Of a stretch of 64,000 nucleotides of DNA, positions 1-64,000 are shown one piece after another (position 1 is the stretch's first letter; the number at the start of each line of letters is the position of its first letter). A model generated the notes under the pieces. It saw nothing but the letters and a program-made list of their open reading frames with translations. It was not told the origin of the DNA and did not search any database. Position numbers and translations under genes: made by a program. Source of the stretch: Buxus sempervirens (taxonomy: Eukaryota; Streptophyta; Magnoliopsida; Buxales; Buxaceae); the NCBI GenBank assembly GCA_947561395.2, contig OX387183.1, positions 6,381,883 through 6,445,882 on the forward strand, written 5' to 3'.

Positions 1-285
1 CATTGAAATTTCTATATTTCATGAAAAGTGTTAATTGAAATTTTTTTTTGCCCCCTCAAATTTGGAGTCCTGGTTCCACCACTGATCACCGCCACGTTAT
101 GACAAAAACCAGAAACACCGCAATGGCGTTAAACATTATATATTTCTGGAAAAAGGAAATTGATTTTTTATTAGGGTGCGATAGTCGAAGGCTGCACCTC
201 GACTGTCGAACCCGCATATTGGGGAAACGTGCTCCTCCTCTCCTTCCCCTACAAAACCTCTCTTCTTCCAAAATCCCTTATCCTC

Positions 286-287
<2 letters not shown>

Positions 288-321
<34 letters not shown>
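288..321. repeat. (CT)n microsatellite
   Basis: A near-pure CT dinucleotide tract follows pyrimidine-rich DNA. Tracts like this are common in plant 5' untranslated regions, but no convincing gene follows it. The first 80 bases (a run of T then CCCCCTCAAATTTGG) look like the worn end of a transposon and could not be assigned. Confidence 0.9.
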
Positions 322-323
<2 letters not shown>

Positions 324-326
<3 letters not shown>

Positions 327-1919
327 ACATAGGCAAGATGTTTTGTTCTTTCTATTATAAACATGGTGTTTTCTTCTTCCGTTTCCACCTGTTGAACTAT
401 GGCTTTTGTAAAGAGGTTTCATTTTATGGATTTCATCTTACTGTATATGTTTTGTTACAGATAGAGAAGGCAAATCTGAAGCAGTCGAAGGTTTTTCGTC
501 CATCATGTATTCTTTTCTTTGTCAATGATGTGAACGAGCTTGGAGAAACGGAGCTAATATGTTTCACCTTCAAAACGATCCTAGTTTTCAAAGGATTAAT
601 CGAAGTTCATTGCAGTCTCAAACTGTTCAGAGGAGTGATTTTGATAAAAACTTAATGGAGACAAAAGGAAGAGTTTACTTTGAATTTTACAGAAACTCAA
701 GAGGGGATATTTCTGAAGACCTTGATGGAAAGCACAGTTGGAATGCCAGCGATAACCATGTTTGAACAATATTTTGGTGACAGTTATTGTCACCTAGTCT
801 GACTCAAGGAAGCATATGGAAGAGAATGATTGAACAATATTTTGTTTATTGTATTAATGTTCTGCTATTAATGTTTCAGGTATCTCACACAAGAAACTTC
901 CTTGCAGCTGATATTTAAAGTGGCAAAGAAAATCATAGATAGATACGTTATTAAAGATGAGATTTTTTTTATTTGCTAGGATTAGCAAGTTCTGTGGTAG
1001 CCTGCTTCATAGTAGTGAAATGTAGTTCATTGTTTTTCTATTCCAAAATAGAATTTCTCTGTTTAGGATGCCATGATATTGAGCTTTCGAGCTACCGCTT
1101 TCTAGTGAAAATGAAATCAGAAAATGTCCTAATCATGTCTGTCCAAAATTCTTCTATTTCAAAAGACAAACTAAACTTGAGAAAGGATACCATATGTCTT
1201 TGGTTCTTGAAATTTATTGGTATGAATCAGTGAAGGAATTTGTATAGCAGTGGTTAGCACCTAGAAATTCTAGTTTGTGAAATCCTTTGAATTGAAACAA
1301 ATTGATGTTAAATACAGTGTTACAGTATTTGCATGTCATATGAACCAATAAAAAATATAACTTTCTTTACAACCAACTCATACAGGACACTCTCACTAGG
1401 CCAACCTACAAAGAGGATCAAAGGAAAAAAAACCATTCATGGCCAAATAGGTGGTGTCTTAAACTTTGTGTCAGGAATTATTTTAACAAGAATGACCATA
1501 AGAAGTATTATGACAATAGTTAATTTGGAAGTGCTATTGAAATACTCATTAGGTGATATCGATCGTTTATTTTCTTCATTTAAAATACCCCAAATATAAC
1601 CATGTGGGCTAACCAAACATGCCAAGGAAAGAACAGAATATTCCAATTCAAAGCAAAAACCATGTACCTCAAGCTGTTATTAAGCCAAAAATTTTCAAAG
1701 GTTAGACTGCACTTCGTCATGCAACTAAATTTACAATCCATGTTCACAAAGAAAGGAAGGTACCCTGTTTTAAAAATTGTCAATTTCAATGTTCCTGGGA
1801 AAAAAAGAAACTCTAAAATCTTGGCAACGCAATGAAAAAGTAAACTTCAAATGAAAGAGATAGCACTGAGTAGCATGCATGAACAATTCTAAACCTTAAG
1901 AGAATACCGATACCCTAAG
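324..1919. other. No recognisable gene; possible worn gene remnant
   Basis: The longest open stretches here are about 60 to 105 codons, and none matches a protein family I recognise. A splice-acceptor-like TTACAG precedes an open stretch from about 461 to 655. Another open stretch (559-765) has gene-like composition, so a decayed exon is possible. The rest is AT-rich with scattered stops. I see no RNA gene. Confidence 0.3.
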
Positions 1920-2581
1920 GCTCCGTTTGGATAGCAAGAGAGTGAATGAAAGCGCAAGAAAATAGGGTTTTCTCTTATCACAGTAGCGTTTGGATACTGG
2001 AAAATTGTGGGGCCCACTGTTTCTCGAGAGAAACAGGGATAATAACCGTCCAAATTTGTTTCATGCACCTAGAGGTCGGATTCTACGTCGTGAGAAAAGC
2101 AAGCACACATCTTTCCAATGATACCCTTCCTAAATAACTGTATCTTATTCAAGAAGTACTTCTCATGATTTCAAAAACTCTATCGAGAGATTTGAGGAGA
2201 ACTTCTCACGATTTCAAAAACTCTATCAAGAGAGAAGTGTTGTGGTGGGATTAAATATAGGGGAAAGTAGTCTTTAGTGTTAATTTTTAAAAATAATCCT
2301 GTTTCAGTCATTAAATGCTTGGTAATTGAAAATTAGTGATACTCTTTAAAAATATTGAGAATAAGAATTATTTTACTGTTCACATAAGAAAAAAGAAAAA
2401 AAAAGATCTTTAAGAAGTTGGGTATCAATTTCATGATTAAATAATCGACACTTACAAAATTCTAAATTTTCAATTAAAATTATAAAATTTTCTTGTAATA
2501 ACATCCAAATAGTATTGAGAAAATTACCTTTCAATTTCTTTTACTTTCTTTTCTCACATTCTCTCCGTATCCAAACAGAGC
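1920..2581. mobile_element. MITE-like element with GCTCYGTTTGGATA inverted ends
   Basis: The left end reads GCTCCGTTTGGATAGCAAG. The right end read on the other strand is GCTCTGTTTGGATACGGAG, so the element has terminal inverted repeats of roughly 15 to 20 bases. The element is about 660 bases and has no coding capacity. CTAAG occurs on both outer sides, but the bases next to the ends are themselves nearly palindromic, so the target duplication is ambiguous. Ends of this type are frequent in plant hAT or Harbinger MITEs; the superfamily is not settled. It also carries a short internal direct repeat (about 2160-2235). Confidence 0.6.
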
Positions 2582-2766
2582 CTAAGGAAACTATTGCTGA
2601 AGCATTAATCCCCTTATCTTCACATTTGCCCTTTGATTCTTCTAAGTTCACCCCCTTCTCTTCACATTTGCTGCAATTTAATGGGCTTGTTTTGTCTGTC
2701 TGCCCTAGCGCTAGAGTCGCTCTAATTTTCCGCCTCGTGCATGTGGGCATGAAAAAATTCTCATCA

Positions 2767-2820
2767 TTGAAGTGGTAAAGCTACAAGCATGACTTGAAGT
2801 GGTAAAGCTACAAGCATGAC
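2767..2820. repeat. 27-bp tandem duplication
   Basis: The 27-base unit starting TTGAAGTGGTAAAGC is present twice, head to tail and identical. It lies just upstream of the start of duplication copy A. Confidence 0.9.
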
Positions 2821-3330
2821 TTGATTTATTCTTCTCTATGCGAGCAGGTGTATTTATTCAAGCAAACATTTGGATGATACCTTTTAGAAATTTTGGCAAC
2901 TACTTTAGAGTTGAAGGTGGGACCAGTAATCATGGTAATTGGCTTGACCAATTCAATACGCTTTTGGTTTTGTGTGCATTTACATGCATTCCCATGAGGT
3001 TTCCCATCGTAGTGTTGTCATGGGCTTAACAATGTTTTATAGGGGTTGAGGTTAGAAGTCCTTTCACATGTGTTTCTAGTGTCCAAATTTGGCTTTCATT
3101 CTCTACCCTAGTCAAAGGGTGTTTAGCTCAGTTTGAAAATGGACCTTCATGCCAAGTTTTCAGGAATTACAAAGGATTTTTTTGGTAGGATGAAATGTAG
3201 GTCGGGGGTTGGATTACAAAAGTAAGCAAGGCGGGTTCAAAACGTGTGTATACAGGTCAAAGTCATGTTTTACCCCTATGATTGACAGCCACCCAGTCTT
3301 TCTTGAAAGCATTTCTTCTAGAGCCAAAAT

Positions 3331-3354
3331 CCGGTGGTTTTGTGAAACCACCGG
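3331..3354. repeat. Perfect 10-bp stem hairpin
   Basis: CCGGTGGTTT, a four-base loop TGTG, then AAACCACCGG. It sits inside a segment of about 105 bases that is absent from duplication copy B and is flanked by a similar TCTTTCTT sequence on both sides. This suggests a small insertion, or its loss from copy B. Confidence 0.85.
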
Positions 3355-5013
3355 CTAAGATGGAATTTGAACGTGTGATGCCCCCTCCTGACATGGACAT
3401 CCATTCGTGCGTTTCACGCTGGCACCAGTGAATCTTTCTTACATCACTTTTATTTCTATCTCATTTTCTTCATCATTTGCATTGTCCTCTTGCCTTCACT
3501 TTTTCCTTCTGCATTTTGCCTTTTGTCTCCTTTCCTTTGCTTTTCGTTTTTATTGGATATTTTTTGCTTTAACGGGTTTTGCCTTTATCTTTATTTTGCT
3601 TTTTGCAATGTGCCCACTTTATCGTACTTTTGCTTTCTTTTTGCATTGATTGGTGCCTTTTATTTTTTTCTTCTTTTTTCCTCTTTTTTATTTCGTTCCC
3701 TATGTACAATGTAAAACATGATCGATCCAGTGACAAAGGAACAAACAAGCTCAATGCATTTAGCCAGGAACTGCTTTGCTCGAAGGATTTTGGGATTAAA
3801 AACATAGATGACCTTTCATCCGTTTGCAAAATGCGACTTTGCAAGCATTTATTTTTGTTGACCGGTTCAAAACATTATTTTCACTAGTAGGGGTGCATTT
3901 GTAATACTGTATATATTGAGAGGGAACGGTCTTACAACTGTTTAAATCTTAGATGAATAGGCAAAGTTTTAATTATTTTAACCCTATATTAATTATGCAT
4001 TATCAACGAATGGTAAAGACCATTCGGGGAAGTCGTACATAGTTGTTGCGCCTATTAATGTTGTTATATGGATAGTTTAGTATAGATCAATATCAGGTCC
4101 TTTGTGCTACGAGGCAAATAGACACAATACAGGTTCGTAAAAAAATGATCTTGCTCAACATATTTGACTAGAGGTTTTTTAAAGTTAACGGATGACTGGT
4201 GGAGAGCTATGTTTCGTCATGGTTTAGCCCTGGCTTATCTTGATGCAGGGTCATGTTGAGACATTGAGACCATCCTTATTAAAAAGAAAGTATTAAATTT
4301 TCTGATTAATCGTATTTCTAGTTTGAAACGGGGGAGTGGGGCCCTTCTTTGAGCGAGCCGCTCTTGATGAACAAGGGGATGACGTGGCAATTTAGAAACG
4401 TAGCAGCAAGCTATTGGAACAGTAGAACTAGGTGCCCCGTAAAAAGTGCAGTGGATGTGAAGCGGTTTGGAAGCCTCTCCCATTCCCATCCATAGCAACG
4501 TGCAGAGACGAAGATTAAGAGCAAAGCCGGCGAGGACATCTTCCGTCAACGCAAGTCTTTCAGGACTCGAGCACCAATCTTCAAACGGGCTATGAATTCA
4601 ATTAATTAGTTAGTATGGTTATGATCGAATAATCGAAGTGGAGATTGATCTGATCCACGGTGAAGAATTAGAATCCGAAGGTTAATTTACTTCCTCCAAA
4701 TCCAGAATTCATCGAGCTCTTAACGATTGCAAACACAAAACGAAAGAGATGAAAAAAGATTTCACAGAGAATACTAATCAATCAATAATATATAGATATA
4801 TATGAATCCATCAAATCAATACATAACACGAGATCTACTATCGATGTATCTGTAACTCTCTATAAATCAAGAAACATAAAGTTTTATTCATACGCCTACG
4901 ATCTAACTACTGTAACATAAATAAAGAATTAATAAAATCTCTCTACTGATCAATCCGACAAAAGAGGTCATAATCCCGAACATCGATCTGCTGCAACTCT
5001 CGCATCGTCTCCC

Positions 5014-5208
5014 TTACTGCTTCAGGAAGGCAAGCAAAGAGACTGCAAGAGAAGAGCAAAGAACAGCGCCGGAGATCGGCAGAGAGAAGGCCGATCCGTT
5101 GTCCATCGACGGAGAAGATGCTGGCGCCGAATCCTGAGCCGAGACGGTGGCGACCGCAGAGAATACTGCGATGACGAAGACGAGAACAGCAATGCGGAGT
5201 GGCGCCAT
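5014..5208 (-). CDS. Arabinogalactan peptide precursor (copy A)
   Basis: This single-exon gene of 64 codons encodes a small GPI-anchored AG peptide of the cell surface. Residues 1-24 form a signal peptide ending VSA before Gln25. The mature stretch of about 14 residues carries Ala-Pro and Ser-Pro (APASSP), where AG glycans are attached to hydroxyproline in this family. A small-residue region (DNGSA, residues 36-40) is a likely GPI attachment zone. The C-terminus (about 45-64) is hydrophobic, as needed for the anchor signal. The start is the only in-frame Met before the signal peptide, with a TATA box about 140 bases upstream. The protein is identical to the one at 12670-12864. AG peptides are linked to wall and membrane signalling, but no specific role can be given here. 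Confidence 0.87.
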   Translation of the reverse strand: MAPLRIAVLVFVIAVFSAVATVSAQDSAPASSPSMDNGSAFSLPISGAVLCSSLAVSLLAFLKQ

Positions 5209-5348
5209 TGATGAAAGATCTAGAGCAGGACGAATCGTATTGCGTGAATAGGGGAAGAAGAAGAAGAGGAATATCAGGATTCCAAATTACTCTCTGAGGA
5301 TTCTTGTTTTGAGCTGAAGCGATGATTAAGGCCGTTGATGGGAAGGGC

Positions 5349-5358
5349 CTATATATAG
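5349..5358 (-). promoter_or_regulatory. TATA box of AG-peptide gene copy A
   Basis: CTATATATAG lies about 140 bases upstream of the start codon, which implies a 5' leader of roughly 110 bases. The same box and flanks are kept in copy B at 13004-13013. A Pack-MULE-like element begins only about 93 bases further upstream, so the distal promoter of this copy has been replaced. Confidence 0.7.
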
Positions 5359-5450
5359 GGTTTCGTGGTTCGGCGTGTGGACCCCAGAAGACGCGGACAG
5401 CTGGACTGCGGGCTGATTCCTCCGCTTTAAGCCTTAAGCTCGAAGAAAAT

Positions 5451-7163
5451 AGGGTAAATTACAGCAACACCCCCTGAGGTTTGGGGAATGGACACGCAGT
5501 ACCCCTGGGGTTTGAAACTGATCACTTATAACCCTCCAGTTTTCTAAAAGAAGCGATCGCTACCCCTACCGTTAGTTGAATGAAAACGGTGTTAAGTTAA
5601 TTTGTTTTAAACCCGAAACTACCCTTCCTCTACCCCTCCTCTCTTAACAGGACCCGCCCTTCCCTCTCATGGCGATTTTCCCTCACGGGTTGAAGATGCC
5701 AGAGCTTCCGACGGGGAATGGAGATCCAAACCCTGGAACTCACTCCCAAATGGGATTTGCTATCCAGTCGATCAACTTCAGCAGTGCAAGCGAGATACAG
5801 GAGGAAGCAGAGGATCAATACGTTAATGAAATCGTAGAGGATCATCCAACCCCCCAAACAATCAGGGAAGAATCAGGGTTGCGTGAGAGTTCATTTGACC
5901 ACCAAAATGGAGATGACTGCATCTACGTCGCGGTGGGGAAGAGTAATTCAAGCATGGACGCGCTTCTGTGGACGCTGAAGAACGTTGCCAAGCCGTCGGA
6001 ATTCGTCTATTTCGTCCATGTCTTCCCGGAGCTCCGGCACATTCCTACCCCACGTAAGTTCTCTCTTACGCGTGTCCGATGCAACGTCGATTACGGGTTT
6101 TTGTTTTACATGTGTTTGAGTGCTCGTGGATCGTGATGACACAGTCGGGAAGCTTCCAAAGAATCAGGTGAGCGCAGAACAGGTGGAGAGCATAAAAAGG
6201 CTAGTCCTCGGAGAGAGTAAATCTAGCCCCAGGTAAAGCCAAAAGAAGAACAATTTCCGAGCTCTCTTCCCTTCGATCCCCACAAATCAAAGAATTGCGA
6301 TCGATTAATAAATTCTGAGCTTCTGAACTAGACAACCATTAATATTGCTTGGTTGTTGCATGCAGGAGGCTGAGAAGGGGAAGTGGAACAGCAGATGAGA
6401 TACTTAAGAATGCTCCGGATTCGGGAAGGAGGTGAATGATCAGATGAAGATGATGCGGCTACCGCCTCCACACGCTGACGATATCATCAAGATCAAGGCC
6501 ACAGGCGACGACCAAATCAACAACTCTTGTGGCTGCTTTACGCGCAGGTTTATGAGGTGAAATTGCCCCGGCGATTCTGTCTATTTGCCATTGCTAGTTG
6601 GTCCCACTAATGTAAAGCTCGAGGACTTTCTTGTCTTTGATTCCCCTTTTTTTTCTCCCCGTTACATCAACTGGAAATGCTTCGAGTTCAAACCAGTATG
6701 GTACCGGACATACACACGACGGTTCTTCGCTATCAATGAAGAACTACCAAACCATTCTTCTTCGTTGAGGTACGAGAAAACCCTAGGTTCAAACCCTAGG
6801 TGACGAAATAAATAAAACGACTTACCTCTGTCTTCGTGTTGGCTAGTTCTCCCCTCGCCGGTGCTTCGTCTCCCCTTGCCGCTGCGTCCTCTCCAGTCAC
6901 CGACAAGGTTCAAGAGAGAAGAATTTTTGAGGGTTTCGTGAGAGAGACAGTGAAGGTCGGGTCCTGTTAGGAGAGGAGGGGTAAAGGAGGGGTAATTTCG
7001 GGTTTAAAACTAATTAACTTAACACCGTTTTCGTCCAACTAACAGTAGGGGTAGCGATTGCTTCTTTTAAAAAACTGGAGGGTTATAAGTGATCAGTTTC
7101 AAACCTCAGGGGTACCGCGTGTCCATTTCCAAAACCTCAGGGGGTGTTGCTGTAATTTACCCT
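5451..7163. mobile_element. Pack-MULE-like element with about 205-bp inverted repeats
   Basis: The left inverted repeat (5451-5656) starts AGGGTAAATTACAGCAACAC. It matches the reverse complement of 6957-7163 at roughly nine bases in ten over its full length. Long inverted repeats enclosing a host-gene fragment with introns, and no transposase, are the mark of a Pack-MULE. The interior holds a captured USP-domain gene (5669-6560) and about 400 bases of unrecognised DNA (6561-6956). I could not find a clean 9-bp target duplication: the left flank is GAAGAAAAT and the right flank is TCATTAAGA. Superfamily assignment is therefore by structure only. Confidence 0.75.
5669..6560 (+). pseudogene. Captured USP-domain (U-box/PUB-related) gene fragment
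   Basis: Three exons can be read through canonical GT-AG introns: 5669-6053, 6145-6232 and 6366-6560. Exon 1 encodes an acidic leader and the start of a universal stress protein (USP) domain (IYVAVGKSNSSMDALLW, FVYFVHVFPELRHIPTP). Exon 2 continues LGKLPKNQVSAEQVE, a hallmark of the N-terminal USP domain of plant U-box/kinase proteins and related USP-only proteins. It then jumps to KRLVLGESKSSPR, so the middle of the domain has been deleted. Exon 3 gives RLRRGSGTADEILKNAPDS, then a frameshift; the other frame stays open to a stop at 6560. No U-box or kinase is present. It lies wholly between long inverted repeats, so it was captured by the element and is probably non-functional. Confidence 0.75.
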
Positions 7164-7590
7164 TCATTAAGAAACTGTTGGCAATTACCATCAAAGGTAG
7201 TATAACTTCGTTACCGTGTACAATAAATTATCTTTTCCATATTAATTTATAATTATTGTAATTATAAATTTATAACTAAATTATATTCAAAATTAACTAT
7301 CTCTAAAATATAACGAATTATGATATTAAATTTTAAATATAATTTTCTTATACTAATTAATTAAGGCATAAATTAAGATTTTAATTAAATTGTAAATATA
7401 ACTTCATTATATAATCCACAAAATGAAGTTATACTTAAAATTTTAATAGTTATTTATAATATAATATCTTAATTAGTTATAATAGTATAAGAAGGGAAAG
7501 GAGGAGGGAGAACGTGGGAGGAAACTATAACAAAATTGATGGTGAGTTTTGAAAGAAAAAAAAAGGCAGTTTGACCATTTTACCCTTTTG
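7164..7590. other. AT-rich intergenic DNA
   Basis: Very AT-rich sequence with repeated TATAATTA-type strings. It has no gene, RNA or terminal repeats that I can recognise. It may be the body of the Helitron-like unit whose possible 3' end lies at 7957. Confidence 0.5.
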
Positions 7591-7728
7591 CTTTTCAAAA
7601 CAGCCCTTATACACTATTGTGAAGATATATTAATAAAAAGGTTAAATGGTCAAAATGAGACAATTTGACCATTTTACCCTTTTATTAATATATCTTCTCA
7701 ATAGTGTATAGGGGTTGTTATGAAAAGC
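7591..7728. repeat. Long foldback hairpin, arms about 64 bp
   Basis: The left arm starts CTTTTCAAAACAGCCCTTAT. The right arm ends with its near reverse complement (GGGGTTGTTATGAAAAG), leaving a loop of about 9 bases around ATGAGACAA. Both arms include ATATTAATAAAA and GGTCAAA. Transcribed RNA would fold into a near-continuous duplex of about 64 pairs. Confidence 0.85.
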
Positions 7729-7928
7729 TGTGCATTTTGTTTGGCATGCTTCCCAAGGGGCCTATTCCCATTATATATAATATAAATTATAATTATAATA
7801 TTATAATTAAATTTTTAATCTAAAATTAATTATATTTTCCCTATTCATTTATAATTATCTTACTAACTAATAACTCTAATTACCTATTAGAAAGTGGGAT
7901 ACATGACATATTGAGTTTTATATGTGAT

Positions 7929-7957
7929 GCCCATGCATCACACGGGTTGTCTGCTAG
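7929..7957 (+). mobile_element. Possible Helitron 3' terminus (hairpin plus CTAG)
   Basis: GCCCATGCATCACACGGGT can form a short GC-rich stem (CCC.TG with CACGGG). After 7 bases comes CTAG followed by T. Many plant Helitrons end in a GC hairpin of this type and CTRR inserted before T. The junction coincides with the first base of duplication copy B. I could not find the matching TC start, so extent and integrity are unknown. Confidence 0.45.
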
Positions 7958-8037
7958 TATGTATTTATTCAAGCAAACATTTGGACGATACTTTTTATAA
8001 ATTTTGGCTAGTGCTTTAGAGTTGAAGGCAGGACTAG

Positions 8038-9092
8038 TGTTGCTCCGAAATTGGGCCGGTGTGGACACGTGTTGGTGGTGATGATGTGTCTCTACACGGG
8101 AGTGCCAGTATCGTTTGATACAAATGATTTCGGGTCGAACCCTGACCCCGGGCACCTGTTCCGAATCTGAACCGGGATTGGTCCAGTCGTACTGCAAGTC
8201 ACCTGTAATAAAATGGGTCAGGCGATGATATGAAGACTAGGGGTCCGGTCTTCATTTGGGTTTTTGTAAGTGTTTGAAAGCGAAAGCAACTAATGGCACA
8301 CAAATCCTTTATTATAAAATCGGTCGACGAGCCGAAAGCGACAACAGATAATCCTCAAAAGGGAAACAAAAGTAAAAAGAAAACTGACAAGGCTTGCAGG
8401 ACTGGCCTGTCCTGGTCTTATAGCCGTAATCGGGTATAAGCACAGGAGGAAGGGGTGGCTGCTAGCAAAGTCAATTCAGGGGGTTCACCTTGGATTGCTG
8501 CTTACCCAAAAATACACAAGTCATCTGGCGTGATCAGAGCGACTCTCAGGATCGGCTGCTCAGGATTCTGTTAACAGGATTCTGGTGTTAATCGGAGTAA
8601 AGAGGGATCGAAGATGTCACTGCGACTGGAAGCAGTAAGAGAGGTCCTAGTTTATCCTTCTATAGTAGAGGGGATAAAGGATCACGGATGATCAAAATAA
8701 TATAATAACCGGTTGCGGTTGAATGGATTGTGTCCATGAGTTCTTCGAAGTTGTGCCTTTTATAGCCAATCCTTGACGGTTTGCTCAACGTCCTACTCTT
8801 GCACGATCTTCATGGCGGTTGGCCGTCTTCAGTCTTCTGTTCCAGAAAGATAACCGCTCGGCCACGATCCTAAAAATAGGTTACTCTTGAACGACCGATG
8901 GCACGATCTTCTGATATTTGCGGTTTTGTCGCATTGGCTTGGGTGGTTCGAACTGTATTCTTGGTTCTGTGCGCATGTTGATGTGGCCTATCCAACTGTG
9001 CAGGGCCTACGTGCTTCAATGCCATGGCCTAAATAAGCCACATAGGCACCACGTGCCCTTTTCTTATTCGTTGGTCATATAGGGTGTAAACA
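8038..9092 (-). mobile_element. Solo LTR, 1055 bp, TSD ACTAG
   Basis: Ends are TGTTGCTCC and GGTGTAAACA (TG..CA) with perfect 5-bp duplications ACTAG at 8033-8037 and 9093-9097. The uninterrupted site is seen in copy A (GGGACCAGTAATCAT near 2923). There is no internal domain, so this is a solo LTR left by LTR-LTR recombination. On the minus strand it has a TATA box (CTATAAAAGG near 8757-8766) and, about 450 bases further on, AATAAA (8308-8313), so it is read as minus. The family (Gypsy or Copia) is not determined. Confidence 0.85.
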
Positions 9093-9399
9093 ACTAGTAA
9101 TCATCGTAATTCGCTTGACCAATTCAATATGCTTTTGGTTTTGTATGCATTTACATGCATTCCCATGAGATTCCCATCGTAATGTTGTCACGAGCTTAAC
9201 AAAGTTTTACGAGGGTTGAGGTTAGAAGTGCTTTGACATGTGTTTCTTGTGTCCAAATTTGGCTTTCATTCTCTACTCCAGCCAAGGATGTTTAGCTTGT
9301 TTAGAAGTGGACCTTTGTGCCAAGATTTTTGCAATTACGAAGGATTTTTTGGTCGGATGAGGTGTAGGTCGGGGTTTGGGTTACATCTGTAAGTAAGGC

Positions 9400-10547
9400 G
9401 AGCGTTTCGTCTAAAGCGTTTCAGTGATACCATCCGTAATGCGTGAACCGGTTGTAGCCACATATAGCTTAACATAAATATTAACAAAGAGGCGTTAATG
9501 CTCGTTTATATTCATGTCCTTTGTCGTCAAACGACTCCAGCTGGCCATCATTAGTCATTTTTTGTTTTTATTTAATTTCCAAACTCTAAAACCAAAAACC
9601 CCATCCTTTGCCGCCACCTCATTTCCGCAACATACCTTCTCTCTTTCAAACTTCTTCTCTGCAATATACCTTCTTTCTTCTTCTTCTTTAACGAACAATC
9701 TCTCCAACAAACAGGGACTTGTTTTGCAGAATGATCCTAAGTTAGAGAGTGGAAGGAGATATAAATATTTGTGTCATTTATTCATCCCAATAGCAAAGAT
9801 GGCCTCAAAGTGTCAAGAATCTTACAAATTAGCAACTGATTTAGGGAAAAAAACGAAATAAAAAAAAGTTGAAAAAATTGGGAATGATTTAAACATGAAG
9901 GAGCCATTGAATGATGCTTCACACATAGAGAATATTCTTAGTGGAATCCAAAGTGCCACTCATGCTGGAAGTTCACGTATTGATAGTGTATGTTGAAATG
10001 ACTTTTTTGATGAAATGTAGGGAGTATTAAAATTTGTTCCAAAGCAAGGGGTATTAAAAAGAAGGTGAGGGGTGGTCGTGCTGGTACTAGTGTTCGACGA
10101 CTAATAAATGCTCTTAGCAAAGCCATAAAGTATAAATGTAAGAAAAGAAAAGAAAAGAATCTACAGATGACCCCATCAATCCTAGCAACCCCAGCAACAA
10201 GTGTACACAAGCTGAAGCATCCTCAATGCTGGTTGGTAGATTGCTCGTTGAAGAAGAACAAGGAGAGTTAGACAAAAGCTCTAGGTTGTTGCAAAAGAAG
10301 AAGAAGAAAAAGATGAATATTGTTGGGGGAAACGAAAGGCTTTTGTTTTTTATTTTCTAAAACTACACAAGTCTCAAAAAATTTAATAATGTCCTGAACT
10401 CTTCAGACACCATCAAAGGAAACATTAAAAAATTATTAAAACAGAAATGGGCGTTAATGCCCGCTCCCATCAAGAGATAACGTGAATTTGAAATCTGTTC
10501 GCGCATTACAGATGGTATCACTGAATCGCTTTAGACGAAATGCTCTC
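9400..10547. mobile_element. MULE-like element with FAR1-like remnant
   Basis: The left end GAGCGTTTCGTCTAAAGCG is matched by the reverse complement of the right end, GAGAGCATTTCGTCTAAAGCG. The match continues to GATACCATC and GTAATGCG, giving inverted repeats of about 45 bases. Flanks GTAAGTAAGGC and GTAAGCAAGGC form a duplication of about 9-11 bases with one mismatch. Copy A has the uninterrupted site (GTAAGCAAGGC near 3222). The interior has broken reading frames from about 9798 to 10270. Fragments such as ESYKLATDLGKK and RRLINALSKAIKYKCKKRK resemble the C-terminal part of FAR1/FRS-type MULE-derived proteins. That match is from memory of the family and is weak. Confidence 0.65.
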
Positions 10548-10719
10548 GTAAGCAAGGCGGGCTCAAAACGTTTGTGTATAAGTCAAAGTCATGTTCTACC
10601 CCTATGATTGATAGCCACCCAATCTTTCTTATATCACTTTCATTTCTATTTCATTTTCTTCATCATTTGCATTGTCCTGTACCCTTCACTTTTTCCTTCT
10701 GCATTTTGTCTTTTGTCTC

Positions 10720-11617
10720 TGTTGGGAAAATTACCTTCCTTGTGTGACAATTGAATGACAAGAAAATTTTGGTACTAATGATTTTTCTTGAAATGTTTTG
10801 TAGTAAACAAGTGAGATTAAAAGACTTGACTGTAAAAAGAAAAATCTAAATGTGTTGTATCCTAGTGCAAGATGCAGGCAGATTTAGTTGTAACCTGCTG
10901 CACCTGCACAGGTAATGAAAAAAATGACTATAAATACTCTGTTTCACACCAGATTTCAGAGCATCCGTGGGAGATATTCTTGCTGAGAATTTTGCCTGCC
11001 TAAACCTACAAGAAGGAAGGAGGGAGTTAAGGTTTCTAGGAGGATCAAGATTGATTCATCAAGATTGATTCATCAAGAATCAATCAAATTGGAATTTAGA
11101 GACAAGATATGGAGAATTTGTGAGTTTCTCTTGTTGGGTTATTGAGAGATTCTTGAGAGTTCCTCTTTGAGGGTTTTTTGAGATTTGAAGAACTCTTGGT
11201 GGATTCCAAAGAGAGGTTCAGATCTTGAAGTTTCTTTGGTGGATTCCAAAGAAGTTGAAGACTTTGGTGGATTCCAAAGCTTAGGTGTTCATGGACTTGG
11301 TGGATTCCAAGTTGAAGAGGAGTCTTGGAGGATTTCAAGATAGCTGGAGAAATCAATAAATATGAATTGATGTGTCGTGGAATCGACGAAGAGTGAGATT
11401 TATGTTTGAAGTGATTTATTGTTAAATTTAACATTCTTGTATTTCATCTTTTTATAGTGATTTGGTTTCTTAGGCTTGATCTACTTAAAAAGACCCGAGG
11501 TTTTACCTAAATAAAAGTTTAGGGTTTCCTCGTATAATTCTTCTGTTATTTTACTGTTTTGTTAATTAATTGTGATTAAGATTCATAGAAAAAGGGCCTA
11601 AGGTTTTAAAAATCTCA
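10720..11617 (+). mobile_element. LTR insertion (probably solo LTR), 898 bp
   Basis: Relative to copy A, about 900 bases are inserted. They start TGTTGGGAAAATTACC, a Copia-like LTR start, and end ATCTCA. Flanks are GTCTC and GTAGC, a poor 5-bp duplication, so the exact ends are less certain than for the other LTRs here. A TATA box (ACTATAAATA, about 10928-10937) puts it in plus orientation. No internal retrotransposon domain is present. Confidence 0.6.
11189..11325. repeat. Degenerate tandem motif TTGGTGGATTCCAA
   Basis: TTGGTGGATTCCAA(AG) occurs four times, at irregular spacing of about 30 to 50 bases, and a weaker fifth follows (TTGGAGGATTTCAAG). The core GGATTCC is palindromic. It lies in the transcribed part of the LTR at 10720-11617. 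Confidence 0.8.
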
Positions 11618-12669
11618 GTAGCCTTTTCTTTGACTTTTGTTTTTTATTGGATATTTTTTGCTTTTTGCGATGTGCCCACTTTGTCGTCTTTTTGCTTTCC
11701 TTTTGCATTGATTGGTGCCTTTTTTTTTTTTCCCACTTTCCTCCTTTTATATTCCGTTCCCAGTGGACAAGAAAAAACATGATCGATCCAGTGACAAAGG
11801 AACAAGCAAACTCAACACATTTAGCCGGGGTTTAAATCGTCTGTCGCGGTAGACCTGTAGCATCCGTGGGATGCTGCCATGTGTGGCATCCCACGGTTGT
11901 TGCACGTTTTACATTTTCACTAGTAGGGGTACACAAGTAATATTGCACGTATTGAGAGTGTTAAATTTTCTAATTAATTGTATTTCTATTTTCAAAATGG
12001 GAGCGGGGCCCTTCTTTGAGCGAGCCGCTCTTGATGAACAAGGGGACGTGACAATTTGGAAACGTAGCAGCAAGCTATTGGAACAGTAGAACTAGGTGCC
12101 CCGTAAAAGGTGCAGTGGATGTGAAGCGGTTTGGAAGCCTGTCCCATCCATTCCTTTGTTGCATAGGCGTGCAGAGATGAAGATTAAGAGCAAAGCCGGC
12201 AAGGACATCTTCCGTCAACGCAAGTCTTTCAGGACTCAAGCACCAATCTTCAAACAGGCTATCAATTCAATTAATTCAACTAATTAGTATGGTTATGATC
12301 GAATAATCGAAGTGGAGATTGATCTGATCCACGGTGGAGAATTTGAATCGGAAGGTTAACGCATCGAGCTCTTAACGATTTCAAACACAAAACGAAGGAG
12401 ACGAAAAACGATTTCACAGAGAATACCAACTAATCAATCAATAATATATAGATATATATGAATCCATCAAATCAATACATAACAGGAGATCTACTATCGG
12501 TATATCTGTAACTCTCTGTAAATCAAGAAACATATGGTTTTATTCACACGCCTACGATCTAACTACTGTAACATAAATAAAGAATTAATAAAATCTCTCT
12601 ACTGATCAGTCCGACAAAAGAGGCCATAATCCCGAACATCGATCTGCTGCAACTCTCTCATCGTCTCTC

Positions 12670-12864
12670 TTACTGCTTCAGGAAGGCAAGCAGAGAGACT
12701 GCAAGAGAAGAGCAAAGAACAGCGCCGGAGATCGGCAGAGAGAAGGCCGATCCGTTGTCCATCGACGGAGATGATGCTGGCGCCGAATCCTGAGCCGAGA
12801 CGGTGGCGACCGCAGAGAATACTGCAATGACGAAGACGAGAACAGCAATGCGGAGTGGCGCCAT
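12670..12864 (-). CDS. Arabinogalactan peptide precursor (copy B)
   Basis: This 64-codon gene encodes a protein identical to that at 5014-5208: signal peptide 1-24, APASSP glycosylation stretch, DNGSA region before a hydrophobic GPI-anchor tail. An in-frame Met exists 27 codons upstream (12945), but the Met at 12864 is the one conserved with copy A and places the signal peptide at the N-terminus. The promoter TATA box is at 13004-13013. Nucleotide differences from copy A are few and mostly outside the coding part. Unlike copy A, its upstream promoter is not interrupted directly by an element, so this copy may keep the ancestral control region. Confidence 0.87.
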   Translation of the reverse strand: MAPLRIAVLVFVIAVFSAVATVSAQDSAPASSPSMDNGSAFSLPISGAVLCSSLAVSLLAFLKQ

Positions 12865-13003
12865 TGATGAAAGATCTAGAGCAGGACGAATCGTAATGCG
12901 TGAACAGGGGAAGAAGAAGAAGAGGAATATCAGGAATCCAAACAACTCTCTGTGGATTCTTGTTTTGAACTGAAGCGATGGTTAAAGCCGTGATGGGAAG
13001 GGC

Positions 13004-13013
13004 CTATATATAG
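13004..13013 (-). promoter_or_regulatory. TATA box of AG-peptide gene copy B
   Basis: CTATATATAG lies about 140 bases upstream of the start codon, in the same context as copy A. The following GGTTTCGTGGTTCGGCGTG is also shared, so at least 60 bases of distal promoter are conserved between copies. Confidence 0.7.
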
Positions 13014-13275
13014 GGTTTCGTGGTTCGGCGTGTGGACCCCAGAAGACGCGGACAGCTGGGCTTGGGGCTGAGTCCTCCCGTTGGAGCCGTAAGTTAGACG
13101 AAAGCAAGGAAATCGTGACTAAGTGGGACACGTGGTGAGTTTGTTGGCCGACTTAGGGCGTTGTTTTTTAAATTATTTAATGGCGACGACGACGAGTTCG
13201 TTGGCCGAATATGGAAAGGCGGTTGGAAAATAGAGGGATCCAGGAGGTTGAACGCCATGACATGGTCCACACGTC

Positions 13276-13391
13276 TCCAATCATGTGTCGTGCGGCGATG
13301 ATTGCGGACATGGTCTTGCTGATGGCAAACGTTTCCAATCATGTGTCGTGCCACGATGATTGCAGACATGGTCTTACTGATGGCAACGTGT
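13276..13391. repeat. 58-bp tandem duplication
   Basis: The unit starting TCCAATCATGTGTCGTG is present twice (from 13276 and from 13334) with a few differences. No gene is seen here. Confidence 0.8.
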
Positions 13392-15408
13392 GGTTTAACC
13401 CAACCCAACCCGGGTTAGAGTTCGACAAGCCGGGTTATGGTTTAACCCAACCCAACCCCACATTAAAAAATTAAGATATTTAAGTTTCACGTATGGCATA
13501 GATAAAAATACATATCTTATAAATAAATATCTAATTAATTTAGATTTTTATTTAAATGTATATGTATTTTAATGTTTTCTGATACAGTCAAGGTCAGTCC
13601 ACTCTATTGTGAATTCGCTAACATCAAGAGCAGGTTTGGTATAGGCTAAACACTTATAGGAATGGGTTAGTGTTTGTTAAAGCTTGCCCGAAACCCACCT
13701 TTTGCTATGAATGGCAATCAGGAAGGTTCGGGGCGGGTTTGGTTAACTCACCCCTATATGAGCGTCGATAATATGGAACCCTAACCCTGCTCCTACTGGG
13801 TTGGTAATGGGGTGGGGTGGGTCTGCTCCGATTAGTGTATAAATTGCAAAAAAGTACCTTTTAAATAGAATTCATACATTAATAATATATTTATTAATAA
13901 AATATTTATTTTTATATATAATATAATATGTATGAAAACAATATTTAAAACATACAAAAATAATATTTTCAATATATGAAGGTCTCGTTGGGGGTGAGTT
14001 AGGCTTAAACCAAACGTTTAGCTCGATTTAGCTATACCAAACCCTAACCATTAGGGCAGGTTACTCGTTTAACCCGCCCCATTGCCATCCCTACAGATTG
14101 CCATTTCTTTGATTCAAGGTCAATTTTTCGTTTTTATTTTTTCATTTTCAGCTACAGATAGATTAAGTTAATTTTGATAGTCCCCACTAGTAACATGTGT
14201 AATTTATTTATGTAACTATCTTCAAGGATGTCGGCGTAGATAACAAGGGATTGTCGTCCACGTCCAAAATTTATGTCCTTGTCAGGTTAGATAGTTAATT
14301 TGTGCAAGTAACTTGAACAACCGTTCTTACCATATCGTTAAAAACAGAGATGGATCAAAGTATTGAAGACAGGCAACGGTTGAGTAACAAGAACGGAAGA
14401 TCAACAAACAAACTGGTTCCACCAATGTTAAATGTGTCAAGTTTTACTCACGCTCTCCTCTATTTGACAAAGACAAGGGAAAGAAGGAAAAAACAAAGAC
14501 AAGCCCATGTTAAACAACCGTCGTACCTAAAAGCTTACGGGTTGGTGTGCAAGGTTCTATGTCAGTTGCGAATAACATGCAAGCGAATAGAATGTAAGCC
14601 CTTGGTTGTTGCATATTAAGAATTTCAATGGTGGGGCCCCCAATGAATGTGAGGGGGTATATACACCAACCGCTGTAGGAGATGAGAATCAACCAAGCCG
14701 TTGCAAACGATTTAAATTTTTCTGACGATCTTGTCCCCACGTCACGGACTATAAGTACGACGGGTTATGATGAATTAGAACAACCAATATAAGATGCGCT
14801 AGCCCAAACCCAACCCAAACTCACTTACATATATGATGAGATTGTGTATATAAACTCAACTTCAGGATTTTCTAATTATATAGCATGAGCCTAAACCTAA
14901 CCGAAACTGAACTTTGGGCTACAAGTGAAGCCCAGTCCAAGACCAACCCAAACCCAAAATCAGTGCTCAGTTCAGGCCGCTATTTGGGTTTGGGTTAGGC
15001 TGGCTTTGGGGGTTCCGGATTTGATTTACAACTCTAGACTGGTCATGTTGTTGCAGGTAGAAGTTCTTTCTTCTTCTATCGGCTTGCTTAATACGTTAAT
15101 GGACGCTCAGCCCCTTGATCATTCCAATCCAGATAATTTTACAAGAACAAAACAAAATCGTTATTACTAAAAACAAAATAATAGCTCGCTGATAATTAAT
15201 TAAACAATCCTACATGTGCATGATCTGATACCTAATAACTAAAGAATCAAAACATATCTTCCATCGATCCCTACGGAAAAGAAAAAAAACTAAACATTGC
15301 TAAGTCCTAACCAGATCTCTCTAACAATCTCTATCCCTCTACCAAAATTTATCCTTCGACATTGGAAGAAAAAGAAATAAAATTGAAAAAGAGAAGAAAA
15401 TCATTGCT
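13392..15408. other. Intergenic DNA, no gene recognised; possible hAT-like remnant
   Basis: AT-rich sequence with only short random reading frames. Between about 13700 and 14090 the ends resemble hAT-type small elements (GAATGGCAATC near the left, CCCATTGCCATCCCTA at the right), with Gly/Pro-codon-like GGGTTTGGTTAA strings inside. I see no clean target duplication, so this is only a possible remnant. Confidence 0.35.
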
Positions 15409-15621
15409 TCAAAAGAACATAGAAGCATAGCAGGAGCACAAGAGCAGGGCCGAGAAAATCGCCGGGACCGGTCGAGCGAACGCGGATCCAGCCTCCATCG
15501 AAGGCGCCGGAGAAGATGCCGTCACGTCGTCCTGCGCAGACACCGTAGCAGCGGCAAAGAAGATCGCGATTACCAAAACGAGAATCATTGTAGAAGCTTT
15601 CAAGAGACTAAATCGCGCCAT
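15409..15621 (-). CDS. Arabinogalactan peptide precursor (third gene)
   Basis: This 70-codon single-exon gene has the same architecture as the duplicated pair. Residues 1-29 form a signal peptide ending TVSA before Gln30. A short mature stretch follows, with Ser-Pro and Ala-Pro (ASSPAPS). Next come a small-residue region (MEAGSA) and a hydrophobic C-terminal tail for GPI anchoring. The sequence has diverged from the copies at 5 and 12.7 kb, mainly in the tail, so it is an older paralogue. A TATA box lies 55 bases upstream. All four AG-peptide genes share strand, pointing to tandem origin. Cell-surface location is inferred from family architecture. Confidence 0.82.
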   Translation of the reverse strand: MARFSLLKASTMILVLVIAIFFAAATVSAQDDVTASSPAPSMEAGSAFARPVPAIFSALLLCSCYASMFF

Positions 15622-15675
15622 TGCCTCAAGGGATGAAAACCAGAAAGAGTAGTAATCTGGGACGTCTAGAGGTGT

Positions 15676-15684
15676 CTATTTATA
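15676..15684 (-). promoter_or_regulatory. TATA box of third AG-peptide gene
   Basis: On the minus strand the sequence is TATAAATAG, 55 bases upstream of the start codon. This would give a leader of only about 25 bases. Confidence 0.6.
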
Positions 15685-15699
15685 GAGCTTCGTTTCCTC

Positions 15700-17171
15700 T
15701 CCGTACCGGGAGAAGACTCCTGACTTGACTAGAAGTCTAGAACTTCGAAAACAAAGCAACGTTTGTTTTTTTGGGTGGAGGTGGGAATGGGTCGGATCGG
15801 GTCATATTTAGACGGGGATTGGGGAATTGCCAACCCAAGTATTTTTTTATTAATTTTTATTCCTGTTTTAATTTTAATTATGTTTATATAAAACTCCATT
15901 TGATATGGTAAAATTTTAATAAATACGATTAAAAACACTTAATAAACATGATTTCTTTTAAAAAAAAAATAAAAATAGTCACATTTTATTTGTGAAGAAG
16001 TTTAAATATAACTATTTTTTTAAAAAGCAATTAAATAAAATTATAATAGTTACTTTTCGCATGGATTGCATTAAAAATATAACTTGTAATGTTTATATAA
16101 TACAACTATATACTCGTATTTCTTATATATTGGATGGTAAACAATAAAGATATGGCAATCAAAATTAATTAAATTATATTAGTCATAAGAACAATTGAAT
16201 GATTAGCTATGGGTACTTGATAATATACTAAAATATAATATAAATGGGTATGGGAGATAAAAAAAAATAAGGAAAAAATAAACTTAAAATTTAAATGGGC
16301 AACAAGTTGGGTTCAGGTTGACCAATTTCCAGACAAGTTGAGAAAACCTAAAATAAAACCCAACTCAATTAATAAACGGGTCAACCCAAATCCGTTTAAT
16401 CGATTAGGTTCTGATGGCTTGACAAGTAGAGCAATTGCCAGCTCTATATATTTTTGGGGTTAAATTAGTTCATTTTTGAGAAGAAAGTTTGAAAATTAGT
16501 TGGTCTGAACGAATAAATAAACCTTATTAATCTTCCAAGATGGCATATAAAATAAATAAAACTTTCATGCACCTAATACGATCATTGATCAAATTGACAA
16601 AATGGCAAGATTTGCTTTGGCATAAGCATAGTCAGGAAAAGATAATACACGTAATTTGTTGCGCTAGAGTGTTTATACCCAAAAGGAAAGTAGGCTTGAA
16701 CATTCAGAGCAAACGCCGGTCCAAAGGGCTTTGGCCACTGACGACAAAGCTCTCAAGGCTCTAGACTGAAATTTTTAAATCCAAATACGTAGTTTTGGGT
16801 GTGGAAAATGTAAAAATGTTCAAGAGCAGAAGTCCATGAAGACAAAATGTAAAAATGTCTTCCTCTTGGGTGTGGAAATAACTATGCAGCACCGGGGAAA
16901 CTGAGACAATTTGGAATTCTGAAAACTTGTACTTTTTTTTTTTGTTGAACTGAAAACTTGTACTTTGTGATCATTAAAATTATATATTGAGATGATTAAT
17001 GTTGTACCTAGCTATGATAATCAAAGTCTTGCATTCCTTTGTTAAGTCAAAATTTTGGATTTTATTAATTCAAAATGTTTCTGAAATTCATGTCTCATAA
17101 TACATCTTTTCTAATTTTCAAAGATACCTGCTTCCTCACATTGCCTTTATACTTTAATTGATATTGGGCAC
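15700..17171. other. Intergenic AT-rich DNA, no gene seen
   Basis: There are stretches of A and T with homopolymer runs and repeated GGGTT/AACCC strings (for example 16310-16400) typical of small non-autonomous elements. I cannot define ends or duplications, and no reading frame resembles a protein. Confidence 0.4.
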
Positions 17172-17578
17172 TAGGGGTGTCAATTGGTTCGGTGTAAACC
17201 AAAATCCAATTGAACCAAACAGATTTTTTTTTTATTTGAAAAAGTACAAATTGAATTAAAGGTTCAGTTTATGGTTTAGGTAGTGGAGAAACTGAACCAA
17301 ACCGAAAACCGAAGTATATTATTATACATGTGTAATTTTATATTACATATAATATATATACAAAAATTTCAAAACCTATTACTACACTTTGTTGTCAAAA
17401 CCTACAATTTTTCTTTGTTAATGTAATATTATAGAAATATCATTTCTATTTTATAGTAAACAATAGTGTTTACATTTGTATTCTAGTAAACAATATATGT
17501 AAGCACCTCATTTTTGCGCTCCCAGAAAAACCAAAAATGCAAACCCTGGACAGAAAGTCAAACCCTAAGGGGTGAAAA

Positions 17579-18283
17579 GTTGACTTTTTGATCATGTGAA
17601 AATTGGCCACATCGCTTTATGCCATTGGATAGAGAATCTCGACACGGTTCCAACGCAACTGAGTTTGTAGGAATCGGAGTCCGGATGAAGGTTCTGCAGG
17701 CGGTCAAACTTGAGGGGAGCCAAAAGTTGACTTTCTGCTAAAATCTGATCCATATGCTTACCCCTATACCATTGAATAGAGAATCTCGACACGGTTCCAA
17801 CGCAACTGAGTTTGCAGGAATCAGAGTCCGGATGAAGGTTCTACAAGCAGTCAAACTTGAGGGGAGCCAAAAGTTGACTTTCTGTTAAAATCCGATCCAG
17901 ATGCTTACCCCTATACCATTGGATAGAGAATCCTGACACGGTTCCAACGCAACTGAGTTTGCAGGAATCAGAGTTCGGATGAAGGTTCTGCGGGCGGTCA
18001 AACTTGAGGGGAGCCAAAAGTTAACTTTCTGCTAAAATCTGATCCAGATGCTTACCCCTATATCATTGGATAGAGAATCCCGACACGGTTCCAACGCAAC
18101 TGAGTTTGCAAGAATCGGAGTCCGGATGAGGGTTCTACGGGCGGTCAAACTTGAACGGAGCTAAAAATTGACTTTCTGCTAAAATCCGATCCAGAGGCAT
18201 ACCCCTAGGTCATGGGATAGAGGGCTCCGATACAATTTTAACGCAACTGAGTTTGCCCAGATCGGAGTTCGGATGGAGAAAAT
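17579..18283. repeat. 147-bp tandem repeats, about 4.8 units
   Basis: Units begin with GTTGACTTT (or a variant) at 17579, 17726, 17873, 18020 and 18167, an exact 147-base period. Each contains GACACGGTTCCAACGCAAC and GGAGTCCGGATGA. The same phrase occurs once or twice in the related LTR of the inner element (about 19795) and, inverted, near 61730. So the unit is an LTR module amplified in this copy. Confidence 0.9.
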
Positions 18284-18616
18284 ATGAGCTAACAAAGTTT
18301 TCGAGCAGCAAAACTAGCAAACTACACACGTGGCAAAAAGCTGCACACGTGGCGAGTTGCGTAGGAAAATATCTCGGGGATCAAATCCGTAAATATCCAA
18401 ATGTACGAAATATCCCAGGAACTAAATCTGTAAAAATCCCGGATTATCGGATTAAACCAAAAATAACCAGGGACTAAATCTGAAAAAGTCAGATTTTCCG
18501 ACCGGCGAGCGGCCGCATTAAATGTTTTGTCATCATATTGCCGCTCGCGCGGACGTGGCAAGCGGGTATGCGCTAAGCTTGCGCTCAAGCTGAGCGGATA
18601 CCCCTTTTTCCTCGTC

Positions 18617-18623
18617 TATATAA
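18617..18623 (+). promoter_or_regulatory. LTR TATA box (level 2 LTR)
   Basis: TATATAA in CGTCTATATAAGTCACGCG. It lies about 1.1 kb into the LTR and is the likely retrotransposon promoter; pyrimidine-rich sequence follows. Confidence 0.55.
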
Positions 18624-20223
18624 GTCACGCGAGACTCCTTTGAAAAGGGTTGGAAGCTTTTAGGTTGAAAAGGTTTTTGGTTAAAAAGTTTAAGGTTGGC
18701 TCATTTCAGGTGGGGATTTTTGGGTTGCTCTCTGTGGGGTTTTGAGTTGTCACCAGCTCACTTCCTTCTCCTTCTCCTTCTTCTTCCTTCAACCCTTCTC
18801 CTTCTTCTTCCTTCAACCGAAGTCCCCCTCTCTTCATCCTTGCTTGCCTCCGAAAACCTCCAAACCATCTCCTCCTTCATTCTCATCTATTTCCAATAAA
18901 GAGGTTGAAAGCTGGTTGCTGTTGGAGGTGCAAGAGAGGGGAGCTCCAGTGCTCGTGCCACCTCAAGGAGAAGCCGCCGCCTTGCACAAAAGCGTAGGAA
19001 CCTCAGGTATTGCTTCTCACTCGTTTACATAAATAAAAATGGGAGTCATATAAGCATGTTATCGATACTGTTTTTTTTTCTTTACTTGTCACGCATTTTT
19101 TTGCTCCTCCATTTCGGGTGACATGGAGGTCTCCAAGGGTAAGGGAGACCCATGCACGACCCCTTTAAGAAGGTGAGGGCTTATTGCTCCACCGAGCGCT
19201 CATGAGGTACCTGGCACCCCTACGAAGAATCGGCCCCTCATTCATCTCATCCAATGTTTCCCTGTAAACCCCCTCCTCCTTCCCTTCTTCGGATGTTAGC
19301 ATGCCTGCTCGAAGGTCCAGTCGTGTGGATGAAAGTGCATGTAATGCCTGCATGTTGTTGTTTTTTTTATTTTATGTTGCTGGACTTGCTAACATACTCC
19401 CCCAACCCCCTGCCACCCGCTGATTGCTCCTTGTGCCGCGGTAAGCATGCTCCCATCACCCCATTACCAGATGTCTGTAGCTGCTTGATAACAGTAGGGT
19501 TTGTTTTTTTTTTTCCGTAAAGGAGATTTGGAGTTGTGTACTAAAGTAGCTTAGATTAAGCTTCAAAACATGTTTGAGTGTCTTCTAGAGTCTGGTAGAA
19601 GCATGGTATTAGCACCTGAGAGGTGTTACAGAGACTGGAAATCAAGCCAGTTGTAGACACCTGATTTTTGCACCCCAAATGAATGCAGAAAATAAAAATT
19701 TCAATTAAAAAGTCAAACCCTGAGGGGGCCAAAATTTGACTTTTGATCCAAAGAAAATTGGCCATCAAACTTCCTCTCATTAAAAAGAGCATTTCGACAC
19801 GGTTCTAACGCAACCAAGTATGCCAGAATCGGAGTCCGGATGAAGAAGTTATGAGCCGGTCAAACTTTTGGGGGAGCGAAAGTTGACTTTTTGCTCGACC
19901 CCAATTCAACTGCCCAATTTGATCCCAGTGGATAGTGTGTTCCGAGCCGATTCCAACGATACCAAATTTGCTAAAATCGGACATCAGACGGAAAAGTTAT
20001 GGGCAGTTGAAGTTTCAAGAAAGCTGCCCATGTGGCAAAACAGCAGCAAAAAGCAGAATAGATGAATTAAATAAATAAAAAAAATCATATCTTTATTTTT
20101 TAATAATATTTTAATAAAAGAATCTCGTTTTATAATATAATAATCAAAAAATCGAATAAAAATCTTTAAATAAATCAAATTTAATAAAGCATTTGAAATC
20201 CAACATTTTAAAAACGTGCTGGA

Positions 20224-20380
20224 CCGTATTTGAAGTACGGGCGAGGCATGCCCGTATTTCAAATACGGGTAAGCTTCTAGAAGGGGACGCGTGTCGCTGT
20301 ACGGCGGGACACGCGTCCCATACGGCCGATTTTGCGAGATTTGAAAATGTGTGTTTTTTGCCCGTACTTGAAGTACGGGC
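20224..20380. repeat. Three related palindromes upstream of LTR TATA box
   Basis: The palindromes are CCGTATTTGAAGTACGG (20224-20240, imperfect), CCCGTATTTCAAATACGGG (20251-20269) and CCCGTACTTGAAGTACGGG (20361-20379). The last ends 15 bases before the TATA box. A further ACGCGTGTCGC / GGGACACGCGTCC inverted pair lies between them (about 20287-20316). Confidence 0.9.
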
Positions 20381-20394
20381 ACGAAAATTTTGCC

Positions 20395-20401
20395 TATAAA
20401 T
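20395..20401 (+). promoter_or_regulatory. LTR TATA box (level 3 element)
   Basis: TATAAAT in GCCTATAAATAGAGAGG is a strong consensus. It is the likely start of genomic retrotransposon RNA. Confidence 0.7.
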
Positions 20402-21223
20402 AGAGAGGCCACCCCCCTCATTTGAACAAGCTGGTCCCCCATATGCCCCCACTCTCTGGTTTTGCCTTCTCCCACGTCCGAAACCCTGTCCAAATACACT
20501 CTCATCCCCAAGCTTAATTTTATCCCCAAAATACCCCCATCATACTTAAACCATGCCTAATCCCTTTCTTTTAGCCTTCATTCAATTCCATCTCAACAAA
20601 CCTCTTTCAAAATCATCCTAGGAAAACTCGGAGGACGCGGAAGCGCTGCCGAAATCACCCGGAGAATCAACACTAGTCAGAAACAAGAAGGTAATAGTAA
20701 AGGAGTATTTCTGGTAATGTAATATCCAACATATTTTAAACTTGACTTTATTCTCGAATTCCCTTTGTTTGCTATTTGTTTTATTATGTATCTCTCACTT
20801 GTTTGCTCTTATTAAGCATGGCATTGAGTCTCCCATGGTGAAGGTACCCAACTAAAAGGCGAAATGAGAACTCTATTGAGGATTTAACAAAGAAGCAGTT
20901 ATTTAAAATAACATATCCTTAATTCTTGTAAAATGATATGCCTAATGTACAAATCATCCTCTCCTCAAGTTCATCTTCCCATGGTTCTCCTTCAAAGGAA
21001 GGCCACATGAAGATTAAAAGAAGGAAAAGGTGAAGAGTGGAAGAAGAAGATGATCAAGAAAAGGGCATTAAAGTTGCTGTGAAGACACTGTGAATCACCA
21101 CCGAAGTCACCATAGCACCCCAGAAGACCTACCGGAGTGATCTCAATCGAAGTCGGAGCAAAACGGCGAAGTTTAACAAAAACCGTATACTCAGAGCAGT
21201 CCAGGCGTGCCTGTAGTTAACCT

Positions 21224-21270
21224 ACGGTCTGGCCTGAACCGTATTAAAATTGCGGTTCAGCCCAGACCGT
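21224..21270. repeat. 18-bp-arm inverted repeat in LTR
   Basis: ACGGTCTGGCCTGAACCG (21224-21241) and CGGTTCAGCCCAGACCGT (21253-21270) pair with one mismatch around an 11-base loop. Related ACCGTA/TACGGT words flank it. Confidence 0.85.
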
Positions 21271-22110
21271 AATTGACATACGGTCATACCTGTAAATATC
21301 TTAAAAATCTATTTCTTTGACCTGGTTGGGCCTAATCCGACCCATTGTTGTATAATCTGAACCAATGGGGTTTCTTGGACTTTTCCAAGCCCATTTTGAG
21401 ACTGTGGGCTTAAGCGGGCCCACCAAGGCTTCGTGGGCCCTCCAATGGGGCCCACATCCCGTCTGGCCCAACCAAGGCCCATTTCAACAAATGGGCTAAA
21501 GGCCACTTGGTTAATTGTCCTTGGGCCAAATCCAAGGTTAATTGTCCTTGGGCCAAATCCAAGCCCAATGGGCCCTAAAAAACTTCAACCCACTAACTGT
21601 GTAAATATTCAATAAACCTTCAAATCAAACAGCCAAAATCCAACAAGGGTTACCCAATAACCTAAATTGGGCCATGGGCATGACTTAAGCCCAACTTGGA
21701 TTCCTCTGGGCCTTCCAACAGGGCCCATATCAGACCCACTTCACTAATTGATAAAAAGATAAAATCAAATAAAGAAGGGACCCACACCATCAATGGTCCC
21801 CACTCAGACTAAATAAATGTGCATGCTGGTCTAGGAAGGGTGAGAACTAAGTTGACTCAAGACCAAAGAGACCCACGGGACCTGTCAATTGACGGGGCGG
21901 GCTAGGGTGTCTTCGGGCTTCCCTAGACGTAACCGAGAACTTACTCAGAACTCTAATAAAGCCGCAGACCAGAATAATTAGGCCCGGATAGGTGCCCCTT
22001 TTGTATCTGCCTGCACCTCTCAGGCAGTGGCTACTCCAAACCAGTCCCGAGGCGAGCATCACATCAGCATGCACCTCGTCGTGCGGCCCGAAATCGGGGT
22101 GCGCACAGCT

Positions 22111-22128
22111 TGGCGACTCCACTGGGGA
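22111..22128 (+). promoter_or_regulatory. Retrotransposon primer-binding site
   Basis: TGGCGACTCCACTGGGGA starts 3 bases after the LTR. The TGG start pairs with the CCA end of a tRNA. Ogre-type elements are known to use a tRNA-Arg primer and this sequence looks like theirs, but I did not compare it with a tRNA set. Confidence 0.7.
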
Positions 22129-24033
22129 TCTCTCAGCCCAATTGGACCTTGGTCAGGAAATGAGTCAACATAGGGGGATATGAGCAGATTTAGGAAGTAC
22201 TTTTTGTCCAACCTTAGTGAGGTATGGAACTCTTACAATTACGTGATATTGGGGGATCCTGTCACAAGGACGAGATAATTGCCTAAGGAAAGTGGAATTT
22301 AAGCGGTTCCCTGTGACCCTCCACTTACCTGGGGATCCACCCAGACATCATATTGCATGTTGTTCTGTCCTCTCACTATAAAAGTAACATTAAGGAACCT
22401 TTTATCAGCTCATTATCCGAGAATCACCCAAATAGACAAAGCACTTTGCCCCATTGCACACGAGCACTTCACCACACCGTGAATGATCTTTTAACTGCAT
22501 GGGGTGACATGCACGAGGGGGTCTGCATGAATGATCCGCTTTGAATGATTTGATGAAATGCTGCTCTTCTCCACCAAAACCTAGATCTTTCTAGCAGCCA
22601 CCCTTCTCAAACGATGAACTTACTTTTGGGATGGTATTAGCTCTACGCTCCCGTGGCTTGCCGGGGAAAGTAGGGTAAACCCATCTCCCCAGGTTTCTGG
22701 ATTCCTTAGCGCCACTGGCTTCATGCTGTGGTACGCGAGGGTCTAGTACTTGGCTCAGACCCTTGTAGGCAAATGTCTCGGGCTGGGTATCCTTTCCCCA
22801 CCTACTGTTTCTGATAAACCACAGCTTTGTGAATACAGCATGGATATGGATGTGGATGTGAATATCGGGAAATAAAATCAATTTAAAATCCAAGAGTCCA
22901 TCCGGGGCAGTGCCCCCGCTCTTTTGCATAAAATTGAGTGAACCCTAGATCTTGGGCTGCCTCAGCCCTAATTTAGGAAACCAACCAAATTTTGATCAGG
23001 GGAACCACCCCAGATCCATGCATTAAGTCCTGTGAACCATGGGCTTTGACCCATTGAGTCCGCAGGGAGCACTCTGAGTCCAGGTCGACCTTTTGAGCAG
23101 ATGAAAGCCGATAAGATCAGAAAATCCGGCAGAAATAGGCCAGATCAGAACAGGGGCATAAAACCCTAGATCCAGGATTCCAGCCTACCTGACTTGAAGC
23201 AAATTTGTATCCTTCTTCTGGGTTCCCAAAAGCCCTTAAGATGAAATTTTTCATATTTTGAATATCATGTAATTTTAGCCCTTTTCCGCAAATTATTAAG
23301 TCTTTTGGTCTGACACCTGAAAGCAAAGACAGACGAAAGAACAGACAAAAGAAGGCTGATCTGGACTCAGATGTGCTTCCATGTCTAGAAGTCGTGCCTC
23401 GAGGGGCACCAACCTTTTTAGGACTATGCATACACTTTTTAATTATGCAGAATGGTAATGTTGGTTTTAATTTTGTGTACGCATCTTCATGCATCAAATG
23501 CACACACTTCAAGATCATCTGCATAAGCATGCCTGATTAACTCATTTCAAAAAAGAAAAAAAAGAAAAAAAACCAAAACAAAACACCAAAACAAAAAAAA
23601 ACCAAAAAATAAAAAAATTTTTTAAAAATTTGAATTGCCTCTAAGTGTACATTAAATTTTCCTTAGGGCGAAAAATGGTTTCAATCCCCTGTGCTTAAAC
23701 CAAGTTTCAATTGGCTATGAAACAGCCCAAAATAAGGAAGTGAAAAAAAAAAGTCAAGGAAAAAGTCTGATTTTTGCCGATGGCCATCGGACCAAAAAAA
23801 AAGTGAAAAAAAAGAGAAAAAAAATCTTTAAAAAAAAAGAGAATCAGCCAATTGGCAAATCAACTCTTGTAGTTTCCCAGATCCTGATGGAAATCAATAC
23901 TTTGTGTTCCTACCATCCCAAATCCCTTATCATTCCTTGGAATTCTCCAAACTAATCCTTTGGAAATCAACGCTTCGCATTTCCAAAATCAAAATTGGCT
24001 CCTGTGGTTTCCAAACCCAGAGATTATTTCCTT
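22129..24033. other. Non-coding leader of level-3 element
   Basis: There are no reading frames of note. It contains an A-rich stretch (23545-23620) and another (23740-23840). Ogre elements often carry an extra ORF before gag; I see none intact here. Confidence 0.5.
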
Positions 24034-24615
24034 ACCTCCGAAGTGGCGGTCAACCTCCGAAGTGGCGGTTGAGGGAAATCATTCTTAGAAATCTTCTTTC
24101 CTTACCTCCGAAGTGGCGATCAACCTCCGAAGTGACGGTTGAAGGAAATCATTTTCAGAAATATTCTTTCCTTACCTCCGAAGTGGCGGTTGAAGGAAAC
24201 ACTACAAAAATGAAGAGAATTAGCGGCACCTTTTAGCGGCGGTAACCTAATTCCCGCCTCTAAAGGCACTATTACCGGCGGTAAAAGCACTTTCCGCCCC
24301 TAAAAATTCTTTTACCATTTTTTTCGCGCGGAAATTTTATGGCGCGCATTTTTTTAGCGCGAAATAGCCTTTAGCGGCGGTAAGTACCGCCGCTATAGTA
24401 CATTTTACCGGCGGAAACATATCTACCGCCGGTAACAAGTTGGCGGGAAGGTCCCGCCTAAAAAGCCTTATTACCGGCGGTAGCAGTCCGCCGGTAATAA
24501 CACTTTTAGCGGCGGTAAGCTCATTACCGCCCCGAAAAGCCATATATTAGCGGCGGTATATGCCTTGCCGCCCCTAAAATGGACTTTTAGCGGCGGTAAG
24601 CCCATTACCGCCCCT

Positions 24616-25305
24616 AAAAGCGAGTTTTCAGAGGCGGTACTGTCTTTACCGCCCCAGAAGAGACCTTTTAGCGGCGGTAATCTCTTTACCGCCCCTAAAA
24701 GTCCATTTTAGGGGCTCTAAATCGATTACCGTCGTAAAAAAATTTGTTTGGGGTGAAATAATGTGCAAGTTTTACCGGCGGTTTCTAGAACCGCCGGTAA
24801 AACCATGTTTTCACGTGATTTACCGGCGGTTAAACCGCCGGTAAAGGGCTTTTTTCATTTTTTTTGAAAAGCTCGATTGCTACTGTGTTGGACCTTTAGA
24901 GGCGGTATCTAGCGCCGCTAAAACTACATTTTTAGGGGCGGTAAGTCAAGTACCGCCCCTAAAAGCCGGTTTTCAGAGGCGGTAATATCTTTACCGCCCC
25001 AGAAGAGACGTTTTAGCAGCGGTAATCTCTTTACCGCCCCTAAAAGTCCATTTTAGGGGCTCTAAATCGACTACCGTCGTAAAAAAATTTGTCTGGGGTG
25101 AAATAATGTGCAAGGTTTACCGGCGGTTTCGAGAACCGCCGGTAAAACCATGTTTTCACGTGATTTACCGGCGGTTAAACCGCCGGTAAAGGGATTTTTT
25201 CATTTTTTTTGAAAAGCTCGACTGCTACTGTGTTGGACCTTTAGAGGCGGTATCTAGCGCCGCTAAAACTACATTTTAAGGGGCGGTAAGTCAAGTACCG
25301 CCCCT
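24616..25305. repeat. 345-bp tandem duplication inside the CACTA element
   Basis: Two copies, starting about 24616 and 24961, can be aligned throughout. Matching landmarks are TTTTCAGAGGCGGTA at 24625 and 24970, CACGTGATTTACCGGCGG, and GCTACTGTGTTGGACC. Only scattered substitutions separate them. Confidence 0.88.
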
Positions 25306-25649
25306 AAAAATGTAGTTTTAGCGGCGGTAAACGTATTACCGCCGCTAAAAGACATTTATTAAAAAACCATAAATTATTTTTAGCGGCGGTAAGCAAGTTA
25401 CCGCCGCTAAAAGACCATTTCTAATTATACAAGCGGGACTTTTCCCCGCGTTTCAATTTTGAATGTACATTTAGGGGCGGTAATTACCGCCGCTAAAAGT
25501 TTAAGCGCGATTTTCAAATTCAATTCAGCTCGTGGGCGCGGAAAATGTAAGGTTTAGCGGCGGTAATCTATGTGCCGCCGCTAAAACTCGACTCTATAAA
25601 AATCCGCCGAATCTCTTCTTTTCTTCAAGGTATGTTTTCTTTCTCTTCA

Positions 25650-25935
25650 ACTTCTCTCTCTCTCTTTATCTCTCTCTCTCTCTCTATCTCTATCTCTATC
25701 TCTCTTTCTCTCCCTCTCCATCTCTCTCTCTCTCTCCCTCTCTACTTCTTTCTCTCTCTCTCTCTCTCTCTTTGTCTCCCTCTCTACTTCTCTCTCTCTC
25801 TCTACTTCTCTCTCTCTCTGTCTCCCTCTCTACTTCTCTCTCTCTACTTCTCTCTCTCTCTCTCCATCTCTCTCTCTCTATCTCTCTTTCTCTCCCTCTC
25901 CATCTCTCTCTCTCTCTATCTCTCTCTCTCCCCTC
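25650..25935. repeat. CT-rich microsatellite (about 285 bp)
   Basis: Interrupted (CT)n, with CTCTA, CCCTCT and ACTT variants. Open frames across it would give only Leu/Ser repeats and are not genes. Confidence 0.92.
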
Positions 25936-27156
25936 TCGGTTATGCTGCTGAAGGACAGCAGCAAATTTTTTTTATTTTTTAATATGATTTTTAGCGGCGG
26001 TATTTCCCGCCGCTAAAAACATGATCTAATTTTTTTTATTTTTTAAAATGAGTTTTAGCGGCGGAAAATACCGCCGCTAAAAGCCGGAAATACCGCCGGT
26101 AATGAGTGATAACAATAGCGGCGGTAATCGACCGCCGGTAATGAATGGGCAATAGCGGCGGGAACGTACCGCCGGTAATGAGTGATACCAATAGAGGCGG
26201 TAATCTACCGCCGGTAATGAATGGGCAATAGCGGCGGGAACGGTACCGCCGCTAATGAGTGAGCAATAGCGGCGGTAAGTTTTTTACCGCCGCTAAAAGC
26301 TTTAGTGACGGCATCTTTTACGGCAAGACCAGTTACCGCCGGAAATGTTTTTAGCGGCGGTAATTGTTGTTTTAGCGGCGGTATCTTACCGCCGCTAAAA
26401 GTGTCCTTTTTTGTAGTGAAACCATTACCTCCGAAGTGGCGGTTCAGCAGAGATTATTTCCTTACCTCCGAAGTGGCGGTCAACCTCCGAAGTGGCGGTT
26501 GAGGGAAATCAGTCTCAGAAATCCTCTTTCCTTACCTCCGAAGTGGCGGTTGAGGGAAATCAGTCTCAGAAATCCTCTTTCCTTACCTCCGAAGTGGTGG
26601 TCAACCTCCGAAGTGGCGGTTGAGGGAAATCATTTTCAGAAATCTTCTTTCCTTACCTCCGAAGTGGCGGTCAACCTCCGAAGTGGCGGTTGAGGGAAAT
26701 CATTCTCAGAAATCCTCTTTCCTTACCTCCGAAGTGGCAGTTGAGGGAAATCATTTTCAAAAATCTTCTTTCCTTACCTCCGAAGTGGCGGTCAACCTCC
26801 GAAGTGGCGGTTGAGGGAAATCATTCTCAGAAATCTTCTTTCCTTACCTTCGAAGTGGCGGTCAACCTCCGAAGTTGCGGTTGAAGGAAACATTTTCCAA
26901 GGATTATTTCCTTACCTCCGAAGTGGCGGTCAACCTCCGAAGTGGCGGTGAAAAGGAGATTATTCTCAGGGACTCTCCCCTTGTCTCCGAATGGAGGCTA
27001 AAAAGAAATCAAATTATCCTCCATGGTTGTTGAATAAAAGTTTCAAGACAAAAAAAAAAATCAATTAAGTGGAAAACAATCAAATCAAAAAGCCATGAAT
27101 AATCTGCATTGGCATGCATTATGTTTTCATGTAATATGAATTCTCTATACTAATTT

Positions 27157-27980
27157 GTGTCTTTTTGTTCAACAGGTACCAAGATTGCGTATCGCAGCCC
27201 GTACCTCCTACGTTCAAGAAGAAAACTCCAAATGGATCCTGCTGAAGGACTTGAACAAGCACTCCCTCCACCTCCTAAGGAGCAAGAAAAGCTGGAAGAC
27301 CATCCAGTGATCACAGGAATTAACCAGCAAATGGCTCACATGACGGCCATGATGGCAAACATGATGCAAAGAATGGAAAGGCTGCAAGCACCACCGCAGC
27401 ACTTGGCTCCTCAACCTTTACCAGTCATGCCAGAGCAGCCACCGCCTGCTATTCCACAGATGAACTTGCAACCACCAGAACAGCCAGTTCCTCAACCACT
27501 ACCTGTCCAAGCAGAGCAACAGCTGAGAATTCCAGCAGCCCCTGCCATGCCACAGGAAATGGGGCATGAAATAGAAGATTGGTATCGGGCACAAGAATCG
27601 ATGCAGGCCGATTTGCAGGCTCTAAAGGAAATAGTGCATAAAGCAGATCGAGGTCCTATACCAAAAGAAGCCTCACTGGACAGATTAGGGTTCTTTCCTG
27701 ATTTGCAACTTCCACCAAAGTTTAAATGTCGAGATCTCGTAAAATTTGATGGAAGTGGTGATCCGCTGTTACATCTCAGAGCGTACTATGGAGACATGTG
27801 CCAGTATGCGCATGATGAGAGGATCATGATCCAATTCTTCCAACGCTCACTGACAGGATCAGCACAGAAATGGTTCGCCAGTCTAGACAGGAGTCGAATC
27901 AGGACTTGGAATGATCTGGCAAGTACTTTCCTTGAGCACTTCAAGTTTAATACTGAGGTCTTGCCCACTCGAATGGAGCT
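27157..27980 (+). pseudogene. Ogre/Tat-type gag, truncated
   Basis: An open frame of about 275 codons encodes the capsid-type gag of a Gypsy element. After a Pro/Gln-rich stretch (about residues 85-140) comes the conserved gag region. Its landmarks are KFDGSGDPLLHLRAYYGDM (about 198-216), the FFQRSLTGSAQKWF block, and RTWNDLASTFLEHFKFN. This arrangement is typical of the Tat/Ogre lineage. The likely start is either 27157 or the Met at about 27235. The frame continues a further 12 codons into LTR sequence after 27980. Nucleocapsid, protease, reverse transcriptase, RNase H and integrase are absent, so no particle-forming or copying function remains. Confidence 0.82.
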
Positions 27981-28133
27981 AATAAAGCCGCAGACCAGAA
28001 TAATTAGGCCCGGATAGGTGCCCCTTTTGTGTCTGCCTGCACCTCTCAGGCAGTGGTGACTCCAAACCAGTCTCGAGGCGAGCATCACATCAGCATGCAC
28101 CTCGTCGTGCGGCCCGAAATCGCGGTGCGCACA
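27979..28133 (+). repeat. Truncated 3' LTR (155 bp) of the level-3 element
   Basis: It matches 21953-22107, the end of the 5' LTR, with very few differences (for example GTGTCTGCC for GTATCTGCC, GGTGACTCC for GGCTACTCC). It is joined directly to gag at the shared sequence CTAATAAAGCCGCAGACC. Confidence 0.9.
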
Positions 28134-29882
28134 CCAGTCTCTAAGAAAAAAAAACAGAGCATTAGGGGTGTCCGTCGAGCTCGCGCCCACCTCGTGTGCG
28201 GATGCCCCTTTTGTTGGTTTTCGGTCCGCCCAGCCTGCGCCAACCTCATTCCTTGGTACGGGGAGGGACCCCGCCCCCCATGTCCCTCCCCTTGGACCCA
28301 ACATAATGAGCCAGTTTCTCCTTGATAAGTGTCAACTTTGTATATTTTCTGTGATTACTGCTGGATGTGGGTGTCATTTTCGAACCGAACCAAATAAACC
28401 AACAAGGTCTCCGGGTCACCCGGAAACCCAACTTGGGACATGGCCCATCGGTCCAATTTTGTACATTAGTGGGCCTTCCAACGGGGCCCACCAAGCCCAA
28501 TAAACACAATGAAATGTATGCATGCAACTTAATCAAAATAAGTAAAATTAACTGATTAAACCGGGCGGGCCAAACCTAATGCGGTCCACCCGAACTTATT
28601 AGTAAATTGATGTATGAAATGTGTGGTTTGGCCAAGACTAAGGGCAAGGGCCTATCGGGCCCGCCAAAGCCCACGAACCAACCAAGTAAGAGTTCACAAC
28701 CCTAACTTCACATAACCTGGGCTTTCAAGCCCTAATCAGGACTACGGGCCCCAAGCCCAATGTCCCACCCATTTTTGGAAACTTAAGTAAGATAAATCCA
28801 ATAAATTACCTGGCCACCATGTGCGGCCCACCCAATGGGACCACAAACCGAACCAGCCCACTTTGCATGTAAATCACTTAATAATCCAACTTGAACTCTA
28901 AAACAAAATCAACTCATTGAACCAAAAATCCAAAGGGCCTCTCAGGCTTAGACTAAGGCCTACAAGGGTACATGGGCTTGACCAAAGCCCGCCAAGGACA
29001 CCGTGGGCCTTCCAACGGGGCCCACCCAACCAGACTCAAATTACCTAATTAATCAAGATAAAAGCAATTAAAGGGACCCATACCACTCAGGTGGTCTCGC
29101 CAGACTTAACCAAACTGCCTATCGGATTAGGAATCGGGTGAAACCCAAGTAAGTTGACTCAAACTAGGATAAACCTAAGGGACCCGTCACTCGACGAGGT
29201 GGACCGGGGTGTCTACGGACTTGCCCGGACCACAACCGAAACCCTACTTAGAATCTCAAAAGCCGCAGACCCAAGCCTTAATAGACAAGATTAGGCACCC
29301 AGGTGTCCGCCTGCACCCCATCAGGCGGTGGCGACTCCGAATTTCCCGTGCCGCGTTTCCGACACGCGCACAATATAGTTTAAACTTAAAAAATGTTGTA
29401 ATTTCATATTTTCGGTTCAGTTTACGATTTAATCACTTTATTTTAGTTTGGTTTTTGGTTTATAAATTCCAATTGAAATTCAGTTCGGTTCGATTTTTAG
29501 TTTTCATCAATATGATTCGGTTTGGTTTATGTTTGGCATAAAAACCAAACCAAACCAACCGAATTACACCCCTATTGGGCACTTATAGCTAAAAGCTTCA
29601 GCTGATAGGTGAAGGCACAACTATGTATATAAGAGGTCCAAATAAAAAATCAAAGCAAACTGGATATCAATCAATTAAACAATAAATATGAATATAAATG
29701 AGCAGTAAGTAATCCTCTGTATGATCTGATACCCAATACCTAAACAATCAAATGGATCTCAAGATTCTCAGTGAATCCCTTAAAACACCAAAAAGTCCCA
29801 ACCACATCTCTCACAACTCAAAAATCATACCAAAACATCTTTGCTCACTATAAAAATGGAAATATGAAAAAAAACTCAAAAA

Positions 29883-30101
29883 TTACTGCCTCATCATGAT
29901 AGCAAAGAAGTATAGCAGAAGAAGAGAAGAGCCAAGAATGGTGCCGGAGATCGGTGGGTTGAATGTTGATCCGGCCCCCATAGACGGCACTGGCGAAGTT
30001 GCTGTTACATCATCCTGCACAGACATGGTGGCAGCCGCAGAGAAGATCGCAAGGATCAAAAAGAACATGATAGAAGCCTTCAAGATACGACATTGCGCCA
30101 T
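29883..30101 (-). CDS. Arabinogalactan peptide precursor (fourth gene)
   Basis: This 72-codon gene is most like the third AG-peptide gene (shared KAS.M, AIF.AAAT.S, QDDVTA.SP.PSM.AGS). Residues 1-28 are a signal peptide before Gln29. The mature stretch has only Ser-Pro and Val-Pro (TSPVPS), which gives few glycosylation sites. A GAGS region is followed by a hydrophobic GPI-type tail (about 50-72). The frame is open for 23 codons upstream, but the Met at 30101 matches the start of its paralogues (MAxxxxLKAS). It lies on the same strand as the other three. About 14 kb of nested elements separates it from the third gene. Expression cannot be judged; a weak TATA-like TTATATCT lies at about 30191-30198. 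Confidence 0.78.
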   Translation of the reverse strand: MAQCRILKASIMFFLILAIFSAAATMSVQDDVTATSPVPSMGAGSTFNPPISGTILGSSLLLLYFFAIMMRQ

Positions 30102-30299
30102 TGCCTGAAGTGAAGGAAGACCAGAAATCAGGAATAACAGAAAGAACTCATTGCTTTGTACCTTCGACATCTAGAGGTTGGTGGAAGTGTCTAGATATAA
30201 GCATTCAAATACATTTACGTTATTTCTCTTTTCGGATTCACAATATACGTTTTTTCTTGAATTCTAATATGGAAATACTATAAAGTATAGAGAAGGCAA

Positions 30300-31899
30300 A
30301 AAGAGAATCCTACTTAAGAAAAAAATTTATTTTTTTTACCTTTTTTAATAATAAAAATATATATTTATATAATTCTCATATATATTAAAATAGTTAATTT
30401 TTTCAAATCCTAATAAATAGGGTTTTAACTACTATCAATAAATTAAAAAAAATAGAATGATAAGAAAAAAAACACTCTTAGTACCATATAAAATAAAAAT
30501 TAAAAATTTATTAATGTAAGGAAAAATAGAGAGTTCTACATGTAAAACAATTATTTTCTCTAAAAATCATATATTTGTAAAATTTGTTTTTTTTTAAATT
30601 ATTCCCATATCAAAGCCTTAATATGTGTTTATTTTCAAATCATGAGCACATATCTCAACCGGTGTCCATATCTAGAAATAACTTTAAAGTGGCAAGAAAT
30701 AATCTAAATGCTTTGTAAAATAATTACTACTTTGTTATTAATAAGAATTGTAATAAATAATCTCTATATTAAAATTCATTTACAATAAAAATATCTTAAA
30801 ATCAATTTGAAGACAGTAATTAAGCATAATGGTTTAACTTTGCATGTATTTTCTTTTACCTAATCTTTATACCCATTTTAGATTTTTTATACAAAAAAAT
30901 TGATGGCCTATTTAGGGTCCTAAATTATTCAAAGACACCTCAAGGAAAAGGGAAAAGCAGAATCTTTTTGCGATAAAAACAATTATTTATTTCCTAATAA
31001 AGATAAATATTTATTGAAATTATTCATTTTTAGTATGTCCATATGAAGATATTAATTTATGCTTACCTATAATTTTATTTTTTCTAGATGAATTTTCTAA
31101 ATGTTGTTGTGTATGTGTGTTTCTTTACATTCCTATATTGATAGACACCTCAAAATTACATGATTTTGGATAAAGCATGAAGAGAATTTTTATTAGAAAT
31201 TTTCAGCTCTTAACATGTGAATTAGAGCTTAAGAGCTAATGACTCATTTGATTCCGAAATTAAAAATGGAATGCCCCGACATATAAAATATATAACTTTC
31301 CTACTTAAATTTTGTTGACATTTGATAGGGATGACAATGGGGCAGGGTACCCGTCTAACCCGCCCCTAATGGGATGGGTTTGGTATAGCCAAACTCGGGT
31401 TAGGCTATAAAAAGTAAATATTTGATTACTTATTTTAAATAATTTTTAATATTAAAAGTATTGTTTATACATATTATATAAGAAGTAAATATTATTGCTG
31501 ATGAGCTAAGGATCTCCTTCTATAGTGATTTATTAATGGAAGTTGCATCGTCTACAGTAATATTCCCCTACATCACTCTAAAAAATATATATTCATGGGT
31601 TATGGACTTATGGGCTTGACAAGGAAAATTTTTATTTTAACTTGTGGGACCATGACCCATATTTATCTTCTTTAACCTCATCCATTCTTCCCAACCAATA
31701 TTTTTCTTTGAGAAATCAAAAGATTCAAGACTAGTAAGACACTTCTTTTCTACTTATTTTTCTTGCTTTTGAGTTTGACTGTGACTATCCTTTTGCAATC
31801 ATGTTTTTTTTGTTCTTTATTACTTAATTTTCTTTCTTATTTGAGTTTAACAATGCAGATGATAAATAGTTGATGTTTGTTCTTACAATCATTTTAATA

Positions 31900-31940
<41 letters not shown>

Positions 31941-32421
31941 TAAGTGCTTGCGCTCTGAAGGCGCTCTAGAGCATAGGTGACTTTTGAAATTGACGCTCTC
32001 GTGCTCTTGCTTTTGCTTCTACTCTTCGCCTTTGCAACTAAGGATTTAAGTGGCTTATCCTAATTAAAGTATAATCCTATTGGTGGAAGGATATACAAAT
32101 TATGAATTCTAGCTGTGACTAGATTAAATATAAATAAGAAGCTCATATCTCATTTGTTTGATTCATTTGGTTAAGAACTAATAAGAACAAAACTAAATCA
32201 GAAACTATTCCATTTTTTCCCTTTTTCTCTTTCTTTAATAAGGGAGGCTTAGATGTGGGTGCTTGACTTCTACAATTCGTATAATGTTTTATATCAATTT
32301 TTAATTGACATTATATGCTTATATCTGTTGGTTGTTTTTTGTGTGTAATGGAATGAATTTGCATAATGTTTGATTGACAAGGGTTTGTCCTACTTATAAA
32401 CCCATTTTATTTATATGTTTT
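30300..32421. other. AT-rich intergenic DNA with (AT)n and hAT-like end
   Basis: No gene is seen. A GATAGGGATGACAATGGGGC string at about 31325 resembles the left end of a hAT-like element; I could not find its partner. A pure (AT)n tract lies at 31902-31937. Confidence 0.45.
31902..31937. repeat. (AT)n microsatellite
   Basis: Eighteen uninterrupted AT units, possibly polymorphic. Confidence 0.95.
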
Positions 32422-32785
32422 TGTTATGGAATTGAATAACAACAAAAAACAAAACAGAAAACAAAGTAAACAAGAGACACGATTTACGTGGTTCAGCAAG
32501 GATGCCTATTTCCAAGGGTTTCTCAACATGACAACCAGAAATCCTAACTTTTGGGTTTTATACAAGAGACACCCAAGTTAGAAAAATACCCATCATATGG
32601 GACTCGACCCACGAAAGCTAGGGCTAAGTGTACAGTATGGCCCATATCTAAACATTGACTAATTCAAGTCAGATACACAACAAATCTCCACCTTGACTTG
32701 AATTATGTCAATCTCCCGCACACCCTTCTTTCCTGCATTGTCTCCTTGAGAATGCAGCTCCACACCCATTATAGGTATTGTCTCC

Positions 32786-33328
32786 TCAATGTCTGAGCAA
32801 GTTGATTAAGTCCAAGCAATACTTGAACTTCTCTGTTGTTAGGACCTTGGTTAACATGTCCACAACATTGTCCTTTGTATTCACCTTACAAAGATGAATT
32901 TCCCTTTCTGAGATATATTCTCTGATTTTATGGTATCTCACTGCAATGTGTTTAGTTCTTGCATGATAAACTTGGTTCTTTGCTAGGTGAATAACACTCT
33001 GGGTATCACATCCAATCCATACATTTCCTTGATTCATGCCAAGTTCATTAACAAGTCCTTTCAACCTTATAGCTTCCATTGCTGCTTCTAAAGCAGCCAT
33101 GTATTCAGCCTCTGTTGTTGATAAAGCAACCACCCCTTGAAGTACGGACCTCCAACTAATTGCCCCTCCTATGAGAGTGAAAACATATCCTATAGATGAC
33201 TTCCCTTTATCCAGATCTCCTGCAAAGTCAGAATCTACATAACCAGCCGCATGATTTGAAGATTCACTTTTCTCAAATAGAATACCAAGGTTCTTAGTTC
33301 CATTCAAATATCTAAAAATCCATTTCAC
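32786..33328 (-). pseudogene. Copia RNase H, 180 codons
   Basis: The RNase H domain keeps its acidic residues in context: YVDSDFAGD, SWRSVLQGVVALSTTEAEYMA and the downstream CDTQSVIHLAKN. VRYHKIRE and TKDNVVDMLTK form the typical C-terminal end of Copia Pol. A stop separates it from the connection fragment at 33335-33556. Confidence 0.9.
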
Positions 33329-33716
33329 TACATTCTAATGTTCTTTCCCTGGATGTGACATATATCTGTTAACCATGCTCACTGCATGAGCTATGTCAGG
33401 TCTTGTACATTTCATGGCATGCATCAAACTGCCCACTACACTGGCATAAGGAACATGAGACATCTTAGTTTTCTCTTCTTCAGTAGAAGGATACAATCCT
33501 ACACTCAACCTAAAATGTGCAACAAGGGGTGTGCAAACAAGTTTTGCTTTGTTCATATTAAATCTTTCTAAAACCTTATCTACTCAATTTCCTTGTGAAA
33601 GCCACAAACTCCCTTGTTTCCTGTCTCTGTGGATTTCCATGCTAAGTATTTTTCTAGCATGTCCTAAATCCTTCATGTCAAATTCATTTCCCAACATGGA
33701 TTTCAACATATTAATA

Positions 33717-34385
33717 TCAGACATTCTTCACAACAATTAACATGTCATCCACATACAGCAACAAATATATATAGGAGCCATCATGAAGAACTTTAAAATA
33801 AACACAATAGTCATACTCACATCTTGTGTAGCCGTTCTTCGTCATAAGCGAATCAAATCGTTTGTTCCATTGTCTTGGAGACTGTTTCAGACCATAGAGA
33901 GACCTCTTCAACTTACAAACTTGGTTCTCCTTCCCTGGTTCTTTGAATCCTTCAAGTTGCTGCATGTATATCTGCTCTTCCAACTCTCCATGAAGAAAAG
34001 TTGTCTTCACATCAAGTTGTACCAATTCAAGATTGAACTGGGCTACCATGGCTAACATAACTCTTATTGAAGTATGTTTCACAACTGGTGCAAAGGTCTC
34101 ATTGAAGTCAATCCCTTCCTTTTGTGCGTAACCTTTTGCCACCAAACTTGCCTTATACCATTCAAGTTCACCTTTAACTGTAGCTTCTTTCTTTCTGTAT
34201 ATCCATTTGCAACCAATTGCCTTCTTTCCTTTGGGTAGTTCCATCAACTCCCAAGTTTTGTTCATGTGTAGGGACTCTATCTCCTCATTCATAGCAGTCA
34301 TCCATTTATCATTATCTTCGGAATTCATGGCTTCCTGAAATGAACATGGATATCCAGGTGTAGTAATGAGAGCAAAAGAAACCAT
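33717..34385 (-). pseudogene. Copia reverse transcriptase, 222 codons
   Basis: It contains the Copia RT core: WELMELPKGKKAIGCKWIY, FAPVVKHTSIR, QLDVKTTFLHGELEEQIYM, LYGLKQSPRQW and the catalytic LLLYVDDMLIV (YVDD). In LDVKTTFL the usual Ala is Thr. A stop follows soon after YVDD, and the remaining RT/connection part is only partly readable (33335-33556). Confidence 0.9.
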
Positions 34386-34664
34386 ATCATCAAAGCCATA
34401 CCTGACAGGTGCCTTCTTTTCCCTTATTTGTCTATCCCTTACAATGATGTAAGTCTCTTATTCACTAGATGACTCTCCTTGAGGCATATCACAATGCTGT
34501 TCATGCTCAACTGTATCATCTAGCTCCACCTCAATATGAAGTGTACCCTTTTCTTGATGGCTATCTGGTTGCGCTACTTCATCATTCTGCTTTCTATGTT
34601 TCAGCAAGTGTGCTTCATCAAAGACCACATCTCTACTAGTGAACACCTTCTTAGATTCAGGATC

Positions 34665-35771
34665 CTATAGCTTGTATCCCTTTACACCTTTCTCAAACCC
34701 AATAAAGATGCATTTCTTTGATTTAGGATCAAGTTTGCGCCTCTTTGTGCTTTGAATGTGGGCATATGCTGGACATCCAAAAATCTTCAGCATAGAATAA
34801 TCTGCTGGTTTTCCTGTCCATACCTCCTCTGGGGTCTTGAAACCAATAGTTGTAGAGGGTGACCTATTAATTATGTAGCAAGCCATGTTGACAGCTTCAG
34901 CCCAAAATGACTTATCAAGACCAGCAAATCATCTCATGCTTCGAGCCCTCTCCAAGAGTGTTCTGTTCATTCTTTCTGGCACTCTATTTTGCTGCGGAGT
35001 CCCCTTATTTGTAAAATGCCTGATAATTCCTTTATTCTGGCAGTAATCCATGAATTTTGTATGGCTATATTCTGCTCCATTGTCTAATCTGATACATTTC
35101 AGCTGTTTGCCTATTTACTTTTCAACTTCTGCCTTCCATCTCTTGAAGATCCTGAATACTTCAAATTTATGCTTCATAAATTAAACCCAGACCTTCCTAG
35201 AATAGTCATCAACAAAGGATACAAAGTATTCTGACTTTCCTTTTGATGGTACTAGTGAAGGCCCCTATACATCTGTATGAATATAATCCAACACTTCCTT
35301 GCTTCTATGAGTTCCAGTATTGAATTTAACCCTACATTGTCTCCCATACAAGCAATATTTATAGAAACTGATCTTGCAATTTTTAACACCTTTCAACAGT
35401 TTCCTTTTATGAAGTTCCATCATACCCCTTTCACTCATGTGCCCTAATCTCATATGCCAGAGATCACTGTCATCATTAATATCATCTAAGGTTGTAACTG
35501 CAGCTCCACCTACAACTATATTCCCTAGCAGTTTGTAGAGGTTTCCAACCTTATGACCCTTCATGACTATCATGGCACCCTTGGATACTTTAAGAACTCT
35601 ACCTTCTGTTGTATATTTGCATCCATTAGAATCCAATACTCCTAGAGAGATTAGATTTTTGGTTAAGTTAGGAACATGTCGTACATCTCTAAGAGTTTGA
35701 ACTGAACCATCAAACATCTTAATTTTGATTGTTCCTATTCCAATGGTACATGAAGCATTGTTTCCCATCAA
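34665..35771 (-). pseudogene. Copia protease tail and integrase, broken by stops
   Basis: The upstream part (35265-35771) has protease-like VRHVPNLTKNLISLGVLD, then the GAG-pre-integrase region (LWHMRLGHMSERGM). The zinc-binding HHCC pattern is degraded: the first Cys of the CXXC pair reads as part of FYKYCLYGRQC. Further down, separated by stops, are IRLDNGAEY and GTPQQN, then a readable stretch (34665-34886) with NRSPSTTIGFKTPEEVW and the C-terminal KLDPKSKKCIFIGF motif. At least four in-frame stops make integrase non-functional. Confidence 0.82.
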
Positions 35772-35807
35772 AACAAATCCTCCATTAAATGACTCATATG
35801 TATCAAA

Positions 35808-36140
35808 CTAATGTCTATGAAGACACATATGCCAAGAACAACCAGAATCTAGAATCCACAAATCTGAAAATTGATTCTTACCTGATGTAACTGATAGGAC
35901 ATTCGCATCTGACTCATCTGAGTTGCTTTCAGCTATACTTGCTTGATCAGAAGAAATACCTTTTCCTTTCTTCTTTTCTAGATTTTTCTTGCGTTTCCTG
36001 CAATCTCGTTTCATGTGTCCTACCTTCTTGCAGTAGTAACATTTGAACTCCTCCTCTCCTTTAGACTTGGATCGAGTTCTGCTACTGTTGAACTTCTCTG
36101 GTCTTGTTATACTACGTCCCCGACTCTTTCCATCAGCCAC
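35808..36140 (-). pseudogene. Copia nucleocapsid zinc knuckle and start of protease
   Basis: A CCHC knuckle (CYYCKKVGHMKRDC) binds RNA in intact elements. It is followed by a basic linker. Then comes WILDSGCSWHMC, where the aspartyl-protease active site in Copia is normally D-S/T-G, so the catalytic Asp is kept. A stop ends the frame soon after HMCLHRH. Confidence 0.85.
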
Positions 36141-36147
36141 AAGGCCT

Positions 36148-36594
36148 TCAACCTATGAACGTACAATTGGAGGTTTCCTCCTTATCTCGTTTGACATAAG
36201 TGCTGGTAACCTCTTCTAGATCTAGAGTATCTTTCCCATAAAGCAAAGTGGTTACCTGGTGTTCATACGAAGCAGGAAGTGATGTTAATAACAGCAGTGC
36301 CTTATCTTCCTCTTCAACCATAATTTTTATGCTCAGCAATGGAGAAATGATCTTGTTGAATGTATTTAAGTGTTCCAACAGCTCAGCTCCTTCTGCTATT
36401 TTGAGTGTGTACAATTGCTGTTTTAAGAATAGCTTATTCGTTAGGGATTTTGTCATGTACAAGCTTTCGAATTTTGCCCAAATCACAGGAGGAGATTCAT
36501 CATCGATGACATTGTACATCACCTCATCCGCAAGACTTAATTGAATAGTGCTTATCACTTTCAGTTCCAACTCTTCCCAATCATCATCGCTCAT
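36148..36594 (-). pseudogene. Copia gag (N-terminal part)
   Basis: 148 codons resemble the plant Copia gag (UBN2-type) domain: DDWEELELKVISTIQLSLADEV, then a W.KFESLYMTKSLTNKLFLKQQLY block, and LLTSLPASYEHQVTTLLYG. The N-terminal start of gag lies upstream, in a region up to about 36740 with broken frames. A frame break separates it from the zinc-knuckle part. Confidence 0.8.
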
Positions 36595-37228
36595 ACCTTC
36601 TGGCTTTTTTGTTTTTCCATATAGTGTTCTGTGTATACCTTGCTGTACGAGGAGATCTTTAACCCTCCGTTGCCATAAGCCGAAATTTCCCTTTCCGTCA
36701 AACTTGTCTACCTCAAATTTGTTCTAACCCTTTGCTGCCATCCCTCCTATGCGAAGAACCTCGCTTTGATACCAATTGTTATGGAATTGAATAACAACAA
36801 AAAACGAAACAGAAAAAAAAGTAAACAAGAGACATGATTTACGTGGTTCGGCAAGGATGCGTACGTCCACGGATGATGGGGTTCCTTTCCTTGATCTGTG
36901 AAAAATAGGGTTACAAAACACACAACACTTTCCTTGTCAAAAACAATGCAGTCTCTCAACATGACGACTAAAAACCCTAACTTTTGAGTTTTATACAATA
37001 GACACTTAAGTTACAAAAATACTCCTCATACGGGACTCGACCCGCGAAAGCTGGGATTGAGTGTACAGTATGGCCCGTATCTAAACATTGACTTAATTCA
37101 AGTCATATACACAACAGTTTTTCACTGTAAAAACGAACAACCACTTCTAAAATCCAAAAACATGTTAGTGAATGATTTTGCAAGATAAGGCTTTTTCTCT
37201 ATTCTCATCCAAGGATAACTTATTCTCA

Positions 37229-37964
37229 TCTATACTATTAATAAATAGAAGAGGGGGAAATATTCCCTCCAGCTGGCCCTCCTTTTCTTTTTCCAAACAT
37301 TGCCCTCCCCAAATAGAACAACTCCTCATTATTTTAAACGTGTTGTAACTACCTAGGGCTGGCAATGGGTTGGATATATATCTAAATCCGATCTGTAATT
37401 ACCGAATTCGAATATAGGATTTAGATCCACGGTTCGGATACGGATCTCGAATTTCGGATCCGAATTTTTTCGGATTCAGATTCCGATATACATGTATCCG
37501 ATCCGAAAAAGATCCGAACTGAAAACATACTTATAATATATATAAACTTAGCCCAAACCATGGTTCAACCATAAGTTAAAAGGGTTAAATCATCATTTGA
37601 TCATTAGACACTTGGATTTGTGTTAAAATTTATAGTTAAATTTAATTTTATTGTTAAAATTGTTTTTTAAAGTTTCAGGTTCAAACAGGCTCAAATTCGG
37701 ATTTCGGTTTTGAATTCGGATTTAGGATCGGATATCGGATCGAATTCGGATTTCGGATATTCATTGAATTTTGAATTCGGATTTAAGTATTAAAGATCCG
37801 TCGGATATTGGATCAAATTCAGATATCGGTAAATTTTTTTCGGATCGGATTCGGATCTTAGCAGATCCGTACCATATTCGACCGATTGCCACCCCTATAA
37901 CTACCTAGATTGTTTATCTAAGTGGGCCCACGTTTTTACGTGTGTAGCGGGTGCAGCCCCCTAG
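37229..37964 (+). mobile_element. Helitron-like non-autonomous element
   Basis: The 5' end TCTATACTATTAATAAATAG follows an A and matches the common plant Helitron start. The 3' end is CTAG followed by T (37961-37965), preceded by hairpin-forming CACGTTTTTACGTG and GGGTGCAGCCC. There are no terminal inverted repeats or target duplication, as expected for A/T insertion. The interior has no Rep/helicase and holds a nested hAT element. Confidence 0.62.
37354..37897. mobile_element. hAT-like MITE nested in the Helitron, TSD TAACTACC
   Basis: The left end TAGGGCTGGCAATGGG and the right end CGATTGCCACCCCTA are inverted copies. Perfect 8-bp duplications TAACTACC lie at 37346-37353 and 37898-37905. 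The interior is a run of GGAT/ATCC-rich words (CGGATATCGGATC type) with no coding capacity. Confidence 0.85.
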
Positions 37965-37965
37965 T

Positions 37966-38648
37966 TCTCTTAACTATAGCACCAAGGAATAATTCTCTCC
38001 ATGATCCACAAAAGAAACAAGGGTTTTGTTCTGTTGCTGCAACATACTATTGCTAGTCGCTTGTCTTGCTTATGGGCTAAATCAATAAATATTTGAACAT
38101 CAATTTCATCGATCTTATAAATATCATATCAAATAGTATCAATCAAATAACTTTTTCAAAAAATACGAGACATTTATACAAGTAAGGATATATATTGTAA
38201 GAAAAAAGAAAAAAAAGGGAAAATTTTGAAAACAAAAGAAAATATCTATTTTTCCTTTTATGCATTTGGATAAGACAAGAAATATATAATAAAAAATATA
38301 TTATCATAATTTTTAATATTTTTTTAATATCATATAATAAGTTGATTAGTTTCAATAATAAACTATATGAGATTAGGAATTAGGTTTGAATACGGACAAA
38401 GTTATATTTTCTCTTTCTTATTTTCATTTCAAATATCTAACTTGAAGGTTTTAACGAGCAAATTAAGAAATATATCTAATCTAATTCGTCGTAAATAAAG
38501 AAAGGGCTTTCCAAAGCAATTTCTCTTTTGTTTTTTGTTACAAAAATTAGGGTTTCAAACGGACAAATCTCGTTAAATCCAAAGCAAGCAAGATCTAGTG
38601 GCATTTATGTTATTTGACACAGACACCCGGCATTTACGAAAAATCTGT
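37966..38648. other. Intergenic DNA upstream of the SUVH4-like gene
   Basis: AT-rich sequence with no gene. It must contain the promoter of the SUVH4-like gene, but I see no clear TATA box at a convincing distance. A small inverted repeat CATTTACG..CGTAAATG lies at about 38631-38658. Confidence 0.4.
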
Positions 38649-38654
38649 CCGTAA

Positions 38655-38939
38655 ATGGCAACTATCCTGATGCGAGACAACAATTTTCCCGCCCGGTTAA
38701 ACGATGACATTTTGAGAGTGGGAACGGAGAGAGACGGCAGGCGAATCGTCTGCAGTTTGCAAACCCTAGCTTCTGAATCATTAATCCCCTCGTTATCTCC
38801 GCCCGTTGAAGATTTTGATTTCTTGCTTTCTCTTGGTTTATTTGAAAATTTGGTTAGATCTGTGGATTTCGCCATACCTTTGCACAGTCCACTCGTTCTC
38901 GAGAATCTTCTCCCATCTGTTCTACGGACTGAAGCTTGA
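38655..38939 (+). CDS. Upstream ORF, 94 codons, ending 9 bases before the SUVH4-like start
   Basis: This frame starts MATILMRDNNFPARLND and stops at 38939; the SUVH4-like Met is at 38949. I recognise no domain. Its composition is protein-like (acidic, few low-complexity runs). It may be an upstream ORF in the leader, the remnant of an N-terminal extension, or chance. If transcribed, translation of the main frame would need reinitiation or leaky scanning. Confidence 0.3.
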   Translation: MATILMRDNNFPARLNDDILRVGTERDGRRIVCSLQTLASESLIPSLSPPVEDFDFLLSLGLFENLVRSVDFAIPLHSPLVLENLLPSVLRTEA

Positions 38940-38948
38940 GATTCGTCA

Positions 38949-41900
38949 ATGGAGGTAGAATCACTTCCTTGCATAGATACCGGTGATGGTCATTCAGGAA
39001 ATGTCGGAAGCGATCCTCAAATGGTAGCAAGCTGTCATCAGCCGATTATTTCTTCAATTTCTCCATGCAAAGGTGAATTGAAGGCAGAAGAGGTTGCCGA
39101 TGTAGTGGCTCAGACAATCCAGGAAAGCGTGGCGGCGAAAGCTTCTGTAGAGAGGAGAGTTAGTGCCAGGCTTCAGAACCGAGTTAAAAAGTCATATGAT
39201 GCACCGCGGAAGGAGTCGCCCGATCATCCAAGAGATAAAACTAGTCGTAAGAAAGGCAAAGTGTTTCATCCAAGGGAAGAAGATTTGTCGAATTCGGGTG
39301 TAGTGTACGAAGGTTGTGCAAATCCTTCAGTGCAGTTGGATTCCAATGAGGAGGCGGATTCTGTTGCTGTTCAGTGTGTTAATTTGTTGGATCGAAGTTT
39401 TCAAGAGGTTCAAGAGGACGGGTTAATTGGCGATTGCTCTTCAACCAACCCAGTTGGAAAAAGTGCCCATGCTAGGGTGAAAGAGACACTGAGGCTTTTT
39501 AACTTGCATTATCTCCATTTTGTTCAGGTGCTTTGGAAATTATTTGCCATTTGTTCCTAAAACTTCCATAGTTATCTGGTTGATTCTGTGACTTTCCCAG
39601 TAGATGTAAAATGTAAGAAGATTATGTCATATCTATTAGATATCTCTGCGTTGCAGTTTGTTTTTGTTAATTTGGAAATAGGAGGAAACAAAGAAGCTAA
39701 AAGTTAAATTTTGAAACGCAAGTAATCAAATCAAATATGCTGAGAGAAAGGGTAGTTGAAATGATGAGAAATTGCTGTTTATTCTGTGGAACATATGTGA
39801 GAATATTCACTCAAAAATATCAATCTACAGGAGAATAAATTCTAAATTTGTGCCGTGGATTATTTATTTATACTATCTTATAGAATTGTTTGTGCTTTAA
39901 TTCATCTTTCAGCTTCCCATTATGCTGCAATTACTCTACTTTGAGTACTGATGACAACTATAATGCAAAAGAATCTAACGAAATTAGAATCTATATTACT
40001 TCCCACTCGGTAGTAAATTTTCAATTTATTTTGCTAATAATATTTATTATAAAGACGCTTATATGGCAACTACAACAATAGCAAGCATGGAAAAACATTT
40101 GAAAGCAATAATAACAGTGACAAATATTTATATATACGTAGTCATCAATAATTAATTTTAAGGGATGCTTGATAAAATTCCCATTCCCGTTCATGGCTTT
40201 GTTGCATTTTTCATGTTAATCCCATCATTCTAGTATTAGTAGAAGTGAGCATGATTCTTGTTGCATTTTTTTCTGCATTGGTTGTAGTCATTATATTATT
40301 TTTATCTGCATTACAATTTGTTTTTATTAGTTTGGAACTTGGAGAAAGAAAGAATAAAAAAGTCAAATTTGGACTGATGGGTGTATACGGAAAGTAATTA
40401 CTGTGACAAGAAATTGCTATTTGCCTTGTCGTGCTGTAAGGGGACATCTGAGTGGTAAAATTGACAATTTCTTTGCAAAATAAGTTCTATTAATTCACGG
40501 ATATTTTTTTATTCCATTTAGTTTAGAATTATTTTGCACCATCATTGTTCTTACATTGCCAACTTGGGTGTTATCATCCAGCTGTTGCTACAGTTGACAA
40601 CGATAAGACAGATACAACTGCATTCTTTTGGTAGTAAATTTGCATTCACATTGCTAATAGTTTCTGCACTGAAAGCAATAGTGCTATAAACACATTGGCT
40701 ACAACTCAGAGTAATAATTTCAAGGCTAGTAGTAACAGTTTTGAAACTTTGTAGAAAGAATAGCATATAGAAATCATATTTCAATCCTTTGTTTCTTGGT
40801 TTTTTGGCCTTCCTCTTTTCTATGCTCTCAAATAGCATTTGAGGTGTCAAACTTAATGTGCTTCTCAATATATAGGGCATCAACCTATTATCCGTGTTGA
40901 TAAATCCACAACGTTAGAAAGTTGATCTTATTTATCACAAATGGTTAAGAAAATTAGTTTATCAAAATTTTGAATGATAATTAATTTTGTAACTATAGTT
41001 GATAGTGGTTGACCTAGTCAAGTAAGCACTTGTAAAGTGATGATATCTTGTTGTCTCACAGAAGTGGCATCTTGAGAGGGGCGACCTAGCCCTTGACAAT
41101 TTTTTTGAAAGTTGGTTGTGCCTGGACTTGAACACGTGTTTTCATGTTGGTAGCCCAGGGCTTTTATCATTATATTGACTGATGATCTCTTAAATTTTTT
41201 TAAAATTTATTCAATTTTCAGTTATCATGACATGGATATCAATTGTTACTTAAATTTTTTTTAAAATATTTAGTTGTACATATCTTATATTTTATGTATT
41301 TATTTATCTCTAAAAGGTGTGCTCATGGACCTCACACCTCATATCTTGAGGCTTAGATCTTGTCTTTTGTGTAAGTGAAATGTTTTGCCACATGCCTTAG
41401 TGTCTTTAAATATTACCTGTTTCATGCAACATGTGTAAGGCAATATTACTACATTTTTCCTTTTCCTCTTCTTTCTTATCCTTTATATAACTTCATTAAT
41501 GCAATAAAGTTAAAGCTATGCTAATCTTATTATTTAATAATTTTTGGTGCCACGTGTGCAATTTTGTGTTCCTTTCAACTTAAGAAAATTTCCTAGTTAA
41601 ACAGCTCCTTTGTCATTGTGCACAGGAAGAGGAGAAAAGATGCAAGAAAAAGGAAGTTAATGGTGTGAAAATTTCTAAAGATAGCAAATCCAAGGTGAAG
41701 GTGAATATCTACATCACATATTTGAGCTTATGTTCATTTCTAGGTTTCTGTTTTACGTTCTGCCTCTGAATCTGATTGCTTTTCTTTTATTCTAGTTTCT
41801 GGTTTCCACATCTTTTCGATCATATTGCTTCATTGTGTGACCTACTGAAAGCTCATTTATTGTAGTGTGTTTTTTCTGACGGTTTTATCTCATTCAATTT

Positions 41901-44900
41901 TCATAGTCTGGCTAAATCTTTTTGTTGCCAGATTTACCTGATTATTTTTCTCTTCTTGATGAATCAATTAGACAGATGTGGTTCATTTTCAATGGAATTA
42001 GTAGACCTATTTCCATGTAGTTTAGCTAAGTAAATGATGAAAGTGGTGCAGGGTTGGTTCTCTTCTTTTTGGGGCATTTGGGTCTTTTTGGAGAAATCTG
42101 ATTGATGGATGTAAGGGTTTATTTGTGGGTGTAGAGTCTTCTAGAGGTCTCTGCCTTTGGTCAAGGAGGGCTGTTTTGAATGGTCCCTCCTATAAATGCA
42201 TACATCCTTTGTTTTTCCATATTTTAACACAAATCCTTAGTACTCATAAAAAAAAAGACTAAAGGATGTGTTCAAGACTTTCCATAAGCGTATAGATATT
42301 GGATGTTATATTCTAATATGTTTGCATTTTCCATATTTTTGTAAAACTTGCTGTTTCATCTTTTGCGTCCATTAAAGTGTTATGGGGCTTTACCTTTTCC
42401 ATTTATTTGTAGATTGTGGGCTTTTGTTCTTTCATAGGAGAAAAGTTTGTACTTGGTAAACAATGTTCTAATTTGCCTTTCTTCCATCTCTGAAGCTTCC
42501 ATACATGGTTTCGAGACCGAAAGTTACTTAGGCTATCCAACGCAGTGCTATTCCCAATTTTCTATTCCAGTTTGTGCTAGAAAATATATGAATTTGTAGA
42601 CCTTATATTCATGTCTAAGCCTGATTACATTACCCCAAAATTATTTGATGTTGGATAAGCCGTATTCATTTGTATTTTGAAGTGTTGTTCTGGTCTATTG
42701 GCTGCAAATATCTGTTTTTTTTGTCACCCTTTTTCCTTTTGGTTAGTATATTTCCCTGCTAATTGAAGTACAGTAACTCGTGAACAATTTGAAGTGGTGC
42801 CATTTGGTGACCTTTCTGAGTTTTTTTGATTTCAGAATGATGTTAGGAGTAAGCTGAAAGATAGTTTATTGCCATAATATTGCCTTATATTACAAGCTCT
42901 TAGTTTCTTATGCTGGATAAGCAGGTTGAATCTTTTTTGCTTCTTTCTGTAAGAAAAGCAGCAAACTACATGTTGACTGGTGAATGTTGGTTTGCTATGA
43001 CTTTTTCTTCCATATTAATGCTATAAAACTAAACAGAATGGCGAAATGCGTGACGAAGAAAATGGGCGTACCAAAGCCAGGCGGCCTGATCTGAAGGCAA
43101 TAACTAAGGCAAGTTGCTACTTCATACTATAGATTCTTCTTCCTGAAAACAGTTGGCTAGTTATGCTAAATTCTATCAATAATTATTAAGTTATTTTAAT
43201 AAATTTTTTTACAGCTTTCATGTCATTTAACTCTGGCTGATGTCCAGAGTGTTTGATTTAGCCTTTCTAGTTTTTATGGTTACTTATTTTCTCTTGTTGA
43301 CATGTTATTCTCCTTTATTATTAAATTGATACCTTCTTGAATTTTTTGTTTCTTTAACCCTAATAAACAGGAATATTGGTGCCTTTCTTTGCATATTTTA
43401 TGTTACCACCATGCTTGATAGCTAGTTGCTTTGAATAGGTACAAGTTAGTTGCTTTGAGATGCATATTTCACTTTTGAAATTCAGAGTTTAAACTTGGGA
43501 GAGGAATAGGATTAGCAATTAGCAATTTAGTATAAAGAAAGGACCAAAACCTGTTGTAGGTCCCGCTTAAGAGGGGTATTGTAAGTGTTGGATTTGCCAC
43601 AGGCTTAAACTTTAGCATTTATGTGCAAAGTAGCTGCTCTAAGACCTGAACCTGCATTTTCATCTTGGCAGCACGAGGCTTTTACTATTACACAAAGGGG
43701 TTGTCCCTGATTAGTTATTAAGTGTAAAAACTAAATATTTATAGACATATGCACATACATGATATCAAATTATTGTTGTTCCAAACTTCCAATTGCTGAT
43801 GCCATCTATGTTGTCATAAGAATTAGGTGAAAGCTGTGGTCCTGTGGTAGCTTTTGTAAGTTATTAATGTGATTTTTTGTATTAAATTTCTAGATTGTGT
43901 CTTATAATCGTTTACTGTTGCATCTATCTTCATCTTTATCTGCTGCAGATGATAGAGACTAATGCTATTTTATACCCGGGAAAAAGATTTGGTCAGCTTC
44001 CTGGTTCGTGCCTTCTTCTTTCTCTGGGATTTAGACGTTGTTTGACATGTCTATGGTTTCTGGACTTAGTTATCAATGATATTTGTTGCATGCATTATAT
44101 CTTCTTGTATAACTCTTAACTCGTTCAGGGGTGCAAATAGACTTCATTTTGGGTACAACCTTATGGGGGAGTTATATTTGATTCCAGAATCCAGATTGTT
44201 AACTGTTGCCTTTGTGATGGCAGGTATTGATGTTGGCCATCAATTCTTTTCACGGGCTGAGATGGTTGCTGTGGGTTTTCATGGTCACTGGCTGAATGGA
44301 ATTGATTACATGGGACAGTCATACAGCAAACTGGTAATGTTTCCAAGTATTGTGATCTTATTCTGTGCAGAAATGGTTGAAGAAAAAGTACCATGATCAA
44401 CTTCTGATTTTTGAAACTCACAGTATTAACTTAATTTTATATGCTCATTATTCCTGAGTTTTCTGGGTCTGGGAACTTACTGAATGATGAAACTTTTTCA
44501 GAAAAGGGGTTGTGTTTTTAGCTGCTTCCATGTTTAAAAGCAATTGCTCGTAGTTGGGGTTAGCTGCATCCATGTTTGAAATCAATTGCTCTTAGTTGGG
44601 GTCTAGTATTTTTGTGTTAAATTCTGAAGCTAAGCATACTGATAGAGAAATCAAAATGGAACCCGTTTCTTCTAATGGATATTCAATCCAATACCCTAAT
44701 GTATCAAACAATGGCTGATCTAAATGTTAAGAATGCATCCATAACCAAATAAGTTCCAATAACTAAACTGTTTAATTTGGAATTGCAAAGAATATAGATG
44801 TACCTTTCTTTTGTTTTATTAGTGCTTTGTTAAGTGCTTTGTTTTTATCGTTCATCTCTGTATCTCAATTGCTAATATGCTTGGACAGTTGTTTGATTCT

Positions 44901-47900
44901 TCCAAACAAATTTACTCATCATATACATTCCACTATGATTGTTTTTGTAATTTTTTTTTGAATGATGAATTTATATATTTTGGGTATATTTGACTTTTAT
45001 AACACATTCATCTGTTGTTATCTCTATCTGGAATTAAATTGATTCCATTTATTCCACAAACCAACAAGGGAAGTGGAAATTCAAAATCATTGCTGAGAAA
45101 TATTTATTTACGTATTCAATTTTTTCTGGTGATGGATTGGAGCTCTTCGACTGCATGGCACGTAGTGGAAGTTGGGATTATTTATTGCTCTGAAGGAATT
45201 GCTTGTTTCAATTCATGGAAATTTAAAACTCTCTATTCAGATACGAGTACTGATTATGCCCAGCATGTATCATTTTGTCGTGGCAACTTATCATTCCAAC
45301 TTTTGAATGTTCTAATGAGGGTTTGCAGTTTAATCTGGAACCTGGTCTGTTAGTTGTCTATTTTGGCTGTATTGCTTTCATATTAACATGATTAGTGCTT
45401 CTTTCCCTAATTAGAGGATGAACTTTTGTAGAATTTGTGGAGTTGCAACTGTGCCAGCATTTCACATTTTTTTTTAATTGTTGAAGGAGGAGTACCGTGG
45501 TTATACATTCCCCCTGGCAGTGGCAATTGTGATGTCGGGTGTGTACGAAGATGTAGATAATTCAGAAGAGGTTGTTTATACTGGTCAAGGTGGACTCAAT
45601 TTACTTGGTGATAAGCGCCAAATCCAGGATCAAGTGATGAGTCGTGGTAATTTGGCTCTGAAGGTGTGCCTCTTTGGACCTTAATCATTCCTTTTTTGGG
45701 TTGGTTTCTTTGTGCTGATCTTCTATGTGGATTTCTACTTAAGTGAAATCAATTAAAAAGTCATTTTTAATACCGTATTATTATTTTTTTAGCTACTGAT
45801 ATGTTAGACTTCTTAAAGTCATTTCTTGAGATTTCTTTGCCACTCAGGGGACTGACTTCATGAAGAGAATATAATTTCATATTTATTATTTGAAAAACAT
45901 GACCTTACGCCTTTTACTGTTGCCGTGTGTAGTCATTGTTTCTTGCGTATGGAAGTTACTTTCCTGGTGAAAAGGAGTGGAAATTTACATTATTTACATT
46001 AAATATTTAATTGTGTGGTACCAGAAATGATGCTAAATTGTTGTTTGCCTATGAACACATTGTGTAAGTCTTAAAGTTTATAATGTACATAGGCAAGTTT
46101 TTCTTGTCCTCGAATTTAATGATTTTACTAGTGCTTTAAAGCCTACGCCAGTTTAGCTAGTTGTATATCTTGACCTGAAATTGTCCGTGAAACAGGAATC
46201 ATCAACACTGTTGAACGTGAGCTACCATGACTGGAAAACTGTAGTGGACCATGTGACTTGGTATAACTTTGACACAATCTAAGAATTTCATTGATGTTCT
46301 CAGTTATTTGTGAATATTTGATGGATAGAAAATCCAGTTGTTAGAATTACTGTGGAGATTGCATGATTTTGAGTGTTGGAATTAAAAAGAAAGAGATATG
46401 GAAACCGTAATATAGGAACCCAGAGTGGTTGAGATGTGGAATGAGAGACAAATTGTAAGGGCTAAGGAGAGATCAAGGCTGAAGGAGGGGGACCAACTAT
46501 AGCCTAGTTGGTAACTTTGCAGTTTCCTTGCTTGGAAGTTGGAATAACATAATTCCTCCTACTTTGTTAATATATTGCATCTGGCATTTAATGCTATAGA
46601 TTTTTCTGATGGCTCATCATCTTCTAAGTAGGGGCTCACCCTTCCTTATAGTCAGGTCTTGTTTGGTGTGCCAAGTCATGACCCATTGCTTTTCAACTGT
46701 GATTCTATGGATTTATTTTATATTGAAGGCATATTTTATGCGTATTGTATGCTAATTGAAGTTTATATTGTGCATAGAAGTACTGCTCAAAGAATCCAGG
46801 ACTGCATTCAATTTCAGGGTGTTGTGCATGGTTTATTGTGGAATTGATAGGAACTGAGAGAATATCCGGGGGAGTTGCTTGTGTTACAAAAATGGCATTT
46901 CAGATTGATAAGAAAGCTTTTGATTTTGAAGGTTTTAGTGATGCATACAACTGGTGTTAAAATCATTATTATTTCAATCTTGTTATTGATCAAAGGAGAG
47001 GAAGTTAAATGGTTTACCAATAAGGTAAAAATTATCTGTAACAAAAGATCTTGATTAGCAGTTTTGTGACACCTTTGAAAATATGAGATAATGCAGTTTG
47101 AAGGATCAAAATGGGAGCTATAGGGATGTGCAAAGCAAATGGATGGAGTTGATTAGAAGATATTTAAGGGCACTTGGTTTTTATCAGTTGGAATGGCAGA
47201 ATAAGATTCAAGTTGCTGGTCCTAGTCAGATGTTATTGAGCTTGTTTGTTATTATATTTGATCCGCTGTTGCAATTTTCGTTTTGATGTGATCTGATTTG
47301 GATTTGACTATATTGTTTTGTGAAGATATGTTTTCTAACTTTGCTTCTTAAACTGTGATGTTTAAATGCTTAACATGGTTCTAGTTCCTAATGATTAAGC
47401 TTGTAGTATCTGATTGAGTTTTTCTTTGTGTATGTTGCTTCATTGAAATATGAAGTGATAGCTTCTATTTCTAATGGAAATACTGGTGACTGAACTCTTG
47501 TATATTTGTCATCCTTCAGTGTCTAAAATACTGAATATTAAGATTTAAGAAATTTGTAATAAGATGTTGGGATCTTTGAGTGTTTGGAAAGCTAGCCTTT
47601 TGTTGAGTGAAAATCGAAATCCTCTCTTTGTGTTTGTTGGATTAATAGATGTGTTGAGGGTTCTTGGAGGTTATCCTATTTTATTAGTCAAAAGGGGCAG
47701 CTACCATTATTATGTGGATGGATAGAGTGTCAAGTTTTCTTAGAGTCTATTTCATTTTATTAGTCGAGCTAGATTTTTGACCTATGAGCTGAAAACCTTG
47801 TTCAGTCATGTGTTAAGGGAGGCTAATCAGTTGGCAGATCGGTTAGCCAGAGCTGGGACAATGAGGGAAAACCTATTAGTAGGGCTCCTTGTGGGGATTT

Positions 47901-50900
47901 GGAGGAGCTGTTGTCATGACGATGTGTAGAGGGGTTACATTGTTTCTTTCTACCTGACCATATAGGAGTCTAGATTTGGGGGTGTACTTTTGTTCTATAT
48001 GTTAGGGGTGGGGGAATGATATCCCCATAGCTGCATAATTTTTTGTATCTTCCATATACTCTTATTCTAATACCTACTCTCCTCCATTTTCTCCCATGCA
48101 TTAGGGTTAAAATGGAGGAGAGTGTGTTAAGGTGGTTTGGGCATGTAAGGCAGAGACCTAGTGATGCACTTGTTAGAAGGTGCAGGAGGATGCATATTAA
48201 AGGGCCTAAGAGATCAAGAGGAAGACCTAAAAAGACCTGGATGGAGTCAATAAAACAAGACCCCACTTTGGTGGGAATTGGCTTCTGATGATGACGATGA
48301 TGATTTATCACAAAAAAAAAAAGGGATGTGTGTGTGTGTCTGTGTGACAGCTACCTAAATTGTAGATTTGGTGTGTATATATATATATATATTACACTTC
48401 ATGATGTCAACTTCTCTTTTCCAAGTATGTTTTCCCCTTTCAAAATGAATTCTTTATTGACTTGCAGAATAATATGGAGCAATGTATCCCTGTTAGAGTA
48501 ATTCGTGGACATGGCTCTGCAAGTAGTTATTGCGGCAGAGTTTACACATATGACGGCTTGTATAAGGTAGATATCTTTTTAGCGTATTCTTATGAATTAA
48601 CTTTTGGTTTTAAATGGAAATTTCATTTTATAGTACAAATGAATGTTTTTCACAAAATTTTTCACATTGCTTTGCACTATGGTGAAGTCAAAAAGATGCT
48701 TGCACCACGAAAATCTTGTAGTCTGTGGATAACTAATTGGAATTTTTTTGCGGATTTTTAGGTGAGAATTATGCGAATATTCTTATTATGGTATTTTTGA
48801 TGACTGAACAGCTACTTTTTTTTATTTAATTTTTTATCCTTGACTATGGGTACATTTTCTTTTGTTGGTTTACTTGGTGGCTGTATGTAGGCTGTTGGTT
48901 AGCCAACTTTTTGATTTGTTTCTTTTATGGAATTAAAATGGCTCTTTAGTGCAGTGTCAATCTTCTAGAGGCCACATTAGTTTAGGTAAATCTTGGGATT
49001 TACTTTGTTTTCATAGCATGCTTTTAGGCTGTTCCATTGGCATTGGGATTTAAATAGCATGATTTTAGTTGCAAGTTCTTCATTAGTATTTCTCCCCTTG
49101 CTTTTATAGATATTTGTTAACTGAATAAGAGGTACATCTATATGGTAAGTAATAGCTCCTTTGGCAGAATAGGGTTTTACTTGGATGCGTGTACTAAAGA
49201 AGATCTTGATACTTGACGATATTATTCACCAAGGCATTTGTATTTTTGTAAGAAGTGGAGAGTTTAAGTTTTTTCTTTCTATTTTCCATGATAGATAGGG
49301 TCTTTGAATTGTTTCAATACTTGTACTTAATCCTTGTACTTAATCCTTACTTGGGGTTGAGTTGAGCTGATGCTTCTTGTGTTGGGAAGTCCAGATCTTG
49401 GGTTGGTGTGAAGTCAGATATAGGCTTTCAAACTTATGGAGATGCTACCATATGATATTCATTGGGATACTTGGAAGGAGAAAGCATAGGACCCTTCAAT
49501 GACTCTTGATTGCCATGATCATGGAATCATTGGCTGACTTTTAATTACTTGGTCCCGTTTGTTCAAGGGGTTTAATGGTATTTTAAATTCATAGGGCCTT
49601 TGCAGATGGGATGAAGTAGCTATTGTCATCATCACCATCATCATTATGAATTTAGAATTGCCGCCATCATCATCATTGTTATTATTGTCTTGATTGATTG
49701 GTGAAATGCACCAGGCCTAGGAAACTAGTGAGTATGATATCACAATTGGCAGCTTATTTGGAGTACCATGCCGCCGCATATATGTAGTTACTATGGCACC
49801 ATTTCACATGCTACATATCAACTACAAAATCATTTGCTATATGGTGAAAATATATCTCCCAGTCACTGTCGAACCGGAATTTATTAATTAAAATAAACCC
49901 AAAATCCAAGATGTGGACCTTGTGGGCCCAAAGCAACTAGTATTCAGACAAAAGAAATCTAATACCATCAATTTAATACATCGGAGTACGCTAACAATTT
50001 AAAATTTCATTAATACCTCAAATAAGTGCGGAAACACGAATCAAAAGTAAATCAACAATCTCTAATAACATGTCTAGATAAAAGGTCTACTAATTCTCAC
50101 CTTACTATAAAAAAACAATCCTCTAAGACTAAGATAAAATCCTACTACCAAGTCCATCTAAAAACATAATAGAGTCAATCCTACATAAGGGAAACATAAT
50201 CGTCCTGATCCTCCTCTACCAAGTCCTCAACCTTGGGATGCTCTAGGTATGATCTCTCCAGGAAGATCTGAAAACAAGACATTTGGAAAATATCGGAATG
50301 AGATATACAATTCCAGTAAGTAGCAAAATGCATAAAATAAAATGTAATCCACATTTATTTTCCAAATACTTTTCCATGAGTTTCAATTAAATAGGAGTTT
50401 CAATCCGATAAACACATAGTCGTAAGTAGTAAAACGAAATTCACGATTATTTCCGAATATAAAACAATTAATAGTGCCAAACCACTCAAATTCAATCAAA
50501 ACATTGTGACTTCACAGGACTCATGAAATATGACTTTTTTGAGAGGTCAAACCTAGCCTAATTGCCACCTTATGTTTAGGTACGAAGCCGGCCTATTCAG
50601 GGTTTTAGACATCGTCTTATTGCGAAGCACCCAACTAAACGTAGATTAGTTTCCAAGTACAATCCAGTCAAGAACAAGAATTGCAACATATCCAAACAAG
50701 AGACCTTACCCTCATGGTAGAAGCGGATTGATGCAGGTCATTTCCTCATGGAATAACTTCATCATGTAGGAAATGCATAAATGGAAACTAAGTTTGAAAA
50801 CAAAAAAAAAACCAGCAATTTCACTATCTAGTTACATTATGGATCCACAACAACTTAAGCCCACTAGACACAAGCCAAACTGAAACCCAAACTATATTTG

Positions 50901-53900
50901 CCATATTGCATTACTCACTTGCTAGATCATCAAGGCCATGTTTTATATGCTTTTTGTGGACTCATTGGAGTGGCGGACTCTACTAGGGTTGAGTTATTGG
51001 CACTTATCACTGGTATTCACTACATTCATTCTATGGAGCTTAGGGAGGTTGTCATTGAGGGAGATGCCGCTAATATTCTGTAATGGATGATTAGAGGGGA
51101 CTCTGGACCATGGAGGTATAAGCTAATTAGACTTGCTAGATCCTTGGTGCATTGTTTGAATGTCTCATTCAAACATGTACCAAGGTTGCAAATGATGTGG
51201 CAGATAGATTAGCTAAGGCTGGAGCCACTATTAATCCTCTAGTCTTTGGAGAGTTGTCATCCTGTATAGATGTTTAGTTTGTTATAGTTGTAGGGGATGC
51301 CTTGTTTGTGGCACCTGTTTGTACCCTGTGGCTGGTTTTTTCTTATCTCTGTACTTCTTTTTCTCTTCTTTTGAATGAAATTTCATCACTTACTAAAAAA
51401 AAAATGGCATAACCCACTCTCTCATGCGGGAAAACCAAAAGAACTGCTCTCATGGTAGAAATCACTCCCTTGTGGAGGAAAACCGATAAACAATTCACTC
51501 CATCACGGAGGAACAACCAATACCTCAAAATTCCCAAGTTCAAAACCATAGGTTCCATAAAATTGATAAGACCAATTTGTAGTCCTTTTTGAATGTTTCC
51601 AAAAGCTAAAACATTAAACCATCGTATAGAAATTTAGAAATCACTTGGAAGCCTTAAAATCAATTTATTTTGAAAAAATGGTTAATTCAGAAAATCTGGG
51701 TATTGGCACTCAAGCTTGAGACAAGTAGGGGTCGAGAGCTGAGGGTAAATTGTTTTATGGAAATTGGCGCGTGAGTGGCACTTGAGCTGGAGGTTGCGCA
51801 CTAGAATCCTGGGATTTGTGGCGCTTGAGTCGAAGGTTAGGTGCGTCTGGAGAAAGAGTCTCACACTCGAGCCCAGGGGTGGCACACACTTTGGCTCTCG
51901 AGTCGGGGTTGGGCGCGAGATGGGCAGACGAAACTGCTCTTGGGCTGCAAAAATCTGGGTTTTTCAGAAACAGCACATGAAAGGGCGCTTGAGCTCGGGA
52001 TAGGCAACAAGTGGTTTTGGTCGTCACACTCAAGTATGGCTTAAGCGCGGGTCAGGTGCGAAGAACAAAAACCGTCATTTTCTGGGTTTTTCCTACTTTT
52101 ATTTCTTCTTCAATAACACCAAATTATGATCCAAAATTCGATCGAACCTCTTGAAAAACATGTTCTAATCTATGATAAATTGTTCCAAAATTAAGATACA
52201 AATTCCATTCATCCAAGACATAAATTTTCATGTTGAACTAATCATTAACCATGATAGAAAGGTATCAAAACCCCCATAACTTTCCATATTCTGTATACAA
52301 ACTAAAATCAAAATCATCAAAAAACCATTCCAAACAAACTTACAATATCACATGTTAAACCTCCAGATCACGAAAATCTTAGTAACAGTATTTCAGCAAA
52401 CAAAACATCCATCAAAATTCTATGTTTAATTTCTTTACCATAAACAGTGCATCACTGTTTTCAGAAAGGCCGCTACTTTAGACTTCAACCAGACCACAAC
52501 CTTCTTCTCCCAATTGATCCACAAGCACCAACCAATGATCGCCAAAACCAGCAACCAAAACTCGAAAGAACACCAAAGATTTTCCAGTTGGATGTGGGTT
52601 TTCCATTTTTTCTCTCCTTCAGCCGTCCAGCACAAAAGATAGCAACTTCTTTCTTTCTTCCTTCTAATCCCTACGTAATGTCAATAGCCCTTTTCCAATT
52701 TAGAAGTTGCAAAACTCATGCACTAGAAACAGAAGAAACCCTATTATATTGGCAACTTATCCCATTATTGCCATACCACCAACCTCTTTGCCCCTAACCA
52801 ATAGGATCTAAGATTATAGCATAAATACCTCTTACCTCCATAGCTTACATCTAGCCGTTGGATCCTTCCAAAACTTGGGGCATTAATCCTCCACATTAAT
52901 CCCTAGATATATAAAATTCAGATTAGTGCACAGATCCCCAGTATTTTCAGATTAATAATTAAATAATATATTAATAAAGGCACAGGTATTACATAACATC
53001 TGTCTTGTGCACAACTTAAAAAATGCAAAAGAACTGAATGCTTTCTGGAACATTTTACAAGATCTTTTAGACATATATTTATGAGGTTTATGTGGGTTAA
53101 AAGATTGTTCGCAGCCTGTTGAGAAGGTCCTTTGGCAGTTGGAAGGTCTGGATTGGATGCATCATTGCTCTTTGTGGCAGGAAAAACTATGTTTTGGAAG
53201 AAAACTATAGTTGGTTAGGCATATTGGCATGCATTTGATTAAATTATTATTGTTTTTAATAATGAGATAATTATTAGTGACAGTCATAGCAGTAGTTATA
53301 GTCCTAGTAATAGATGTTATATGCAGGGAGGTTGGGGTTTATTTGTATTTTTTTTAGCATATTTTGAATCCTTATATTTGCAGTTTAACATGTAGTGGAA
53401 CTGCAGATTGGGTTACTTGTTCCTTGCCATAAAATAGTTTGAAATAAGAAAGATGCTTACTTCCATGTGACACTTTAAAAGTTTTTCTTGCATAAAATGT
53501 TGTCTCCTTAGTTTTCATTTGTTGATAATCAATAATTTGAGAGGAGTGTTAAATTATCATTCTAATGCCCCTTAGACTGGGTGGTTGAGATAATAAAATG
53601 AATTTTATTTTGTGACCTAAATCAGCTTTGATCACTAGAAAGGATATCATATGCTATTGTAAACATAAATATGGTTTGTTACAGGGAAATTTTTTTGAAT
53701 GTTATCATGTGAAGCTTATGCTAATGCCAGATGCATTGTTCTTCAGACTATCATGTCTACCTGAGTTGTCTTAAGCGTTTTAAAGGATATCGGTATAGGT
53801 TATCTTTCAACACTTGTTCTTTAATTTTGCTTTATTTTCAATCCATATGTGAGGCTTTATTTTTCATAAAATGCAGCTGAGACATCTGTTCTGTTTTTTA

Positions 53901-56260
53901 TGAACACCGAATTATCCATTTTCAGGTTGTTCAGTATTGGGCTGAGAAAGGTGATTGTGGATTCACTGTTTTTAAGTATCGCCTCAGGCGGCTTGAAGGG
54001 CAACCTGTCTTGACAACTCACCAGGTTCCATATATGTCCTATTATTGTGAATGCTGTTTTTTTTATGCATTTTGCTTTTCAAAATTTGGTGGTTTTCTTT
54101 TACATGGGAAATATTATGTTACTGTCATTGTTTTGGCCACTCCATTTGTTTTTTGTTAGCAGGAATTAGAGGTGAAACGTGAAAGCCATCAACATAAACA
54201 AAACATCTTTCATTAATTAGTTGGGTTGGTAGCAGGATTTCTAATCGTCAACCTGGTTTTCAAAAGCTATATCAATATTCGCGTCATGTGTGTTTAAGTC
54301 GTTTCCTTCTGTTGCATATTTACTCAAGGGACTCCTAATGCCTCCTTTTTACATGCTCAAAAGGTTGACATACTCTATTTATCTCCTACTAAGCCAAATT
54401 CCTTGATGATATTCCTCATTATAATGTCTGTTATGACAGCTTGCTTACAAATGTGTCTTTGGGATCATTTTATTGCTTGTTTTCCTCATTTTCATGATCA
54501 GCTAGGTTGGGAGGAGGTTGTGTACCGGTCATTTGGGTTTCACACAGTTGAAAAATTCCAGAAAATGGGAATGATGTTCCCTTGTGGTTGCTGTAAAACT
54601 TCCCCAGATTTGGCATATCATTTGCTTTTTTGTTTGGTTTCTCTAGGGCTAGAAGGTCATTCTTTCTTGTTCTTTCCTGGCTTGGGTTTTATGTGGGTGA
54701 CCTCAGGATAAGTTATGTCTTGGTATTTCAGTCCTTTTGGTAGTTGGATTCTTCTTATACGTAGGATGCTGCACTTTGTAAATTTTTTTGGTCTTTTGAA
54801 GGGAACAGAAGAGGACATTTTTTGATAGGTGGTCTGCTTTTGTAGTGGTTGTTATCCTATTTGTGGTTTAGCTGATTGAATATTTTGTTTAGTGGATTTG
54901 TGTCTGGGCCTACCTTGTGCTTTAGCGTTTGAAATAATTTTCCCGTGGTTGAAGATGTCTAGGACTTTCTTGGGGACTGCATGTATCATCACAATTTTTA
55001 ATTCTCTTTTCTTATGTAATTCACTTAGATGTTCTTTTTATAATGTCTAGAGAGTTTGATTATCCGCTCGAAACAAAGGAAAAAGGTTATGTTGATGGAC
55101 TTTGTTGTGTTTGTCATTTGTGATGTTTACATTTTTTGGATGCGTTGTTCTCAGAAATTTGTTTTATAATTTATGTTAATTTTTTATTCTTTCAAGGTGT
55201 TTGGGGAAGATATTATAGAAAAAGCTGTTGAAATAGTTATCCATCCAAAATATAAAGCATGAGGATGGATTTGTATGTCAATTAGCCCTTCTATTTAAGT
55301 TAATATGTCCAAGTGGTTCACTATCTACAGCTGCCAACTTTGGACATTTAAATTGCCTAGATGACGTTAGTATATATTCCATGAGTAGATAAACAGCATG
55401 TAGATCTAAGATCTTTTGTATCATAAAGCTTATGGATATAAAGAACATTTCAATTAGATGGTATTTTGTCCACTTACAGATTTGATTTTAAGGATGTGCA
55501 TGGTAGTCAACTAATGCCAATTAGAATGTCTATGTATAATTTTTTCTCTCTCTCTTTGTGTGTCTCCTTTTTGGCGTTGGTGGGGTGTTCCTAGATGCTT
55601 TTGTTATATAATTTCGTGAGTGGATAAAATGCCCTAAGAGCAAAAGTCGTTTATACGATTAAGCTTACCGACAAGTTCAGTTAAATGTTATTTTTTCCAC
55701 ATGTAGAAATAAATTTAAGAAGTGGCATGGAAGTCAGTTAAATGCCAAGCAGAATATCTATTTAATCTTTTCTCTATAATTTTTTGTTGGGTGTGGGGGA
55801 GGGGGAGGGGGCGGGATTGTCTTTATCAAAGTTGGTTGACATTTTGCCGATAGCTTTTTTTGGAGAGAATTCTTAAGCAGGGTTTTAAAATATTTTCCCT
55901 TTTTTGTTCTTGTTAGTTGTCTTTGTTTTCTTTTGCATCCAAGGATATGTTTGATCAACTTATCATTTGTTTCATCATTGAATAATGTTACCTTTTGGTG
56001 TGCTATTAAAGGCTTCTTTTATTCCAGGTTTTTGCTCGAAGGCAGTTAAAGAGGTCATTTGCAGAATTACCTGGGTATGGAATGACTAAATATAGATAAA
56101 TTTGTTTTTTTTTTTTCCTTTTTCTTTTTTGTATTTTTTCCAATAAAAATTTTGCGGTTGTATTGCCTTAGGTTGGTATGTGATGACATCAGTAAAAATC
56201 AAGAAGAAATTCATATTCCAGCTACCAATTTGATTGACAATCCACCTGTTCGGCCTGAAG
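38949..56260 (+). CDS. SUVH4: SUVH4/KRYPTONITE-like histone H3K9 methyltransferase, N-terminal and SRA exons
   Basis: Ten exons: 38949-39527, 41626-41700 (or 41694), 43037-43108, 43949-44003, 44224-44333, 45487-45663, 48468-48566, 53926-54024, 56028-56074 and 56172-56260. Phases join without a stop to about 467 residues. Residues 1-193 are a polar, basic N-terminus ending KETLRLFN..YLHFVQ, continued by EEEKRCKK, a SUVH4 hallmark. The SRA (YDG) domain follows, from about 261 (IDVGHQFFSRAEM) through MSGVYED, TGQGG and RVYTYDGLYK to RRLEGQP; it binds methylated DNA. LVCDDIS..IPATN leads to pre-SET. Pre-SET and SET are not in the window. Introns after exons 3 and 10 start GCAAGT, so GC-AG splicing is needed. 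In the nucleus such proteins methylate H3K9 and sustain CHG methylation on transposons. Orthology is judged from motifs; whether the gene is intact depends on DNA beyond 64 kb. Confidence 0.85.
39528..41625. other. Intron 1 of the SUVH4-like gene
   Basis: AT-rich 2.1-kb intron with GT donor (CAG|GTGCTT) and AG acceptor (GCACAG). It has no recognisable element or gene. Confidence 0.6.
41701..43036. other. Intron 2 of the SUVH4-like gene
   Basis: A T-rich 1.3-kb intron. Two donors are possible six bases apart (AAG|GTGAAG at 41695 and AAG|GTGAAT at 41701), differing by two codons. No inserted element recognised. Confidence 0.6.
47700..47935 (+). pseudogene. L1-type LINE RNase H fragment in intron 6
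   Basis: HVLREANQLADRLARAG (about 47805-47860) is the conserved end of the RNase H-like domain at the C-terminus of plant L1 LINE ORF2. Upstream frames are broken. It is a 5'-truncated insertion, sense to the host gene. Confidence 0.6.
48090..48312 (+). pseudogene. RTE-type LINE 3' end in intron 6
   Basis: An open frame contains LRWFGHVRQRPSDALVRRC and RSRGRPKKTWMESIKQD, which I recognise as the C-terminus of plant RTE-type LINE ORF. A stop, a short TGATGATGACGATGATGAT repeat and an A tract follow, matching the short-repeat 3' tail of RTE elements. The rest of the element is missing. It lies about 155 bases before exon 7. Confidence 0.7.
48323..48392. repeat. (GT)n and (AT)n microsatellites
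   Basis: TG repeats at about 48328-48348 and a short AT run at 48377-48392, just downstream of the RTE tail and about 75-140 bases before the exon 7 acceptor. Confidence 0.8.
49867..52993 (-). mobile_element. LTR-like block in intron 8, minus orientation
   Basis: Bounded by TGTCGAACCGG and GGTATTACA (TG..CA), this 3.1-kb block differs in style from the surrounding T-rich intron. On the minus strand it starts TGTAATACCTGTGCC, a start common in plant Gypsy LTRs. No 5-bp duplication is found (flanks GTCAC and TAACA) and no Pol domain is seen, so ends and identity are tentative. It carries a LINE fragment (50890-51405). Confidence 0.4.
50890..51405 (+). pseudogene. L1-type LINE 3' fragment (RNase H) in intron 8
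   Basis: The frame contains DSTRVELLALITGIHYIHSM and REVVIEGDAANIL, then after a stop and frame change SFKHVPRLQ and LAKAGAT. These are pieces of the RNase H-like domain of plant L1 ORF2. A poly(A) run (51394-51403) follows, marking the 3' end of a 5'-truncated insertion. The target duplication was not resolved. Confidence 0.7.
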
Positions 56261-57142
56261 GCAAGTTCTGCTATGTGATTAAGTGCCTTTGAGGAATATT
56301 TTTTTTTTCAGTGAATTTTGTGTGTGAATTATGTTAACATGAATAGCAAACTATTTCTCACTCTTATGAATTGGCTGCTTCATTCTACTGCTCTTCCACA
56401 CCCCCCCGGCGGGAGAGTTACGATAATGGTGGCAAATGTAATGGAAGTCAATTGTAACTTAAAATGTGTAAAATAACATCTTCATGTTTATGAAGTTTCT
56501 CTAAAAGCTAAGAAGTCCAAATCAAGTGAGATGAATTAGAATTCGGAATTTGAGATCTGTAGTAAAAGATGATGAGATCAAGAATTATGAAGGGAATATT
56601 TTCAAAAATCATGAACTGCATAAGGTATGGAGAGTCTTCATCAGGTTAGGTTATGAATGTTGGAAAGTTAAGAGGAAATATGTTTTTCTACCGTAGGTTT
56701 TCACCCAAGGCTCGAAATGGGATTTCGGCGGCATGCATTCGAAATTTTGGAGATTCCAAGTTTGAGATCTGTAATAAAAGATGATGAGATCAAGAATTAT
56801 GAAGGGAATATTTTCAAAATTCCAAGTTTGAGATCTGTAGTAATAGATGATGAGATCAACAATTATGAAGGGAATATTTTCAAAAATCGTGAACTGGATA
56901 AGGTATGGAGAGTCTTCCATCAGGTTAAGTTATGAATGTTGGAAAGTTAAGAGGAAATATGTTTTTCTGCGATAGGATTTTCACCCAAGGCTCGAAATGA
57001 GATTTCGGCGGCGTGCGAAATTTGGAGATTCCAAGGGGAAACTTGAATCGCTTGAGTTGATAAAAAAATTTGGTGCCATCGAAATTTGAATAAATTGAAT
57101 ATTGGTTGAGTTAAAAGAAATGGAAGATAGAAAGAAGAAAAT
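56261..57142. other. Start of intron 10 of the SUVH4-like gene, with duplicated segments
   Basis: The intron begins GCAAGTTCTG. From 56541 to 57035 two sequence blocks alternate. Block A (TTTGAGATCTGTARTAAAAG type, about 62 bases) is at about 56549, 56761 and 56824. Block B (TAAGGTATGGAGAGTCTTC through CAAGGCTCGAAATG) is at about 56619 and 56898. The order is A B A A B. I do not recognise the origin. Confidence 0.6.
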
Positions 57143-59130
57143 ATGGACGGTGTTGGAAATGGAATAGCAACAATATGCTTCGTAAAAAAAGTTTACTACT
57201 TGTATTCCTTCACATATCCCCTTGCCCTGGCATCCCTTGGATGTTCATTGGTGATTTTAATATTATTCGGTTTTCGCATGAGAAGAGTGGGGCTGTCTTT
57301 CGATGACCACAAGTATGAGGGTGCTTTCTGAATGGATTCAAGAGTTTGAAATGATTGATTTTTCTCTCAATGGAGGTCAATTCACATAGTCTAATTTCCA
57401 AACTCCACCCATTTGTTCCAGGATAGATGTTTGGTGTCTCCTTCTTGGGTTAGTTGTTTTCCTTTGTCCAATCAGTATTTATTATCCCATTCTGTGTCCT
57501 GAACATAATCCTATTCTCATATCCATGGAACACACCGCCATGGGTCAGCTGCCTTCCAGTTTGAAAATATGTAGCTTACTCATCCTTTGGTTCATGGCAT
57601 GATTTTCAAATGGTGGGGTGAATTGTACCCTTGAGTATCTGGGTGGGTAGGATATAAATTCATGCGAGGTCTACAAGGACTCATGCGAAAATTGAAAGAA
57701 TAGAATTGGGATACGTTTGGGAGTATCAAAGCTAGAAAAAATTCCATCTTGAAAGTTATTGAGGAAATAGATAGGAAAAAAGAGGAGTGTGTCCTATCAA
57801 CGGAAGAATCGGAAGGGAGGCATAACCTTAAGAGTGAGCTGCAGACTTTTCTTAGATAAGAAGAGATACATTGGTGCCAAAAAAATCGGGTGACTTAGCT
57901 TAAGAAAGGTGATAATAATACAAAATTTTTTCATGCTATGGTAATTGGTAGGAAAGGGCAAAATGTGATAAGCCGTCTTAGAGGATCAAGTAGTTGAGGA
58001 CCATATGACATGATTCGGGCTTTAGAGGAATTTTACTCCCAACTCTATTCTGATCAATTTACCTTTCTCCTTAGAGAGTGCAATGATAGAGTGTTATCGG
58101 CTCAACAAAAGGAGTGGGTGGGGATTGGAGAGGGAATTCGAAGTCATTGAAATCCATAGAGTGTTAGATTTTTTGCTAGGGGATAAAGCTCCAAGGCCAA
58201 ATGGATTAACAATTGTCTTTTATAAAGAAAAAGAGTCTATTATGGAGGTACTGTAGGAATCCTACACCCATGAGATCATCAATAAAGTGACCAATTCCAA
58301 TTTCCTAGTCCTAATACCCTCTATTGTGGATCCATGCCAATCTGCTTTTATTGAGGGTGCCAAATCTTGGATTGTTCCTTTATTGCTAATGAATGTGTCC
58401 AAGAGAAGTTACACTCAAGTGACCAAGGGTTATTGATGAAGTTGATTTTGGAAAAGGCTTATGATACGGTATAGTGGGGATTTCTTGATTCGGTACTCTA
58501 GTCAAAAGGATTTGGTAATAGGTTAAATGGATTCATGGTTACCTTCATAATGTTCAGTTCTCTTTCATCTTTAGTGGGTCAGTTGCCAGCTTCTTTCCAT
58601 CCTCTAGGGGCTAAAGGTAGGGGGATCCCCTATCTCCTTTCCTGTTTACCTTGGTCAATCATGTTTTGAGTTGCTTTCTTTTTCTGGGCTAGGCCTTAAG
58701 CCTCTTCTAGGGATTGCATGGAGGGAGAGATCGAGTCCGTATGACCCATCTTCTATGATACCCTACTTTTCGCATGGCCTAAAAGGAAGGATGTCTTTGG
58801 GGTTAAATGTATCTTAAAAGGCTTGATTTTCTCTGGATTGAGAATCAACTTGGCCAAGAGCAATATCATAGGGCTCAATACCCTGGTAATGAATTATCTA
58901 GTTTCCTAGATGTCCTAGGGTGTAAGGTTGGCAATCTTCCCATTACTTACCTTTGACTACCACTTGGAAGGGCCCTTAACACACTCTTTTTTGGGAACCA
59001 GTTGTTGAAAGTATAGAACAAAGACTAGCATCATGGAAGCGGAATTATCTTTCTTTAGGGGCCGCATCACACTTATCAAATCCTCTTTGTGCAATTCTGC
59101 CTATCCTTTTCATGTCCCTCTTTAGGATGA
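57143..59130 (+). pseudogene. Decayed L1-type LINE ORF2, first copy
   Basis: Pieces in several frames give a consistent order: endonuclease (IGDFNIIRFSHEKSGA near 57246-57295), the linker between endonuclease and RT, RT pieces (QSAFIEGA, KLILEKAYDTV), and the RT thumb (ASWKRNYLSLGAASHLSN near 59030; then PFHVPLFRMTN). Stops and frameshifts are frequent. The N-terminal part of the endonuclease and the C-terminal zinc domain are missing. It stops at the RT thumb where the second copy begins. Confidence 0.72.
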
Positions 59131-59175
59131 CCAATCGGATTATTAACTGATTGGCCCATGTAGGGCTAGGGGTAG

Positions 59176-60374
59176 GGAGAATTTTTGGGTTGAGTTGCAA
59201 GAGTTGTATGTGAGATTTAATATGCCTTGGGTGGTAGTTGGTGATTTCAACGTCTATAGGTATTCCCATGAGTCCAACAAATCTAGATCCAGAGTTACGA
59301 GAAGTATGAGGGACTTTTCTAATTGGATCCAGCAGTGCGAGTTGATTGACTATCCATTGTAGGGTGGGCAGTTTACATGGTCTAATCTCCAACTCCTTCC
59401 TATATGTTCTAGACTTGACAGGTGCCTGGCGTCGGTTTCTTGGGTTAGTCATTTTAGATCTATTTCTTAGAGGTTACTCCCTAGACCCGTCTCTGATCAT
59501 GCTCCTTTGTTTTTGTTGAATGAATCTACTTTCAGTGGCCCTATTCCTTTTAGGTTTGAAAACATGTGGCTTGGTCATCCATCCTTCCCTATTCTTGTTA
59601 AAGAGTGGTGGGATGAAGGTAGGAGAGTGGCATCGGGATGGGCAGATTTTTCCTTTATGAAGTGTCTAAAAGAGATTAAAAACAAAATCAAACCGTGGAA
59701 TAAGGAATGTTTTGGAAGATTGGAGATCATGAAAAAGAAGGCATTAGAGGAGTTGTCTATGTTGGATATTAAGGAAGGAAGTGGAGATTGGGATCTTCAT
59801 GATAGGGCCAAATGATTACAAATCAAGGAGTCTTTGGAGAGAACTCTAAAGGATGAGGAGATTGATTGGAGGCAAAAGTCTAGGGTCAAGTGGTTGAAGG
59901 AAGGAGATGGGAATACGGCATATTTCCATAAGATAGCCAATGGGAGAAGATTGAAAAATATGATCACGTGTTTGGAAGTCGAAGGAAGGACGGTTGAGGA
60001 CATTGAGGAGATTGGTTTGTGTCTGTGTCAGTTTTATTCAAATTTGTACAAATCAGACCAGACATACAGGTTTAAATTGAAGGAGTGTGACCAATCAAAA
60101 GAGACTTTGACTTGGAGGAAATTAGAATGGCAATTTGGGAGATGGAAGGGGATAAAGCTCCGGGGCTCGATGGTTTCACAATTGAATTTTTTAAGCGCAA
60201 TTGAGAGATTATTAAGGAGGATTTGATCAAAGTGTTTAAGGAATTCCACTCGAACGGGGTCGTTCATAAGTCTACAAATGCGACTTTCTTGGTTCTCATT
60301 CCTAAGAAAGCTGGGGTGATTGGTATTAAAGACTTTAGGCCTATTAGTTTTACAACTAGTGTGTATAAGGTCAT
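59176..60374 (+). pseudogene. LINE ORF2: endonuclease and N-terminal RT part
   Basis: The endonuclease half carries GDFNVYRYSHES and the SWVSHF..SDHAPL motif (SDHxP is the catalytic region of APE-type endonucleases). Its N-terminal catalytic residues are not visible. The linker RRVASGWADFSFMKCLKEIK to SRVKWLKEGDGNTAYFHK is well kept. RT blocks follow up to SFTTSVYKVI at 60374, where the solo LTR interrupts it. At least three stops are present. Confidence 0.82.
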
Positions 60375-61888
60375 TGTCCGCACGATGCCAGTGCCCGGTT
60401 TTCCGTTGGTTTTTCGTTGTTTTTGGAGAGTAGCCACTGTTCATTGTTGAGGGTGTGAACAATCACCCAATTTTTGATTTGTGGATTTGAGTTTCGGTGG
60501 TGTACCAGAGATCTTGGATAAGTGGCTCAGTTGTATCCCGGGGAAGTCCGTAGACACCCTGAATTACCCTGCTAGATAACGGGTTCCCATTATACGGAAT
60601 TTAGGCAAGTTGACTCAATTAACCTGCGTGCGGGAATCCTAAAATGAGCAGTTAAAGAGAAGGGATTTGGGGGGATTAAGGGTACAATGGAGATACAAGA
60701 ACAGGGGAACATGCTCCCCTTAAACAAATATGCAAACAGTCCCATGCACATGACTTTTGGACCATCAAATAAGGCCTCCCTCCCCCCATTCGAATCAAAG
60801 ACCTCCCCTTACCATGGGGGTCTTAAAAATGTGAGGAAAGGAAGATGAGATGGTGGTGAAACAGCAAGGATGACATGCTCAAAGTAGTAGAAATAAATGA
60901 TACTCAACATGCTCTCATTTTCATATATATCAAACTAGACACATCAACAAAGCTTACCTTCGTGTTGTATCTTTCTTTTTGGAGGTGTGTGAGGATCCCT
61001 TGGTGGACGTGGACAGCAGCTAAGAGGTCCTCCTTGGCCCCTCCACCTCTTCTCCTGGTCTCCTTCTTGGTGAGGATGGAAGAGGAAGGAGTTGAAAGTG
61101 GATTGGGGGAAGTACTTTGGGGGGATTTGGAAAGAGGTTGGGTGGTTCGGAGGTATATGATGCAGAGGAGATGAAGAAAGGACAGTTAGAAAATGCCCAA
61201 CCCCTGTCCAAAGTTCGGGTTTGCTATTTATATAAAATAGGGACAAAACCGCACATGTAGTGCAGTTTGGTCGCCATGTTGTGCGGTTTGGTCGAAACCG
61301 CACAGTATGGGTGGTTTGGTCGAAACAACAGGTTATTTGCGGTTCAACAATGTCTTTTCAACAATCATGAGGGGACAAATGGGCGGTGCGCAGACTGATG
61401 AAAAGCGAACTGCACTTACAATGAGGTTGCTTTTCGTTTACCGCGCGCTGCGATTGGCTCACGCAAACGGTGGCCGAAAAAATCAACCGCACACCATATA
61501 CGGTCACAAAATCTTTCAGATTTTCCTTTTTCTCTCCCCCTTTTGGCTTGAGTTGATGGCTGAGGTGACTTAGCCGCCCACTCGGATGAATCATGTTCCT
61601 CCAATTTTTATTATTTCCCATTTATCTTAACTAGTTTAATTAAGACATTTTAAACTTTGACTGATTTGCCCCTGGGACTGTTTTGCTCATATCTTTTCCA
61701 TCCGGGATCTAATTTGTGCAAACTTAATTGCGTTGGAACCGCGTTAGGATTCTCTACCCATTGAGATAGGGTACAACAATCAATTTTGGCTTCGGCAAAA
61801 AGTCACTTTTTGCCCCCTAGGGTTTGACTTTCTAGCTGGGGCTTTCATTTTGGCATATTTTGGTTTGATCAAAATTTGGGTGCTTACA
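60375..61888 (-). mobile_element. Solo LTR in LINE RT, 1514 bp, TSD GTCAT
   Basis: Plus-strand ends are TGTCCGCACG and GGTGCTTACA. GTCAT is duplicated at 60370-60374 and 61889-61893. The LINE frame resumes exactly after it (VYKVI then AKV). In element sense it starts TGTAAGCACCC, as does the level-2 LTR (TGTAAGCACC), and shares the CGCGGTTCCAACGCAA and GTCAAACCCTAGGG words with it. So it belongs to the same Ogre/Tat-like lineage, shorter. A minus-strand TATA box (TATATAAATAG) lies at about 61224-61234. No internal region is present. Confidence 0.85.
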
Positions 61889-61893
61889 GTCAT

Positions 61894-62808
61894 AGCAAAG
61901 GTTGTCCCTCAAGTTGAAAAGGGTTATTTCCAATGTCATATTGGCAAATCAGAGTGCCTTTGTGGAGGGTCGCCAGGTTTTGGATTGTTCTTTAATTGCT
62001 AATGAGTGCGTTGAGAGTAGGAGGAGGTCCGGGATTCCAGGAATCGTGTGTAAATTGGATATTGAAAAAGCATATGATCGGGTGGAATGGGGATTTGTGG
62101 ACGCGGTTCTTGATTGGAAAGGTTTTGGGGATCGGTGGAGACGTTGGATGAGGGGTTGTTTGGATAAGGTTTTCTTTTCTATTTTGGTGAACGGGGGGTG
62201 GCTAAAGGTTTTTTCCCTTCATCTAGGGGCCTTCGCCAAGGGGATCCTCTCTCTCCTTTCTTATTCACCTTAGTAGCAAAGGTCCTTCATAGCTTTTTAT
62301 CCATTGGGAGGGACGAGGGTATGATTGAAGGATTTAAGATTGGGAGGAATCAGATAAGTGTGTCCCATCTGCAATTTGCAGATGACACTGGTTTTTCTGG
62401 AGGCATAGAGATCAAGTGGTGGGATTAAAAAGTATATTGCATACATTCCACATGGTGTTTGGTTTGAAGGTCAATTGGGGTAAGAGTTCCTTGGTGGGGT
62501 TGAATCTAAGTAAGGAGGAAGTTAGGTCTTTCGGTAGCATCTTAGGTTGCCAGGTGTCTTCGTGGCCCATGTCTTATCTTGGCCTACCTTTGGGAGAATC
62601 CCCTCATAATTTGTCATTTTGGGAACCGGTCATAGAAAGGGTTGAGAAAAGGCTTGCGATTTGGAAGAAAAATTATCTTTCTTTAGGGGGTCGTATCACT
62701 TTGTTCAAGGCGGTGCTCGCCAATCTTCCAGTCTATTATATGTTTCTGTTTAGGATGCCTAGGAGGGTTGTGGCTATTGTTGAAAATGCTCAAAGAGATT
62801 TTTTGTAG
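61894..62808 (+). pseudogene. LINE ORF2: reverse transcriptase core
   Basis: NQSAFVEGRQVLDCSLIANE, KLDIEKAYDRVEWGFV and the RQGDPLSPFLF block are conserved L1 RT motifs. LQFADDT (about 62371-62391) is the catalytic F/YADD box, intact. A frameshift near 62210 and another just after FADDT split the frame. The thumb part (WGKSSLVGLN, YLGLPLGESPHN, WKKNYLSLGGRITLFKAVL) runs to a stop at 62806. Confidence 0.9.
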
Positions 62809-63805
62809 GAGGGAGGGGGTGAGAGGAAGGTACATCTGGTCAGGTGGGATAAGGTGAGTTTGGGAAAGGAAAAAGGAGGGTTGGGTTTGGGCAACATTGC
62901 TCTTCGCAATTCCTCTCTCCCAGCCAAATGGTTGTAGTGCTTTAGCATTGAAAAGAAAAGTTTATGGCATCGAGTGATCACAAGCAAATGTGGTAGAAAT
63001 GATAATGGATGGTCGATTAATTTAAGGGCCCAACCTCTAGGAAATTGCCCTTGGAAAGCCATCATGAGTCAGTCCTATGCTTTCTATCCTCATATAAAGT
63101 TGTGCATTGGTTCTGGGTCTTTTATTCGGTTTTGGCATGACTTGTGGTGGGGTGAGTTGATATTGTCTACTCAGTTTCCTCGTTTGCATTCTTTGATTTT
63201 CCATCCTAACGCCCTTGTAAATTGACATTCTTTCTCCATTGGAATCTGGTTTGACAAGGAACCTAATTTTCAGGAGCGATCATCGTCTAGCTGAAATGGA
63301 AGAGTTAGCCTCACTTTTTCATACCCTTAAAGATGTGCATCTTGATCCACTAGTTTCGGACAAGGTTCTTTGGGCTCTATTTGTTGCTGGCTCTTTTACT
63401 TGCAAATCCTTCTTTAGCAAGATTTCTCATAACCCCTCCATTCCTTATCCATCCTTTTCTGTCTCTAGGTTATGGAAGCCAAAGGTTCCTCCTAAAGTTA
63501 AGGCCTTTCTATGGATTGCCCTCTTGTACAGGATAAATACAGCTGATTGCCTCCAAAGAAGATGGAAGACAATGTCCTTATGCCCTCAGATATGTTTTAT
63601 GTGTATGAGAGCAGGAGAGAGCATTGATCACCTGTTTGTGCAGTGCCATTTTGCATATGAGATTTGGTTGCGCATGCTACACTTGATTGGAGTGTCTTGG
63701 GTGATGCCGAATTCATTTAAAGCATGGTTTGCTCAATGGCGAGTTAGGGGATTGGGGAAGAAAGGTCGCATCATTTACAGGTTTTTTTTCCACGCAGTGG
63801 TGTGA
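62809..63805 (+). pseudogene. LINE ORF2: C-terminal part with zf-RVT domain
   Basis: After the stop at 62806, WDKVSLGKEKGGLGLGN and GSGSFIRFWHDLWWG follow, a region typical of plant L1 elements. Then comes a zinc-binding zf-RVT domain (about 63464-63690): LWKPKVPPKVKAFLWIALL, ICFMCMRAGESIDHLFVQCHFAYEIW. The C..C..H..C residues are kept. A stop at 63803 is followed by further LINE-like sequence to the window end. Confidence 0.85.
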
Positions 63806-64000
63806 CACACATTTGGTTAGAAAGGAATGCCAGAATATTTTAGGATGTTAGGAGACCGATGGATCATGTGTTTGATACTATCCTAGTATCTGCAGCATCT
63901 TGGGTCTCTGTACTCCTAGATTTTCAAGGGGTAAGAACATCAGAGATCTTGAACGGTTGGCAATCATGGTGTCTTTCGAATCCTTTTTAGGATTTTGGGT

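Follow-up and report, generated by a model that had tools for sequence, protein, structure and literature searches.

A four-layered nest of mobile elements of mixed classes, of an ordinary plant kind, in Buxus sempervirens

Layers and borders of the nest

Within the window, the whole 64-kb stretch of Buxus sempervirens DNA that we analysed, four mobile elements lie one inside another between positions 17164 and 29582. From the outside inwards these are a hAT-type element with the target-site duplication (TSD) TTGGGCAC, a solo long terminal repeat (LTR; TSD ATATA), a Tat/Ogre-type retroelement (CCAGT) and a CACTA element (AAA). All retroelement features described below are on the plus strand; the hAT-type element, its two duplications and the CACTA element carry no strand assignment. 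A preliminary description had reported this four-level nest, and every border and TSD pair could be located in the sequence, correct to the base, with the element classes holding in broad terms. Each element encloses the next, so the sequence of the four insertions is fixed, as had been claimed, by containment.

Two random words drawn from positions 12000-35000, self-pairs included, match by chance at an estimated 1.0e-4 for 8 bp, 1.5e-3 and 1.6e-3 for 5 bp and 1.9e-2 for 3 bp, and 5-mers within the AT-rich hAT arms match at 5.8e-3. When the 3′ border of each element was moved by up to 300 bp in both directions, the TSD word was matched at no other offset for the hAT element, at one for the outer LTR, at three for the inner element and at 13 for the CACTA element. 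The AAA duplication by itself is therefore weak evidence for the CACTA borders, which rest mainly on 11-bp inverted termini (CACTACAAAAA). Repeats commonly cause mis-joins, and the nest could in part be such an assembly error; however, TSDs of class-appropriate length sit exactly at structurally defined borders and the 64-kb window contains no N, and we give this explanation next to no weight. We are instead highly confident that the locus is an ordinary plant transposon nest produced by independent insertions. The mechanisms proposed below for insertion, shrinkage and deletion, and the placing of the deletion after integration, are drawn from established knowledge of these element families.

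The hAT-type outermost element

The outermost layer is a non-autonomous, MITE-like element at 17172..29574, with arms at 17172-17497 and 29378-29574 and a length of 523 bp when the insert and one ATATA are excluded. It is flanked by TTGGGCAC at 17164..17171 on the 5′ side and 29575..29582 on the 3′ side, an 8-mer that occurs nowhere else on the plus strand of the 64-kb window. Its ends form 9-bp terminal inverted repeats (TAGGGGTGT). Longer inverted similarity between the ends was not clearly beyond chance, being matched by 8 of 300 shuffles, and the arms scored 35.0 for similarity in direct orientation against 32.5 when inverted. Non-autonomous hAT elements and MITEs have an 8-bp TSD, short inverted ends, small size and no evident coding capacity. 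The element here shares all of these features and differs in having no significant long inverted repeats. As the first step in the history of the locus, a transposase-mobilised hAT element would have landed some 300 bp away from a small ORF of the host.

The outer solo LTR

Into this element a Tat/Ogre-type LTR retrotransposon would have integrated as the second step. What is present now is an LTR with TG...CA ends at 17498..29372 (3,388 bp, excluding the insert and one CCAGT), flanked by ATATA at 17493-17497 and 29373-29377 and carrying 4.0 copies of a 147-bp tandem repeat at ~17622-18207. Its identification as a solo LTR is supported by the order of its arms, each colinear with one end of the inner 5′ LTR (BLAST aligned outer with inner LTR near both ends, at 57-242/58-244 (77%) and 838-1208/2022-2389 (70%)), and by the lack of any Pfam match, retroelement domains included, in the 3/3 open stretches of the arms that were scanned.

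The word TGGCGACTC (at 29329) and a stretch of purines (at 28143) also occur in these arms, and the last ~30-70 bp and the first ~56 bp fall beyond the BLAST alignments, features that would suit a retroelement that is short and non-autonomous, or a chimera built from two elements, in place of a solo LTR. We consider this improbable, since the two arms run colinear with the opposing ends of one LTR, the TSD is intact at both flanks and Pfam matches are absent from the three open stretches scanned. We retain the solo LTR and read the word and the purines as probable parts of it. Later, the outer retrotransposon would have been reduced to this solo LTR through homologous recombination between its own LTRs. 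The preliminary description held that this recombination, too, is ordered by the sequence alone, a claim that is unsupported, since the inner element sits within LTR sequence: the recombination could predate or postdate the inner insertions.

The inner retroelement and its deletion

An internally deleted Tat/Ogre-type Ty3-gypsy retroelement occupies 19652..28133 between CCAGT copies at 19647-19651 and 28134-28138, and measures 6,260 bp without the CACTA element and one AAA. It begins with a complete 5′ LTR (19652..22107; 2,456 bp; ends TGTAGACACC...GGTGCGCACA), followed 3 bp further on by a putative primer-binding site at 22111..22128 that starts with TGGCGACTCC (TGG). A gag gene at 27232..27978 is cut within its Retrotrans_gag domain (PF03732, E=2e-5). 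Among 2128 candidates, 18 relatives of this gag were found, with identities of 32-47% and 25-88% of the query covered; a single one carries a name, a Hibiscus protein with a retrotransposon gag domain. In an alignment with 7 of the 18, the relatives continue beyond the point at which the gag here is cut. At that point the reading frame is joined in mid-domain to a 3′ LTR remnant at 27979..28133, which comprises the terminal 155 bp and is identical at 150/155 positions to 21953-22107, and pol is absent. The junction has a possible microhomology of 1-3 bp. In viral contigs, a gag pattern matched one stretch, which encodes no relative, and an LTR/primer-site pattern had 0 matches.

This second retrotransposon, related to the first but distinct from it, would have integrated into the outer LTR before or after the shrinkage of the latter. 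Once integrated, and in either order relative to the CACTA insertion, it would have lost all sequence between the middle of gag and a point close to the 3′ LTR terminus, probably through illegitimate recombination. This large deletion in the inner retroelement is a fifth event that had been overlooked. Reverse transcription normally produces two complete LTRs, and a polypurine tract is expected before the 3′ LTR. The 5′ end, 3′ end and TSD of the inner element are all intact, as they would be had a member of a non-autonomous family transposed in already deleted form; against this, the 3′ LTR retains only 155 of ~2,456 bp and the expected polypurine tract ahead of it is absent, and we judge prior deletion to be unlikely. 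Passages of PMC7251063 and PMC4290129 describe both the formation of solo LTRs through unequal recombination and the truncation of elements through illegitimate recombination.

Dating of the layers by LTR divergence had been suggested as a check and yields no useful age, the comparable stretch of the inner pair being just 155 bp. Its 5 differences (K2P 0.033) translate, across the sampling interval and with two substitution rates, into ~0.4-5.3 million years.

The inner element had been called Ogre-like. A Tat/Ogre-type class holds in broad terms, but Ogre membership itself is unsupported because pol, the bearer of the diagnostic domain, is missing from this copy. The diagnostic domain of Ogre (Tat) elements is an archaeal-type RNase H located between the RH and INT domains. 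According to the relevant section of PMC6317226, most but not all OTA elements have an extra ORF of at least 250 codons. The likeness to the Tat lineage (Ogre, Retand), as outlined in the same part of that source, comprises a likely relatedness of the gag domain, long LTRs, a large non-coding leader, a 5-bp TSD and a TGG start of the putative primer site near the LTR end. The copy here differs in lacking pol, where the archaeal-type RNase H would lie, and no extra ORF was found before gag: the longest open stretches of its leader are 134 aa (plus strand, extending into the CACTA element) and 139 aa (minus strand), neither with a Pfam match.

The CACTA element

The innermost layer is a CACTA element of 2,219 bp at 24200..26418, with AAA at 24197-24199 and 26419-26421. 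ORFs of at least 80 aa lying entirely within it are CT-repeat ORFs only, and none of the 3/3 open stretches scanned gave a Pfam match; we therefore class the element as non-autonomous. Its body contains an internal duplication of 345 bp, a CT-rich run at ~25650-25930 and, throughout, GC-rich octamers in both orientations, 60 of them inside the element versus 1 in the remaining window. A CACTA palindrome pattern containing a spacer of 6 bases was matched exactly 0 times across the 64-kb window.

The CACTA element would have inserted into the minisatellite-bearing leader of the second retrotransposon. The minisatellite did not provide a clean empty-site comparison: the joined CACTA flanks fell 20 bp short of one complete unit, and scores were 70 and 72 when the two AAA copies were retained versus 67 and 69 with one, slightly against an empty site with one AAA.

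Non-autonomous CACTA (En/Spm) elements have CACTA ends, a 3-bp TSD and short repeated motifs. All three are present here, with the difference that the motifs span the whole 2.2-kb body and not just the regions near the ends. The octamer array might conceivably represent amplified transposase-binding sites that titrate or parasitise the transposase of an autonomous partner, as opposed to a simple deletion derivative, although we hold this to be a long shot. A literature search on palindromic motifs of CACTA elements found nothing.

Comparison with other plant nests

The nest is genuine, but of an everyday kind for plant genomes. The rarity attributed to such a mixed-class nest is unsupported: in sections of PMC4290129, wheat 3B by itself accounts for 30,199 reconstructed nested insertions, with up to 8 layers, and parts of PMC6317226 likewise bear against rarity. 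Elements of mixed classes that lie within one another and can still be traced are also a feature of the plant clusters in portions of PMC4290129 and PMC6911290, from which the present locus does not differ in principle, having four layers compared with up to 8 in wheat 3B. Two raw sequence words sought in the literature returned nothing on these elements among the 10 matches listed of 164 and of 36, respectively.

By itself the nest settles no open question, and it could be used as a relative clock only given sister copies and empty alleles. Its worth is that of a clean worked example with a readable insertion order, in which the two known ways of removing retrotransposons, reduction to a solo LTR and illegitimate deletion, can be seen side by side. 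A copia protein is encoded in the neighbourhood of the nest; the best 120 of 7168 matches to it carry plant names, except for two labelled as bacteria, and none is from a near-identical species. The second retroelement lies in an LTR, a site reportedly hit less often than the 3′ UTR (a passage of PMC6911290).

Architecture of the nest

Positions 17164–29582 of the window hold four mobile elements, one within another, and all the borders and target-site duplications (TSDs; 8, 5, 5 and 3 bp) claimed for this four-level nest in the preliminary description were found in the sequence. The outermost, a hAT-type non-autonomous element (17172–29574; 523 bp after subtraction of the inner layers and one ATATA, net lengths being computed by arithmetic from the borders), is flanked by the TSD TTGGGCAC, which occurs twice on the plus strand of the window, in both cases exactly as these flanks. 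Its termini are 9-bp inverted ends, TAGGGGTGT; inverted similarity past these 9 bp is not clearly above chance, being equalled by 8 of 300 shuffles and surpassed in direct orientation (35.0 versus 32.5). Within it lies an outer LTR (17498–29372; TSD ATATA; 3,388 bp without its insert), which contains an inner retroelement (19652–28133; TSD CCAGT; 6,260 bp without its insert), whose leader contains a CACTA element (24200–26418; TSD AAA; 11-bp inverted termini; 2,219 bp).

Random word pairs from positions 12000–35000 matched at frequencies of 1.0e-4 for 8 bp, 1.5e-3 and 1.6e-3 for 5 bp, and 1.9e-2 for 3 bp, and the 5-bp match probability within the AT-rich hAT arms was 5.8e-3. When the 3' border was shifted by up to 300 bp in either direction, additional TSD matches numbered 0 for the hAT element, 1 for the outer LTR, 3 for the inner retroelement and 13 for the CACTA element. 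Each border had been placed without reference to these repeats, from inverted ends or from TG/CA ends, so the evidence from the duplications is strong for the 8-bp one and for CCAGT, good for ATATA and weak for AAA.

A solo-LTR reading of the outer layer

The outer segment reads as a single LTR, not as two LTRs with an internal part, because its arms, the portions left and right of the inner retroelement, match opposite LTR ends and the open stretches touching them (112, 120 and 147 aa, the latter two extending beyond an arm's border) gave no Pfam match in any of the three scanned. In a piecewise comparison, positions 57–242 of the first arm aligned with 58–244 of the inner 5' LTR (77%), near the start of both, and positions 838–1208 of the last arm aligned with 2022–2389 of that LTR (70%), near the ends. 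The terminal ten bases at the start of the outer and inner LTRs are similar (TGTAAGCACC, TGTAGACACC), and GCGCACA is common to their 3' ends; the two LTR families are related, yet distinct. The arms also contain a TGGCGACTC word (29329) and a run of purines (28143), both of which are read as belonging to the outer LTR itself. The presence of ATATA on both sides fits recombination inside one element.

Internal deletion and affinity of the inner retroelement

The inner retroelement comprises a 5' LTR (19652–22107; 2,456 bp), a putative primer-site start (TGG, 22111), a long leader that includes a minisatellite (51/70 bp), and a gag gene that begins at 27232 and is broken off at 27978 inside its Retrotrans_gag domain (PF03732, E=2e-5). 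A 3' LTR remnant follows (27979–28133), in which the final 155 bp of the LTR are preserved; 150 of these 155 bases match the 5' copy. Five of the seven gag relatives aligned, from 18 found, continue beyond the break point. The element is thus incomplete, without the remaining polyprotein region and the expected polypurine tract, and about 94% of the 3' LTR has been lost if it originally equalled the 5' LTR in length. This deletion was overlooked in the preliminary description. At the break the next window codon is CTA, Leu is common there in relatives, and the LTR segment likewise begins with CTA, so that 1–3 bp of microhomology at the junction is possible. A pair of complete LTRs is the normal product of reverse transcription, so most probably illegitimate recombination removed the missing part after integration.

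Of the 2128 candidates in the gag search, 18 reached E≤0.001; these relatives show 32–47% identity over 25–88% of the query, and one of them is named, a Hibiscus retrotransposon gag-domain protein. According to one survey of LTR elements in plants (PMC6317226), Ogre and Retand fall in the Tat lineage, in which an archaeal-type RNase H lies between RH and INT, and extra ORFs are present in most OTA elements. The inner retroelement lacks pol, and the longest open stretches in its leader (134 and 139 aa) had no Pfam match. Tat/Ogre-type is a fair label for it; the evidence does not demonstrate membership of Ogre itself.

Order of events, age and rarity

The order of the four insertions is fixed because each element is contained in the next, and runs from the hAT element through the outer LTR element and the inner retroelement to the CACTA element. 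The preliminary description held that the sequence alone also ordered one recombination; this part falls away, since recombination between LTRs can leave an insert in one of them intact, provided that the crossover lies to the appropriate side, and containment does not set the timing of the reduction to a solo LTR. Nor does the sequence set the order of the inner deletion relative to the CACTA insertion. LTR-divergence dating, suggested earlier, had only 155 paired bp with five differences (K2P 0.033; 95% interval of the proportion 0.011–0.074). At substitution rates of 7e-9 and 1.3e-8 per site and year, the inner retroelement would be ~0.4–5.3 million years old, a range that is uninformative.

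The description of such a nest as rare finds no support, which is not to say that measurement has disproved it. On wheat chromosome 3B, 30,199 nested insertions, in up to eight layers, were reconstructed (PMC4290129), and the accessible portions of the literature on nests gave no rate for mixed nests with every TSD intact. Five-bp TSDs accompany 93.4% of surveyed plant LTR elements (PMC6317226), and nested elements are reportedly less common in LTRs than in the 3' UTR (PMC6911290).

The CACTA element and neighbouring features

None of three scanned open stretches in the CACTA element had a Pfam match. Eight octamers of one GC-rich kind occur 60 times in its body versus once in the rest of the window, some of the 60 arising through a 345-bp internal duplication. 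Palindromic GC-rich motifs span the whole body (24200–26418), which also holds a long CT-rich run.

The nest is flanked by two small related minus-strand ORFs (29883–30170 and 15418–15646; 74% over 231 bp of DNA), lying ~300 bp beyond the stop of the former, which had no Pfam match; both presumably resemble secreted arabinogalactan-type peptides. A minus-strand Ty1-copia element with similar ends (32384–37207; LTR-like repeats near 32421–32682 and 36776–37116) encodes a protein with 7168 relatives at E≤0.001; together with the kinds of element present, these relatives point to a flowering plant as host. Elsewhere lie a segmental duplication in pieces (2922–5448 and 9093–13103; 86–93% identity) and a near-perfect, MITE-like palindrome (7590–7728; 139 bp, 88% self-complementary). 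Broken open frames on the plus strand (59471–63802), which resemble a LINE-type reverse transcriptase, include a stretch (61896–62270) with an RVT_1 match slightly below the curated cut-off (29.2 versus 29.6 bits). A plus-strand exon (48405–48758) encodes a SAD/SRA domain (PF02182, E=2.7e-8), a domain known from SUVH-type histone methyltransferases.
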